Of a stretch of DNA of 64,000 nt, positions 1 through 64,000 are shown in pieces. Position numbers and translations under genes: made by a program. This DNA is from Mimachlamys varia (Eukaryota; Mollusca; Bivalvia; Pectinida; Pectinidae), in assembly GCA_947623455.1 (NCBI GenBank), contig OX392527.1, positions 47,350,401 to 47,414,400 of the forward strand, written 5' to 3'. The notes under the pieces are model-generated. The model was given only the letters and a program-made list of their open reading frames with translations, was not told the origin of the DNA and searched no databases. Within the stretch, counting starts at the first letter, position 1, and the number at the start of each line of letters is the position of its first letter.

Positions 1-76
1 CAGACTAGGCCCGGATTATGTATTGAGTACTACAGAGTAGTACTCAGCATGTACAATAATGTACAGCCAGTCTACA
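1..76 (-). repeat. Gypsy 1 3' LTR, start only (cut by window edge)
   Basis: Identical to 7191-7266 and bordered inward by the polypurine tract at about 77-90. The rest of this LTR and its target-site duplication lie left of the window. Confidence 0.85.
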
Positions 77-859
77 TACTCCCCTGCTGAGTAAAATGAC
101 TCCAGGCATTTCCGATTCTAGGTATAATTCCAAAATCTTTAAAATATTTAAATATTATGGAAAACCAGTTTGGATCGATCATTGTTCCAGCATACATGTA
201 AGTTATACACTTAAGTGGAAAATTATGCAAATATATATTATGGTGCCACTGAATATATCGAAACCATGTAAGTGAAGCTTACATTATAAAGCAAAACCTA
301 ATGGTAAATATATCAGGTCCAATATCTTGGTAGTTTTAACTAAACAATATCAAGTTCACAAATGATAGGTTATAAAACACCGGTTAGGGGAATGGATATG
401 GTTGGACGTCCTAATGTTCCAATCTCCTCATATTGCATATATATATAATGATTATTATGCCCATTGGGACAATACAGTTATCACAAGAAGCACTTTTACA
501 AGTACTATTGCTACATCCCAATTAATAGATGGAGTAAATTACTGGTGACTACCATACCAAAGCTATATATAAATATAATTATCAACACGCGATTCAAGGG
601 AGATAATCCATGACAGTTGTGAGGCTGTCATTACCCATGTGGGAACCACACAATTATGTTTTAAAATAATACATAATATAATAGTTAAAATACACATATC
701 GTTATTAGATCTAACACTGGAGAGGTTGGGGATACCCCTACCGATCTCCTTAGATCGAACGACTTAATTGAAATAATAAAGTTAAAACACTATGGATATT
801 ATTAAAAAACACAACAATAATACACTGTAATTTGCTTTAAACAATCAGGATTGTTACAG
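77..859 (-). other. Gypsy 1 3' noncoding region
   Basis: AT-rich sequence between the end of the integrase ORF and the polypurine tract. No open frame of note is seen. It is probably the 3' untranslated part of the element. Confidence 0.5.
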
Positions 860-2527
860 TTACACGAATACCTCATTGTCACTGCAACTTACAGCTTGTA
901 TGGGGAAAATCCAGTTCCCATAGCGATCTGGAGGTTTAGAGACGCGATTTGAACGTCTAACTTCTGGAGTCTGTAACTCAGAAGTATCTTCCTCCAGCTG
1001 TCTACTACTTTCATTGATCTCATGATCACTATGGGACAGCTCGGATTCGCGAATTGACAGTTCCACAATACTGGGTGTTCTGATGAATTCCGATTCATTG
1101 ATAACCGGAATCATCTCTGACTCATCACCAGCTATAGAGACTGTCTCAACATATGGATTTGATTCGCTTACCCTTTCCTGCGGAGCTGGCGGATTTCCGT
1201 TTCGCTGCTGGCGATGCCTTCGTTGCCTCAGAGTAGTGGCAATCTCATCCTCAGACTCCGAATCTGTAGCTGAAGATGATGATGGTGATCCTGGCTTCGT
1301 ATGAGCAGGGGGAACTGGCTTTCTACTGCTTCCCTTGCGGTTTTGCAGTTTAGAGGGATCTTTCACAGGGATTGTGTTAAATGGGAGGAGCATGTTTCTG
1401 TGCAGGGTCCTTCGGGGTCCCTTACCAGACTCGAGCTTCACCTCATACACAGGAATATCACTATTTGGTAACTTAGAAACCAAATAGGGTTCCCGATCCC
1501 ATCGATCTGCCAGTTTATGTTTCCCTTTGAGGCCAACCTTCCTTATAAGGACTCTGTCGCCAACCTCAAGCCTGGACTCATGTATAGACCGATCATACCG
1601 GTGTTTATTCTGAGCAGCTTGTTTGGACGCCTCAGTCTGGGCTGCTTTATAAGCATACTCCATCCTCGTTCGCAATTTGCTAACATAGGAGGAGTGGTCC
1701 TCTGCTCCCTGCTGACCAGGGTCAGTACCAAAAAAGGCATCAACCGATAACCGAGGGTGCCAACCGAACATGAGATAGTGGGGTGAAAAGCCGGTGGCAC
1801 CACTCTTGGTGGCGTTATATGCCTGGCATAGTGGTGCTATATAAGTCTTCCAGTCTATTTTCTTTTCATCTTCCAAGGTAGCTAACATACCAAGGAGAGT
1901 TCTGTTGAACCGTTCAGCCGAACCGTTTCCCATAGGGTGGTAAGGAGTAGTCCTAGTCTTCTTAACCCCTGCTAGCTTGCAGAGTTCTGAAATAACTTTG
2001 GACTCAAAGTTACGACCCTGATCACTATGCAATCTTTCAGGAAAACTGTAGAACACAATGAAATGCTCATACAGCGCCTTAGCAGTTGTAGATGCTTTTT
2101 GGTTGCGACAAGGTATAGCTTGAGCATACCTTGTGAAATGATCAGTTATGACTAACACATCCTCATAGCCACCTTTAGACTTATCCACCCCTAGAAAGTC
2201 TATACAGACTAATTCCATGGGTCTGGATGTCTCAATAGGAACCAGCTCAGCGACGGGTTTGACTGGTGTCTTACGCAGTACACAGCGCTCACAAACCTCA
2301 ACTTTCTTCTCAACATCTTTCCCAAGGCCTGGCCAATAGAAACGTTGCCGTGCCAACCAGAGTGTTCTCTCTTTCCCTTGATGACCAGCGTCATCATGAA
2401 CCCCTTTAAGGGCGAGCGAATGGTATCTCCCTGGCAACACCAACTGTTTCACATCTCGACCATCTAGAGAAGCGGTTCTATACAGAACCCCATCATTGAG
2501 AGTCAACTTATTCCAGTTTCTCATCAA
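860..2527 (-). CDS. Gypsy 1 integrase (C-terminal part of pol)
   Basis: Integrase of a Ty3/gypsy pol, which inserts the cDNA into the host genome. Domains in order: an N-terminal HHCC zinc-binding region (histidines around HDDAGH, cysteines CERC, residues about 35-85), the rve catalytic core with the D-D-E triad (D in CIDFLG, D in HSDQG, E in SAERFNRTL), a GPY/F-like segment (DRWDREPYLVSKL), and a long acidic, Ser-rich tail. The first codon of the longest frame is TTG with ATG next to it, but the frame stays open upstream through the end of the RT ORF, so this is the downstream half of pol rather than a separate gene. A frame offset near 2575-2590 separates it from the RT-RNase H frame. Gypsy pol is normally one polyprotein, so this is most likely an inactivating indel. 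Confidence 0.88.
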   Translation of the reverse strand: MMRNWNKLTLNDGVLYRTASLDGRDVKQLVLPGRYHSLALKGVHDDAGHQGKERTLWLARQRFYWPGLGKDVEKKVEVCERCVLRKTPVKPVAELVPIETSRPMELVCIDFLGVDKSKGGYEDVLVITDHFTRYAQAIPCRNQKASTTAKALYEHFIVFYSFPERLHSDQGRNFESKVISELCKLAGVKKTRTTPYHPMGNGSAERFNRTLLGMLATLEDEKKIDWKTYIAPLCQAYNATKSGATGFSPHYLMFGWHPRLSVDAFFGTDPGQQGAEDHSSYVSKLRTRMEYAYKAAQTEASKQAAQNKHRYDRSIHESRLEVGDRVLIRKVGLKGKHKLADRWDREPYLVSKLPNSDIPVYEVKLESGKGPRRTLHRNMLLPFNTIPVKDPSKLQNRKGSSRKPVPPAHTKPGSPSSSSATDSESEDEIATTLRQRRHRQQRNGNPPAPQERVSESNPYVETVSIAGDESEMIPVINESEFIRTPSIVELSIRESELSHSDHEINESSRQLEEDTSELQTPEVRRSNRVSKPPDRYGNWIFPIQAVSCSDNEVFV

Positions 2528-2546
2528 TTTTTGGACATATGGGGAT

Positions 2547-4637
2547 TCACTTTTGAGCGTTTTCCCCCTGGGATGAAACTCTAGCTATGTCTCGATCGTC
2601 CTTCTGTTCTTTCTGCCAATTAACTGTACCTAGTGTATCAGATAAAACTGCACACTCACTGGCCACATGAGGCACAGCTTCACCCACTACACAATCCATT
2701 AGTGGAGCTACAGTGATAGCAGATTGGCAAATAGCCTTGATAACATCCGGATTCATTTGAGACATGCGTGAGAGACCGTCCGCATCAGCGTTGTTTTTCC
2801 CTGGTCTATAGTGCAAGGTAAAGTTATAATTGGCCAATGCAGCTACCCAACGGTGACTGGTTGCATCCAACTTAGCCTTACCCAACACATAGGTAAGAGG
2901 ATTATTGTCAGTGACAACTTGGAATGTATTACCATAGAGGTAATCATGAAATTTGTCGGTGACCGCCCATTTAAGAGCTAAAAACTCTAACTTATGTGCC
3001 GGATAATTCCGTTCATTGGGTTTTAAGCCACGGCTTGCATATGCAATGACCTTCTCTACACCATCTTGTTTTTGATAGAGCACAGCACCCAACCCGAGGG
3101 CACAAGCATCTGTATGGACAATAAATGGTTTCGAGAAATCAGCATAAGCTAGCACAGGGGGATTCGTCAGTTTCACTTTAACAGTATCAAAAGCTGTTTG
3201 TTGTGGTTCCTGCCACAACCACTCAGCCTTTTTCTTTGGCTTTGACTTGGATTTAGGCTTGGACTTAGCCTTTTTCCTTGTTAAGTCATGACCCTGTAAA
3301 AGTTGGTTTAGGGGCTGTACAAGTTTTGAAAAATCCTTGATAAAGCGTCTATAGTAGCCGCTAAACCCCAGAAACTGGCGTAATTCCTTCACATTTTTAG
3401 GTGGAGGCCAATTTTTTACAGCAGACAGCTTTTCAGGATCTGTCGCTATACCTTTTTCAGAGACAACATGTCCAAGGTAGGTAACGGATGTTTTGAAGAA
3501 CTCACATTTTGAGGGTTTTAATTTGAGGCCGTGTTTCACTAGTCTGGCGAAAACTGATTCTAACCTGGTTAGGTGCTCATCAAAGGTCCGGGAAAAAATC
3601 AAAATATCATCCAAGAAGATTAAACACTCCTTGAGATGCATATCGCCCATGCATTTCTCCATGAGACGCTGAAAACACGCAGGAGCACAACTTAACCCAA
3701 AGCCCATCCGATTGGTCTCCCAGAAACCTAGGTTACCAACGGAAAAAGCTGTTTTAGGTTTGTCAGACTCCTCGACCTCGACTTGCCAGTAACCCGACCT
3801 TAAGTCAAGTTTTGAAAAAAAACGTGACCCAATCAGGCTGTCTACTGTATCGTCAAACCGAGGGAGCATATAAGCATCTTTACGAGTGCGCGAATTCAAC
3901 ATGCGGTAATCTATACAGAATCTTAAAGAACCATCCTTTTTGCGTACCAACACGACATTAGAACTATAAGGACTGTTCGATTCTCTTATGACACCCGCAT
4001 CATGCATTTCTTTGACATGCTGACGGACCTCCTCATACATACCAGGTGGTATTTTACGATAGGGTTGTTTAAATGGTCTATCGTCTATGAGGTCAATTCG
4101 ATGTTTGACAAGATCCGTACAACCAAAGTCAAAAGGACTGGTGGAAAAAGCACCCTTCCAATTTCCTAGAACCTGACGTGCCCTTAACAGTTGCTCGTCA
4201 GTAAGGTTCTCATAATCAATGATTATACCAAGTTCTTCTGGTACAGATTTCTCACTATGTTTTGTGTCAGCTGGTAAGTCTGAAGCAAGATTATCTACCA
4301 CCCGTACTGGGTTAGCAGTACAAATAATGCTTTTAGGCTTAATAGTAACAGGTTTCCCTGTAACATTACATACTTTAACTGGAATTTTCATACTTGACAC
4401 ACTATTGTGAACCTTAATGACACGAGGGCAAACTGTATACTTCAGGTCAGAATTAATGGTATTCTCTGTAACAAGATTCGTCGTATCTGGGTCAAGTCCT
4501 CTAGCTATGCCAGTAATAACCATTGACTCGTAGGGAGCCAAAATAATTGGTTTCCTACTCAAAGTTTTCACAGAGTAGGAACAAGTTATACTGGACACAG
4601 CTGTCTCCCACTCCGATGGTAGAGTTACGTCATCCAA
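2547..4637 (-). CDS. Gypsy 1 pol: protease end, reverse transcriptase and RNase H
   Basis: Reverse transcriptase and RNase H of a Ty3/gypsy element. RT motifs include SKLDLRSGYWQ and the catalytic FLDDILIFS (the gypsy form of YxDD). RNase H shows HTDACALGLGAVL, KLEFLALKW and VVTDNNPLTYVL, the expected Asp, Glu and Asp positions. The listed start is a TTG; the frame stays open upstream to about 4745 and there contains LLGTNVIR, typical of the end of a retropepsin, but the catalytic D-T/S-G motif is missing. The ORF stops at 2547, and the remainder of pol continues in another frame (integrase). Confidence 0.9.
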   Translation of the reverse strand: MDDVTLPSEWETAVSSITCSYSVKTLSRKPIILAPYESMVITGIARGLDPDTTNLVTENTINSDLKYTVCPRVIKVHNSVSSMKIPVKVCNVTGKPVTIKPKSIICTANPVRVVDNLASDLPADTKHSEKSVPEELGIIIDYENLTDEQLLRARQVLGNWKGAFSTSPFDFGCTDLVKHRIDLIDDRPFKQPYRKIPPGMYEEVRQHVKEMHDAGVIRESNSPYSSNVVLVRKKDGSLRFCIDYRMLNSRTRKDAYMLPRFDDTVDSLIGSRFFSKLDLRSGYWQVEVEESDKPKTAFSVGNLGFWETNRMGFGLSCAPACFQRLMEKCMGDMHLKECLIFLDDILIFSRTFDEHLTRLESVFARLVKHGLKLKPSKCEFFKTSVTYLGHVVSEKGIATDPEKLSAVKNWPPPKNVKELRQFLGFSGYYRRFIKDFSKLVQPLNQLLQGHDLTRKKAKSKPKSKSKPKKKAEWLWQEPQQTAFDTVKVKLTNPPVLAYADFSKPFIVHTDACALGLGAVLYQKQDGVEKVIAYASRGLKPNERNYPAHKLEFLALKWAVTDKFHDYLYGNTFQVVTDNNPLTYVLGKAKLDATSHRWVAALANYNFTLHYRPGKNNADADGLSRMSQMNPDVIKAICQSAITVAPLMDCVVGEAVPHVASECAVLSDTLGTVNWQKEQKDDRDIARVSSQGENAQK

Positions 4638-4672
4638 GGCTAATGATTTTACAACACGTATGACATTTGTAC

Positions 4673-5044
4673 CTAACAGGGCGGGACACTGCTGGTTATA
4701 TTCTGTGTCTGGCCCGATATTGTCTCCTCGAGACCAGTGTTATTCATAAACACTGAACTAGTTCTATCTCTAGGTAATAGAGGTATGGTACTAGTTTGTT
4801 TTGGCATTGAGGCAGCAGTAAAGCTGATCTCCTCTTTCACCGGCATTAACTTGTATTTACCAGAGGCAAGAAGAAGTTTCAACATTTCATCCTCTGATAG
4901 TTTACTCCCTTTCGTAAAAGGGTCTGCCTCTGGCTCTTGCTCTTCCTCAGTTTTTAACTGTACCCCACTAACCTTAGCACCCGTCTCCTCCTCCTGCTCA
5001 TTCATTAGAGATTTACTTTTAACCTCATCTACTGGAGTAGCCAT
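4673..5044 (-). CDS. Gypsy 1 gag-like N-terminal remnant, 123 aa
   Basis: Starts with a genuine ATG (MATPVDEVKSKS) and is rich in Glu, Lys and Ser. No capsid fold, no CCHC zinc knuckle and no protease active site are visible, although all would be expected between here and RT. Its end overlaps, in another frame, the open frame leading into the protease remnant of pol, so a deletion or frameshift probably removed most of gag and protease. The gag assignment rests on position only. Confidence 0.45.
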   Translation of the reverse strand: MATPVDEVKSKSLMNEQEEETGAKVSGVQLKTEEEQEPEADPFTKGSKLSEDEMLKLLLASGKYKLMPVKEEISFTAASMPKQTSTIPLLPRDRTSSVFMNNTGLEETISGQTQNITSSVPPC

Positions 5045-5265
5045 ATTGTATTAATACTAGATACTAATGTAATAATATACAGTATACAATGCAATATGTT
5101 TATCGACAATCAATAAAGATCTTAGAGACTAATCTCTTCATCCAGGAACGAGCTAAAAGTGCTACAGGGTGTACACCATCCTTGAATAGATTAAAGTTAA
5201 CTGTTGGGGGTTTACCCGCTCTTTTGTAAAGAAGAAGGTCAGATCTGAAGTTGAGAGAAAATACC

Positions 5266-5832
5266 TCACCAAGTGTGTTTAATCTTGTGTTTGTCTTTTA
5301 CACAGTCATTGAGGATCTCAATCCTTTTAGCTAGAGTCAGATCTTGCTCAGCAAGCACTGATGCATGCGAGGGAGAATAACCCTTAGCTAAGTTCCAATT
5401 CTTAATCGAGTATGGAGGAATCTCTAGAAACACCAGCTTAACCTGGGGATAGTTATAACAAACTTGAACAAATTGGTTCAACTTAGTGTTGACAAAAGCT
5501 GAACACTCCTCATCTGTACTATGGGTCAAATAAATAAACCTGCCTCTCTTAGTAGTGAGGTCACATGTGCCAAGCCAAATGTACAATACAATTGACTGGT
5601 ACTTTCTTAAGATGTCATCTAAATTTTTGTACAGATAATTTAGACCAAAATCAAATGTTCCTCCAGCTTTACAGCAAAATTCGATCTGATAACCAAACTG
5701 CTGAAGTAAATCGTGGTGAGCTTTTAGGGCAAACCCTTTGCTGGAACTCAACAAAACTGGTTTTCTAGTTAGTACACCACTTGGTACTGATATTGGTTTC
5801 TCAACAAATTTTGTTAGTTTACTCGAACTCAT
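5266..5832 (-). CDS. Gypsy 1 upstream ORF, SGNH/GDSL-hydrolase-like, 188 aa
   Basis: The ATG at 5832 (MSSSKLTKF) is the first methionine of the frame; a TTG lies six codons further upstream. The protein resembles the SGNH hydrolase layout: an early beta-strand/turn (VLLSSSKGFALKAH) where block I GDS normally sits, YIWLGTCDLTTKRGRF where the block III GxND turn would be, then a strand ending in FLEIPPYSIKNW. The catalytic GDS serine context is changed to SSSKG and no clear C-terminal DxxH is seen, so enzymatic activity is doubtful. It lies between the 5' LTR and the gag-like ORF, same strand. The fold assignment is inference from pattern, not alignment. Confidence 0.5.
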   Translation of the reverse strand: MSSSKLTKFVEKPISVPSGVLTRKPVLLSSSKGFALKAHHDLLQQFGYQIEFCCKAGGTFDFGLNYLYKNLDDILRKYQSIVLYIWLGTCDLTTKRGRFIYLTHSTDEECSAFVNTKLNQFVQVCYNYPQVKLVFLEIPPYSIKNWNLAKGYSPSHASVLAEQDLTLAKRIEILNDCVKDKHKIKHTW

Positions 5833-7190
5833 ACCCAGAATAATCCTCAAGATACATATATATGATAAATAATAATATTAAATCACACCAGGTAAATATC
5901 CCTCAATACATAAACCTGTCCTAATCTTATAATACACAGGGGAAACATACAACCTTTCATACAATGAATAGTGCAAGACTTACCTGTACTTCAAAGGGAG
6001 GGTACTGCATGGAAAGCTACATGAAGTTGAAGTGCAAAAGATATATCAGTGCAGGTGAATGATGACACTACATATGGTGATGACAATGAGATGGTGCTGA
6101 CTCTACATGGTGATGGCACTGTGCTGATGATTATATGGTGATGGTGCAGCGGACAGGAATCTGGTACCTGGTAAAACAAAAATATCAGATATAGATTTAC
6201 AATATAGAAAGATTTACATTACATAGGTCAAGTTAAATTACATGTTTTGGATTATTGACGAAATATTTACTGCATAATTAACGTAGAAAATGGAAAATAT
6301 TACAAAATATATCAATAAATGTCAAAATATATATGTATAACCAAAACAAAGTTTATCGCGACACATGTTCCGTTACGATTCCGCTACGTATACACTGTAC
6401 ACTGCCACTGAACTGCTGCTTGTAACCAGTTCTACCCATATCGTATACTGTTCTGTCACATCGAAACCAAACCAAACGAAGGGTTTCCTGTGGTCTCTTT
6501 TCCTCACACTACCGTGCCAACCTGTATCTCGAGCCTGTTCTCTGTCGCATCGAAACTCGGACCTTCCTGCACGATCTTCCCCATCTCACATGTACAAAAT
6601 AACAACAACACTACTCACTTCACCGGAAGTGACGTCGGGAAAGTTAGATAGAACTCTTTTCCCCACTGTCTGTAAACAGTGACACCAAAGATAGTGTGTC
6701 TAACCTGGCTTCACAGTTGTACACTAGGAATACTGCCGAAATCTACGTGGGCGCCATTTGTAAGCCCTTCCTGTTAATATACACAACTAGGACTAGGGTC
6801 ATGGTTCGGCATGTCATTTATGTTGTTCCAAACGAAGCCTACAATTACAATATATAATGATTGTACATATACAATTGATAATTGTAGATAAAGATATAAA
6901 TGGACATGAAATAGATTATTAAATTATATATTTATATTTAAGACATGGAATTCTATCACAGACTAGCATTTGTAGATTTGTCTTACCAGGTCTCGGCATA
7001 AGCCTCTCCGCTGCCCTAGATGGAAGTGATGGGAAGAGGGGTTGTGATGCGTGAGGAAATGTAATTGCGCATGCGCCTAGAGAATACTCCAGAGGTATGC
7101 ACAATGACAGGTGCTCCATGTTCATACATACCACTCTCTCACTCAGGTGTGACATATACATACGTAAACATATACATGTGGACAGAGTGA
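5833..7190 (-). other. Gypsy 1 5' untranslated region
   Basis: AT-rich, no credible long coding frame. On the minus strand a splice-donor-like CAG|GTAAGT occurs near 5978, so the upstream ORF transcript may be spliced. Part of this stretch must be LTR, but the border is unresolved. Confidence 0.4.
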
Positions 7191-7266
7191 CAGACTAGGC
7201 CCGGATTATGTATTGAGTACTACAGAGTAGTACTCAGCATGTACAATAATGTACAGCCAGTCTACA
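7191..7266 (-). repeat. Gypsy 1 5' LTR, outer end
   Basis: Matches positions 1-76 exactly. The LTR must extend further left than 7191, but its inner end cannot be read here because the partner copy is cut off. A CCA/TG junction at about 7109-7113 is a possible LTR/primer-site border, which would give an LTR of about 155 bp, but the adjoining bases do not match a tRNA 3' end that I recognise. Confidence 0.7.
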
Positions 7267-7352
7267 TATGTAAAAATTAGAATTGAACACAAGATTTACT
7301 GCGTTTACGGTATAACGTGCACCATAGAATAGGTTTGTGTACATGTACACAC

Positions 7353-7528
7353 GTATATTGCCGTCTGTACACAGGATGTAGCCCCGCTACACTCAATGGT
7401 GATCTCGGCTTTGTCACCCATTATATCCTCCACCTGCTTAGCAACTACTTCTGGGTCACGACTTGTAACCTTGACTGTGTATGTAGCACCTAACTGTTTA
7501 GCGATCGCCAACCGTGAGTCATCAATAT
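7353..7528 (-). CDS. SORD: SORD exon 7
   Basis: 176 nt, acceptor cacttcag. Encodes [20 protein letters not shown] through [12 protein letters not shown] and TAIY, then donor gtgtgt. The Asp of TDIDDSRL, typical of NAD-preferring MDR enzymes, is formed across the exon 6/7 junction. The next exon lies beyond gypsy 1. Confidence 0.92.
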
Positions 7529-10500
7529 CTGAAGTGAAATTAAAATAAAAAGACTTAAATATAGTTAATAGTATGTCCATTGAAAAAGATAAAATAAAGA
7601 TATAAGTTTAGTCATTTTGAATAAAATATTTTTGCCCGTGAAAGATGATCTAGAATAAAACCGGACCCGAACAATAATATTGACCATTTTACTATAGATG
7701 ATAATCAATATATATGTCAACAGCTAATATTGTCAGAAGAAACAAGACAATCGAATAAGGAAGGGAATTGACTTAATCAATTAGATTAAGATTGAGCTGG
7801 TTTTTCTTGCTTTAAGTAAGGAGGATAACAATTATATCAGTAATATCCTCTTACTTATTAGGTAATCTCCCCTTATCCTAATGTTTTGAGTATAACGATT
7901 ACATGAGCAATATCCCCTTATTTTGAAAGCTTAATGTGCGGTTAAATAAATTTGCGAGAATCTAGAAAATGAAGAGACAGAAAAAAGAAAAGTTGTCTGC
8001 CTTCACTTCAAAGATAGAGTTCTCCAAATTCGTGTTTATCAAACAAATGTCTGACACACATATATTGCATTGCTACATATTATTTTTGTGAAAACATCAA
8101 CACGCTTACACTTATCTGAACACAATTCTAATGAATTTGAATTCAAATTTATGGGCGGATTGGTCGGGTGGTTAACACTCCGGCCTTCCATGCAGACGGC
8201 CGGGGTTCGATCCGCGAAGTCGTCGTACACGTGGGATATTTAGAGACAGTGTTCTTCTCCTGTCCACACAACACAACACAGGTGGAGTATAAAATAGTCT
8301 GGGGTTGGTGTTGCGGTATGTGCTGTAATATGCAAGTGAGGTGGCACTATAAAAAGATGCCGTTGAAAATACGATCCCACTTCCAACAGAACACAATACA
8401 TCTTCTGCACACATGCACATATAGGGAGATATTAACCAGGTGGTACAGGACTAGTAGTTAGCGCCTGATTAGGCAGCTCATGTGAGCTCCTCAGAATTGT
8501 ATATGATAGAACTGTATGCTTTAATTGTATTGATTGTATAAGGTAGCAGTGTACAGAAGCATAATTTGGCCATGGGTAATATTTTTGTACAACGAATTAC
8601 CCCTATAATATTATGCCTATCAAAATTTAGAAAACAATCAGGAGCAAAATTGGCATAATCATGACAAAGTTGACTTTGTGGACTTCACATTTGTTAAAAA
8701 AAAAATGATTTAAATTTTTTGCCTTTCCAAAACGGGTGTCATGAAAAGTATGTAATCTTTAGTTTTAGATAAAACTTAAGCAAAAATTACTATTGGTGGG
8801 GTCAAATTTTGGGTCAAAAATAGCGGTTTTATTTTCTTTTTTTTTTTTGGGGGGGGGGGGGGGGGGGGATTTTTCAGTATTTTTTATGTGGTAACCATGG
8901 TATTAACACAGGTAACATACATAGAAAATAAACGTTTATACACTTCTCATTCCTTACCTAAGAAGTGTACATCAATGTAATGAAAAGCGCTTTAAAGAGC
9001 CAAATGTTGTAAATTATATTTCTTTAGGAAAACCACGCCGTCGTCATTCTCATCTCTAATTGCCCCTTTGTTTGGGTTCTAAGCTCTTCCTCAGTCTTTA
9101 AAATCATAAGGATAACGATAATACGAATAACTTCTCTTTCTCCCAAAACCTTGAGGATACTTTACGAGTAATCTTACCTGTGATGCACACTTCAGACGCT
9201 CCCATGGCCTTCGACGTCAGGAGGGTAGTCAATCCAATTGGGCCTGGACCATATACAACACGCAAGTTAGCACTATTAGGCGAAACCAATTATTTTATAG
9301 AGACAAGAAAGACAGCCAAGATTTGTTTTTTCTCTTTAAGCGCATTTCAGGAATTCCTTCTAAAAAGAAAAGCAACCTCGAATGTTTAATAGAAATCAAA
9401 CGGCTGTACCAAAGTTCACTTTACGAAGACAAATGGATGTTAAGTGTATGTAATATCTGACATCAGAGAAGAGATACTTAACGTATTACTAATATTAACG
9501 ACAGAAGAAGCATAACCATAAACATATCTGTTAATCAACGCTATATTTTTTATCTAGACCGAAGCACACGACCTACATGACCTAAAAGAGGGAAAGACGA
9601 CCTACATGACTCTAAGAGGACTAGGGGGGGACGACCTACCTGACCCCAGAATGAGAACCTTGCTCCCGAGCTTGACTCCGCCCCTGTTACAGGCGTGAAC
9701 ACTGACCGACAGGGGTTCCAACATGGCTCCCTCTTCACAACTCACGTGGTCGGGTAATCTAGATACAGAAAACATATTGGAAAGTAAATGGTTTTAGTAG
9801 TGTCTGATGCTGAAACACCAAACTGGGACAGAAATGCATGGTGTTGTCTCTAGACAGTTTTGTTTATTAGTTGTTTAAAAAACAAACAAAAAGTTTGCAT
9901 TTAAGAATTGATTGATAACAATAGATCAAGTATCTGTATCGTTCATGTTGATTGTTAAACAATCAAGAAGAACGATATCAACTTAAAGTACAGAACGTGA
10001 TTAATTTTTTTAGAAAATATAAACATTTCTCTCATTTTCACCCCTCCTTCATAATATATTTGGTCTCTCAATGATGATAAAATATTATAAATAAACATTT
10101 CTTCTCAGTACACATTTATACCAAAGTATCGATGATCGCGATCGATGTCGACTGCTGACAAACAAACTAACAACACAAGGATTCGAGAGATGCAGGTTGA
10201 TCAGAACTATGGGCACGTTTTATGATCGCCATTTTTGTCTCATTGAGAAATATTCTGTATCTTTTAAGTGATATGACGATGGGCGTTTTTGAGTATGCTC
10301 ATTAGTGTGTTTACTTGTTGTGATTGACAATGATACTCGGTTCTCATTTTAAGAACTTGATGTTTACTTGGATGTGACAAAGATTTACATGGCGGGTGTC
10401 GTCGATGAAGCAGAAGACGCTTACTCTTCCGGAGCACCTGGTCTTATTCTCTTGTACTTTTGTAGCCGATCGTGGCTTACGGGTTCGTCATATATTATCA

Positions 10501-13500
10501 ACAACCATGTGGGTTTCAATTGTTCTTTATTCCCTGGTCGAAAAACCCTAAAACATCAATAAATAACAATAAATATAAACCTAATCTACCCTAGGCGTTC
10601 ACATAATGGAATAGGCAAACTTGTGCTAACATTATAGATTCACGCACCTAGTAACATTACGCTTCGCTATATAATCATTATTGAATAAAAATACTGAATC
10701 ACCCAGTCGCAATCATTTATCGGTACATACACATGTGTGTTACACTTGTAATGGTAATAAAGTTACATAAAACATCTGTGATTACAACAGATATATATAC
10801 AAATTATCAGCGACTGGAGTACTATACTACAACACTGTTAAGAATATCAATCACAATAGCAGGATTACACAATACGACCTACCTCTTCAAAGGGAAGAGG
10901 GTCTCAATCCAGGGGCGACAACCTGTAGAGCTGCTGTGGACTTTGCTTTATGTTGCTAAAAATTAAGGAATTTACAATAGTTACTACAACCTTGACATTC
11001 AAAATAATCGTTACCAAACTGAACAAAGACTTGAAACAAAATGGCGGGAAATTTGAAATTCGAATTAATTGAACAATCAATTAATTTACAGAGTATATCT
11101 TTTGAAGTACTACAAATATACGCTAACGATCGTTGCAATTAATACATATAAATACTATAGAATATACAATGTACTCACAATTATTATGGTCTGCGGTCAA
11201 AAAGATCAACACCATGCAAATAATGAAACCGTCCACACAGCTTGACAACTTGTACAGGTGTGAATAAAAGTTAACACTGACGCGACTAACTGCGCAGCCG
11301 CGCAAAGACTAGCCATTACAAAGAGTTTTAAAAATACATTAACCCCTGACCCTGTCGGACAGGTGTACATACAAACTAAAAATAGCTCACTGTCACATAT
11401 ATATATAATGTATGACAAGTGCACGTATACAAGTTGCACTTACATATTGATTAAAAAACTAAACAATATAAACAATACATTGTCAATAATGACACTGTTA
11501 CATTCTCCCCTCCTTACAAAGAATATGTTTTCATATTCACTTAAGGGTATATATACCAAAAAATATTCAAAAAGTCATTGCATACATAATGAAAACATAT
11601 TTCACAGAGTACAAATAAAGATGATTTAGTATCTATAACTGTTGCAATACATCAGTCATTACAAACTATAAAAAAATTAAGATTACTGCAACCTTATCCA
11701 CTTCTCCCCCCTCCTTACAAAGAAGAGTTCCATGTCTTCTAACAAAAGGGTAACAGGTTACAAATGTATTAACAAAAACATTAAAAAAATTGTAAAATTT
11801 GTAAAAAAACAGGTATTCCACCCAAGGTAGAAATCCATGTACGCATCTATACAGCTGTACTTTAAGACTTTAAAATTTGTAAAAGTGCATCACGGGCCAT
11901 ATCCGGCATGTTCCTAAATGCGTCACCTGACGTCACTTCCAGTAAGAATCTAGCCTTTTCAAGCCAATTGGAGGTCAAAGGAGGCAAAGTTGTCTGCTGT
12001 GAGCATACATACTCCCCTGATCTCATCCAAAATGGCTGCTGTCTCTGTCGACCCGACCTCCGAGGTGCAGGCGCTGGCGACTCTCTGGGACGCGTCGGTT
12101 GCTCAATATGTGACCTGCGAGGTCTATCCGGCGGGGCGGCATGTGGTATAGGAGAAGCAACAGGTGGCACATCTTCAGCCTCAAGAGCGTCTTCCAACAG
12201 GAAATCCTCATCTTCATCAGTTGTATCCTTCTGGTTATCCGATTCAGAATTGGGCTCCCCGATAGCTCCTGAACCTCTATCTGATATGGGTGGCCTCAGG
12301 ATATATGTTGGTACATCCATTTCCATGTCATCAGAACTATCATCATCACTTGAAGATGCATGTACTTGTTCTAGTTCAGCTGCTTGGCCCCTCTGATTCC
12401 TACATGTCCTTGTCCGTGGCACTGGATGTGGACGAATCAGTTCAACAGGCTTCTCCTGGAAAGGCAATGAGCCCACAGGTAACAAGTGGTTCCTATGTAA
12501 GGTTCGAACCTTGCCCTCACCATTCTCCTTCCTGACTCTATACACAGGAATATCTTTGTTTTCCTGCCCAATTACGATGTAGACGTCCGACTCCCATCGA
12601 TTGGCAAGCTTGTGACGACCTTCAAAAGCTAAAATCTTGACCAGCACTCGGTCATCAATGTCTAACCATGCATGACGAGCCTTCAAGTCATAAGTAACTT
12701 TCTGTCTATGCTGAGCCTCCTTCGCTTTCCTACTAGCCAAATCAAAGGACTGACTCATCCTTTTCCGAAGCGACTTCACATATTCTGGTATCCTAGTTGT
12801 ACCCTCACTTTCACCAATACCAAACACAAGGTCAACTGGTAACCTTGGCTGACGGCCAAACATCAACTGGAAAGGGGAGTAACCGGTTGAATCATGTCGC
12901 GTGCAATTGTATGCATAGGTGAGTGGCCCAAGGAAACGTTTCCAGTCCTTCTTCTGGGTTTCATCTAATGTCCCAAGCATGTTCATCAGAGTCCTATTAA
13001 AACGCTCGCAGGAACCATTACCACTGGGGTGATAAGGTGAAGTCCTAGTTTTGTCGATATGCAACATCTGGCACAAATATCGAATCACCTCCCCACAGAA
13101 ATTGGCTCCCTGATCCGAGTGAAATCTGCGAGGTATACCATAATGTTGAATATAGCCTAGGAGTGTATCTGCTGTTGTCTTGGCAGACATGTTACGAGTC
13201 GGGTAAGCCTGGGTATACCGTGTGAAAAGGTCAGTCACTACAAGCACATACGAATAACCTCCTTTGCATGTTTCCAGGGTGAGGTAGTCCATAGAAACTA
13301 TTTCCATGGGTTGTGTTGTCACTATGTTCACTAAAGGCACTCGCTGATTTGTCGGAGTCTTGCGTAGAATATAAACAATACATTGTCAATAATGACACTG
13401 TTACACTTTTACAAGGGTCTCCATAATCTGTATTTTAATCAGATTGCGTATCTTCGTGACCTAATGGGAAAATCAATTTCGAAAATAATATTATTCAAAA

Positions 13501-16500
13501 CCATATGAAGTTTACGACAGTAAACGTAGCATACAAACGTAATAAGCTCACTTGAAACAGAAATCAGCAGCATGGACAAAATATCGACTCAGGTTACCAT
13601 CGTGAGGGGGCGTGGAAGAGAACACACCGTCGTTGCAAAGATTGTACCTGCCAGATTTACAAAACTTGCACATCCGGCACGTCACACCGGGTTCTATGGC
13701 AACCCTATCACCTACAAATACCGGAAATATGACACAGTGATGTCAGAGGTCAAGTAAGAAATGTTTTATCAAAACATATAACAAGTGTGTAAAACAGGAT
13801 ATAATTTTGAAAAACAAACTACGTTCCTCATTTTGACCTTGTCATCCTGCATCTTGACCTTTAATATGTTCAACAGTACTAGAGAGACACTTTCTTTATA
13901 GAAATCACAACAGCAAACAAATTCCAAAAAAAAAAAAACAATTTTTTAATATTACTTCCGGAAAAAATTTAAATGCTTGTTTGTCAAATATATTATTACT
14001 TACCAATTTTCAGTGTTTTTACTCCTTCTCCAAGCTTGCTGACCACCCCACTTCCTTCGTGACCAAGTACCATAGGTTTCCTTACCACAAAGTCGCCGAT
14101 AAAGCCTTCTTGCCAGAAATGAACAATTTTTCAAAATATATTCCATGATACTCATAACCACTTAACAATAGATGTCATTCTAAACGGTTGTGAGAGATGT
14201 GATGAAAATACGAATAAACATATTCTTCTTTCTGTATCGGATTACATCTTAAGAACTAGAAGATTCTAGATATCCAACTAAAACTGCTTAATGAAAGTAT
14301 CACTGATTTTTTTTTGTTCTTTTTTTTTTCACTCCTACTCCCATTCCTTCATTCACTCATTCTTTCATTCATTCCTATAGTACATTTCATTTACATTCAT
14401 TCAATTCTCATTTCCTCAATACAATATCTTCTGGTTTCCAATAATAATGGTACCTTACATTTTTGTATTTTTTGTTTACATTTTTCTTAATTCTTCATTT
14501 TATTTCTTGTTATTGACCACTTTAATACTGAGGATGTAAACAGCTCCCATCCAATTCGTCTGTCTCGATTATGTTCCCGGGGGGGGGGGGTTGGGTTCAG
14601 AAGACCAGTTGTACTATTTTGCTAAAATTGGGAAACAACTACATCAAAAAAAAAATTATACAATGCTTTTTAACATGCTCTTCTTGATTTAACCTGTATT
14701 TAGTGCATAAACTGAACTATTTAGTGGGATTGAATTTCCAAACTCATCAGTGGATGGCCTAGTGTATTACACAATGGACATTTCTGGCCTATATCTGTTG
14801 GGTAAGGTAATTTAATCCCACTAAATGTTTGTACATGCAGCTCAATAATAATAATAAAAAAAAAATCTTTTCTTTTCGGATGATTACTTGTACATGATGT
14901 ACATATCTATTTATCTTTGGTGTCGCAATAAAAGGTTAAAGTTTCAATTATTTAATTTTATTAAATTCAAATACAATTAAGTAGTTGTTTCCCCCACTTG
15001 GATTATTTTTATAATGCGTTCAAATTATTTGTATGTGTTCAGTGTTGTAATGTTTATGTCTATGTTTGTACCACTGTTTGTTACTTTGTTTGGAGAGGGC
15101 TTAAATAGGCTATGCCTGCTGCCCGATCCATTTGTCTTTTGGACAATAAAATTTATTGAAATTGAAAAAAAAAAAAAAAAAAATGAACATCTGATCCGCA
15201 AATGCCTACCTGTTGCATACATAACTGGACCTCTGTTACGAAAAAGGTTAGCGATTTAATCTAATCTCGAAACTGATAAATCATCATTGTATGGAGAAAA
15301 AAACTACATGCCTAAATGGGAAGTGATATGAGATTGCGTTGTGCATTGATTGGGGTGTCACAACAATATCTAGGTTACTGAACTATATTTTCAACGCTAA
15401 TTGGATAGCCCATTTTACAGTAAAAGAGGCTTGACGTCTTATGTTTCTCTAATACTAATGTTACGTAGATATTACTATTTAGGACGCAATAAAGTTGTAG
15501 TAGAAAGGCTGTTTGTAGTAAACATTTCCCCTTATAGCTACATGTAATCATTAACAAACCTATGGACTGTTTCCAGTAATGTTAATTCTCCATGGGAGCC
15601 TGCCCCCGTATAATTTCTTATCTAGCTCAACTACAGTTTTTTTCATTTCCGAAGAATAATTTTACACCTTTCCGACACCCAGATTTCAGTGAAAATGTAT
15701 TTTTATAAAGTTGTCATTTTGAGCATCAAAGACATAATGTCGTAAATAAAAGAAGGTTATCTCGAAATTGTAATTCGCAACATAGTATAAGTTTCTTTTG
15801 GTAAATATTTACAAAACATCGTGTTTATTCATAAAATTTACTTTAAGTGCGGATACAAGGTTTAAAAAGCTCACCTCCGGGACCCGGTTCTGGGATGGGC
15901 TTATCTACCTGTTAACAAAATAACAAGTCATGTACTAAACTTACTGCCATGTCAATTAGGTCATATCCAAATAAATGTCAAGTCTTCAAAGAAAGAAATA
16001 GAGATACTGAAGCGTTAACGACATCATTATCCGAACTCAAAATCGATTTAACTAGGGACAAAATATGAACAAAGGAAAGATTTACATGGAGAATCTCGTA
16101 AAAGTACAAGAGAGTAAGACCAGGTGTTCCGGAAGAGTAAGCGTCTTCTGCCTCATCGACAACACCCGCCATGTAAATCTTTCTCACATCCAAGTAAACA
16201 TCAAGTTCTCAAAATGAGAATCGAGTTTCATTGTCACTCACAACAAGTAAACACACTAATGAGCATACTCAAAAACGTCCATCTTCATATCACTTAAATA
16301 TACAGTATACTTCTGAACGAGACAAAGATTGCGACCATAAAACTTGTGAGTATTATTCTCAATCACAACAAATAGGAACACTATTGAGCGAATTCAAAAA
16401 CGTCAAACATCTCATTATACAGAATCCTCAATGAGACAAAGATGGCGACCGTAGGATTGGCTCACAGTTTCATCAAACTACATCTCTTGAATCACTGTGT

Positions 16501-19500
16501 CATAAGTTCAGTCGTCAGCAGCCGACTTATGTCACGAAAAACAGCTCGGTATATAGGGCAAGCCCTCGATAAACGAATCAACTGTGACATGTAAGCACCA
16601 TAACATTATACTTGAGAAGCTTGGCTATTACAGTCAATAAAGGTAAAGCTAAGGATCGGAAATCGGAATCGTCGCGTTTACCGTAAAGCTTAGTAGTAAG
16701 TAAAGATCGAAGTAAGCAGCTACCAGGAGTCTAACGTGTCCTCAGAAGGCCAAATACGACCGACTAGGTCAGTTGAGAAGAGAAAAATAAAAGCATTGCA
16801 ACGGAAATACTGGATGTAACAACTAAATCGGAAAACAACATAGAAGTTCCAGTAGAAATGGTTTTCCAAAAAAGGAAGATAAGGTGTAGTTTCTTCAAGT
16901 ATCTGTAACGTATCGGGGTCCGTACCCTAGTCCCTTCTAAGGATTCCTGTGCTATTGACCAGTCTATAACTATACTACAGTTGCAAATATGTACAAATAT
17001 GTGCTACTACTTAGTAACGCTAAGCATTTTATACAGAATGTCACAGCGTGCCTCGCTAGAACTTGTACACGGGACTTCGACAAGGGCAACGGAACACTAT
17101 AACAATTGGAGTTATCCTACACCCGCACACACAGGTACAAACGAGACCAAAGAGACATAAATTAACTCAAGACATATATTTTAGTTGTAAAATATGTACA
17201 CTATACAGCTGCTTGCTGTTAATGCCCTAATATAGAGTACTAGCGACTATACGCTGACCAAGTGTCACGACTAACGTCGATACCATGAGCACTGTTCTAC
17301 TCAGACAGTGGTAATGAGCGTGTCGTAACCACACTACACACTAACACAAGCTATAGTGCTAGTGGCGACTTCTCAAGACCTATGGTCATGAGCAATCACG
17401 ACCTACTGCATTAGTCATGGAATTAGTCATTATTTGGCTTGTTTAAAGGCACAGGTCAAACTAGGTTGAATGGATAGATGAATGGATTCCTAGATTTAGG
17501 AAACTACCGACAGCCGTCATTGCCTGCTGTAGAGACCGGACGCACATTTCGTCTGTTTAAATGTCTTGCGACTTAACTAGCGGTATTACTTATGCAAAGA
17601 TTATTTTACATAACCAAAATATGTTTTATGTGCCATTTCGATGACTAGTACGATATGTACCCTGTCACCTTCATCAGACTAATGACGAACAAAGCGTATG
17701 CATACAACATGTGTAAGATTTGTATGAGTTGGTAAATGAAAAATCGGCCATTTCGTCTACGCTGTTAGGCGTATGTACAATAAATAGTAAAGTTATTGTA
17801 CCGAAATTACTTCATTCATCTACGCTTTATTTATGACTTGGTCATAGATGTGAGAGAGTCTGTGAGCCCCCTCATCTCGATTTAGAACCGACCCACTGCG
17901 GCGTATCCAGATGGCTTCTTTGATCTGCCGCCTCAGCAGATTGCTCTCTCTGTCTAACACTTTGGAGTTTTCCCAGTCAATCACATGATTGCTCTGTACG
18001 GCATGGTCTGTGTTTGCCGATTTGTTTATCTGAGACTCCGCCTGCCTCTTTTCTGATCTGGTGAATTTCTTTCCTTCTTGTGTGTCAGTATCTTTCTTGT
18101 GTTCACCAAGACGAACACTAAAACGTCTTCTCGTCATTCCAATATATGACGCGTTTCAGTTTTGGCATCCGATCTTGTACACGCATTCTGTGACGTTTTC
18201 TTTCTGTGTTTTATACTTAGCATGTACAAGGATGTTCCAAATTTTACACCTGTTGTATGCATACGCTTTGTTGGTCATTAGTCTGACGAAGGTGATAGGG
18301 TACATATCGTACTAGTCATTGAAACATCACATAAAAACATAATTTGGTTGTGTAAAATAATCTTTACATAAATCATACTTTCCAATCTGAAGAAAAAGTT
18401 TACAAATAGTGGTGTTATTATGGAACGTCATAGCTGCCTTAAGACTGTAGGCTTTATAGAAACGTGTCATCATATTATAGCATCATGTCAACACGTCATA
18501 TCATCATGTCACCACGTCATGTCATCGTGTCACCACGTCATGTCATCATGTCACCACGTGATGTCATCATGTCGCCACGTCATATCATCATGTCACCAAG
18601 TCATGTCAGCATGTCACCACGTGATGTCATCATGTCACCACGTCATGTCACCACATCATGTCATCATGTCACCACGTCATGTCATCATGTCACCACGTCA
18701 TGTCATCATGTCACCACGTCATGTCACCACGTGATGTCATCATGTCACAACGTCATGTCATCATGTCACCACGTCATGTCATCGTGTCACCACGTCATGT
18801 CATCGTGTCAAAACGTCATGTCATCATGTCACAAATTCATGTCATCATGTCACCACGTCATGTCATCATGTCAAAACGTCATGTCATCATGTCACCACGT
18901 CATGTCATCATGTCACAACATCATGTCATCATGTCACCACGTCATGTCATCATGTCGCCACGTCATGTCATCATGTCACCACGTCATGTCATCATGTCAA
19001 AACGTCATGTCATCATGTCACAACGTCATGTCATCATGTCACAACGTCATGTCATCATGTCACCACGTCATGTCATCGTGTCAAAACGTCATGTCATCAT
19101 GTCACCACGTCATGTCATCGTGTCAAAACGTCATGTCATCATGTCACCACGTCATGTCATTATGTCACAACGTCATGTCATCATGTCACCACGTCATGTC
19201 ATCATGTCGCCATATTATATCATCATGTCACCACGTAATGGCATCATGTCACCACGTCATGTCATCATGTCACCACGTCATGTCAGCATGTCACCATATC
19301 AATTCATCATGTCACCACGTGATGTCATCATGTCACAACATCATGTCATCATGTCAAAACGTCATGTCATCATGTCACCACGTCAGGTCATCATGTCACC
19401 ACGTCATGTCATCATGTCGCTATATTATATCATCATGTCACTACGTAATGGCATCATGTCACCACGTCATGTCATCATGTCACCACGTCAGGTCATCATG

Positions 19501-21374
19501 TCACCACATCATGTCACCATATTATATCATCATGTCACCACGTCATGTCATCGTGTCACCACGTCATGTCATCACGTCACCACGTCATGTCATCATGTCG
19601 CCATATTTTATCATCATGCCACCACGTCATGTCATCATGTCGCCTATTATATCATCATGTCACCACGTCATGTCATCATATTATAGCATCATGTCACCAC
19701 GTCATGTAATCATATTATAGCATCATGTCACCACGTCATGTCATCATATTATAGCATCATGTCATCGCGTCATGTCATCATATTATAGCATCATGTCAAC
19801 ACGTCATGTCATTATATTATAGCATCATGTCACCACGTGATGTCATCATGTCACCACGTAATGTCATCATATTGTAGCATCATGTCAACACGTCATGTCA
19901 TCATTTTATAGCATCATGTCCACACGTCATGTCATCATGTCACCACGTCATGTCATATTATAGCATCATGTCACTCCGTCATGTCATCATGTCACCACGT
20001 CATGTCATCATGTCACCACGTCATGTCTTCATATTATAGCAACATGTCACCACGTCATGTCATCATGTCACAACGATATGTCATCATATTATATCATCAT
20101 GTCACCACGTCATGTCATCATGTCACCACGTCATGTCTTCATATTATAGCAACATGTCACCACGTCATGGCATCATGTCACCACATCAAATCATGTATAA
20201 TATTGGTACATGATGACATGACTTGGTGACATGATGATATAACATGGTGACATGATGACATCACGTGGTGACATGATGATATAATATGGCGACATGATGA
20301 CATCACGTGGTGACATGATGATATAATATGGCGACATGGTAACATCACGTGGTGACATGATGACATGTCTTTGTGACATGATGACATGACATGATGCTAT
20401 AACATGGCGACTTGTTGCTATAAAACCCACGGTCTTAAGGCAGCTATGGCGTTCCATATATTTCAATGGAGGTTTAAATTGAGCTAAATGGAGTTAAATT
20501 TAGTCGAGTATGCATAGTGAGGCTCGCTTGAACGCCTACCGGAGCGTACAGAAGTAGGGTATTTCAGATTAGTTGTTGATATTATTCAGGAATACATTAA
20601 CTTTTGACAGAACAGTGATGTATAACTTACAAGAGACATCATATGGTGACTTACATATACTTTGTAGATATGTATGTGGGATAGCTCTACACACCACATT
20701 AATTCATCGCGACGGGGAAAATAAAATTTTGAATTTGCTTTTTTTTCTGTTGAGATAAATGGCCGGGAAAGATTATGTTCCTATAAAGTTAGTTTCACGT
20801 TGGGAGGATAACATCGGAAGGTAGCAACCTGATGTGGAAGATCTTAACATAGGCAACATGGTAGGATGCTAACCTTTCGCCTCGTTATTTAAAAAAGAAA
20901 TATGACCAGAAGTGACCAAAAGCGATCATAGTTTTATAAAACCTACTGATATTTAAACTTAAACACATATATTTAAAGTTAGTTTTAGATATATTATTGA
21001 CTAAACACATTTATTATTTCAATCTAACTTCCATCGCAAGTTAATATATATATATCAGTCACCTAGCTGGTTTAATAGGTCATTGTAAAAATATACACAA
21101 ATAACTAGTGATAAAGGTGGACAATTTGGTTTTGTTTTGTTTTACTTCCTCATATAAGGACTTAGGAGAGACTCGTTCAGTACGACCAGTAGGAAAGGCT
21201 AATGAAATGCATTTGAAATTATGTCGGTATCAATTATACTTGCCCTACACGACACATTCCATTTAATCTTTCACTCTTATAGTACTAACAAACCTTTTGA
21301 GTAAAGACAAGATTACTTACCATCCGTATTTCACCTTTTCTGTAGAGAAGGACAGATAAATTCTGGTCCGCCAT
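7353..21374 (-). CDS. SORD: Sorbitol dehydrogenase, exons 1-7 (C-terminal exons outside the window)
   Basis: Zinc-dependent medium-chain dehydrogenase/reductase that oxidises sorbitol to fructose with NAD+ (polyol pathway, cytosol). Exons on the minus strand: 21374-21321, 15908-15875, 15232-15181 continuing at 14116-14004, 13711-13552, 9758-9640, 9243-9178 and 7528-7353. All junctions are GT-AG and in phase. Visible landmarks: PIPEPGPG, catalytic-zinc region GICGSDVH and GHEGSG, a four-cysteine structural-zinc loop (TCRMC..C..NLC), EPLSV, and the Rossmann motif GSGPIG. The last 80-100 residues should lie beyond the gypsy 1 insertion, left of the window. Exon 3 is interrupted by a ~1.06-kb LINE, so this allele probably gives no normal enzyme. 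Transposable elements also occupy introns 1, 4, 6 and 7. Confidence 0.93.
8150..8520 (+). repeat. tRNA-derived SINE, copy 1 (SORD intron 6)
   Basis: The head has pol III promoter-like boxes (A box near TGGTCGGGTGGTTAACA, B box GGTTCGATCC at about 8205-8215). It is followed by a body shared with the copy at 42630-43250, including ATAGGGAGATATTA and ACTAGTAGTT...AGGCAGC. Confidence 0.65.
8840..8870 (+). repeat. poly-T/poly-G tract
   Basis: A T-run followed by about 20 G; simple sequence in SORD intron 6. Confidence 0.8.
9178..9243 (-). CDS. SORD: SORD exon 6
   Basis: 66 nt, acceptor ggtccag, donor gtaaga. Encodes [20 protein letters not shown], completing the GSGPIG nucleotide-binding motif started in exon 5. 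Confidence 0.9.
9568..9642 (-). repeat. SORD: Triplicated donor-like motif next to SORD exon 5
   Basis: The genuine donor region GTCAG|GTAGGTCGT is followed in the intron by two further GTCATGTAGGTCGT copies, about 30 bp apart. Confidence 0.6.
9640..9758 (-). CDS. SORD: SORD exon 5
   Basis: 119 nt. Encodes [20 protein letters not shown] through [12 protein letters not shown]; the glutamate of EPLSV is a family hallmark. Donor CAG|GTAGGT; the donor-proximal sequence is repeated twice more in the intron. Confidence 0.92.
10140..10460 (+). repeat. Diverged inverted repeat, left copy
   Basis: Matches the reverse complement of about 16098-16520 from GTCGACTGCTGAC through CTCTTGTACTTT, including a 31-codon open block ([20 protein letters not shown]). 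The left copy is interrupted at 10460 by gypsy 2 and continues for about 20 bases at 13406. Confidence 0.65.
10461..11502 (-). repeat. Gypsy 2 3' LTR, ~1042 bp
   Basis: Bounded by TG...CA, with the CTTT target duplication on the outer side and the polypurine tract on the inner side. Confidence 0.75.
11862..13370 (-). CDS. Gypsy 2 integrase fragment
   Basis: Open frame of about 500 aa without a natural start. It begins at the deletion junction ([11 protein letters not shown]) and runs through the rve core with the D-D-E triad ([23 protein letters not shown]), a GPY/F-like region ([12 protein letters not shown]) and an acidic tail. The zinc-binding N-terminus is lost with the rest of pol. It differs clearly from gypsy 1 integrase, so it belongs to another family. 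Residual pseudogene of a mobile element. Confidence 0.85.
   Translation of the reverse strand: MLRKTPTNQRVPLVNIVTTQPMEIVSMDYLTLETCKGGYSYVLVVTDLFTRYTQAYPTRNMSAKTTADTLLGYIQHYGIPRRFHSDQGANFCGEVIRYLCQMLHIDKTRTSPYHPSGNGSCERFNRTLMNMLGTLDETQKKDWKRFLGPLTYAYNCTRHDSTGYSPFQLMFGRQPRLPVDLVFGIGESEGTTRIPEYVKSLRKRMSQSFDLASRKAKEAQHRQKVTYDLKARHAWLDIDDRVLVKILAFEGRHKLANRWESDVYIVIGQENKDIPVYRVRKENGEGKVRTLHRNHLLPVGSLPFQEKPVELIRPHPVPRTRTCRNQRGQAAELEQVHASSSDDDSSDDMEMDVPTYILRPPISDRGSGAIGEPNSESDNQKDTTDEDEDFLLEDALEAEDVPPVASPIPHAAPPDRPRRSHIEQPTRPRESPAPAPRRSGRQRQQPFWMRSGEYVCSQQTTLPPLTSNWLEKARFLLEVTSGDAFRNMPDMARDALLQILKS
13552..13711 (-). CDS. SORD: SORD exon 4
   Basis: 160 nt with acceptor tttgtag and donor gtgagc. Encodes [14 protein letters not shown], then [11 protein letters not shown] and [12 protein letters not shown]. 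The four cysteines keep the structural-zinc pattern that human SORD has lost. Confidence 0.9.
14004..14116 (-). CDS. SORD: SORD exon 3, 3' part (after the LINE insertion)
   Basis: Resumes with the base completing the Phe codon, then [11 protein letters not shown], the catalytic-zinc GHEGSG and KTLKIG, and donor gtaagt at 14003. When the duplicated target is counted once, the two parts give a single 165-nt exon in frame. Confidence 0.88.
14117..15189 (+). mobile_element. 5'-truncated LINE inserted in SORD exon 3
   Basis: Non-LTR retrotransposon 3' end (14126-15180), antisense to SORD. It is flanked by the 9-bp duplication AAATGAACA (14117-14125, 15181-15189) and ends with AATAAAATTTATTGAAATTG followed by at least 16 A. 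Its first ~140 bp encode a zinc-knuckle-like LINE ORF2 C-terminus ([20 protein letters not shown]), stop TAG at 14267. About 900 bp of 3' UTR follow. All signs point to target-primed reverse transcription. Confidence 0.82.
15181..15232 (-). CDS. SORD: SORD exon 3, 5' part (before the LINE insertion)
   Basis: Acceptor ttcgtaacag. Encodes [18 protein letters not shown]. It then runs straight into the poly-A end of an antisense LINE instead of a splice donor. The coding sequence resumes at 14116, and the 9 bp AAATGAACA (plus strand) occur at both edges. Confidence 0.87.
15875..15908 (-). CDS. SORD: SORD exon 2 (34-nt microexon)
   Basis: Acceptor taacag, donor gtgagc. Encodes [11 protein letters not shown] plus one base that joins with exon 3 to form Glu. 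It is very small but in phase on both sides and matches the conserved PIPEPGP segment. Confidence 0.88.
16098..16520 (-). repeat. Diverged inverted repeat, right copy
   Basis: Inverted relative to 10140-10460, with an internal ~110-bp tandem duplication. The 31-codon block [20 protein letters not shown] and following residues is kept, with three replacement and two silent changes. I do not recognise the peptide. Confidence 0.65.
16540..17584. other. SORD intron 1, no recognised feature
   Basis: No exon-like frame, RNA gene or clear repeat seen in this kilobase. Confidence 0.5.
17585..17735. repeat. Penelope flank, left arm
   Basis: Reverse complement of 18225-18375 with few mismatches, e.g. 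GACTAGTACGATATGTACCC. Confidence 0.75.
17820..18236 (-). pseudogene. Penelope-type GIY-YIG endonuclease remnant
   Basis: The 105-codon ATG-started frame (18137-17820) contains [32 protein letters not shown] and [19 protein letters not shown], matching the conserved tail of Penelope-like GIY-YIG domains. Upstream in the same frame are CVYKIGCQN and NASYIG, separated by a TGA at a position where the family usually has Cys. It is therefore inactivated, and it is truncated at the inverted-repeat junction. Confidence 0.75.
18225..18375. repeat. Penelope flank, right arm
   Basis: Inverted partner of 17585-17735. The CTGACGA...GAAAC core is on the plus strand here and on the minus strand in the left arm. 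Confidence 0.75.
18420..20457. mobile_element. Foldback-like element made of a 21-bp satellite
   Basis: The ends are inverted copies (18420-18470 and 20403-20457; ATGGAACG(T/C)CATAGCTGCC). Between them is a 21-bp tandem repeat, CATCATGTCACCACGTCATGT, about 80 copies in plus orientation (18464-20205) and about nine in the opposite orientation (20216-20412). The arms turn around near 20205-20215. Terminal inverted repeats built of tandem units are the hallmark of foldback elements. Long frames on either strand are artefacts of the 21-bp (7-codon) period. Confidence 0.6.
20458..21320. other. SORD intron 1, no recognised feature
   Basis: AT-rich intronic sequence between the foldback element and exon 1; nothing identified. 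Confidence 0.5.
21321..21374 (-). CDS. SORD: SORD exon 1
   Basis: Begins at ATG ([18 protein letters not shown], 18 codons) and ends with donor gtaagt. It matches the N-terminus of the family. Intron 1 is 5.4 kb long. Confidence 0.88.
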
Positions 21375-22157
21375 GATGAATGGGTCGCTCTTACACAATT
21401 ATCACCTATCAATTTGTGTTCTACTTCAACCTCGGCAATACCGGTAGGTGCCGTGTAGTCGTTTTTAATGATATCCTGCGAGGGAACAACGAGTTACACC
21501 GAAACACCTCCCGAAACTTTAGAAACTATCCCAAACCTCTCACCAACACGCCAACGAGATAAATATTAGAACACATTAATAAATTCGCCTTTTAACGTAC
21601 CTTTGACGGGGGTGTAGCTGGGGGTATTTTGATGTGCAAGCCCTGCGACGTTTACATTGGCGGGGGGGGGGGGGGGGTTGCTTCTGGAGAAAAATCACAT
21701 TTGGACTTCAAATGGTGCCATTGTTTGTTTTTTTTTTTTTTTGACTAGTTTGAATAATCATTGTCTGGCTTATCATTTTACAAAGCAGAAATGGAATACA
21801 ATATGTTTTACTTCCATGATGTATGGAAACAAAAATCGTTATCCATACCTTTCTTAGGTCATTTACTCGTCGGTAAGTAATAACAGAGATATACAAGAGA
21901 TCCCAGAGGGATCTTGGCGGCCACCATTGATGATTTTTCATTAATTCTTAGAAAGCTGGATCTTTTCCCTTATTTTTTTTCTTTCATTTTTGTATTTAAT
22001 CGTAGTTCTTTGAATATTTCTTGAAAATTAATAATATATGTAAGAAGGTTTCTTATCGGGAGTTTTGTTTTTTTCTGATCAAATCCAAATTCCAAATATT
22101 TAAGAAAGGCCCATCTTGTGTTTCTTAAAAAAAAATAACCATAATGTACTTCCATAG
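21375..22157. other. SORD upstream region
   Basis: Presumed promoter side of SORD. A poly-G tract (about 21662-21678) and a T-run (about 21729-21743) are present. AGAGATCCCAGAGGGATCTT near 21897 looks like the edge of an interspersed repeat. No TATA box could be assigned. Confidence 0.4.
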
Positions 22158-22538
22158 TTAAAGGCCCAATATACGTAACTTCAGGAAATTTTTCGTGATT
22201 CTGAAAAAATCCAGTTGATAACCACGCAAAAATAAGCCTAAAACGAAGTAATCCTGAACGGTAACTAACACGAAACACTTGGCAGAAAAATCCAAAGAAG
22301 TGAAAATAATTCAGGTGGGGCCCACTTCAATAACAAGCCGAAGTTAGAAGACAGTTCAAAATGGACGTGTGTTTACAAATTTCGAGTTTCAATTGCTGCT
22401 GTACCGGTAACCGCGTAATAATTCATCTTGAATATTGCTGATATCAGTTAATCTTAACTAAATCTCTAAATATAAAAAGATATTAAGCTTGATTTTCGCT
22501 TCAAGTTTTGCCGACAGTTACGTATATTGGGCCTTTAA
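22158..22538 (+). mobile_element. MITE with TTAA target duplications, copy 1
   Basis: Element 22162-22534 with TTAA on both sides. Terminal inverted repeats AGGCCCAATATACGTAACT. The TTAA duplication suggests a piggyBac-type (or Kolobok-type) non-autonomous element. Confidence 0.7.
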
Positions 22539-23015
22539 CATAGAAGATGGCCGTCAGTGCAGGCGGCCATATTTCCCCCCTGGAGAAGTCTAAAAATTAT
22601 ACCATTCACGACTAGGGACCAAACAGAACCTGTTCTCAAGACATGGCGATCACAAACTATCACTGTCAAAATCCAAGATTGTCGTCCGAAACCAGATTGT
22701 TTTATGAATCACCTCCACTAACTGGACAACGCACAACTTGGGACCACGGGGAACCTGCATATGAAATTGAGAAGGATCCAACCAAAACTTTTTAAGAATT
22801 AGCAATCTCAATCTATCAATGCAAAATCCAAAATGGCTGCATGTCGGCCATATTGTATTTCAGATCAGTCCAAAAATGTACAGTGCACAACAAGGCACTA
22901 AGTGGAACCTACATATGAAATTTGAGTAAGATCCATGTCAGAAATAGCGATAACAAGAATTGTTTAAGGACGGACGACGGACCGACCACGGACGCAGGGC
23001 GATGTGAATGGTGGT
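22539..23015. repeat. Interspersed repeat between two opposed MITEs
   Basis: Contains internal similarity (AAAATCCAA(G/A)AT..., CATATGAAATT(T)GAG) and ends GGACGGACGACGGACCGACC, the style of a common invertebrate dispersed repeat. No coding frame. Confidence 0.45.
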
Positions 23016-23393
23016 TTAAAGGCCAAATATACGTAACTTTCGGCAAAACTTGAGGAGAAGATTAAGCCTAATGACTTACTATATTTATAGATTCAGTTAA
23101 GATTAACTGATATCAGCAATATTCAAGATGAATTCTTACGCGTGTACTGGTACAACAGCAGTTGAAACGCGCGTCCATTTTGAACTGTCTTCTACCTTCG
23201 ACTTGTTATTGAAATGGGCCCCACCTGAATTATATTCAATTCTTTGAATTTTTTTTGTCAAGAGTTTCTTGATAGTTACCGCTCAGGTTTACTTCGTTTA
23301 AGCCTTATTTTTACAAGATTATCAACTTGACTTTTTTCATATTTTTTCAGCATCCCGAAAAATGTCCTTAAGTTACGTGTATTGGGCCTTTAA
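23016..23393 (-). mobile_element. MITE with TTAA target duplications, copy 2 (inverted)
   Basis: Element 23020-23389, opposite orientation to copy 1, with the same terminal repeats and TTAA flanks. Confidence 0.7.
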
Positions 23394-24090
23394 TAAAACC
23401 ATCTTGATTTACATACGTCTCTGCTAGTATATGGAAGTATATGTAAATATGCGATACATACAACTTAGGATGTAAGAAATTATGCTTGTTTTCTTAAGCA
23501 CAGTTTTGTACAATTCCAACCGGCCTAGTTTCACGAACGTTCGTCAACGAAAGGTAATTCCTTTACTTAAAACTCTCCATAGAAAAGCATAAGAGAAGTA
23601 ACGGGAAAATCTAAGTCAAAGTAATTTTCATTATAATTGTAAAATTGGTGACATTTTGTTTAAAGAGTTACAATATCAGTCGAGTTTTATAGATTAAATT
23701 TCTCGACTTTATACACATACTTTGGAAAATGATGTGCATGCACGGGCTTCTGTGCTTACATGGCAGCTACGCCCCTGCTAGGCTTAATCATCATGACATG
23801 AGGTTGTGTTGTCCTGAATGACAGTTTGATTCGACAATATGTTTGGTTAAGACGATGCAAACATTAAAAATTGCCAATATTTTGCAACTGCAGCTTTGCA
23901 ACGCTGTTCCTCGAAAAGTTTAAATAACTCAACACAACCCGTAATATATGTTTAATATTATAGCTTTTTTCGAAGTACCATTCCAAATTTTAGAAGAATT
24001 GAAGAAAACGCAAAACATTCTGACATTTTCTACATAATGTCTGAAATTGCATCCCTCTAGTAAATATTCCCCCGCGCCCCGTAGCATCAA
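23394..24090. other. Intergenic, no recognised feature
   Basis: No coding frame, RNA gene or repeat identified. Confidence 0.45.
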
Positions 24091-24094
24091 CAAA

Positions 24095-27000
24095 ACGTCT
24101 CCCCCTCTGTCACACCAACAACACATGTCTCCCCCTCTGTAACATCAACAACACATGTCTCCCCCACTGTCACATCAGCAACAAATATCTCCCCCTCTGT
24201 CACACCAACAACACATGTCTCTCCCTCTGTCACATCAACAACACACGTCTCCCCTTCTGTATCACCAACAACACATGTCTCCCCCTCTGTCACATCAACA
24301 ATACATGTCTCCCCTCTGTCACATCAACAACACATATCTCCCCCTCTGTATCACCAACAACACATGTCTCCCCCTCTGTCACACCAACAACACATGTCTC
24401 TCCCTCTGTAACATCAACAACACATGTCTCCCCTTCTGTCACATCAACAACACATGTCTCCTCCTCTGTATCACCAACAACACATGTCTCCCCCTCTGTC
24501 ACATCAACAACACATATCCCCCCTCTGTATCACCAACAACACATGTCTCCCCTCTGTATCACCAACAACACATGTCTCCCCCTCTGTCACATCAACAACA
24601 CATATCTCCCCCTCTGTCACATCAACAACACATGTCTCCCCATCTGTCACATCAACAACACATGTCTCCTCCTCTGTCACACCAACAACACATGTCTCCC
24701 CCTCTGTCACATCAACAACACATATCTTCCCCTCCGTCACGCCAACAACACATGTCTCCCCCTCTGTCACAACAACAACACATATCTCCGCCTCTGTCAC
24801 ATCAACATCTCATGTCTCCCCTTCTGTCACACCAACAACATATATCTCCCCATCTGTCACACCAACAATTCATGTCTCCCCCTCTGTCACACCAACAACA
24901 CATATCTCCCCCTCTGTCACATAACCAACACATGTCTCCCCCTCTGCCACACCAACAGCACATGTTTCCCCCTCTGTCACATCAACAACACACGTCTCCC
25001 CCTCTGTCACACCAACAACTCATGTCTCCCCCTCTGTCACACCAACAACACATGTCTCCCCCTCTGTCACACCAACAACACATGTCTCCGCCTCTGTCAC
25101 ACAAACAACTCATGTCTCCCCCTCTGTCACACCACCAACACATGTCTCCCCTTCTGTCACACCAACAACACATGTCTCCGCCTCTGTCACACAAACAACT
25201 CATGTCTCCCCCTCTGTCACACCAACAACACATGTCTCCCCTTCTGTCACACCAACAACACATGTCTCTCCCTCTGTCACATCAACAACACACGTCTCCG
25301 CCTCCGTCACACAAACAACTCATGTCTCCCCCTCTGTCACACCAACAACACATGTCTCCCCTTCTGTCACACCAACAACACATGTTTCCCCCTCTGTCAC
25401 ATCAACAACACACGTCTCCCCCTCTGTCACACCAACAACTCATGTCTCCCCCTCTGTCACACCAACAACACATATCTCCCCCTCTGTCACACCAACAACA
25501 CATGTCTCCGCCTCTGTCACACAAACAACTCATGTCTCCCCCTCTGTCACACAAACAACTCATGTCTCCCCCTCTGTCACACAAACAACACATGTCTCCC
25601 CCTCTGTCACACCAACAACACATGTCTCCGCCTCTGTCACACAAACAACTCATGTCTCCCCCTCTGTCACACCAACAACACATGTCTCCCCTTCTGTCAC
25701 ACCAACAACACATGTCTCCCCTTCTGTCACACCAACAACACATGTCTCCCCCTCTGTCACACCGACAACACATGTCTCTCCCTCTGTCACACAAACAACT
25801 CATGTCTCCCCCTCTGTCACACCAACAACACATGTCTCCCCTTCTGTCACACCAACAACACATGTCTCCGCCTCTGTCACATTAATAACTAATGACTCCC
25901 CCTCTGTCACATCAACAATACATGTCTCCCCATCTGTCACATCAACAACACATGTCTCCCCCTCTGTAACATCAACAACACATGTCTCCCCTCTGTCACA
26001 CCAACAACACATGTCTCTCCCTCTGTCACACCAACAACACATGTCTCCTCCTCTGTCACACCAACAACACATGTCTCCCCCTCTGTCACATCAACAACAC
26101 ATGTCTCCCCCTCTGTCACATCAACAACACACGTCTCCTCCTCTGTCACACCAACAACACATGTCTCCCCCTCTGTAACATCAACAACACACGTCTCCCC
26201 TTCTGTATCACCAACAACACATGTCTCCCCCTCTGTCACATCAACAATACATGTCTCCCCTCTGTCACATCAACAACACATATCTCCCCCTCTGTATCAC
26301 CAACAACACATGTCTCCCCCTCTGTCACATCAACACCTCATGTCTCCCCCTCTGTAACATCAACAACACATGTCTCCCCCTCTGTCACATCAACAACACA
26401 TGTCTCCTCCTCTGTATCACCAACAACACATGTCTCCCCCTCTGTCACATCAACAACACATATCTTCCCCTCCGTCACGCCAACAACACATGTATCCCCC
26501 TCTGTCACAACAACAACACATATCTCCCCCTCTGTCACATCAACATCTCATGTCTCCCCTTCTGTCACACCAACAACATATATCTCCCCATCTGTCACAC
26601 CAACAATTCATGTCTCCCCCCCTGTCACACCAACAACACATATCTCCCCCTCTGTCACATGACCAACACATGTCTCCCCCTCTGTCACACAAACAACTCA
26701 TGTCTCTCCCTCTGCAACACCAACAGCACATGTTCCCCCCTCTGTCACATCAACAACACACGTCTCCCCCTCTGTCACACCAACAACTCATGTCTCCCCC
26801 TCTGTCACACCAACAACACATGTCTCCCCCTCTGTCACACCAACAACTCATGTCTCCCCCTCTGTCACACAAACAACTCATGTCTCTCCCTCTGTCACAC
26901 CAACAACTCATGGCTCTCCCTCTGTCACACCAACAACACATGTACCACCCTCTGTCACATCAACAACACATGTCTCCCCCTCTGTCACACCAACAACACA

Positions 27001-27740
27001 TGTCTCTCCCTCTGTCACACCAACAACACATATCTCACCCTCTGTCACATCAACAACACATGTACCCCCCTCTGTCACATCAACAACACATGTCTCCCCC
27101 TCTTTCACACACCAACAACACATGTATCCCCCTCTGTCACATCAACAACACATGTCTCCCCCTCTGTCACATCAACAACACATGTCTCCCCTCTGTCACA
27201 TCAACAACACATGTCTCCCCCTCTGTCACATCAACAACACATGTCTCCTTCTCTGTCACATAAACAACACATGTCTTCACCTCTTTCACATAAACAACAT
27301 ATGCCTCTCCCTCTGTCACACGAACAACACATGTCTCCCCCTCTGTCACACCAATAACTCATGTCTCCCCTATGTCACATCAGCAACACATGTCTCCCCC
27401 TTTGTCACATCAGCAACACATGTCTCCCCCTCTGTCACATCAACAACACATATCTCCCCCTCTGTCACACCAACAACACATGTCTCCCCCTCTGTCGCAT
27501 CAGAAACACATGTCTCCGCCTCTGTCACATCAACAACACATGTCTCCCCCTCTGTCACATCAGCAACACATGTCTCCCCCTCTGTCACACAAACAACACA
27601 TGTCTCCCCCTCTGTCACATCAACAACACATGTCTCCCCCTCTGTCACATCAGCAACACATGTCTCCCCCTCTGTCACACAAACAACACTTGTCTCCCCC
27701 TCTGTCACCCTAGCAACACATGTCTCCCTTCTGTGATGTA
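24095..27740 (+). repeat. 30-bp minisatellite, about 120 copies
   Basis: Unit ACACATGTCTCCCCCTCTGT followed by CACATCAACA or CACACCAACA. The plus strand is pyrimidine-rich and nearly free of G outside the ATG and CTG. The period is divisible by three, so frames of up to 576 codons stay open on both strands (HQQHMSPPLS or TEGETCVVGV repeats). They lack any nonrepetitive domain or intron signal and are treated as artefacts. Blocks near 24500-24960 and 26370-26760 share the same private variants, which shows a segmental duplication inside the array. Confidence 0.9.
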
Positions 27741-28149
27741 AACATTTGATAGAGAAATGTCTTGCTGTGACCCACACTTGATATTGTGTTTTGGCAAAAG
27801 GAAACAAGAGCTTCATTTTCAAGTGGTGTAGGCATGGAAATTTTAAAAACTTTGCATTTTCCAAAATCAACTAGAACTTTAAACCGATAGCTGGCTAATA
27901 ACCACCCCCCCCCCCCTCCATCCATGTTGTTTGTAAAATACAGTTTTGTAGTACTGACACTCTGTTTAGAAGTACAAATGCAATGAATTTTGCATGCATA
28001 TGTAAATGTCAAACTCTTCAAATGAAATCAGTAAAATGACCTTTCATTACTTAAATTTATGAAGCAAGTTATTACAACACACATGTCTTACTTTCATGTT
28101 ATGATTATAGGTATAAGTTAGTCCACGGGAAAGCCAATGAGATGAGGAA
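27741..28149. other. Intergenic, poly-C tract
   Basis: Nonrepetitive sequence with a run of about 14 C at 27903-27917; no coding evidence. Confidence 0.45.
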
Positions 28150-28224
28150 ATGATCACTGTAGTGTTTTGGAAGAAATTGTCCAGTAGTCCTCCTCTTCAA
28201 TTACACACAAGTCATGGTCCTTCA

Positions 28225-28740
28225 TATTCCTGTGAAGTTTCAATGAAATTGGCCAATTTGTTTAGAAGGATTTGTCCAGACAATTTTTTTTCTATAGAAA
28301 ACCGGTTTATAATGACTGGTTACCACAGCAACCATAATTTTGAGAAAAGAAAAGTTGCAAGCACATCTACACATGGTCCTTTATACCTGTGTGAAGTTTC
28401 ATTGACACTGGCCAAGTGGTTTAGAAGGATTTTTCCAGACAATTTTTTTTCTATAGAAAACCGGTTTTTGACTTGTTATCATAGCAACCATAATTTTGAG
28501 AAAAGAAATGTTGCATTCACATCTCCACATGATCCTTTATATCTGTGTGAAGTGTCATTGAAATTGGCCAAGCAGTTTAAGAGGAGTTGTCCGGACAAAC
28601 TTTTTCTATAGAAAACCGGTTTATAATGACTGGTTACCATAGCAACCATAATTTTGAGAAAAGAAATGTTTGCATGCACATCTCCACATGATCCTTTATA
28701 TCAGAGTGAAGTTCCATTGAAATTGGCCAAGCGGTTAAGA
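28225..28740 (+). repeat. ~159-bp tandem repeat, 3-4 copies
   Basis: TGTGAAGTTTCAATGAAATT recurs at about 28229, 28388, 28546 and 28704 with the body CTATAGAAAACCGGTTTATA and TTGAGAAAAGAAA. It is followed by GGACAGACAGACAGGC, typical of a dispersed invertebrate repeat. The 153-codon ORF over it is incidental. Confidence 0.75.
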
Positions 28741-29058
28741 GGAGTTTTTTCCTATGGACAGACAGACAGGCTGACTCCAGTATATCCCCTTAACTTCATT
28801 GCCGGGGATATATACAGAAGATATACAGAAGATAGTTTGAAACCACAAACACTACTATTTTTAATAACAGCTTTTTATTAATTTTAAAAATGCTTACAAT
28901 ATAAAACGATCAAAATCAACACTTTACAAATCAATTTGTCAACAAAACAATATATATACATGTACATTGTATTTTCTTGTCATGCCCGTAGTTCAACCTG
29001 ATTTATAATATCTGATACTCATCTCCTCAAATTGTCTTTGCAGCATACACATCTATAC

Positions 29059-29640
29059 TTGTAACAACACAATTACACCACGTACACATTTACACCTCTA
29101 ATACACGTCAGCCAAATACACATTTACACCTGTAATACAATTACACCACGTACACATTTACACCTCTAATACACGTCAGCCAAATACACATTTACACCTG
29201 TAATACAATTACACCACGTACACATTTACACCTCTAATACACGTCAGCCAAATACACATTTACACCTGTAATACAATTACACCACGTACACATTTACACC
29301 TGTAAAACACATAAGCCAAATACACATTTACACCTGTGATACAATTACACCACGTACACATTTACACCTGTAATACACGTAAGCCAAATACACATTTACA
29401 CTTGTAATACACATAAGCCAAATACACATTTACACTTGTAATACACATAAGCCAAATACACATTTACACCTGTAATACAATTACACCATGTACACATTTA
29501 CACCTGTAATACAATTAAACCTCATACACATTTACACCTGTGATACAATTACACCAAATACACATTTGCACTTGTAATGCAATTACACCAAAAATACATT
29601 TACACCTGTATTCCAATTACACCGAATACACATTTTTTAA
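29059..29640 (+). repeat. ~64-bp tandem repeat (two 32-bp halves)
   Basis: Alternating ACACATTTACACCT(C/G)TAATAC halves, followed by ACGTCAGCCAAAT or AATTACACCACGT. It is regular at the left and decays toward 29640. Confidence 0.8.
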
Positions 29641-31546
29641 TACAATTATACTACGGGCAATATACCAATTAATTCAAATCAAAAGAAATACCTGAACTGG
29701 CAATATTTTCCAACAGGTAATCTGTCAACCTTGCTAAGTAATTAATAATCATAAATACATACTGATATACTGTATATATATAATATACATAATATACCTC
29801 ACAAAGCATATATTTGGAAATATGATCATTTTTCATTTTCATGATTTCAAATGCTGTAATATGCGGTACATTCACAAAATAAAAATTCTTTCAAAGCGCA
29901 AGAAAAAAATCACAATATCTTCAAAATGAAAAAAAAATTAATGCTGTGCTTAAGATGAATATTTCTTCTTTAATGCTGAGCATACAAACAAAGGTGTATT
30001 GCGGCGACATCTTCAAGGTATTAAAATGTGTATTTCAGGTTTCCTGACCAATTCTTTATTTTCCTGTCAACTCAGGTTTTTGAGCATTTAAGCAAAATGG
30101 CATTCACTGCAGTATATATCTGGAAATTTCTCCAATTATAATATACAAGCAATATTGTAGTGCTTCTGTTGTGACAGTTATCATAGTTTATTATATTGTT
30201 TCACTTAAAAGTTGTTAGAAATGAAGGTTCTCCTGAGTGATGAAACTTTAAAACACACCTTTTATTACCTTGAATTCTGATATAAATAATAATGCTGGCA
30301 AACATTTTGACATGTGGTTCTCGTACACATTAAAACTTAGTTTCTTCATTTCATAATGTGTATGTTAAAACTTGCATTTATATGTAGTAGGTTTGGAATG
30401 CATTACTAACGATTTCATTATTGACTAGTTTAATTACAAGCTGCTTTATTTTTATTACCTCTCTGATTTGACATATTTTGAGAATCTTACAATATTTCAG
30501 TATTTTAAACTATTCATCCCTGAAGATGCATTTGAACTCTTCCAATTCAAAGGTAGGAATAGCTCATTATGAAAATTCTGGGTTGAATGAGTCAAATGAA
30601 ACCAGAAATATTCAAAGGATTACTGGATTCATTTATATAATTTTTTCTCAAATATCTATAAAAATGTTTATTATTTTCTCAAAAGATATACTGTACACTT
30701 TTAATCCACTCTAGGATATATATATATATATGTCAAACAGAATGGTGCAGTGCTGAACTCAAGAAAAAAAGTTCTTGTTCTTCAAGATTTCACCTGTAAT
30801 CGCAGATAGTTAAAGCAGTAAAAATACATAATAATTTTTTCTGAATATGTAAATGTTCAAACATTACCATATTAGCAACAAAATATTCACTGTACTGTTA
30901 GCTTATAATGTCAGATTATAAAACAGTCAATTCCCTTAAATATGTATACATTAAAACTTAAGCTTGTGCAAACAGAAAAGCACAGAAAGCATTATGTGTA
31001 GGTTTCTTAATTTACAGGTTTACAGAATACACAAACTCCATTTATGATCACGGGTAGGTAGAACATTGATAATCAAATTAATATGAATGCTTGACCATTG
31101 CAAAGAACCAATTTTTCTTTTAATCTTGTTATCTCCAAGTCTTCAGGATCATGGGTAAACTTAATTATTTGAATATTTGTGTTAAGTAAATTTGAATTTT
31201 GAATGTTTTGTGAGAAGTGTGGCGGGGATTGAGACAAACACAAATTAAATGGGGTCTTTAGTTATACATCTTCAAGATAACATGGTTCAACTGCATTTCC
31301 CGTCAAATCAAAAAGCATTCAACCAGGAAATAATATTAAAAAAAAACAAAAGTTGGATTGAAAATATCATACATTTGTATATCAATTGTGATTATTTGCA
31401 AGGTATGAAAAATTTGTTTCAATAACAAAACAAATCTGGGAAATATTGAGTTCTTATTCTTGTAAAACTGTTCAGCTGTTGAAATCACTATTATATCATC
31501 GAATCATGATTTGAGGGGAAAATTCAACAATAACATTGATGTGACT
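29641..31546. other. Intergenic / likely SPSB3 3' UTR side
   Basis: AT-rich with no coding frame. The part next to 31546 should contain the SPSB3 3' UTR on the minus strand. A TATATATATA tract lies near 30717. Confidence 0.4.
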
Positions 31547-31935
31547 TCAGAATTCCTTGATGCAAGTTTTCATTTTCTTTGGTAATGGCAAATTATCAAC
31601 TTCGTCCTCGGAGCTACACCGAAGACTGTTTTTAATGGCCTGGTAGCACTTCTCTTGCAAAGACAGATATCGGCAGGATCGTCTGCCAAGTCCAAGTTCA
31701 GTTTCGGTAGCGGTTGAGCTAACCATAGGAAACAAGGGCATGTTGAGATTGTTCAGACCAGTAAATGCCACACCGAGCTCGTGTCCGTCCTGATAGTAAG
31801 TTAAGGTCCCTTTGTAAAGGTTTAAATGACAGCCTATGACCGCCCGGTGGAACACTGGAGCACAGAACTCCTGACACATACCATCATGCCACAGGTCGCC
31901 GCGGTAGGACAGGCCCCAACTTTCTCTGTCGATAC
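31547..31935 (-). CDS. SPSB3: SPSB3 last coding exon
   Basis: Acceptor atcaacag, stop TGA at 31549-31547. Second half of SPRY plus the SOCS box. Confidence 0.93.
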
Positions 31936-34900
31936 CTGTTGATGTATAAAAGTTAATACATTCTCTGTGGTGTTACACACTTAAATCTCCCTAGCTACTA
32001 CAACATACCGGTATACCAATGGGTGCTCACAGTACAAAGAGTCTAGCTTAGGGCTGGGCGGTTTTACTAGTATACTGTGGTATGAAGTTGTGATGGTACA
32101 TACAGTGGTACATTAGCCCTGTATCGTTTTTTTGGGGACTTTCATTTAACTTATGAAAGAACTTTTTGCTACATAGATCAATTGGAATTCCAATATGGTT
32201 TAATTATGATTTCAATCTGATTAAAATACAGATCCTCACTAATACTATCGTGTGTAGGATCTGACAGCGACCAGTAGAAGTTCATGTGCAGATGACCTTT
32301 ATTATTTCCATATCTAGGAAATGAACAGCCAATCAAAATGCACCTTGTAAATGGTGTTTGGTAGACGAACAAAAATGGCAGCGGATCGAAGGAAAGATGA
32401 GAAAATCATTTAGGGCGTTATATACCAATTCGATTAGTATTTTGTGATAATTTCTTTGCCTTCAGTTATTATTTCTGTTTGGATGAACAAAAAAATACAA
32501 ATCAAACAGATAATGTCTACGCCTTGGCGTACAGACTGCTGAACTGAACGCCGCCATTTTTGTATATGGTCATTTGGGTTTCTCGCTACTTTGCTCTGGT
32601 TTAACGACAAGTGTAGAAACAAATCGAAATTAGCTTTTCATTTTCAGAATCTGGTAAGCAGCGATTTGATTGGTGAATACAAAGGTCATCTGCACATGAC
32701 CTTCTACTGGTCGCTGTCAGATCCTACACACGATAGTAATAGTGAGGATCAGTATTTTAATCAGATTGTTATGATTTCATATAAGATTGCTGTCAACTAG
32801 GACTGACTTAGTTTCATTCAAACAATGTAAGACTTAGAGGATAACACAAAGAGAAACTTATGTCAGACCTCTTGTTGATTTGCTTCAGAACAAAAAACAG
32901 CCAGAGACCTTTAGCTAGCTCAAAAACTCAATCAAGGTGGTATACTGTGGTATGTACTGCAGTATTTGCCTAAATACTGTGGTACTTTTTGTTTTGTGGT
33001 ACCCAGCTCTAGTCTAGCTTGCTGAATATTTTCAAGTATATATATACAATACTATTAATGCAGATATAATTTTGTTTTTGTTGTACATGTATTAAGTTTT
33101 ACATCCTATTAACAGCAAAGGTCATTATAAGGACAACCTCTCTGTGTATGCAATGTGAATATATTTCAGGGACCCATGGCCAGTAGCCAATGGCCCTTAA
33201 AAATTGTCTGGGCCTGGAGATTTTCAGAACTTTTGCCATTGATTTATTAATACGGTATTGCAACTTCTCTGTTGAAATAAGCTTGGCCCCTACCTCGAAA
33301 CAGTGATTTATATTCCCTGCAATGTACATGTATTTTGGAGGCTGTGGTATGTTTGTGAAAATCTCCTTGTGCTAGTTCAAATCTCAAGGAAGCTTACGTG
33401 CCATAACAGAAGTCATCACAGAAGTGAGCTCATATATATTTTTGTGTGGATGGAGAATAAGATATAGACAATTTAAGATCATTTAAACGTAAAAAACAGA
33501 ACTTCATGGGTGACTGGAAATCAAATTGTTGCAATTCTATTAATTAATGGAACAAACAATTCCAATCAAAATAGTTTCCATTGTAATCTCTGCATACTCA
33601 CCAATTAGATCAACAAACTTGTAGTCCCCTGTGTGTAGACCAGCTTTCTCGGTCCCCACGCCAATCATGACTGAGGTCCCATTAGGGGGTTCAAGGAATG
33701 TCACTTCCCAGTAGTGCTCGCCATCAGTAAACCCCTTGGTGCCCCGCACACCTGAAAGGAAGAGTACGCCCATTAAATTTCATGTACAATCTCACTTCTT
33801 TACTTGACTATTATGTTTTCTTTTTAAAAATCAAGCTATGAGCTTATCACGTTACTTCTTCTTTCTGTCACTTGGACTGGACTGTTTCATACAGTAAAAC
33901 TCGGCCCTTTGGATAAAAGGTCAAATTAAACCTTATATTAAACTATATATATATACTGTACAAATTATTTCAAAATTCATAAATCTATGCTGTTTGATTC
34001 TTTGGACTTGGATTTTTAAATAATTTCTACCGATAAAAGGTAAATTTGAGATGTACAATACCATTGCTTCCGGGACAAAGATGCCAGAATTATTGTATGT
34101 CATTTATGCAAGTTAAGAAAGGGTTCATCTTAAGGAATTTTATTGAAATGCATCCGAAAATTACTTTAACAGAACTGAATGTCTTATTAAAGCATATATC
34201 GAACTTGCCAATATTTTTAGGCTTGACTTTCATATATGAGGTACGTAGGATTCTTTTTTGTTGGGGGTACACTTTTCAAAATATTTATCCCAAAATTGAA
34301 CTAGCATGCAAATTACAAAAAAAATGATCGATCTGCTTGAACATTCACATTAAGTCAACATGTATAATACTAATACAATGAAGAATAATATTAATGTGCC
34401 TGTGTGCGACAGGAAAGTGCATTTCTGCATTCCATTTCATGTGCACTACAAATGAAAGAAATGCAGCAGTTTAATTAAAAACATAGGTTATAAAAAAAAC
34501 CACAAACATCACTTAAACAATACTCATCCTTCATAATAAACATTACCTCCGAACTACTACACAATCTATTTATTGTATAATATGTTCCCGAGTTTGTGAT
34601 CAGAACCGGGATTTCGAAGCCTCTCATGGTTGCCTCCCTTTTTTGATCTCATTCACCTGTAATACAAACCATTGCAAGTACAAAGGAAAAAGTGCTTCCG
34701 GACAAAAAGTATGCCAGAAGGTTTAAAAAAAAATTAAAAAAGTGTTTTCCTACTGCTAAAACCATGTGAAGCTAACAAAAAATATCACTAAAAGGCTTTT
34801 AAATGATGTTATACACTTTCAATTTGTAAACAAAAAATTTTAATATAAGAACATTTCTATATATTTAGATTCAGCGTTTAACAGTACTTCATAAGTACTA

Positions 34901-36320
34901 GTGAGCTCATGAAAAAAATGTGCTGAACTATTGAAATTTTATTTGTTTACCGTTTAAAAAAATCAGTTGGGTCATCTATTATCTGAGATGAAATTTCTGA
35001 ATTATTTTGATCTGTACATGTGTTTACTGTTACCTTCAATATCACTCAAATTATGCTAATTAAGAACCTGTATATATTTTGATACATTATCATGATCAAT
35101 ATATTAATCATGATTTAAAACAAAGTAGATGATTGAATTATGAATACTTAATATTAATTCATTATTTTTAACCAAATTGTATAAAGGAAGTCTTATTCTT
35201 TTTTGCTGAATTAGTGATATTATTTTTTAAATCAATCTTAAATATCTGATTTGTCAAAATAAAAGCCACAATTTAATTCATTATTGCACAGGCACTTCAA
35301 CATTGGCAAGACGATTTCCGCTGTTAAAACAGTTTTAGTTTTGTTAAGTAATCAACAGACTTTGACTTTTTCAAAATTTCAAACAATTATTTTGTAGAAA
35401 CTGTTTTAATAATGTATATAATTATTAGAGAAAAATTTATTTTGTCGTTAAAAAAAAACTCTTTTAATCATCAATTATTATTTTCCTCATATTTGTGAAT
35501 TAAAGCAATGTTAAGAAAAAAAAACAAAAAAAAACCAGCAATCATAATTAATAAGCTATACTACAGTAATTAATAATTAATATCCCTAGAAATACTTTTT
35601 GTTACAAATGTGAAATTTTTTCGAAAGTTATTAAGAACGGTTAAATAAGAAAATAAAATGCAAATTCAAATTCTAGAATATATAAAGCATGGATTAAAAA
35701 GGAACTTGTTTATTACCTGCAGTGCCAGTACTGTTGTATACTGGGTCGATATAGAAGTATGCGTTTTCCAGGTCAGGAGAAAGTTGGATGTCCGGCGATT
35801 TGTTGAACTGATCCCATACCCAATTCTCAATATTATGGCCCACTAAGAATCCCGTCTGATGGCTCAAGAAATTGTCATTCATTTGGTCTGAAAGGAAGAA
35901 AAAAATAATTTACTTCAGCAACATATAATTTACAAATACCCAACAAGTAAAATCAAGTTGACTTTAAAAGATTATTTCTGTTTTTATTTCATGCCTTGCT
36001 ACCTTCGTCAAGTTGATAACTTTGTTTTTTCAGTTTAAACTATTGCCTTGATTTATGTTTTGGTTTTCATTTCAATTTTGTGTTTGAAGAATGCTTCAAA
36101 GGATGAAAATTTATGTTAGCAACGATCAACTCTATTATTCATATCATACATTGTATGTTTATAGGATATGGAATAAATACATTTAAGTCTATCTGTCAAT
36201 TAGTATATATCCATAATTAAAGTTGTTTTGCAACACAAGGCTTTCAAATTTTTTAACAGCTATATTAACTTCAAATAAATTGAAATAAAAAGAAAAAATC
36301 TTTTTTGTATTCTTACCCAT
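31547..36320 (-). CDS. SPSB3: SPRY domain- and SOCS box-containing protein 3-like, 237 aa
   Basis: Substrate receptor of an Elongin BC-cullin-RING ubiquitin ligase. CDS exons on the minus strand: 36320-36317 (ATG G), 35887-35717, 33751-33602 and 31935-31547; 714 nt, in phase throughout. ENWVWDQFNKS matches the SPSB3 segment just before the SPRY domain. The SPRY domain runs over exons 3 and 4 (VRGTKGFTDGEHYWEV, GVGTEKAG, SWGLSYRGDLWHDG, VIGCHLNLYKGTLTYY, GVAFTGLNNL, LFPMVSSTA). The C-terminus has a BC box (SLQEKCYQAI) and a Cul5-type box (NLPLPKKMKTCI). It is shorter than human SPSB3 (355 aa from memory) because the long acidic N-terminus is missing. The start codon is split from the rest by an intron; an alternative in-frame ATG lies at 35882. 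Intron 3 carries a hAT MITE. Confidence 0.92.
32041..33019. mobile_element. hAT-type MITE with internal palindrome (SPSB3 intron)
   Basis: Element 32049-33011 with an exact 8-bp target duplication GTCTAGCT (32041-32048, 33012-33019). Terminal repeats TAGGGCTGGG / TAGAGCTGGG. Subterminal sequences are inverted over hundreds of bases; for example 32215-32300 is the reverse complement of 32684-32770. Matching short ORFs on opposite strands arise from this symmetry. Confidence 0.8.
33602..33751 (-). CDS. SPSB3: SPSB3 exon, SPRY first half
   Basis: Acceptor cctttcag, donor gtgagt. Encodes VRGTKGFTDGEHYWEVTF through KFVDLIG. Confidence 0.92.
33752..35716. other. SPSB3: SPSB3 intron, no recognised feature
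   Basis: AT-rich intron; nothing further identified. Confidence 0.5.
35717..35887 (-). CDS. SPSB3: SPSB3 exon before SPRY
   Basis: Acceptor cctttcag, donor gtaata. Encodes QMNDNFLSHQTGFLVG, then ENWVWDQFNKS to STGTAG. Confidence 0.9.
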
Positions 36321-36436
36321 TTATCCAAAACAATATTCTGTTCTGTTCTCTAATTCAATGAGTGGTAATCTTCTGTAATGAGGTTTCTTCAATACACTCG
36401 CAAATAATACTCTGGTTTGTCAGCTGTTTTTTTCCT
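36317..36436 (-). other. SPSB3: SPSB3 5' exon carrying the start codon
   Basis: Acceptor cttttgcag at 36437, donor gtaaga after ATGG. Only its last four bases (36320-36317) are coding. Joining gives MDQMNDNF in frame. The rest is 5' UTR. Confidence 0.65.
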
Positions 36437-37382
36437 CTGCAAAAGAAAGATTTTTATTTTAATACTGAAATATAAAGCAATTTTTGCTTTGGCTTCAATT
36501 CTAAGATTGTAATGTAATAATTAACTGAAATTGCAGACAATCGATTCCGCTGCATCCAAATATAAGTAAATTATTCATAGTAACTCTTAATTTCAAGACA
36601 AAATAATTGATTTTTTTCTGTTGCATTAATTAGAGTCTTTATTCATGTACAATGTACAGTATATCGATTTTTAATAACTTACTTTCAACTTATTCAAGAA
36701 GATGCTTGTAATTATAATTTATTGTCTTTATATCTTCCAAATAAGTACCTTTTACACTGTTTTGTCTAATCAGGTCAAAATAAACAAATAAATCAGGTCA
36801 ACATTTGCCCTAGCTGCACTGTGTCTAAAAAACTTTTTTGTAACCATATAATAGTGTTGTTATACAATGTATATTCTCATTATCATACACAAGTCTTTAA
36901 GAACTAAGAAATAACCTTAACTGTACAAAAGCATGTCCTTGTTTTTGTCGGTCAATGACACGTGTTGTTTGAGCAACGTTTTCTCGGTCAATGACATGTA
37001 AACAACAAATAGCCAGTCTAGGCTAATGCTGTTCAAACCAGTTTGAGTCGGTTCGTTTATCAAGGCAAATATGGGACGCCTACGAAACAAAGCGGTCATT
37101 AACGAACATTTTCATCCATTTTCGGTTATAATAACCTATTCTAGCAATATATACATTAATACAAAAGAAGAAGATCTTTAGTTATCTGCAAATCATCAAA
37201 TAAAGCATAAACACGCATTTGTTTACAATCGATATCAATCTTGGAAATCGGCCAAAATTATTATTTTCCATGTTTTGAAAGGCCTCCTATTATTTTTACC
37301 ATTTCTATGTTAAACTCAATGATAACCTTATAAATAAATTATCTATAACCACACATTCCGAGCAACAGATAGGTCTACATAC
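36437..37382. other. SPSB3: SPSB3 5' intron
   Basis: Between the two 5' exons; no repeat or coding frame recognised. GTCGGTCAATGACA(C/T)GT occurs twice near 36948 and 36987. Confidence 0.4.
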
Positions 37383-37500
37383 CTTTTCGTCTCCAGCGCC
37401 CTTCTTCAACATGCAATGACGTCGTGTTTACTCCTCTTCTAATGCGTGTTTACGTTTTCTTGCAACGTGACCTCCGCACGTATTTAGCTGTTCCGTCTAT
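37383..37500 (-). other. SPSB3: SPSB3 first (noncoding) exon, approximate
   Basis: Donor AAAAG|gtatgt at 37383/37382. A short frame beginning MLKKGAGDEK is present but would hit a stop soon after splicing, so it is probably an upstream ORF. The 5' limit is a guess. Confidence 0.45.
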
Positions 37501-37908
37501 GTTCCTAAAATGAAACCTATCATCAATGCCTTAGGTTAATCATTCAATAAGAGTGTTATTTAAAAACATATCTTATAACATTATCATAATTTGATTGGTA
37601 CATTTTATTTGAATACTTCAATTATCAAAATGAATAATTGATATGTAAAATTGAATTACAAAATACGGGGAGTAAGTAAACAATATGGAGTAGTCAACAA
37701 TGTTTTGATTGGTTAAAAGCGACACACCTCACAATCCTTTGACCTTCGTTTTTGAAAAAGTGGAATGAACCAAAATTCACCTATTTGTTGATAAAATGGA
37801 CTCTTCCGGTGACATTTGCGCATGTGTCAATGTGGTGTTACTTCCGCAAATAACGAAAATATTGGTTTTTGAGGAGGATTTCCAGTGTAAAATTCACTGA
37901 CCGAAATT
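37421..37908. promoter_or_regulatory. Bidirectional SPSB3/PICK1 promoter region
   Basis: About 0.5 kb between divergent genes. Motifs seen: TGACGTC (CRE-like) near 37420, inverted CCAAT boxes (GATTGG near 37572 and 37709), ETS-like CTTCCGG (37804) and ACTTCCGC (37850), and an NRF1-like TGCGCATGTG (37817). No TATA box is obvious, as usual for housekeeping divergent promoters. Function is inferred from position and motifs. Confidence 0.5.
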
Positions 37909-37958
37909 ATGTATTATGACCAGGGCGGAATGGAATACGAATTGGAAGAAGATAAGCT
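37909..37958 (+). CDS. PICK1: PICK1 exon 1 (first alternative)
   Basis: ATG then MYYDQGGMEYELEEDK plus two bases; donor gtatgt. The ELEEDKL end matches the acidic N-terminus of PICK1. Confidence 0.85.
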
Positions 37959-40900
37959 GTATGTTCATAAATATATTTAGAAGCTATATAGTTCTTCGAA
38001 AGTATTTAATATCGACACTACATTTAACTGCAGCTTCATGAGCTTGGCAGCTGCCAAAATAATTTTGACAGGAATAAGGCCTATTATAATCCTCTTGTTC
38101 CCGATTTGTGTTTTTTCCCTCTTTGCTATTTATATATCTATTTCCCTGTCTTTCAATACCCATGCCCATTTTGTTTTCCATGCATATAGAGACCTGTCCC
38201 AAAATTTATTTATTTCATTGATGTCTATATATCAAATCAAAGACCGGGTAATGATGTTTATTGAAGCATGACAATTTAACCCACCCACGTGACTTACAAA
38301 CGTTTACATGTTTTTGCCAGAAGGCCGACAGTACATATGTGACGTGGCGAGGAGTCACATCTGTTGGAAGTCTATGAAATACATAATGTTTGTTTGACTT
38401 CAGACTTGTAAACTAAAGTGAAACGTGTCAAGCATGACCTGCTGAGTACAGCTGTTGCACAAACAGAGAATTCTAGATGTTGTGTGAAAGAAAAATTGCA
38501 TGTGGTTAAAGTTTTGGGAAACTACTACAGGTTCTCATGGGTGATTCTAAAGACTATGAATATGATTTAATTCCTACGTTTGATCCAGATGAATATGACT
38601 CTGATGAAGGTCGATATCAATCATTTTATGAGGAAGATCGCATGTGAGTTTACAAATTGTAATGATGAATGCAAAATTTGCAAATGATTACCTTTTCCAT
38701 GATTCAAATAAACTTTTTGTGGAATATTCATTACAGTGATAATTAATTACCTGGTAATTGTCAATCTTTATATCTTTGTTGTTTTAATTTGGGGTTTATG
38801 TCGTGATATACCATGTGAATTACTGTCACTGATCACATGACTATCTATATAGGCAGCATCTGGAGCTTGGAGGTCCTACATTCAAATTCAAGTCTTGTAA
38901 TATAAAAGTGGTGCCAGTGAACTTAACCAAATTAAACCTTGTTTCAATGTAATTACCTTATTTGATTCCGAATTCCCTTACCCGTAATCATCATTTTTGA
39001 TGGAGGGTGTATGTTCAAAGAAGAAGATCTAGAAGAGAAGAAGAAATAAGCCTCCCTCTAGTGTTTATGTGTTTTAAGTGAAGCCTTGGTTGTAAACAGT
39101 TTTATCTTGATAAGTGAATGTTCAACATATGCACCTTGTATTGACAACTGATGAGTGGAGCACTTTTGACTCTGTAACAGGAGAGGGAAAATACATGGCC
39201 AGACTGGGATTCAAACCCAGGAACTCTCGATCAACGCTTAGCTATCTTGTCACTGATGATCAACCCAGTCCAGTTCCGCTACATTCCTCCCTCCTGTTTC
39301 TATGTCTTCGTCCAGAAGACAACTATTTACTACCCAGGTTTGGGTATTCCTTTGCCAGGCATACATGTATATACACCAAATGCTTGGAACAAGATTTGGT
39401 CACATGTACCACTGAAACAGTAGAGAGAAAATGCAAGGCCAAACCAGGGTTTTAACCAGACCATCCAAACTCTAGAAAGATGCACAACTTATTGAGCTAC
39501 ATATATCTAGTCGTTGATGATTGTCCAAATAATCCCAGTCCAGTTCTGTTACATTTCAACAATTTTTTTTCCCTTAAAGTTAAACAGCCTCTCTTAGAGA
39601 GACAGGACAGTTTGTTTTCATGTCATTTTAACAAATTTTACTACCATATACAAGTTTTTATTAAAGTATTTTCATATGGATCCAGTGTTTTGAGCAGGTT
39701 ACATACACTCATTAGATCAGTTTGCATCAATCAAATAAAGGTGGTTATTGATGCACAATTATAACAATGAAACCCAACAACACAATTTGTAAATTATAAA
39801 ATCTCTAGACTGGCAAAAATTCAAAATTTAATGATGAGCAATCAGCAATTTAAAGTTAAAAAAATCAATTCACAGGGGTTCTTTCATTGTGAGAAGGTAT
39901 GTATACCTTAATTACATATAGTGTAGGAAGATACTGGGCACATATAATAGTCTGGTATTGGGTATTGATATATCAATTTAGTGTTTACTTTGATAGTAGA
40001 GTATCTATTGTCTACTGTATAGAAGTGTTAGTCTGTTTTAGCCCACTGGTTTATAGGTCTTTTCCAAAAGTGTTGTTTTCCGCCTCGATACGCCACATTA
40101 GTGGATAAAAGATGGACTTAAGCTTCCGGGAAGTGTTTTTGTGATGATTTGGCACCATGTGACAATCGGTTGATGTAATTCCCATTATGAACGTCACACT
40201 TACATATAATATACAAGCAATTGACCCCCTCCCTATGCAATCATCTAGTGTTACTTCTTACGATCTATTAATCAAACATGCCTACTCCAAAAAAAAGTTT
40301 GTTCAAAATTAAACAAACCAACTTAAATGTACTCTAAAAATACCTAATCTATAACAATTTACGATTTTAAAATTCATTTTTCTATTGTATAGTAATATCA
40401 TTCACCATTATGTAGACCAATTCACCACAGGGTGCATGTCAAATCCAGTGTCTTTAAAAGCAAAAACCTCAAAAATATCCTAAATTCATTATGTTAAACT
40501 TTATGTAACCCGATTACTTATTTGATTATCAAATGGGTCCGACGAACCAATTCTTACCGATGATCAATTACAAGTTTTAATTTATTTTTTTTCTTTTGAC
40601 ATCTGAATGATGTTAGCTAATAAGATTGAAGGTGGTTGTTTTTAAATCATTACACTATTGCATTGGGTATCTTTTCTCTCATACATTTTTTATGGTATCC
40701 CTCAGAATGATATGGTTTAGGGTCCCTACAACTCTTTGATTGGATGGAGTTTCCATCATGCTCCATTTCCATTCTCCTGACATTTTAGTGTGTTGGTATA
40801 ATGAAAACAGCATTTGATATAATATCGTATGTAGGCATGCAGCTAGGGTGATTAAGAGAAAAGGGACAAACTAAGCAGGGTACCGTAAGCAATCGCAACA

Positions 40901-43900
40901 AGCTCAGGATACTCGTGTCTTTCCCAATAGGTATAAACTAGGGTGACTAGTGACTATTTGAGCACAAATTTACCATCGCGATAGTCAGAATTACTATGAC
41001 GATAGTATTGTGAAAATGACAAACTGTTGCGATAGTATTGTGATAGTTATATATATTGATACCCAAAATAAATAAAATATTGTACTAAAAACTACATAAG
41101 TACCTTCATTTACTAAATTGAGGACAAAATATTTACCGGTATCTTGTTAGTCCATTTAAGTTTGCATAATGAGTATTTGTACTTATAATTGTATTATTCA
41201 ATAAAGTGTTTTCATATTAACCAACAACATTAAAACTTCTTTATGATTATTTGTTTAAATGATGCCATTTAGGTAATAAACTACTTCTGATGAAACGATC
41301 GATACTATTGCAATAGTCACATATACCATTGTGATTGTCAATTTCAATGCCATTTTACTATTGCGATAGAACTATTGAATGGTACACGATTGCGATGCAT
41401 CGATAGTGTGATGCATTGTTTCACCCCTACTATAAATGGTACTTCATTTTGTATACCTACAGGTCTACAGGTCACAGCTGTGTACCTTCATGATCAGGTA
41501 CCCACATGTACCTGATCCAAAACAAAAAATTTAGCATAGATCCTATATTCTTTATATGGATACATGCAAGAGAGGAACTTACCCCATCCGTGATTGAAGC
41601 CATGAGCTCTCATCACCCAGTGATCAATTTACAATTTATTTTCATGAGTCCTTTTTGTACACATTGATGAAAACGATGGGTTCCTCAATGTTAAATTGAA
41701 GCATTTCCAGAATTTCTACGAGTCCTTTCATAATTTCATGAGTACTGGACTCGGGACATCGCATGTAGATTGATCACTGCATCCACTCTGAACATGTCAG
41801 AGATATAGGTACTATTGACTATAAAGCCTTGCGATAAATTTATATAAAAATTTGTATCAAACTCTATGATATGCCTACAGGGCTTAATCACCCCTCTTTT
41901 CAAGTTCGATAAACGGACCCATTCCCAATGAAAAAAAGTGTGATTTTCCCCAAATTTTCTCTTGAAAATTCCCAATTCAGACTTTTGAAAAAGATTTGGT
42001 GGTTTTACATGCTTGAGAAGCTTCTTGTCACATTAAGTTAAATAAGGAACAAGAAAGATGGGCTGTAAATGTCATATTGACAGTGCTTTAAATAGTAATT
42101 TAGAAAAGAAATAATGTACATGTATTTAGTTGTTACAACAGTCTTGTAAAAATTCCCCAAATAGCTGTTATGTCGATCAATTTTTCCCAATTTGATCTCG
42201 GGTCCAATTCCCAAAACCCCCTGATAAAGCCCTGGCCTAGTTGGACGATTTAATTTCAAGAAACAGGACTTGCTAGCTAGTATTAATTAAGAGACTGTAC
42301 ATGTGTTGATTTCTTTGATTCTTATATACAGTGTTTCATAATCTTGTAGAATGTCATAAGACAACAATAGTCTATATATGCAGCATATGCCCACATTTTA
42401 TGTACTTTAGGTGATGATTTTTTCCAATGTTTGCTGTTCTGATGAAGCCCATTACGTGGGCAGCCCTAGTCTACCGGTATATATTATAAAGTAACAAACA
42501 CCGTATCCAGAGATTGTTGCGATTTCTTATGCTGCTTAACAATATTTTTAGCTGCGATAGCATTAATTGACTAAAAATGGGAACACTTTCCATAAAAAGT
42601 TGAATAATGTTTACATGTAAATATCTTTTGTTGGGCAGATTGGTCAAATGATTTACTTTATAACCAGGGTTTGATCGCTAGTATGTACATGTAAGTAATA
42701 CTCTCTGAAAGTGTTTGTCTCGAGCTCCTTCCCACACAACTTCACCAAGCCAGATGAATTGTAAGACGGTCTGGGTTGTGGGTGTTGCAGTATCTGGGCT
42801 GTAGCATTCAATTGAAGTGGCATTATACTGGTAGATGATGCTGTTGGAAGCACAGTCCCATTACAAACTGAACACAACACATCTCCAGCACCACCGCAAA
42901 CTTGCATATACCCAGTATAGGGAGATATTAGCCAGTATAGGGAGATATTAGCCAGTATAGGGAGATATTAGCCAGTATAGGGAGATATTAGCCAGTATAG
43001 GGAGATATTAGCCAGTATAGGGAGATATTAGCCAGTATAGGGAGATATTAGCCAGTATAGGGAGATATTAGCCAGTATAGGGAGATATTAGCCAGTATAG
43101 GGAGATATTAGCCAGTATAGGGAGATATTAGCCAGTATAGGGAGATATTAGCCAGTATAGGGAGATATTAGCCAGTATAGGGAGATATTAGCCGAGTTGC
43201 GTAGTACTAGTAGTTGGAACCTAATAAGGCAGCCCATGCAAATTTCTCTTAACTGTATCAACAAAATGTTAATTAAGTTAACTGTATTAATATAGGGCTA
43301 TAGGCTATTGATCTGAACGTTAACAAACCAATGTTGGTTGGAGATGTGTTATGTAATATACAAATTGTGTGCCTACATACTGCAAATGCAATAGAGTAGC
43401 TTATTCTAGCTAGAAAGAATTCTGTATTAAATATTTTGTATAACATGTAGCCTATCATTATTCAATCTGATGGTAGAACAGCTGTACATGTGCATGCCTA
43501 CAAAGAGTTATTCAAAAGAAACTTTTGCTTTGACAGGGGTATGAGAGTAACATCTGGTAGTATAGTATTGAAGAAGGATGCCCAAAACCTGATCGGGATC
43601 AGTATAGGGGGTGGAGCACCTCTCTGTCCATGTCTCTACGTCGTCCAGATATTCGACAACACCCCTGCCGCCAAGGACGCCACCCTGGCCTCGGGGGACG
43701 AGATAACTGGTGTGAACGGGCAGTCGGCCAAGGGCAAGAGTAAAGTGGAGGTCGCCAAAATGATACAGTCCATATCTGTAAGTCAAAAGTTGAGAGATTT
43801 ACATGTAGGTAGTTTGATTTATTCTTATGACAAAAACATTAGCAAGTTCTGTAAAATATAATTCAAAATTTAAACCTTTCATTTTCATGAACACTTCTTA

Positions 43901-46900
43901 TGACATTATAATCAGTATGTGTGAAGTTAAATATGTGTTTATTACATTTTCAGGAAGAAGTAACTATCAACTATAATAAATTACACGCAGATCCAAAGCA
44001 AGGAAAATCTCTTGATATAGGTAAGTACAGCAAAATGTCCTTGATCCCGCTCAGATATGATAAATTTTAAGGTTGTATTTTTATCAAACCTTTGTCAACT
44101 ATTTGAATTCATTATTAATTGAAAAATGTTATTTCGTGTTGTATGCAATATTTAAGAAAAAGTGCCATCAGTATTTAATAAATACCCGGTACTATTTATT
44201 TGTCAGTATTACCTCTTGTATGTAAGAAAAGCATTTTGATATACTATTAGTGTAGTACATAATAATTATGTTTATCATATAACTGACCCCTTTAGTCATG
44301 TCATATGGCTGTGTTATAATATAAATGTGGTGTTACACCTGTGTAATAACACTATTGTGATGCCATAAACAAATGACGTCTTTATGATGTTATATGATCG
44401 TCTCAGTGGTGAAAATCGTACAGCCCGGGGTCAGCCCGAAGTAGAGTTGCCTTCTTTATTAAGAAATGAATTTGAGAGTTTTAGTGTATTCTCTCCTGAA
44501 TATAAGTTGTGATAAATATAATTTTACACTATGGTCAATTATTGTGGTCAATGTAAAATGGAATTTATTAAACTCATTAATTAATTTCAGTGGTCACTTG
44601 CCTGCAGGACATATCAAATTATTGAACGAGCTTGATTAACTCCATATTACATTTGACTGGACACTAATGTAAGATCCTCTATGTATTTATCATAGCCTAA
44701 AGTGTAAAATTCATGTCAGTTCAGTACTTAAATATTCAAAACACTATATGTTTTGATTACAGTAGAAGAGTCTACTGTTACAACTTGAAAATACCGATGT
44801 GGAAGCATTGTCATGATCAGATGTTATCTTCAATGTATACATTGTATGTCATGGTCTGTTTTGATTTTGTTGCAGTTTTAAAGAAAGTGAAACATCGTGT
44901 GGTGGAGACAATGAATACAAACACAGCTGATGCCCTAGGTCTCAGTAGGGCTATCTTATGTAATGGTGAGTGTTATGTACTGTCATCATTGCCATGTTTA
45001 TGAAATAACATTATTTACTCGTTAAACCCTAAAATGTTCACAAAAAAGTATTCAAACCTTTGAACTGAAGAGTTCAAATTTGTCTTCAGGAGTGAATGAG
45101 TTTTAGAGATTTCAAGCTCACCTGAAACAAGTTGATAGCTGTTTGGTCAATTCTCCTTCCTCCACAATCAAGTTTTCATGAAATATCTTCTTTAGAACCA
45201 TAAGGCTTGGAGTCAGAATAATTTTATGTAGCTTCTGTAATAGAGCTTCTAAGCTATCAGATTGTTTAGACTATTACCGCAATGAGTATCATAGGGGCAG
45301 GTGTGTGAAAAATATCATATCACTTTCTACAGAACCATGTTAATATGTATACCAGTATGTACATATATGTATTGTATAAGACCCAATATCAAGATAATCG
45401 GTTGATAAAGGGCCAGATATGGAAATGGCCATGTAATATTCCCTATGTAATAGATTCATTGCAAACATTGACTTATTATTTGGTGTTATCCATATAGACA
45501 TTTCAATGAGAAATATTGACGACATCATCTAATATATTTTTCTATATTTGATGTTTTTTTCTCAGATGGATTAGTTAAGAAGTTAGAAGAATTAGAGAAG
45601 ACAGCTGACATGTATAAAGGGTTGATTGATCAGACGAAGAAGTTACTCAAGTCAACATTTGAGCTTTCACAGTCCCACAAGGGTGAGTATATATAGCACA
45701 TCCCAAGTTACTCAAATGTGAGTATCTATAGCACATCCCAAGTTACTCAAGTCAACATTTGAACTGTCACAGTCCCACAAGGGTGCGTATCTATAGCACA
45801 TCCCAAGTTACTCAAGTGTAAGTATCTATAGCACATCCCAATATACTCAAGTCAACATTTGAGTTGTCACAGTCTCACAAGGGTGAGTATCTATAGCACA
45901 TCCCAAGTTACTCAAGTCAACATTTGAGTTGTCACAGTTTCACAAGTGTGAGTATCTATAGCACATCCCAAGTTACTCAAGTCAACATTTGAGTTGTCAC
46001 AGTCCCACAAGAGTGAGTATCTATAGCACATCCCAAGTTACTCAAGTCAACATTTGAGCTGTCACAGTCTCACAAGGGTGAGTATCTATAGCACATCCCA
46101 AGTTACTCAAGTCTACGTTTGAGTTGTCACAGTCCCACAAGGGTGAGTATCTATAGCACATCCCAAGTTACTCAAATGTGAATATCTATATCACATCCCA
46201 AGTTACTCAAGTCAACATTTGAGTTGTCACAGTCCCACAAGTGTGAGTATCTATAGCACATCCCAAGTTACTCAAATGTGAGTATCTATAGCACATCCCA
46301 AGTTACTCAAATGTGAGTATCTATAGCACATCCCAAGTTACTCAAGTCTACGTTTGAGTTGTCACAGTTTCACAAGTGTGAGTATCTATAGCACATCCCA
46401 AGTTACTCAAGTCTACGTTTGAGTTGTCACAGTCCCACAAGGGTGAGTATCTATAGCACATCCCAAGTTACTTAAGTCTACGTTTGAGTTGTCACAGTCT
46501 CACAAGGGTGAGTATCTATAGCACATCCCAAGTTACTTAAGTCTACGTTTGAGCTGTCACAGTCTCACAAGTGTGAGTATCTATATCACATCCCAAGTTA
46601 CTTAAGTCTACGTTTGAGCTGTCACAGTCTCACAAGGGTGAGTATCTATAGCACATACCAAGTTACTTAAGTCAACATTTGAGCTGTCAGTCTCACAAGT
46701 GTGAGTATCGATAGCACATCCCAAGTTACTCAAATCAACGTTTGAGCTGTCGCAGTCTCACAAGGGTGAGTATCTATAGCAGATCCCAAGTTACTTAAGT
46801 CTACGTTTGAGCTGTCAGTCTCACAAGGGTGAGTATCTATAGCACAACCCAAGTTACTTAAGTCAACATTTGAGTTGTCACAGTCTCACAAGGGTGAGTA

Positions 46901-49900
46901 TCTATAGCACAACCCAAGTTACTCGAGTCTACGTTTGAGTTGTCACAGTCTCACAAGTGTGAGTATCGATAGCACAACCCAAGTTACTCAAATCAACTTT
47001 TGAACTGTCACAGTCCCACAAGGGTGCGTATCTATATCACATCCCAAGTTACTCAAATCAACTTTTGAACTGTCACAGTCTCACAAATGTGAGTATCTAT
47101 AGCACATCCCAAGTTACTTAAGTCAACATTTGAGCTGTCATACTCCCACAAGAGTGAGTATCGATAGCACATCCCAAGTTACTCAAGTCAACATTTGAGT
47201 TGTCACAGTCCCACAAGGGTGCGTATCTATAGCACATCCCAAGTTACTTAAGTCAACATTTGAGTTGTCACAGTCTCACAAGGGTGAGTATCTATAGCAC
47301 ATCCCAAGTTACTCAAGTCAACATTTGAGTTGTCACAGTCTCACAAGGGTGGGTATCTATAGCACATCCCAAGTTACTCAAGTCAACATTTGAGTTGTCA
47401 CAGTTTCACAAGTGTGAGTATCTATAGCACATCCCAAGTTACTCAAGTCAACATTTGAGTTGTCACAGTCCCACAAGAGTGAGTATCTATAGCACATCCC
47501 AAGTTACTCAAGTCAACATTTGAGCTGTCACAGTCTCACAAGGGTGAGTATCTATAGCACATCCCAAGTTACTCAAGTCTACGTTTGAGTTGTCACAGTC
47601 CCACAAGTGTGTGTATCTATAGCACATCCCAAGTTACTCAAATGTGAATATCTATATCACATCCCAAGTTACTCAAGTCAACATTTGAGTTGTCACAGTC
47701 CCACAAGTGTGAGTATCTATATCACATCCCAAGTTACTCAAATGTGAGTATCTATAGCACATCCCAAGTTACTCAAATGTGAGTATCTATAGCACATCCC
47801 AAGTTACTCAAGTCTATGTTTGAGTTGTCACAGTCTCACAAGGGTGAGTATCTATAGCACATACCAAGTTACTCAAGTCTACGTTTGAGTTGTCACAGTC
47901 CCACAAGGGTGAGTATCTATAGCACATCCCAAGTTACTTAAGTCTACGTTTGAGTTGTCACAGTCTCACAAGGGTGAGTATCTATATCACATCCCAAGTT
48001 ACTTAAGTCTACGTTTGAGTTGTCACAGTCTCACAAGTGTGAGTATCTATATCACATCCCAAGTTACTTAAGTCTACGTTTGAGCTGTCACAGTCTCACA
48101 AGGGTGAGTATCTTTAGTACATACCAAGTTACTTAAGTCAACATTTGAGCTGTCAGTCTCACAAGTGTGAGTATCGATAGCACATCCCAAGTTACTCAAA
48201 TCAACGTTTGAGCTGTCGCAGTCTCACAAGGGTGAGTATCTATAGCAGATCCCAAGTTACTTAAGTCTACGTTTGAGCTGTCAGTCTCACAAGAGTGAGT
48301 ATCTATAGCACAACCCAAGTTACTCAAGTCTACGTTTGAGTTGTCACAGTCTCACAAGGGTGAGTATCTATAGCACATACCAAGTTAGTCAAATCAATAT
48401 TTCAGCTGTCACAGTCTGATCACAAGGGTGAGTATCTATAGCACATCCTAAGTTACTCAAGTCAACATTTGAGTTGTCACAGTCCCACAAGGGTGCGTAT
48501 CTATAGCACATCCCAAGTTACTTAAGTCAACATTTGAGCTGTCAGTCTCACAAGTGTGAGTATCGATAGCACAACCCAAGTTACTCAAATCAACTTTTGA
48601 ACTGTCACAGTCCCACAAGGGTGCGTATCTATATCACATCCCAAGTTACTCAAATCAACTTTTGAACTGTCACAGTCTCACAAATGTGAGTATCTATAGC
48701 ACATCCCAAGTTACTTAAGTCAACATTTGAGCTGTCATACTCCCACAAGAGTGAGTATCGATAGCACATCCCAAGTTACTTAAGTCAACATTTTTGTTGT
48801 CACAGTCCCACAAGGGTGCGTATCTATAGCACATCCCAAGTTACTTAAGTCAACATTTGAGTTGTCACAGTCTCACAAGGGTGAGTATCTATAGCACATC
48901 CCAAGTTACTCAAGTCAACATTTGAGTTGTCACAGTCTCACAAGGGTGGGTATCTATAGCACATCCCAAGTTACTCAAGTCAACATTTGAGTTGTCACAG
49001 TTTCACAAGTGTGAGTATCTATAGCACATCCCAAGTTACTCAAGTCAACATTTGAGTTGTCACAGTCCCACAAGAGTGAGTATCTATAGCACATCCCAAG
49101 TTACTCAAGTCTACGTTTGAGTTGTCACAGTCCCACAAGTGTGAGTATCTATAGCACATCCCAAGTTACTCAAATGTGAATATCTATATCACATCCCAAG
49201 TTACTCAAGTCAACATTTGAGTTGTCACAGTCCCACAAGTGTGAGTATCTATAGCACATCCCAAGTTACTCAAATGTGAGTATCTATAGCACATCCCAAG
49301 TTACTCAAATGTGAGTATCTATAGCACATCCCAAGTTACTCAAGTCTATGTTTGAGTTGTCACAGTCTCACAAGGGTGAGTATCTATAGCACATACCAAG
49401 TTACTCAAGTCTACGTTTGAGTTGTCACAGTCCCACAAGGGTGAGTATCTATAGCACATCCCAAGTTACTTAAGTCTACGTTTGAGTTGTCACAGTCTCA
49501 CAAGGGTGAGTATCTATAGCACATCCCAAGTTACTTAAGTCTACGTTTGAGTTGTCACAGTCTCACAAGTGTGAGTATCGATAGCACATCCCAAGTTACT
49601 CAAATCAACGTTTGAGCTGTCGCAGTCTCACAAGGGTGAGTATCTATAGCAGATCCCAAGTTACTTAAGTCTACGTTTGAGCTGTCAGTCTCACAAGTGT
49701 GAGTATCTATAGCACATCCCAAGTTACTCGAGTCTACGTTTGAGTTGTCACAGTCTCACAAGGGTGAGTATCTATAGCACATCCTAAGTTACTCAAGTCA
49801 ACATTTGAGTTGTCACAGTCCCACAAGGGTGCGTATCTATAGCACATCCCAAGTTACTTAAGTCAACATTTGAGCTGTCAGTCTCACAAGTGTGAGTATC

Positions 49901-52900
49901 GATAGCACAACCCAAGTTACTCAAATCAACTTTTGAACTGTCACAGTCCCACAAGGGTGCGTATCTATATCACATCCCAAGTTACTCAAATCAACTTTTG
50001 AACTGTCACAGTCTCACAAATGTGAGTATCTATAGCACATCCCAAGTTACTCAAATCAACTTTTGAACTGTCACAGTCCCACAAGGGTGATATCTATAGC
50101 ACATCCCAAGTTACTTAAGTCAACATTTGAGTTGTCACAGTCTCACAAGGGTGAGTATCTATAGCACATCCCAAGTTACTCAAGTCAACATTTGAGTTGT
50201 CACAGTCTCACAAGGGTGGGTATCTATAGCACATCCCAAGTTACTCAAGTCAACATTTGAGTTGTCACAGTTTCACAAGTGTGAGTATCTATAGCACATC
50301 CCAAGTTACTCAAGTCAACATTTGAGTTGTCACAGTCCCACAAGAGTGAGTATCTATAGCACATCCCAAGTTACTCAAGTCAACATTTGAGCTGTCACAG
50401 TCTCACAAGGGTGAGTATCTATAGCACATCCCAAGTTACTCAAGTCTACGTTTGAGTTGTCACAGTCCCACAAGTGTGAGTATCTATAGCACATCCCAAG
50501 TTACTCAAATGTGAATATCTATATCACATCCCAAGTTACTCAAGTCAACATTTGAGTTGTCACAGTCCCACAAGTGTGAGTATCTATAGCACATCCCAAG
50601 TTACTCAAATGTGAGTATCTATAGCACATCCCAAGTTACTCAAATGTGAGTGTCTATAGCACATCCCAAGTTACTCAAGTCTATGTTTGAGTTGTCACAG
50701 TCCCACAAGTGTGAGTATCTATAGCACATCCCAAGTTACTCAAATGTGAATATCTATATCACATCCCAAGTTACTCAAGTCAACATTTGAGTTGTCACAG
50801 TCCCACAAGTGTGAGTATCTATATCACATCCCAAGTTATTCAAATGTGAGTATCTATAGCACATCCCAAGTTACTCAAATGTGAGTATCTATAGCACATC
50901 CCAAGTTACTCAAGTCTATGTTTGAGTTGTCACAGTCTCACAAGGGTGAGTATCTATAGCACATCCCAAGTTACTTAAGTCTACGTTTGAATTGTCACAG
51001 TCTCACAAGGGTGAGTATCTATAGCACATACCAAGTTACTCAAGTCTACGTTTGAGTTGTCACAGTCCCACAAGGGTGAGTATCTATAGCACATCCCAAG
51101 TTACTTAAGTCTACGTTTGAGTTGTCACAGTCTCACAAGGGTGAGTATCTATATCACATCCCAAGTTACTTAAGTCTACGTTTGAGTTGTCACAGTCTCA
51201 CAAGTGTGAGTATCTATATCACATCCCAAGTTACTTAAGTCTACGTTTGAGCTGTCACAGTCTCACAAGGGTGAGTATCTATAGCACATACCAAGTTACT
51301 TAAGTCAACATTTGAGCTGTCAGTCTCACAAGTGTGAGTATCGATAGCACATCCCAAGTTACTCAAATCAACGTTTGAGCTGTCGCAGTCTCACAAGGGT
51401 GAGTATCTATAGCAGATCCCAAGTTACTTAAGTCTAAGTTTGAGCTGTCAGTCCCACAAGAGTGAGTATCTATAGCACATACCAAGTTAGTCAAATCAAT
51501 ATTTCAGCTGTCACAGTCTGATCACAAGGGTGAGTATCTATAGCACATCCTAAGTTACTCAAGTCAACATTTGAGTTGTCACAGTCCCACAAGGATGCGT
51601 ATCTATAGCACATCCCAAGTTACTTAAGTCAACATTTGAGCTGTCAGTCTCACAAGTGTGAGTATCGATAGCACAACCCAAGTTACTCAAATCAACTTTT
51701 GAACTGTCACAGTCCCACAAGGGTGCGTATCTATATCACATCCCAAGTTACTCAAATCAACTTTTGAACTGTCACAGTCCCACAAATGTGAGTATCTATA
51801 GCACATCCCAAGTTACTTAAGTCAACATTTGAGCTGTCATACTCCCACAAGAGTGAGTATCGATAGCACATCCCAAGTTACTCAAGTCAACATTTGAGTT
51901 GTCACAGTCCCACAAGGGTGCGTATCTATAGCACATCCCAAGTTACTTAAGTCAACATTTGAGTTGTCACAGTCTCACAAGGGTGAGTATCTATAGCACA
52001 TCCCAAGTTACTCAAGTCAACATTTGAGTTGTCACAGTCTCACAAGGGTGGGTATCTATAGCACATCCCAAGTTACTCAAGTCAACATTTGAGTTGTCAC
52101 AGTTTCACAAGTGTGAGTATCTATAGCACATCCCAAGTTACTCAAGTCAACATTTGAGTTGTCACAGTCCCACAAGAGTGAGTATCTATAGCACATCCCA
52201 AGTTACTCAAGTCAACATTTGAGCTGTCACAGTCTCACAAGGGTGAGTATCTATAGCACATCCCAAGTTACTCAAGTCTACGTTTGAGTTGTCACAGTCC
52301 CACAAGTGTGAGTATCTATAGCACATCCCAAGTTACTCAAATGTGAATATCTATATCACATCCCAAGTTACTCAAGTCAACATTTGAGTTGTCACAGTCC
52401 CACAAGTGTGAGTATCTATATCACATCCCAAGTTATTCAAATGTGAGTATCTATAGCACATCCCAAGTTACTCAAATGTGAGTATCTATAGCACATCCCA
52501 AGTTACTCAAGTCTATGTTTGAGTTGTCACAGTCTCACAAGGGTGAGTATCTATAGCACATACCAAGTTACTCAAGTCTACGTTTGAGTTGTCACAGTCC
52601 CACAAGGGTGAGTATCTATAGCACATCCCAAGTTACTTAAGTCTACGTTTGAGTTGTCACAGTCTCACAAGTTTGAGTATCGATAGCACATCCCAAGTTA
52701 CTCAAATCAACGTTTGAGCTGTCGCAGTCTCACAAGGGTGAGTATCTATAGCAGATCCCAAGTTACTTAAGTCTACGTTTGAGCTGTCAGTCTCACAAGT
52801 GTGAGTATCGATAGCACAACCCAAGTTACTCGAGTCTACGTTTGAGTTGTCACAGTCTCACAAGGGTGCGTATCTATAGCACATACCAAGTTAGTCAAAT

Positions 52901-55900
52901 CAATATTTCAGCTGTCACAGTCTGATCACAAGGGTGAGTATCTATAGCACATCCTAAGTTACTCAAGTCAACATTTGAGTTGTCACAGTCCCACAAGGGT
53001 GCGTATCTATAGCACATCCCAAGTTACTTAAGTCAACATTTGAGCTGTCAGTCTCACAAGTGTGAGTATCGATAGCACAACCCAAGTTACTCAAATCAAC
53101 TTTTGAACTGTCACAGTCCCACAAGGGTGCGTATCTATATCACATCCCAAGTTACTCAAATCAACTTTTGAACTGTCACAGTCTCACAAATGTGAGTATC
53201 TATAGCACATCCCAAGTTACTTAAGTCAACATTTGAGCTGTCATACTCCCACAAGAGTGAGTATCTATAGCACATCCCAAGTTACTCAAGTCAACATTTG
53301 AGTTGTCACAGTCCCACAAGGGTGCGTATCTATAGCACATCCCAAGTTACTTAAGTCAACATTTGAGCTGTCACAGTCCCACAAGTGTGAGTATCTATAG
53401 CACATCCCAAGTTACTTAAGTCTACGTTTGAGTTGTCACAGTTTCACAAGTGTGAGTATCTATAGCACATACCAAGTTACTTAAGTCAACATTTGAGCTG
53501 TCACAGTCTCACAAATGTGAGTATCTATAGCACATCCCAAGTTACTTAAGTCTACGTTTGAGTTGTCACAGTCTCACAAGTGTGAGTATATATAGCACAT
53601 CCCAAGTTACTTAAGTCAACATTTGAGCTGTCACAGTCTCACAAGTGTGAGTATCTATATCACATCCCAAGTTACTTAAGTCAACATTTGAGCTGTCACA
53701 GTCTCACAAGGGTGAGTATCTATATCACATCCCAAGTTACTTAAGTCAACATTTGAGCTGTCACAGTCCCACAAGTATGAGTATCTATATCACATCCCAA
53801 GTTACTTAAGTCTACGTTTGAGTTGTCACAGTTTCACAAGTGTGAGTATCTATAGCACATACCAAGTTACTTAAGTCAACATTTGAGCTGTCACAGTCCC
53901 ACACGGGTGAGTATCTATAGCACATACCAAGTTACTCAAGTCAACATTTGAACTGTCACAGTCTCAGAAGTGTGAGTATGTTAATATCACATATCCCACC
54001 ATCATCACTGCCCAGTCATTTAAAGGGAAGCCACACTGCAAACAATTCCACTTTTACAGTATGTAACTTTATACTGAAACTGGTCAGCTCTGTCCAGGCA
54101 ATAGAACTTGATTGTAAGAAATAGACCAAATGGAACATCATTTTCCATGTTAATATTTGATAATGAAAATCCTCTTTTGATTTTTTTCCAGCCTTTGGAG
54201 AGGTGTTTTCGGGAATTGGAGTTCGTGAACCCCAGCCTGCAGCCAGTGAAGCTTTCAGCATGTTTGGGGAAGCACATCGCAACATGGAGAAGTTCGCTAT
54301 CAAGATGCTAAAAACAGCAAAACCAGTAAGAAGTTTTTTACATCTTTTCTGAAAAGGCCCTAAATTAAAAAAGAAAAATTTGAGAGGAAAAGATTTCACA
54401 GGAAAATAATTTTTACCATCTAAGTGGACAGCTGGGGTGAAATTAAATCATTGAGAAAGTGACATCTATAACAGTGTCCATAAATTTCTGTGTTCCCAAT
54501 ATTAAAGTTAAAACAAATTTGGTTTGTCTCATAATTATTACTTTACTGCTACTTACAGTGATGTTTAAAGGCCCAATATAAGTAAATTCAGGGAAATTTT
54601 TCAAAGTTCTGAAAAATTATGAAAAAATTCCAGTTGATAACCATGCAAAAATAAGTCTTAAACGAAGTAAACTTGAGCGGTAACTAACAAGAAACTCTTG
54701 ACATGACAAAAAAAATCCAAAGAATTGAAAATAATTCAGGTGTGGCCCACTTCAACAACAAGCTGAAGGTAGAAGACAGTTCAAAATGGAAGCGTGTTTC
54801 AACTAGTGTAGTGCTGTTGTACCGGTAGCAGTTAATCTTAACTAAATCTATAAATATAATAAGTTATTAGGCTTGATTTTCACTTCACGTTTTGCCCAAA
54901 GTTACATATATTGGGACTTAAAGACTTTATATTGACATTTTAATGGCAAAGCCACTATATAAGCTTAACCGGGGAGACGTGCGATTTAAGACGCAATAAA
55001 CGACACTCAGCGTGTGACGTTTATGACCTCATTGTTTTGGCATAGAAATGGCGACAGGTCGCTGTCAAAATGGCTCATCCATTTTACAATTTAATATGTT
55101 GATATTGAAGTATTTATCATAGTCTAAATCAAATTGAAATCAGTTTAAGTTAGCAACATGGAAATGAAATGTAAATATAAGCATTGAAGTGTCTTGATAA
55201 GGTCTTTATGATTGTAATAAATAATAAAACTTTGCTCTGTCATTTATATCGACCATAAAGACCATTTCAAGACTCTTCAATGCATAAGTACCATATTTTA
55301 CCATAAATAAGTCGTCCTCTCTTGCAACTCTCTCTCTCCTGTGGCAAAAGTTTATGAGTTTAACATGAAAATGGCTAGAGATACTTAATTTGTTTTTAGT
55401 ATTCTGCCAAAAGAGGTGATACAGCATTTTATAAATTATGTAATTGCTATGATATGTGTAATGATTTTTTAATTACAATAATATTTCTGTTGTTGCCTGT
55501 CTTTAATGTAACATCCATTCTGTCCTACAGATGATAAGTGACCTCAACACATACCTACACAAAGCTGTACCAGACACGAGACTTACCATAAAGAAATACC
55601 TGGATGTCAAGTTTGAGTACCTGGTAAGTATCCAGATTTACACAAGCCCTAATTTGTTTTGGGTAAATTTATGATTTATATGCTTACAAGCTGTCCAAGG
55701 TTTTCTAGTGGTGTTTCTAATTTGGCCTCAAATCTCATTACAAAAATAGTGCAATTGTAATGTATTTGAATTGAATTATCTTTTAAATTTTGTTCAGTAT
55801 GAAAATTTAGTTTTAGTTTCTCATGCATGTTCTATAGAGATATAAGTTTTTTTTTTTTTTTTAAAGTGAGGGTACTGTAAACGTAGAATTGTTCGCTGTG

Positions 55901-57934
55901 TGGAAATTTTGGCTTATTTCGCTTTCATTAAATACTCGCAAATATAACCACAGGCGAACATTTTCAACACCACTCAACTCTACAATGTACACGGTGCAAA
56001 ACAGCATAACTGGTAGTGCAAAAATATCGACACGGCCAACAGTTTAGAGGCTGACTAAGTGAAAAATTCCAAGCGTGAATATATTGACTTTTACAATAAT
56101 TGTAAGTTCTTTGTTTACAACAAAATAATACTTCAGTGATTCTTCACAATATCGGCATCACAGTTGATTGAATACAAATATACATACTTATCTACCCTAG
56201 TGGGCCCTGCCACTCTGACTCCAGCCCACTGTTTATACAAAATTGAGTCCCCTTCACCGAAGGATGCATATGAGCATATTTGGACAAAATACGACCTTGA
56301 CCTACTTTCAAGGCTACAGGGGTCATCTTGGTTCTCTGTTCTCAATTTGAATGATCAATATTCACAAAATTGTTTCTATTTGACAGGCGTACTGTCTAAA
56401 GGTGAAGGAGATGGACGACGAGGAATACAGCTATGCAGCATTACAGGAGCCGCTGTACAGAGTTGAAACAGGGAACTATGAGTACAGGTAAGTACTATGG
56501 TTACAAGACCTGTTGTATTAGTGGAAACAGGGAACTATGAATACAGGTAAGTATTGTGGTTACAGGACCTGCTGTATTAGTGGAAACAGGGAACTATGAA
56601 TACAGGTAAGTACTATGGTTACAAGACCTGTTGTATTAGTGGAAACAGGGAACTATGAATACAGGTAAGTATTGTGGTTACAGGACCTGCTGTATTAGTT
56701 GAAACAGGGAAATGTGAATACAGGTAAGTACTGTGGTTACAGGACCTGCTGTATTAGTTGAAACAGTGAAATATGAATACAGGTAAGTACTGTGGTAACA
56801 GGACCTGCTGTATTAGTTGAAACAGGAAATTATGAGTACAGGTAGTGTAAAAGAACGAGGAAAAGTGATAAAGATAGTGCTGTCCCTGGGGCTTGAATCC
56901 GCAACCCTTAGCTCTCCTGCCCGATGCTCTACTGACTGAGCTAAAGGAAATTCCCTACAGCTCATGCTTTTAAGGCAACCTAATCAGTTCACATCTTTTA
57001 CGTAAGTACTGTGATATATGGTAATGTATTTAGTGGAAACGGGGAACTATGAGTGTAGCTTTGGCATGTTGTAAAATCAGAGATTGGGTTTTTGCAGGAA
57101 TTATCAAAGAGAAATTTGTATCCTTTTTCAGGTTAGTGTTACGCTGTCGACAGGACGCCCGACAAAGATTTGCCAAAATGAGAGCTGATGTTCTAGTCAA
57201 GATGGAACTGCTGGACCAGAAACATGGTCAGTAACTCTATGACGTTAGTCCTTATTTTGAAAATAAATTATTTTAAAAGAAGATGACACTATAAGCAAGA
57301 TCTTTTTCTTTTAATTGCACTTCAATTTTTAATAAAAGAGATATTCTATTGTTTATTTATTTCATATCAGTTTTAGTTTAGGTAATGCAGATATCATAAA
57401 TGAATTTTGTTTTAAGATAACTTTCAGTATATAAAATTTTGATGATTTAAATGAAGATACAGTAAAACCCACTTACTCAAACAGTTGGTTTTGTCCCGAC
57501 TGAGTTCGTACACATTCAACCAACCTCAGATTACTTGAATACCATGTATTTCTCAAACTATTGATTAGGTCCCCATGAGTTAGAGTAAGTGGGGCTTTAT
57601 TGTAAATGGAAAATATATAAACAGATTTTGATAAATGGGAAATAAAAACTGGATGTTGTTCTGTTGTTCTGTTCCAGTCCAGGACATCGTGTTCCAGCTA
57701 CAGCGATTTGTTTCTGCAATGGCTAAGTATCACAACGACTGCCATTCGGTTATGAAGAAGGCTGTGGTGTTCCCTATAGAGGTGGATCTGTCCCGCGGCA
57801 CATTCACATACGACACTTCAAACCAGTTCAACGATGAGGAAGAGGAGGAGGAGGAAGATGGAGTCGAGGGTACCGTGGAAACGGGAATGGAGGCGGGAGT
57901 CACGGAGACTAACGACCTTATCAGTACTGATTGA
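37909..57934 (+). CDS. PICK1: PICK1 (protein interacting with C kinase 1), PDZ-BAR protein, 414 aa
   Basis: Peripheral membrane scaffold that binds receptor and transporter C-termini through its PDZ domain and curved membranes through its BAR domain, working in endocytic and vesicle trafficking. Ten coding exons: 37909-37958, 43537-43777, 43954-44020, 44876-44965, 45566-45682, 54192-54325, 55531-55623, 56387-56487, 57132-57226 and 57678-57934; 1245 nt in phase, about the length of the human protein. The PDZ (about residues 20-105) has the loop NLIGISIGGG and DEITGVNGQSAKGK. The BAR region (about 145-355) includes VLKKVKHRVVETMN, GIGVREPQPAASEAF, PDTRLTIKKYLDVKFEYL and KMELLDQKHVQDIVFQLQRF. 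The tail is acidic (DEEEEEEED). Exons 5, 8 and 10 have tandem repeats growing from their 3' ends. A second first exon is at 38537. Confidence 0.96.
38537..38643 (+). CDS. PICK1: PICK1 exon 1b (candidate alternative first exon)
   Basis: ATG then MGDSKDYEYDLIPTFDPDEY and an acidic stretch ending YEEDR, 35 codons plus two bases, donor gtgagt. It ends in the same phase as exon 1, so splicing to exon 2 gives EEDRMGMRV in place of EEDKLGMRV and a 433-aa protein. It is either an alternative promoter or a mutually exclusive exon. Supported by phase and composition only. Confidence 0.65.
39114..39560 (-). repeat. Two tandem tRNA-like SINE copies (PICK1 intron 1)
   Basis: Two related segments (39114-39300 and about 39400-39560) share GAAAATACATGGCC-like and GATGATCAACCCAGTCCAGTT-like blocks. 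Read on the minus strand the first contains GGGTTTGAATCCC, a B-box-like sequence. Confidence 0.5.
40931..41437. mobile_element. hAT-like MITE (PICK1 intron 1)
   Basis: Element 40939-41429 with ends TAGGGTGA / TAGGGGTGAAAC, imperfect 8-bp flanks GTATAAAC and CTATAAAT, and many subterminal CGATAGTATTG motifs in both orientations. Confidence 0.5.
41873..42241. mobile_element. MITE with CAGGGCTT ends
   Basis: About 41878-42236, ends CAGGGCTTAATC and GATAAAGCCCTG, flanked by GCCTA on both sides. Confidence 0.45.
42630..43250 (+). repeat. tRNA-derived SINE, copy 2, expanded
   Basis: Diverged copy of the SINE at 8150-8520. The segment ATAGGGAGATATTA has expanded inside it into a perfect 20-bp array. 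Confidence 0.6.
42912..43193 (+). repeat. 20-bp perfect tandem array, 14 copies
   Basis: Unit GCCAGTATAGGGAGATATTA with no visible variant, so a recent expansion. Confidence 0.95.
43537..43777 (+). CDS. PICK1: PICK1 exon 2 (PDZ)
   Basis: Acceptor tttgacag, donor gtaagt. Encodes GMRVTSGSIVLKKDAQNL through KVEVAKMIQSIS. Confidence 0.95.
43954..44020 (+). CDS. PICK1: PICK1 exon 3
   Basis: Acceptor ttttcag, donor gtaagt. EEVTINYNKLHADPKQGKSL; end of PDZ and linker. Confidence 0.95.
44021..44875. other. PICK1: PICK1 intron 3
   Basis: No repeat or coding frame recognised. Confidence 0.5.
44876..44965 (+). CDS. PICK1: PICK1 exon 4
   Basis: Acceptor gttgcag, donor gtgagt. VLKKVKHRVVETMNTNTADA, start of the BAR region. 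Confidence 0.95.
45566..45682 (+). CDS. PICK1: PICK1 exon 5
   Basis: Acceptor ttctcag, donor G|GTGAGTAT. DGLVKKLEELEKTADMYKGL through STFELSQSHK. Its last ~43 bases (from 45640) are the founder of the intron 5 minisatellite. Confidence 0.95.
45640..53985 (+). repeat. PICK1: Minisatellite derived from the end of PICK1 exon 5 and its splice donor
   Basis: Unit of about 65 bp: AAGTTACTCAAGTCAACATT, then TGAGTTGTCACAGTCCCACA, AGGGTGAGTATCTATAGCAC, ATCCC. The first unit is the real exon 5 end and donor, and the remaining roughly 120-130 units fill intron 5. Nearly every unit keeps a GTGAGTAT donor. A shorter ~35-bp variant arose by deletion between CAA repeats. Shared private variants (AGTCTGATCACAAGG at about 48414, 51518 and 52919; GGGTGGGTATC at about 47346, 48951, 50215 and 52047) reveal higher-order duplications of 1.2-1.8 kb. 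In the exon 5 frame each unit meets TAG soon after the donor. Confidence 0.95.
54192..54325 (+). CDS. PICK1: PICK1 exon 6
   Basis: Acceptor tttccag, donor gtaaga. FGEVFSGIGVREPQPAASEA through MLKTAKP. An 8.5-kb intron separates it from exon 5. Confidence 0.95.
54565..54921 (+). mobile_element. MITE with TTAA target duplications, copy 3 (PICK1 intron 6)
   Basis: Element 54569-54917, same family as 22162-22534, with TTAA at both ends and a slightly damaged right terminus (TTGGGAC). Confidence 0.65.
54922..55530. other. PICK1: PICK1 intron 6, remainder
   Basis: No further feature recognised. Confidence 0.45.
55531..55623 (+). CDS. PICK1: PICK1 exon 7
   Basis: Acceptor cctacag, donor gtaagt. 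MISDLNTYLHKAVPDTRLTI to KFEYL. Confidence 0.95.
55624..56386. other. PICK1: PICK1 intron 7
   Basis: AT-rich, a T-run near 55848; an ORF of 100 codons overlapping exon 8 in another frame is incidental. Confidence 0.45.
56387..56487 (+). CDS. PICK1: PICK1 exon 8
   Basis: Acceptor ttgacag, donor CAG|GTAAGTA. AYCLKVKEMDDEEYSYAALQ through GNYEYR. Its end is the founder of a 59-bp repeat. Confidence 0.95.
56462..57060 (+). repeat. PICK1: 59-bp tandem repeat derived from the end of PICK1 exon 8 and its donor
   Basis: The founder unit spans the exon 8 end (GAAACAGGGAACTATGAGTA, CAG) and donor GTAAGTACTATGG. Copies start near 56462, 56521, 56580, 56639, 56698, 56757 and 56816, with a partial one near 57035 beyond an inserted tRNA-like element. 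Most keep CAG|GTAAGTA. Confidence 0.92.
56844..57003 (-). repeat. tRNA-like element inserted in the exon 8-derived repeat
   Basis: On the minus strand: A-box-like TAGCTCAGTCAGTAGAG and B-box-like GATTCAAGCCC, but no closing acceptor stem. Its ends (GTGTAAAAGA / TCTTTTACGTA) are imperfect inverted repeats. Confidence 0.5.
57132..57226 (+). CDS. PICK1: PICK1 exon 9
   Basis: Acceptor tttttcag, donor GTCAGT (weaker). LVLRCRQDARQRFAKMRADV to DQKH. Confidence 0.94.
57459..57604 (-). mobile_element. Tc1/mariner-like MITE (PICK1 intron 9)
   Basis: 146 bp, ends TACAGTAAAACCCACTTACT and AGTAAGTGGGGCTTTATTGT; inverted relative to 62174-62348. Confidence 0.65.
57678..57934 (+). CDS. PICK1: PICK1 exon 10 (last)
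   Basis: Acceptor gttccag, stop TGA 57932-57934. QDIVFQLQRFVSAMAKYHND through the acidic DEEEEEEEDG tail to NDLISTD. An AATAAA at 58203-58208 is a candidate polyadenylation signal. Confidence 0.95.
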
Positions 57935-58150
57935 GGGTCAGGGGCATAGGGGAGAAAAGGGGTAAAAGGGAAGGAGGGTACCGCAGAAACGGGAATGGAG
58001 GCGGGAGTCACGGAGACTAACGACCTTATCAGTACTGATTGAGGGTCAGTTGGGGTTAAAGGGTGGTAAAAAGTAGGGGGTTGAGGGTACTGTGGAAACG
58101 GGAATGGAGGTGGAAGTCACAGAGGCTAAGGACCTTATCAGTAGGTTTAA
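57866..58150 (+). repeat. PICK1: ~108-bp repeat of the PICK1 coding end and stop codon, three copies
   Basis: GAGGGTACCG...GGAAACGGGAATGGAGG...ACCTTATCAGTA starts at 57866, 57974 and 58083. Copy 1 is coding; copy 2 repeats the in-frame end with TGATTGAGGGTCAG; copy 3 is diverged and truncated. Copies 2 and 3 are in the 3' UTR. Confidence 0.9.
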
Positions 58151-59860
58151 GGGAATGGGTTTAATTTGCAAAACAAGTACAGGCATAACTTTTACAATCT
58201 GAAATAAAGAAGTAATTTCAGTGGTAAGAATCAAGTAGCTCTATATAATGAATATAGGTTGTGTTATATAATGGTTGTATTATTTCAGTCTACTCAAAAG
58301 ATGCATTTTATAAGTAAAGTGTTAGATATTAAGACGATATTAAGACCGTGACAATAGTTCTGTTCATTTAAAGATTTCTTATGACCACCAGATAAAAATC
58401 TTATTACTCTAAATGTACTTGTTTAATTTTGGTGCACTCAAATGGTGGTGCTTAACCAAATATAAACAAATAAGGACAGTTCCATAATTAACCGTATGGG
58501 AGGGGCAAGAGGGCACTTTTTAAGAGACCCCCACCACCAATGAAATATTTAAAGTGATTTAATATAAGGAATGATAGGCAGATATGGTTTTAACCCTACC
58601 GCCCAAGATATATTAATACAGGTGCCTCCCACACGATTAATTATAGAAAAGCCGTAAATGCAATGATGAATTGGCACATTCACAATAATGGCAGTAGAAA
58701 GCTGTATCTAGAAATCGTAATTAGCAGGGCAATCATGATTTATTGGAATGCTTTCAGCACCCTCTAATTTATGACATGATCTGCATCTATAGTATTAGCA
58801 GTAAAATACTTTAAACCAACTAATTTTTGTGGGGACATAATTTCGCGTTTTTATATGGAACGACTATTTCGCGGCGATTTGATTTCACGATAAATATGGT
58901 CTTAAATCCTTTGTACAGTACAGTACATAGTACTCAAACAGTTGGCATACCTCTGATTGAAATTACTCAATGGCGATTAATTTTTCGGAAATTTTAATCC
59001 ACCGCGAAATACGTGAAATGTAATCGCACGCAAAAATAAGCTGGTTTACAGTAGGTTTTAGTACTAAAAACAAACTTTGTATGATTTAAAATCAAGTCAC
59101 ATCTGTTGTTCAGTGGCAATGCTTTCCCTCTCATCTCTGTAGACCATATTGGACTCTCCCAGATGAATGTTTGGTAGGTTCTACTGGATTTACATAGGGA
59201 TGGAAAGGTTTAAGACATTTTAGCTATATAATACATCATACTTTATTCTTTCTTGGATTCCCTAAGGTTTAATGGTAAAAGAATTTTACTGTATGAACGT
59301 AGACCTGTGTCGGATTCACAGAGTTTTGTGACACCTATTTGGTTTGAAGAGCTTTAATGAATGATAGTGAAAATGGTCTTTTTGTGAGCGAAATTTTGTG
59401 TTCAGCTTCTATTTTTCGTTGACGTTAATAAGATTGGGGCTTCTTATTCGACAAACTGTCTACTACTGCAATAACGGGAAACAACAATATATTGAAATAT
59501 TTATTGTTTGCATTGTTTCATCTGTGATAACATCTGTAATATTCCATGGAGGTTCAGAATAACTGTAAATTTTCAGAATTTTCCTGTAGGGAGAGAAAAT
59601 CCAACCAAACTTATTGTTGCCAAACACATTTTTTTCACCCTGACCAAAAATGTACCAGTACGTGTTCGAAGCAACAAATCATGATTTAAAGAATCTGAAT
59701 AAGAAGTGCATTTTACAAGTTTATTGTTAATTTGTGTACAGCAATTTTTTTGTTGCCATCAACTTTCCAGATTTGATCCGAGTAAAAGTCATTTAAAATC
59801 AATTCAGACATTATTATATTGACAATCCTTACCACAAGTTTCATTTGATGATCTCGTTCA
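57935..59860 (+). other. PICK1: PICK1 3' UTR and downstream sequence
   Basis: After the tandem copies, AT-rich sequence with a candidate AATAAA at 58203. No further gene seen. Confidence 0.4.
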
Positions 59861-60185
59861 GCATCCTCGATATCCAGGGTTACAACCACCTGTGCTTGCT
59901 ACATCCCTTGAATATGTCATAGCACAACTGAAGGTTGATTGGTGCTGGGTAAAAAAAAGAAGAAGAAAAACCCCCCAAAAAAACAGATAAAAAAGGAGAA
60001 AAAATCCTAATTCAGAGGCTGTTTCATGTCCACAAGATTCTTTTGATGTACATCAAATGATCAAACCACTCTTCTTGTCTCGTCAACTCTATAGAGGGCA
60101 CACACGGGGGCCCTCAGTTTTGCCATGACATATTCCAGGGGTGTAGAGACCGTAGGTAAGCGTAATACAAGGATATCAAGGATGC
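59861..60185. mobile_element. MITE with ~75-bp inverted ends
   Basis: GCATCCTCGATATCC at the left and GGATATCAAGGATGC at the right, with further pairing (CCCTTGAATATGTCATAGCA against its inverted partner). No target duplication recognised. Confidence 0.55.
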
Positions 60186-62173
60186 ACATACAGCTGTTAA
60201 GAAAATTTCCGCATAACTTTCATATTAACTGCTAGCTGTGTTCAATAATATCATTTAATTTCTTTTCCATGTCGTAATCTTGTGTACATGAAAAACTTTG
60301 GGGTCTTTCTTGGATGTACTTTCTCATATCTGAACTATATTTATGTACTATTATACTTGTTTTTGAGCATCAAATGTAATGTTTGAACTGCCTAAAACAA
60401 ACCTTTAAAATTTGTTTCTTTGTACATAATTGTAAAGTTATTTTATGTACAAGTAAAAAAACTTATTGTGGAAGTATTTCAGTAAATCATGGAATTTAAT
60501 CATTGTGGAAGTATTTCAGTAAATCATGGAATTCAATCATGTAATTTTTGTGATTTTGATAAGTTTGTTTTATTGTCGTTAATGTTTCACTTACATTCCA
60601 TCGACATACTAGTATATTGGTCACTGTAACCCACATTTTGAACTTTGACCTACATCAAAGTAAAAGTTTGCTTCTGCTCTATTTCCTACACCACTTGTCA
60701 CTGGAACTTCAAACTCGCATTATGGTGAGGCAGTATGTCGTACATCAAATGTAGGTCACTCTGACCTACATTTTGATCTTTGACCTACATCAAAGAAAAA
60801 CGTTGTCCCATTCTGTTTCTTGCACTACTACTCACTTGAACTTTATTCTGGGGTTATACAATAATCTTGGTGAGGTGGTCACATTCAGTGGAGGAATGTA
60901 ATTCGTCAAATTGTCTTGTTGATTATCCGGTTGAATTGAAACTTGGCCAGGTTACTGATACGATCATACTCTTGTGTATTTTGTCGTACTACATATAATC
61001 ACATGTAATTCTTGTCTTTAAGAGTGGGACATTTTCTGATTGTTAACTGCATGTATGTAAAAAGTTTTTTTTAATATATAATATATGGTGGGAGGGAGCA
61101 TGAAGAATGAAAGGTTTAGGGGAAAGGGAAGAATAAGCAGGAAACAGAAGTACAGGATATTTCAAGATTGCTTGTGACAATTAATTAGAAATCCATAAAA
61201 CAGTCATTCCAAATAAATTTTCATCCTTTACCAATGATTATGTGCATTATACTTGTGAAATCTCAGTTCATTCAAATTTTACGTTTTGTTTTTGTTTTAT
61301 TTTGTAATGTTTTGTATGAATGAATTCATCCTCCTTTGTGGAAAATATTGCCCAAATGTTGTGTTGTTTTACATTCTCCAGAAGTTGTAAAAGTTTTCAT
61401 TATTTATGTTGTGATATTGTGTAAGAAATCTGTATTTATACATTGTTATTTTTGAAAGTTTTAGATGATGGCTTTCAATATTAAAAGTCACTGCAGAATA
61501 TGTGTTTTTGTGTCATACTTGTTTTTAGGACATCTGACTCCAAGGGTCAGGATGATCTATAGCCACTGTGCTTCGTCTGTCATCCACTATGCATTAACCT
61601 TTCTGATTTTAAATTTCTTCTCCAGCTCCACCTGTGGGATTCGGCCCAAACTTTTCTGAAATGATTCTGAGATGGTCCTGACTAAATTTTGTTATTTTTC
61701 AGGCCAACCCTAAATCAAATATGGGCATCATGGCCACCATCTTGAAAAACACATTTTAAACTTTTTCTCACTGGTGCCATTGAGCTAAAAATTGGTGAGG
61801 ATGTGAAGGAAAATAAGCCAACAAAGTATTATTATTTTTCAGCATTTTTGAAAGTTCAATGTAACAGCCATGGCAGCTGTTTTTTGTTTAAGAATGTGCA
61901 GTTGTATTTTTTCTTGAGCAGAGTACATTCATTCAATTGGACAGAAATTATCTTGGTCAAGTCCTAGTTGAACATAGAACTTTTTAAGTTACTAAATTAC
62001 AGGGCTGGAGTTTATCCAGTAAATGAACATATTGGATAAAAAGAGTAGAGCTTATGCCAGTATTTGAGACTCGTTTTGATGATTATACAACAAAGTTTAT
62101 CAAGTATTTGAGCCTTGTGGGAAAGTGAAGCTTATCCAATTATCCCTGAATAGAATTAGAGTTAATTGTACAG
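60186..62173. other. Intergenic with small tandem duplications
   Basis: A 37-bp duplication at about 60465-60537 (TTGTGGAAGTATTTCAGTAA) and a ~130-bp dimer at about 60630-60870 containing TTTGACCTACATCAAAG. Nothing coding. Confidence 0.45.
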
Positions 62174-62348
62174 TACAGTAAAACCCCACGTACTCGAACT
62201 CGTGAGGACCTGATCAATAGTTTGAGGAGTACATGATATTCAAGTAATCCGAGGTTGGTTGAATATGTACTCGGTCGGGCCAAATGAACTGTTCGATGAA
62301 TGAGGTGTATTCAAGTAAACCGGTTCAAGTAAGTGGGGTTTTACTGTA
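62174..62348 (+). mobile_element. Tc1/mariner-like MITE
   Basis: Ends TACAGTAAAACCCCACGTAC and AAGTGGGGTTTTACTGTA; TA at each terminus; same family as 57459-57604. Confidence 0.65.
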
Positions 62349-64000
62349 TTTGATTGTATAATTAATTTACCATACAGGTCCCTGGCATTGCCTTATCCAT
62401 CTATTGGTTATTTTCTTTCAAAAAGTGTATTATCTCCCTTATCAAAATTTAATGAATTGTTATCTCCCCTGTCACTTTTTTCCAATATTTAAATAAGTTG
62501 CTACCAATGACAGAGATCTTAGGAGGGGTTATATATGCAAAAATGAGAAAAAAAATCTATAATCTGCTGAACAACTGTGCTGTTTTGTAAGATAAACAAA
62601 CTACTCAGTAGAGAAATGGATGCTAGCTTTAGACACGAAATAAATACTTAACTCCTGTAATTACACTGGTAATTAATCAGGGTAGACAACTATTGCTGAA
62701 CAAGGGAGATAAGTTAGTATAACATGAACTTTGTAAACATGGTATTTCATGAAAATATGAAATGTTGTAAATAGTTTTCTTATCATTAAAATTAGTAAAA
62801 GTAAACACCCCACCCAACCACTAACCCCCAAGTTTATTTTTGTATTATACCTCTGATAAAATATTTATTTCCAGGTTACAACTAATTTGCATATGGTCAG
62901 ATTTTGGAAATGGGCAGGTAACCCATGATTTCTTTTATTTTACTGGTAACAATTTTTGAAAAGGACAGGTAACTCACATTTTTCCATATATATTTTTGGA
63001 TAAATATTTTTTGTTGGTACCCATTAATTTGCATTTTGATCAGATTTGGGAAGGGCAGATAACTTTTTTTTTTCATTATGAGCTTTAATTTTCTTTATTT
63101 TTTTTATTCAGAAGGCTTTTCATCCGTGAAATTTTGAGGGAAATTGTTGATCAATACTTATTTTGCTGACAATAGAAAACTGAATAATTTCGCCTTGGCT
63201 GCAGTGGGCAAGTGGTTTATGAGTCTGCAGTTCCATGATCACTAGCCATCCACCTCTTCAGTCTTGGTCATGGGTTTGAGACGTACCTCGGGCAGGTATA
63301 GGCTGTCAGTTTTTTTTTATTCTCTGGGTACTTCATCTTTCGTCCAAGGCTTGACACTTCCTTGAATGACCATAGTGACAATGGTAATTTTTAACCAAAA
63401 GTCTGCCATGCCTTATGAGAGGGGGAGGAAAATATTCTTCCTCATTTGGTGTTCATTTTTGTCTTCATTTTTTTCAAAGGCTCTTATATGTATTTCAGAT
63501 TTGTTCCTTATTGAAGAAAATTCCTGCTCAAATTGACATATACAGGCAAACCTTGTTATCACGAAGTCAACGGGCCATGGAAAAAATGTACTTGAGTTAC
63601 ACAAGTTTGAATGTTGGTGTAAAGCTTGGCCGCGACCGACGAATACTTTGAATTAAAAAGGTTCTTTGATATAAAAAGGTTCAACTATATATAGACTTTG
63701 TAGAGGATTTATTAAACGCATAGTTAAACACTAGAATAGCTTCATCACAGGCAAATGATTTGACCATTCTTCTTGTAACCTAGGTCCATTCAAATGTATC
63801 CAATATTTAGTTGACAAAAAAAACCTAAGTTATATCTGTGTTTATTATAATAAGATGACCTTCTTTTTGACCCTAGAATATTGACATGCTGGAGTGAAGT
63901 GATAAACTCCTGTTGCTTGAATGGAGACCAGGTTTTGGATACCAATAAAAAAAACCCAATTCATTCTTGGTACAGTTTGTTAAATTTATTTTCCAACAAG
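62349..64000. other. Intergenic, SINE-like and MITE-like pieces
   Basis: A tRNA-like head at about 63195-63290 (GCAGTGGGCAAGTGGTTTAT ... GGGTTTGAGAC) and a possible MITE end near 63541 (TACAGGCAAACCTTGTTATC). A degenerate direct repeat lies at 62870-63070. No gene recognised. Confidence 0.4.

Follow-up and report, generated by a model that had tools for sequence, protein, structure and literature searches.

The window, a stretch of 64,000 nucleotides, comes from the longest scaffold in the assembly of Mimachlamys varia and contains the PICK1 gene on its forward strand. The preliminary description had assigned the gene to PICK1, and the joined exons confirm it: they read open for 414 aa, have consensus splice sites and encode PDZ and Arfaptin domains. 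The product shows 95-97% identity to scallop PRKCA-binding proteins, and the peptide encoded by the end of exon 5 (45640-45682) recurs unchanged in the proteins fetched from Mizuhopecten, Pecten and Argopecten. Of 815 AG sites given a pyrimidine score in 45700-54200, the exon 6 acceptor ranks first. An Rfam search of 36000-64000 gave no matches, and ARAGORN predicted no genes. The features of the locus are the following:

37909..57935, plus strand: PICK1 gene, open over 414/433 aa when its exons are joined at GT-AG borders
37909-37958, plus strand: exon 1a, alternative first exon
38537-38643, plus strand: exon 1b, alternative first exon
43537-43777, plus strand: exon 2
43954-44020, plus strand: exon 3
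44876-44965, plus strand: exon 4
45566-45682, plus strand: exon 5, its last 43 nt being the exon part of the repeat unit
45640-45682, plus strand: exon part of the array 1 unit, KLLKSTFELSQSHK plus G
45640..53990, plus strand: array 1 in intron 5, 138 tandem units, one haplotype
45683, plus strand: true donor CACAAGG/GTGAGT at the exon 5/intron 5 border
45694-45696, plus strand: in-frame TAG on reading beyond the true donor
54192-54325, plus strand: exon 6, with the top-scoring acceptor
55531-55623, plus strand: exon 7
56387-56487, plus strand: exon 8, source of array 2
56488..56841, plus strand: array 2, in which the end of exon 8 recurs as six 59-bp copies
57000..57058, plus strand: decayed extra copy of the exon 8 unit, past an insertion (57032-57054, 91% identity)
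57132-57226, plus strand: exon 9
57678-57935, plus strand: exon 10, stop included
57974..58143, plus strand: end of the last exon, stop codon region included, copied twice in tandem within the 3' flank

That the end of exon 5 and its donor had been amplified as a tandem array, as proposed beforehand, was borne out at 45640-53990. The main unit of array 1 consists of the last 43 nt of exon 5 and 22 nt of intron, and unit lengths are 65 bp (101 units), 35 bp (20), 63 bp (12), 68 bp (three), 64 bp (one) and 62 bp (one). A 30-nt deletion is found in 20 of the 138 units and a 2-nt deletion in 12. Unit 1 is the exon end itself and is followed by 137 further whole or shortened copies; the array itself had therefore been recognized correctly, while the figure of about 120-130 units was too low. 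The units form decayed higher-order repeats of approximately 1.3-1.8 kb. A query covering exon 5 and the array start gave 21 matches in the 975-Mb genome, all within array 1 at a single locus, these counts being lower bounds (the search passes over very common words). An 8.3-kb array of similar units is difficult to assemble, and an assembly artefact was considered; it appears hardly credible, given a HiFi assembly of 44-fold coverage and QV 64.4 according to the available text of PMC11252643, and 63 distinct sequences among the 138 units with a longest identical run of seven, a diversity that a simple collapse or slip would not yield.

GT occupies the donor position in 134 of the 138 units in fixed register, and in 135 when the 64-bp unit at 50044, which retains it in a shifted register, is included. 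The donor hexamers are GTGAGT (108 units), GTGCGT (14), GTGAAT (6), GTGGGT (4), GTAAGT (1) and GTGTGT (1), so the earlier statement that nearly all units carry an intact GTGAGT was too strong, although GT itself is widely retained. In duplex energy calculations, 41 of the 137 copies match or exceed unit 1 in pairing with U1. Furthermore, read-through past the true donor gives ...SQSHKGEYI followed by a stop, in agreement with the previous suggestion that use of a later donor would add an in-frame TAG.

The retained donors, their U1 pairing and the TAG could reflect a splicing regulator or U1 sink, in which copies would compete for U1 or divert transcripts to PTC-containing mRNA and array length would set PICK1 dose. 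A related case is the human ABCA7 intron 18 VNTR, for which the available text of PMC5954066 mentions alleles up to 9711 bp, one-unit retention of 2 +/- 1%, and increased skipping of the next exon and decreased expression as VNTR length increases. Like array 1, this VNTR opens on the donor GT of its exon and carries that GT through its repeats; however, its 25-bp unit runs from GT onward and copies no coding part, and its splicing effect was measured. In the same text, unit retention is unchanged by VNTR length and no length effect on NMD is described. In addition, amphioxus boundary-spanning repeats are reported, in the portions available, as leaving regular splicing undisturbed (PMC3902484, and PMC3087553 as far as RT-PCR showed), exchange with the exon would also preserve the donors, and array 2 of PICK1 has only six copies. 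A regulatory role of array 1 is thus considered improbable.

The exon-derived part of the 101 units of 65 bp was analyzed in the PICK1 frame. Mean diversity at codon positions 1, 2 and 3 is 0.045, 0.020 and 0.196, respectively, and the seven variants shared by 12 or more units are all synonymous. The pS is 0.352 and the pN 0.018 (pN/pS 0.051), against pN/pS of 1.1 and 4.7 in the remaining two forward frames. One of the five other readings of the haplotypes, a reverse-strand frame, is also low (0.20), as expected because variation falls mainly on third positions. Among forward frames the synonymous signal is found in the PICK1 frame only, and it ends at the exon border: the two adjoining intron codons that an in-frame splice would add (CAT CCC), used as a built-in control, show a pS of 0.015 and a pN of 0.074. 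The observed synonymous share was reached in none of 20,000 frequency-matched randomizations at each of three transition weights, a frequency-weighted test that is inflated because of copy number; when each distinct variant is counted once, 10 of 21 are synonymous, a modest excess (P 0.005 unweighted, 0.06 with transition weight 4). Common variants, in at least eight units, comprise eight synonymous and one nonsynonymous, against two and 10 among the rarer ones (Fisher P 0.002). Against exchange, position 43 of the unit, which is the first base of an exon codon, is highly variable (G 57, T 35, A 9), and exon-likeness of the units shows no relation to their distance from the exon (Spearman -0.01, P 0.94). 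The mostly synonymous common differences between full-length copies suggest a probable continuing exchange of sequence between copies and exon. A disrupted or truncated exon part is frequent among the units, which counts against two-way exchange, and those with the 2-nt deletion speak against strong exchange, because strong exchange should remove them.

Exchange between array and exon was simulated with runs qualifying at pS >=0.2 and pN/pS <=0.10 taken as success. Population runs succeeded in 0 of 35 cases with no exchange, 0 of 5 with exon-to-array exchange only, 1 of 65 with array-to-exon exchange only and 40 of 59 with exchange both ways, and a lineage model was consistent with them on two-way exchange. 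A model in which an evolving exon seeds the array in one direction only was rejected, with no success in 57 qualifying lineage runs or in the five population runs. Direct selection on all units fitted equally well (26 of 43 qualifying lineage runs). According to these models, which have free parameters and leave indels outside, the low pN/pS is best reproduced by two-way exchange with the exon or by selection on every unit, and mean pS falls below the observed value in most two-way settings.

The simulations bear on two other explanations. The first is a neutral minisatellite, in which the junction would have been duplicated and grown by slippage and unequal exchange inside the intron, with no exon exchange, the synonymous excess being chance or the relic of few seeding events. 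Tandem arrays are indeed abundant: in the following 200 kb, 53 tandem-repeat rows, some of which overlap, have a period >=15 and >=4 copies. The distinct-variant P values are unimpressive, and coding constraint is lacking in array 2 and, judged by eye, in several more donor arrays. Against it, none of the 89 qualifying lineage runs with no exchange or one-way seeding (32+34+17+6) and none of the population runs without exchange reached pN/pS <=0.10, the randomizations never attained the observed share, and the signal keeps to one forward frame and stops at the border. We regard this explanation as unlikely. The second is that the units are small in-frame cassette exons, each directly selected, with a TATAG acceptor before CACATCCC and the phase-1 donor in frame giving 17 residues per 65-bp unit. 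The sequence allows an in-frame stretch of 51 of the 65 nt, the G of TATAG is present in 85 of 101 units, and direct selection gives the low ratio noted above. However, the added codons CAT CCC vary nonsynonymously, the frame is shifted in 12 units, and the top-ranking AG within the array, which is not the in-frame one, reaches a pyrimidine fraction of 0.71 versus 0.88 at the true acceptor. Five fetched PICK1 proteins of other scallops show no insertion here, although the arrays may be absent from those species. With no pyrimidine-rich in-frame acceptor in the units and the adjoining in-frame codons unconstrained, a cassette-exon array was rejected, and translation of the copies seems highly improbable.

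Array 1 is accompanied by further arrays. The preliminary description was silent on array 2 and on the tandem copies of the last exon's end (57974-58042 at 97% and 58077-58143 at 88%). Copies of array 2 are followed by GTAAGT in five cases and by GTAGTG after the last, and their exon part differs from exon 8 by a 1-nt gap and nonsynonymous differences; nonsynonymous change is also present, by eye, in several fetched arrays. Similar donor arrays were found at two exons of the neighboring fatty acid synthase (FAS) gene, and that of FAS exon 10 has a pN/pS of 0.28 (P 0.04-0.07). Across PICK1 and FAS, 4 of 37 donors have junction copies and none of 37 acceptors does, a difference that alone is not significant (P 0.11). 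The like structures at PICK1 exon 8 and two FAS exons rule out a single special decoy array, a claim that proved too narrow, since donor-bearing arrays lie at other exons and are frequent genome-wide.

Genome-wide, tandem triples of CAGGTAAGT number 7094, versus 192 for the reverse-read control, and those of ACGGTAAGT and CAGGTAGTA number 1177 and 1684; the acceptor motif TTTGCAGGT gives 47, versus 348 for its reverse-read control. Triple counts overlap, so that one long array is counted many times. Among the first places listed, distinct arrays were 12 in 12.8 Mb for CAGGTAAGT, seven in 58.8 Mb for ACGGTAAGT (P 1.5e-5) and three in 15.2 Mb for CAGGTAGTA (P 0.009), and the whole genome holds eight distinct TTTGCAGGT arrays. 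It is possible that ACGGTAAGT could also serve as a donor itself. Exact consensus donor arrays are thus far commoner than control motifs and the acceptor motif is not, a contrast that is partly trivial because CAGGTAAGT accounts for a larger fraction of donors than TTTGCAGGT accounts for among acceptors. The start was visible in 10 CAGGTAAGT arrays, seven of which come directly after an exon-like frame. Motif abundance was rejected as the cause of the CAGGTAAGT excess, the reverse-read 9-mer being about equally common outside clusters (6 versus 5 clusters across 264 kb, a small sample). In tandem repeats of the window, GTRAGT occurs at four places, three of those in array 1, versus none or one for control hexamers; in the 200-kb scan it occurs at eight places versus 3 to 12 for composition-matched controls, and this short-motif scan, taken alone, shows no enrichment.

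Array 1 is of a known kind, the "mirage", or exon-intron-boundary minisatellite, as in amphioxus, where the available texts name Adh3, the globins BflGb6 and BflGb9, troponin C and PGBD5 (PMC3087553, PMC3902484). Its unit spans the exon-intron border, and its 65-bp main unit lies within the lengths given in the text available of PMC3087553 (10-72 bp in Adh3, about 150-160 bp in the globins). As far as these accounts go, both kinds of array have border-spanning units, many carrying splice signals, and unequal exchange and concerted evolution were inferred in amphioxus. The arrays differ in host and size (138 units in a mollusc versus 3 and 6 in BflGb6 haplotypes), in location (donors only among the 37 introns tested in Mimachlamys varia, both borders in amphioxus), and in the coding-frame constraint on copies and the many loci genome-wide in the scallop. 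In the Rogers model of intron gain by duplication of AGGT-containing exon sequence, in the part available of PMC4974935, a tandem duplication carries AG/GT signals, as array 1 does; unlike in that model, array 1 lengthens an existing intron, and no new intron or exon is seen. Intron gain of this type was rejected, the open 414-aa frame using the first donor and the exon 6 acceptor. Dscam-type mutually exclusive exon arrays are tandem exon copies in one gene, with purifying selection on each. Unlike these, array 1 units lack credible acceptors and copy just the 3' end of the exon. In the accessible literature searched, no report of such arrays in molluscs was found. The synonymous-biased copies, the further arrays at PICK1 exon 8 and two FAS exons, and the genome-wide CAGGTAAGT excess are new.

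On balance, we favor, with some reserve, array 1 as a donor-spanning minisatellite that probably still exchanges both ways with its exon end, so that purifying selection is predicted to reach intronic copies. The unit joins exon end, donor and intron start, with the exon itself as first unit, and would have arisen when a stretch spanning the exon 5-intron 5 junction was duplicated in tandem. Because exon definition continues to rest on the first donor, a duplication of this kind was probably tolerated; acceptor copies would be worse tolerated because, upstream of the real acceptor, they could capture splicing. The variation and simulations suggest that unequal exchange or gene conversion may shuttle variants between unit 1 and the others; protein- or GT-breaking variants would be lost on reaching the exon, and synonymous ones could rise to commonness. 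The first donor is predicted to be used mostly, with occasional use of a later one adding the TAG and leading to NMD. The genome-wide counts would fit a like process at many donors of this species.

A broader and more tentative reading is that splice donors might be a genome-wide minisatellite birthplace in Mimachlamys varia, where arrays would be coupled to exons by exchange, introns placed under coding selection and synonymous variants returned, an exon and its own intron being in concerted evolution. Mirages have so far been reported, in the texts available, from a few amphioxus genes, and the donor array found here reaches 138 units. These arrays provide a natural tandem-donor series for testing how the spliceosome chooses the first among near-identical 5' splice sites. 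If exchange is real, coding selection extends into an intron, gene prediction and dN/dS scans would be confused, and exons could receive synonymous change from their own introns.

PICK1 intron 5, 8509 nt long, begins with a tandem array of 138 units (45640-53990), in which the first unit is the end of exon 5 itself and the main unit consists of 43 nt of exon 5 end and 22 nt of intron start. The donor GT is present in 135 of the 138 units and GTGAGT in 108, and GTGAGTAT is near-invariant, with the exception of its fourth base, across the 101 units of 65 bp; 20 units measure 35 bp, with most of the exon part missing. The units show 63 sequence types, with a longest run of seven identical units, and higher-order copies, four of which measure 1.3-1.8 kb, have 86-96% identity in their best alignments. 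Read-through of the true exon 5 donor leads to a TAG codon. A query containing exon 5 and the array start showed no match outside the array in the 975,302,275-base genome (21 of 21 matches lie inside).

Within the Mimachlamys varia assembly xbMimVari1.1, described as having 44-fold HiFi reads and a QV of 64.4 (PMC11252643), the window is located on the longest scaffold (C1:47350401-47414400). Scallop PICK1-like proteins show up to 97% identity with the product of the gene, and its joined exons form a complete frame of 414 residues with GT-AG borders, or one of 433 residues if the alternative first exon is used; Mizuhopecten isoforms match each of the two first exons. PDZ and Arfaptin domains were found in the product, and its best solved-structure matches are PICK1 PDZ chains. 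The window also contains:

18481-20393: array of a 21-bp unit, CATCATGTCACCACGTCATGT, about 75 copies
24097-27728: array of a 30-bp unit, GTCTCCCCCTCTGTCACACCAACAACACAT, 121 copies, plus strand strongly C-rich
31550-31972, minus strand: neighbour gene, divergent from PICK1; SPRY domain, and a SOCS-box match that falls short of the Pfam cut-off

After the 21-bp array, a shorter one (20196-20393) shows a unit resembling the reverse complement of CATCATGTCACCACGTCATGT. The 30-bp array shows long open stretches with VSPSVTPTTH-like repeats, interrupted by frame shifts. An integrase-type retroelement remnant with an H2C2 zinc domain and rve is found at 863-2584 (minus strand). In intron 1 of PICK1, a 20-bp unit, CCAGTATAGGGAGATATTAG, is repeated 14.1 times (42912-43193) with 100% matches, which suggests a very recent expansion.

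Variation was analyzed in the exon-derived 42 nt of the 101 units of 65 bp, leaving out 37 units of other lengths. Read in the PICK1 frame, most differences fall on third codon positions, with a pS of 0.352 and a pN of 0.018, and the remaining forward frames show pN/pS above 1. All seven variants shared by 12 or more units are synonymous. Among the common variants, found in 8 or more units, eight are synonymous and one nonsynonymous, against two and ten among the rarer ones. The two codons past the exon border, which an in-frame unit splice would add, show nonsynonymous variation, and constraint on the units ends at that border. The peptide KLLKSTFELSQSHK is identical in proteins from three further scallop genera. 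Against a coding signature speak a frame-breaking deletion in 12 units and the count by distinct variants, in which only 10 of 21 are synonymous (P 0.005-0.06).

A neutral array without exon exchange would be expected to collect nonsynonymous along with synonymous differences, and in simulations it reached a pN/pS of 0.10 or less in none of 32 qualifying lineage runs (pS of at least 0.2) and none of 35 population-model runs. The same accumulation would be expected if the evolving exon were only copied into the array, and this ratio was reached in 0 of 57 qualifying lineage runs with one-way exchange and in 0 of 5 population-model runs with exon-to-array copying only; array-to-exon copying only reached it in 1 of 65 runs of the population model. 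With two-way exchange, it was reached in 1 of 33, 12 of 50 and 22 of 69 qualifying lineage runs as the rate rises, and in 40 of 59 runs of the population model, which includes a lethal exon. The closest population-model setting gave a mean pS of 0.325 and pN of 0.019. Smaller earlier simulations went in the same direction, although in one of them array-to-exon conversion alone was enough to lower pN/pS to 0.10-0.13, at low pS. Direct selection on every unit also produced the low ratio (26 of 43 qualifying lineage runs); however, a good in-frame acceptor is lacking in the units and constraint stops at the exon border, and for these reasons we favour exchange between exon and array. The simulations indicate what is possible rather than what took place.

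A second array, directly after exon 8 of PICK1, contains six 59-bp copies of the exon 8 end, five of them with GTAAGT; its exon part differs from exon 8 by a 1-nt gap and nonsynonymous differences. Its decayed last copy is set apart:

56865-56965: insertion separating the exon 8 array from its decayed last copy

The insertion has the look of a tRNA-derived repeat when read by eye, but ARAGORN found no tRNA. In the next 200 kb, on the opposite strand, lies a fatty acid synthase gene (FAS; 29 exon matches, tblastn with the Mizuhopecten protein), whose exon borders were placed by script rather than by RNA. For its exon 10 donor there are 38 copies, in an intron of 7818 nt, and for its exon 24 donor six; in PICK1 and FAS together, junction copies are found at 4 of the 37 donors and at none of the 37 acceptors. 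The FAS exon 10 array shows a pN/pS of 0.28 (P 0.04-0.07), and the three differences between its consensus and the exon are all synonymous. It consists of two blocks (C1:47445991-47453367) with about 4.7 kb of other sequence between them, and therefore is probably a single array split by an insertion.

Genome-wide, three exact motif copies at 39-69 bp spacing were counted as overlapping matches. Triples of CAGGTAAGT gave 7094 matches versus 192 for the reverse-read pattern, and ACGGTAAGT and CAGGTAGTA gave 1177 and 1684, respectively; the acceptor-like TTTGCAGGT gave 47 versus 348 for its own reverse-read control. Among the first places listed, 12 CAGGTAAGT arrays lie in 12.8 Mb, which by simple extrapolation would correspond to about 900 in the genome. 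Upstream ends were fetched for these 12, and the array start was seen in 10, lying outside the fetched stretch in L032 and L040. Seven of the 10 (L030, L031, L033, L036, L037, L038 and L039) come directly after an exon-like open frame that itself lies behind an acceptor, and the other three (L029, L034 and L035) do not. Domain searches of six of the seven frames (L031 left out) matched VWC (1.2e-7), DSL (1.4e-5) and SapB (7e-4, below Pfam's own cut-off) in three, with no match for the other three. Six array bodies were read by eye: L041 shows five synonymous variants versus one nonsynonymous, and the remaining five show mixed or nonsynonymous variants. The donor array L045 (C1:3405900-3406600), with 45-bp units, lies at a DSL-domain exon; by eye it could be read in frame through its units, and therefore may represent repeated coding sequence and not intron.

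Structure, variation pattern, neighbours and genome counts are direct observations. The most likely account of them combines a donor-spanning duplication, minisatellite growth and exon-array exchange. A tandem duplication spanning a donor would likely do almost no harm, since the exon would still stop at the upstream donor, and the array could then grow as minisatellites do. As long as unit 1 stays in the repeat family, variants would be exchanged both ways, from array to exon and from exon to array. Because the exon is under selection, common variants that disrupt the protein or the GT would be purged from the family. The first donor is predicted to be used, apart from occasional leakage into NMD. 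What we infer is the origin by duplication, the exchange, the tolerance and the outcome of splicing.

In the human ABCA7 gene, a VNTR containing the donor of exon 18 is described with one-unit retention of 2 ± 1%, whatever its length, and with exon 19 skipping that increases with length (PMC5954066). We found no earlier description of coding-frame constraint on such copies, or of a genome-wide donor bias of arrays. Tandemly duplicated exon-intron boundaries have been termed mirages in amphioxus, where regular splicing is reported as undisturbed and turnover as occurring by unequal exchange (PMC3087553, PMC3902484). The scallop array likewise consists of tandem copies of an exon-intron boundary, and is a new, large member of this kind.
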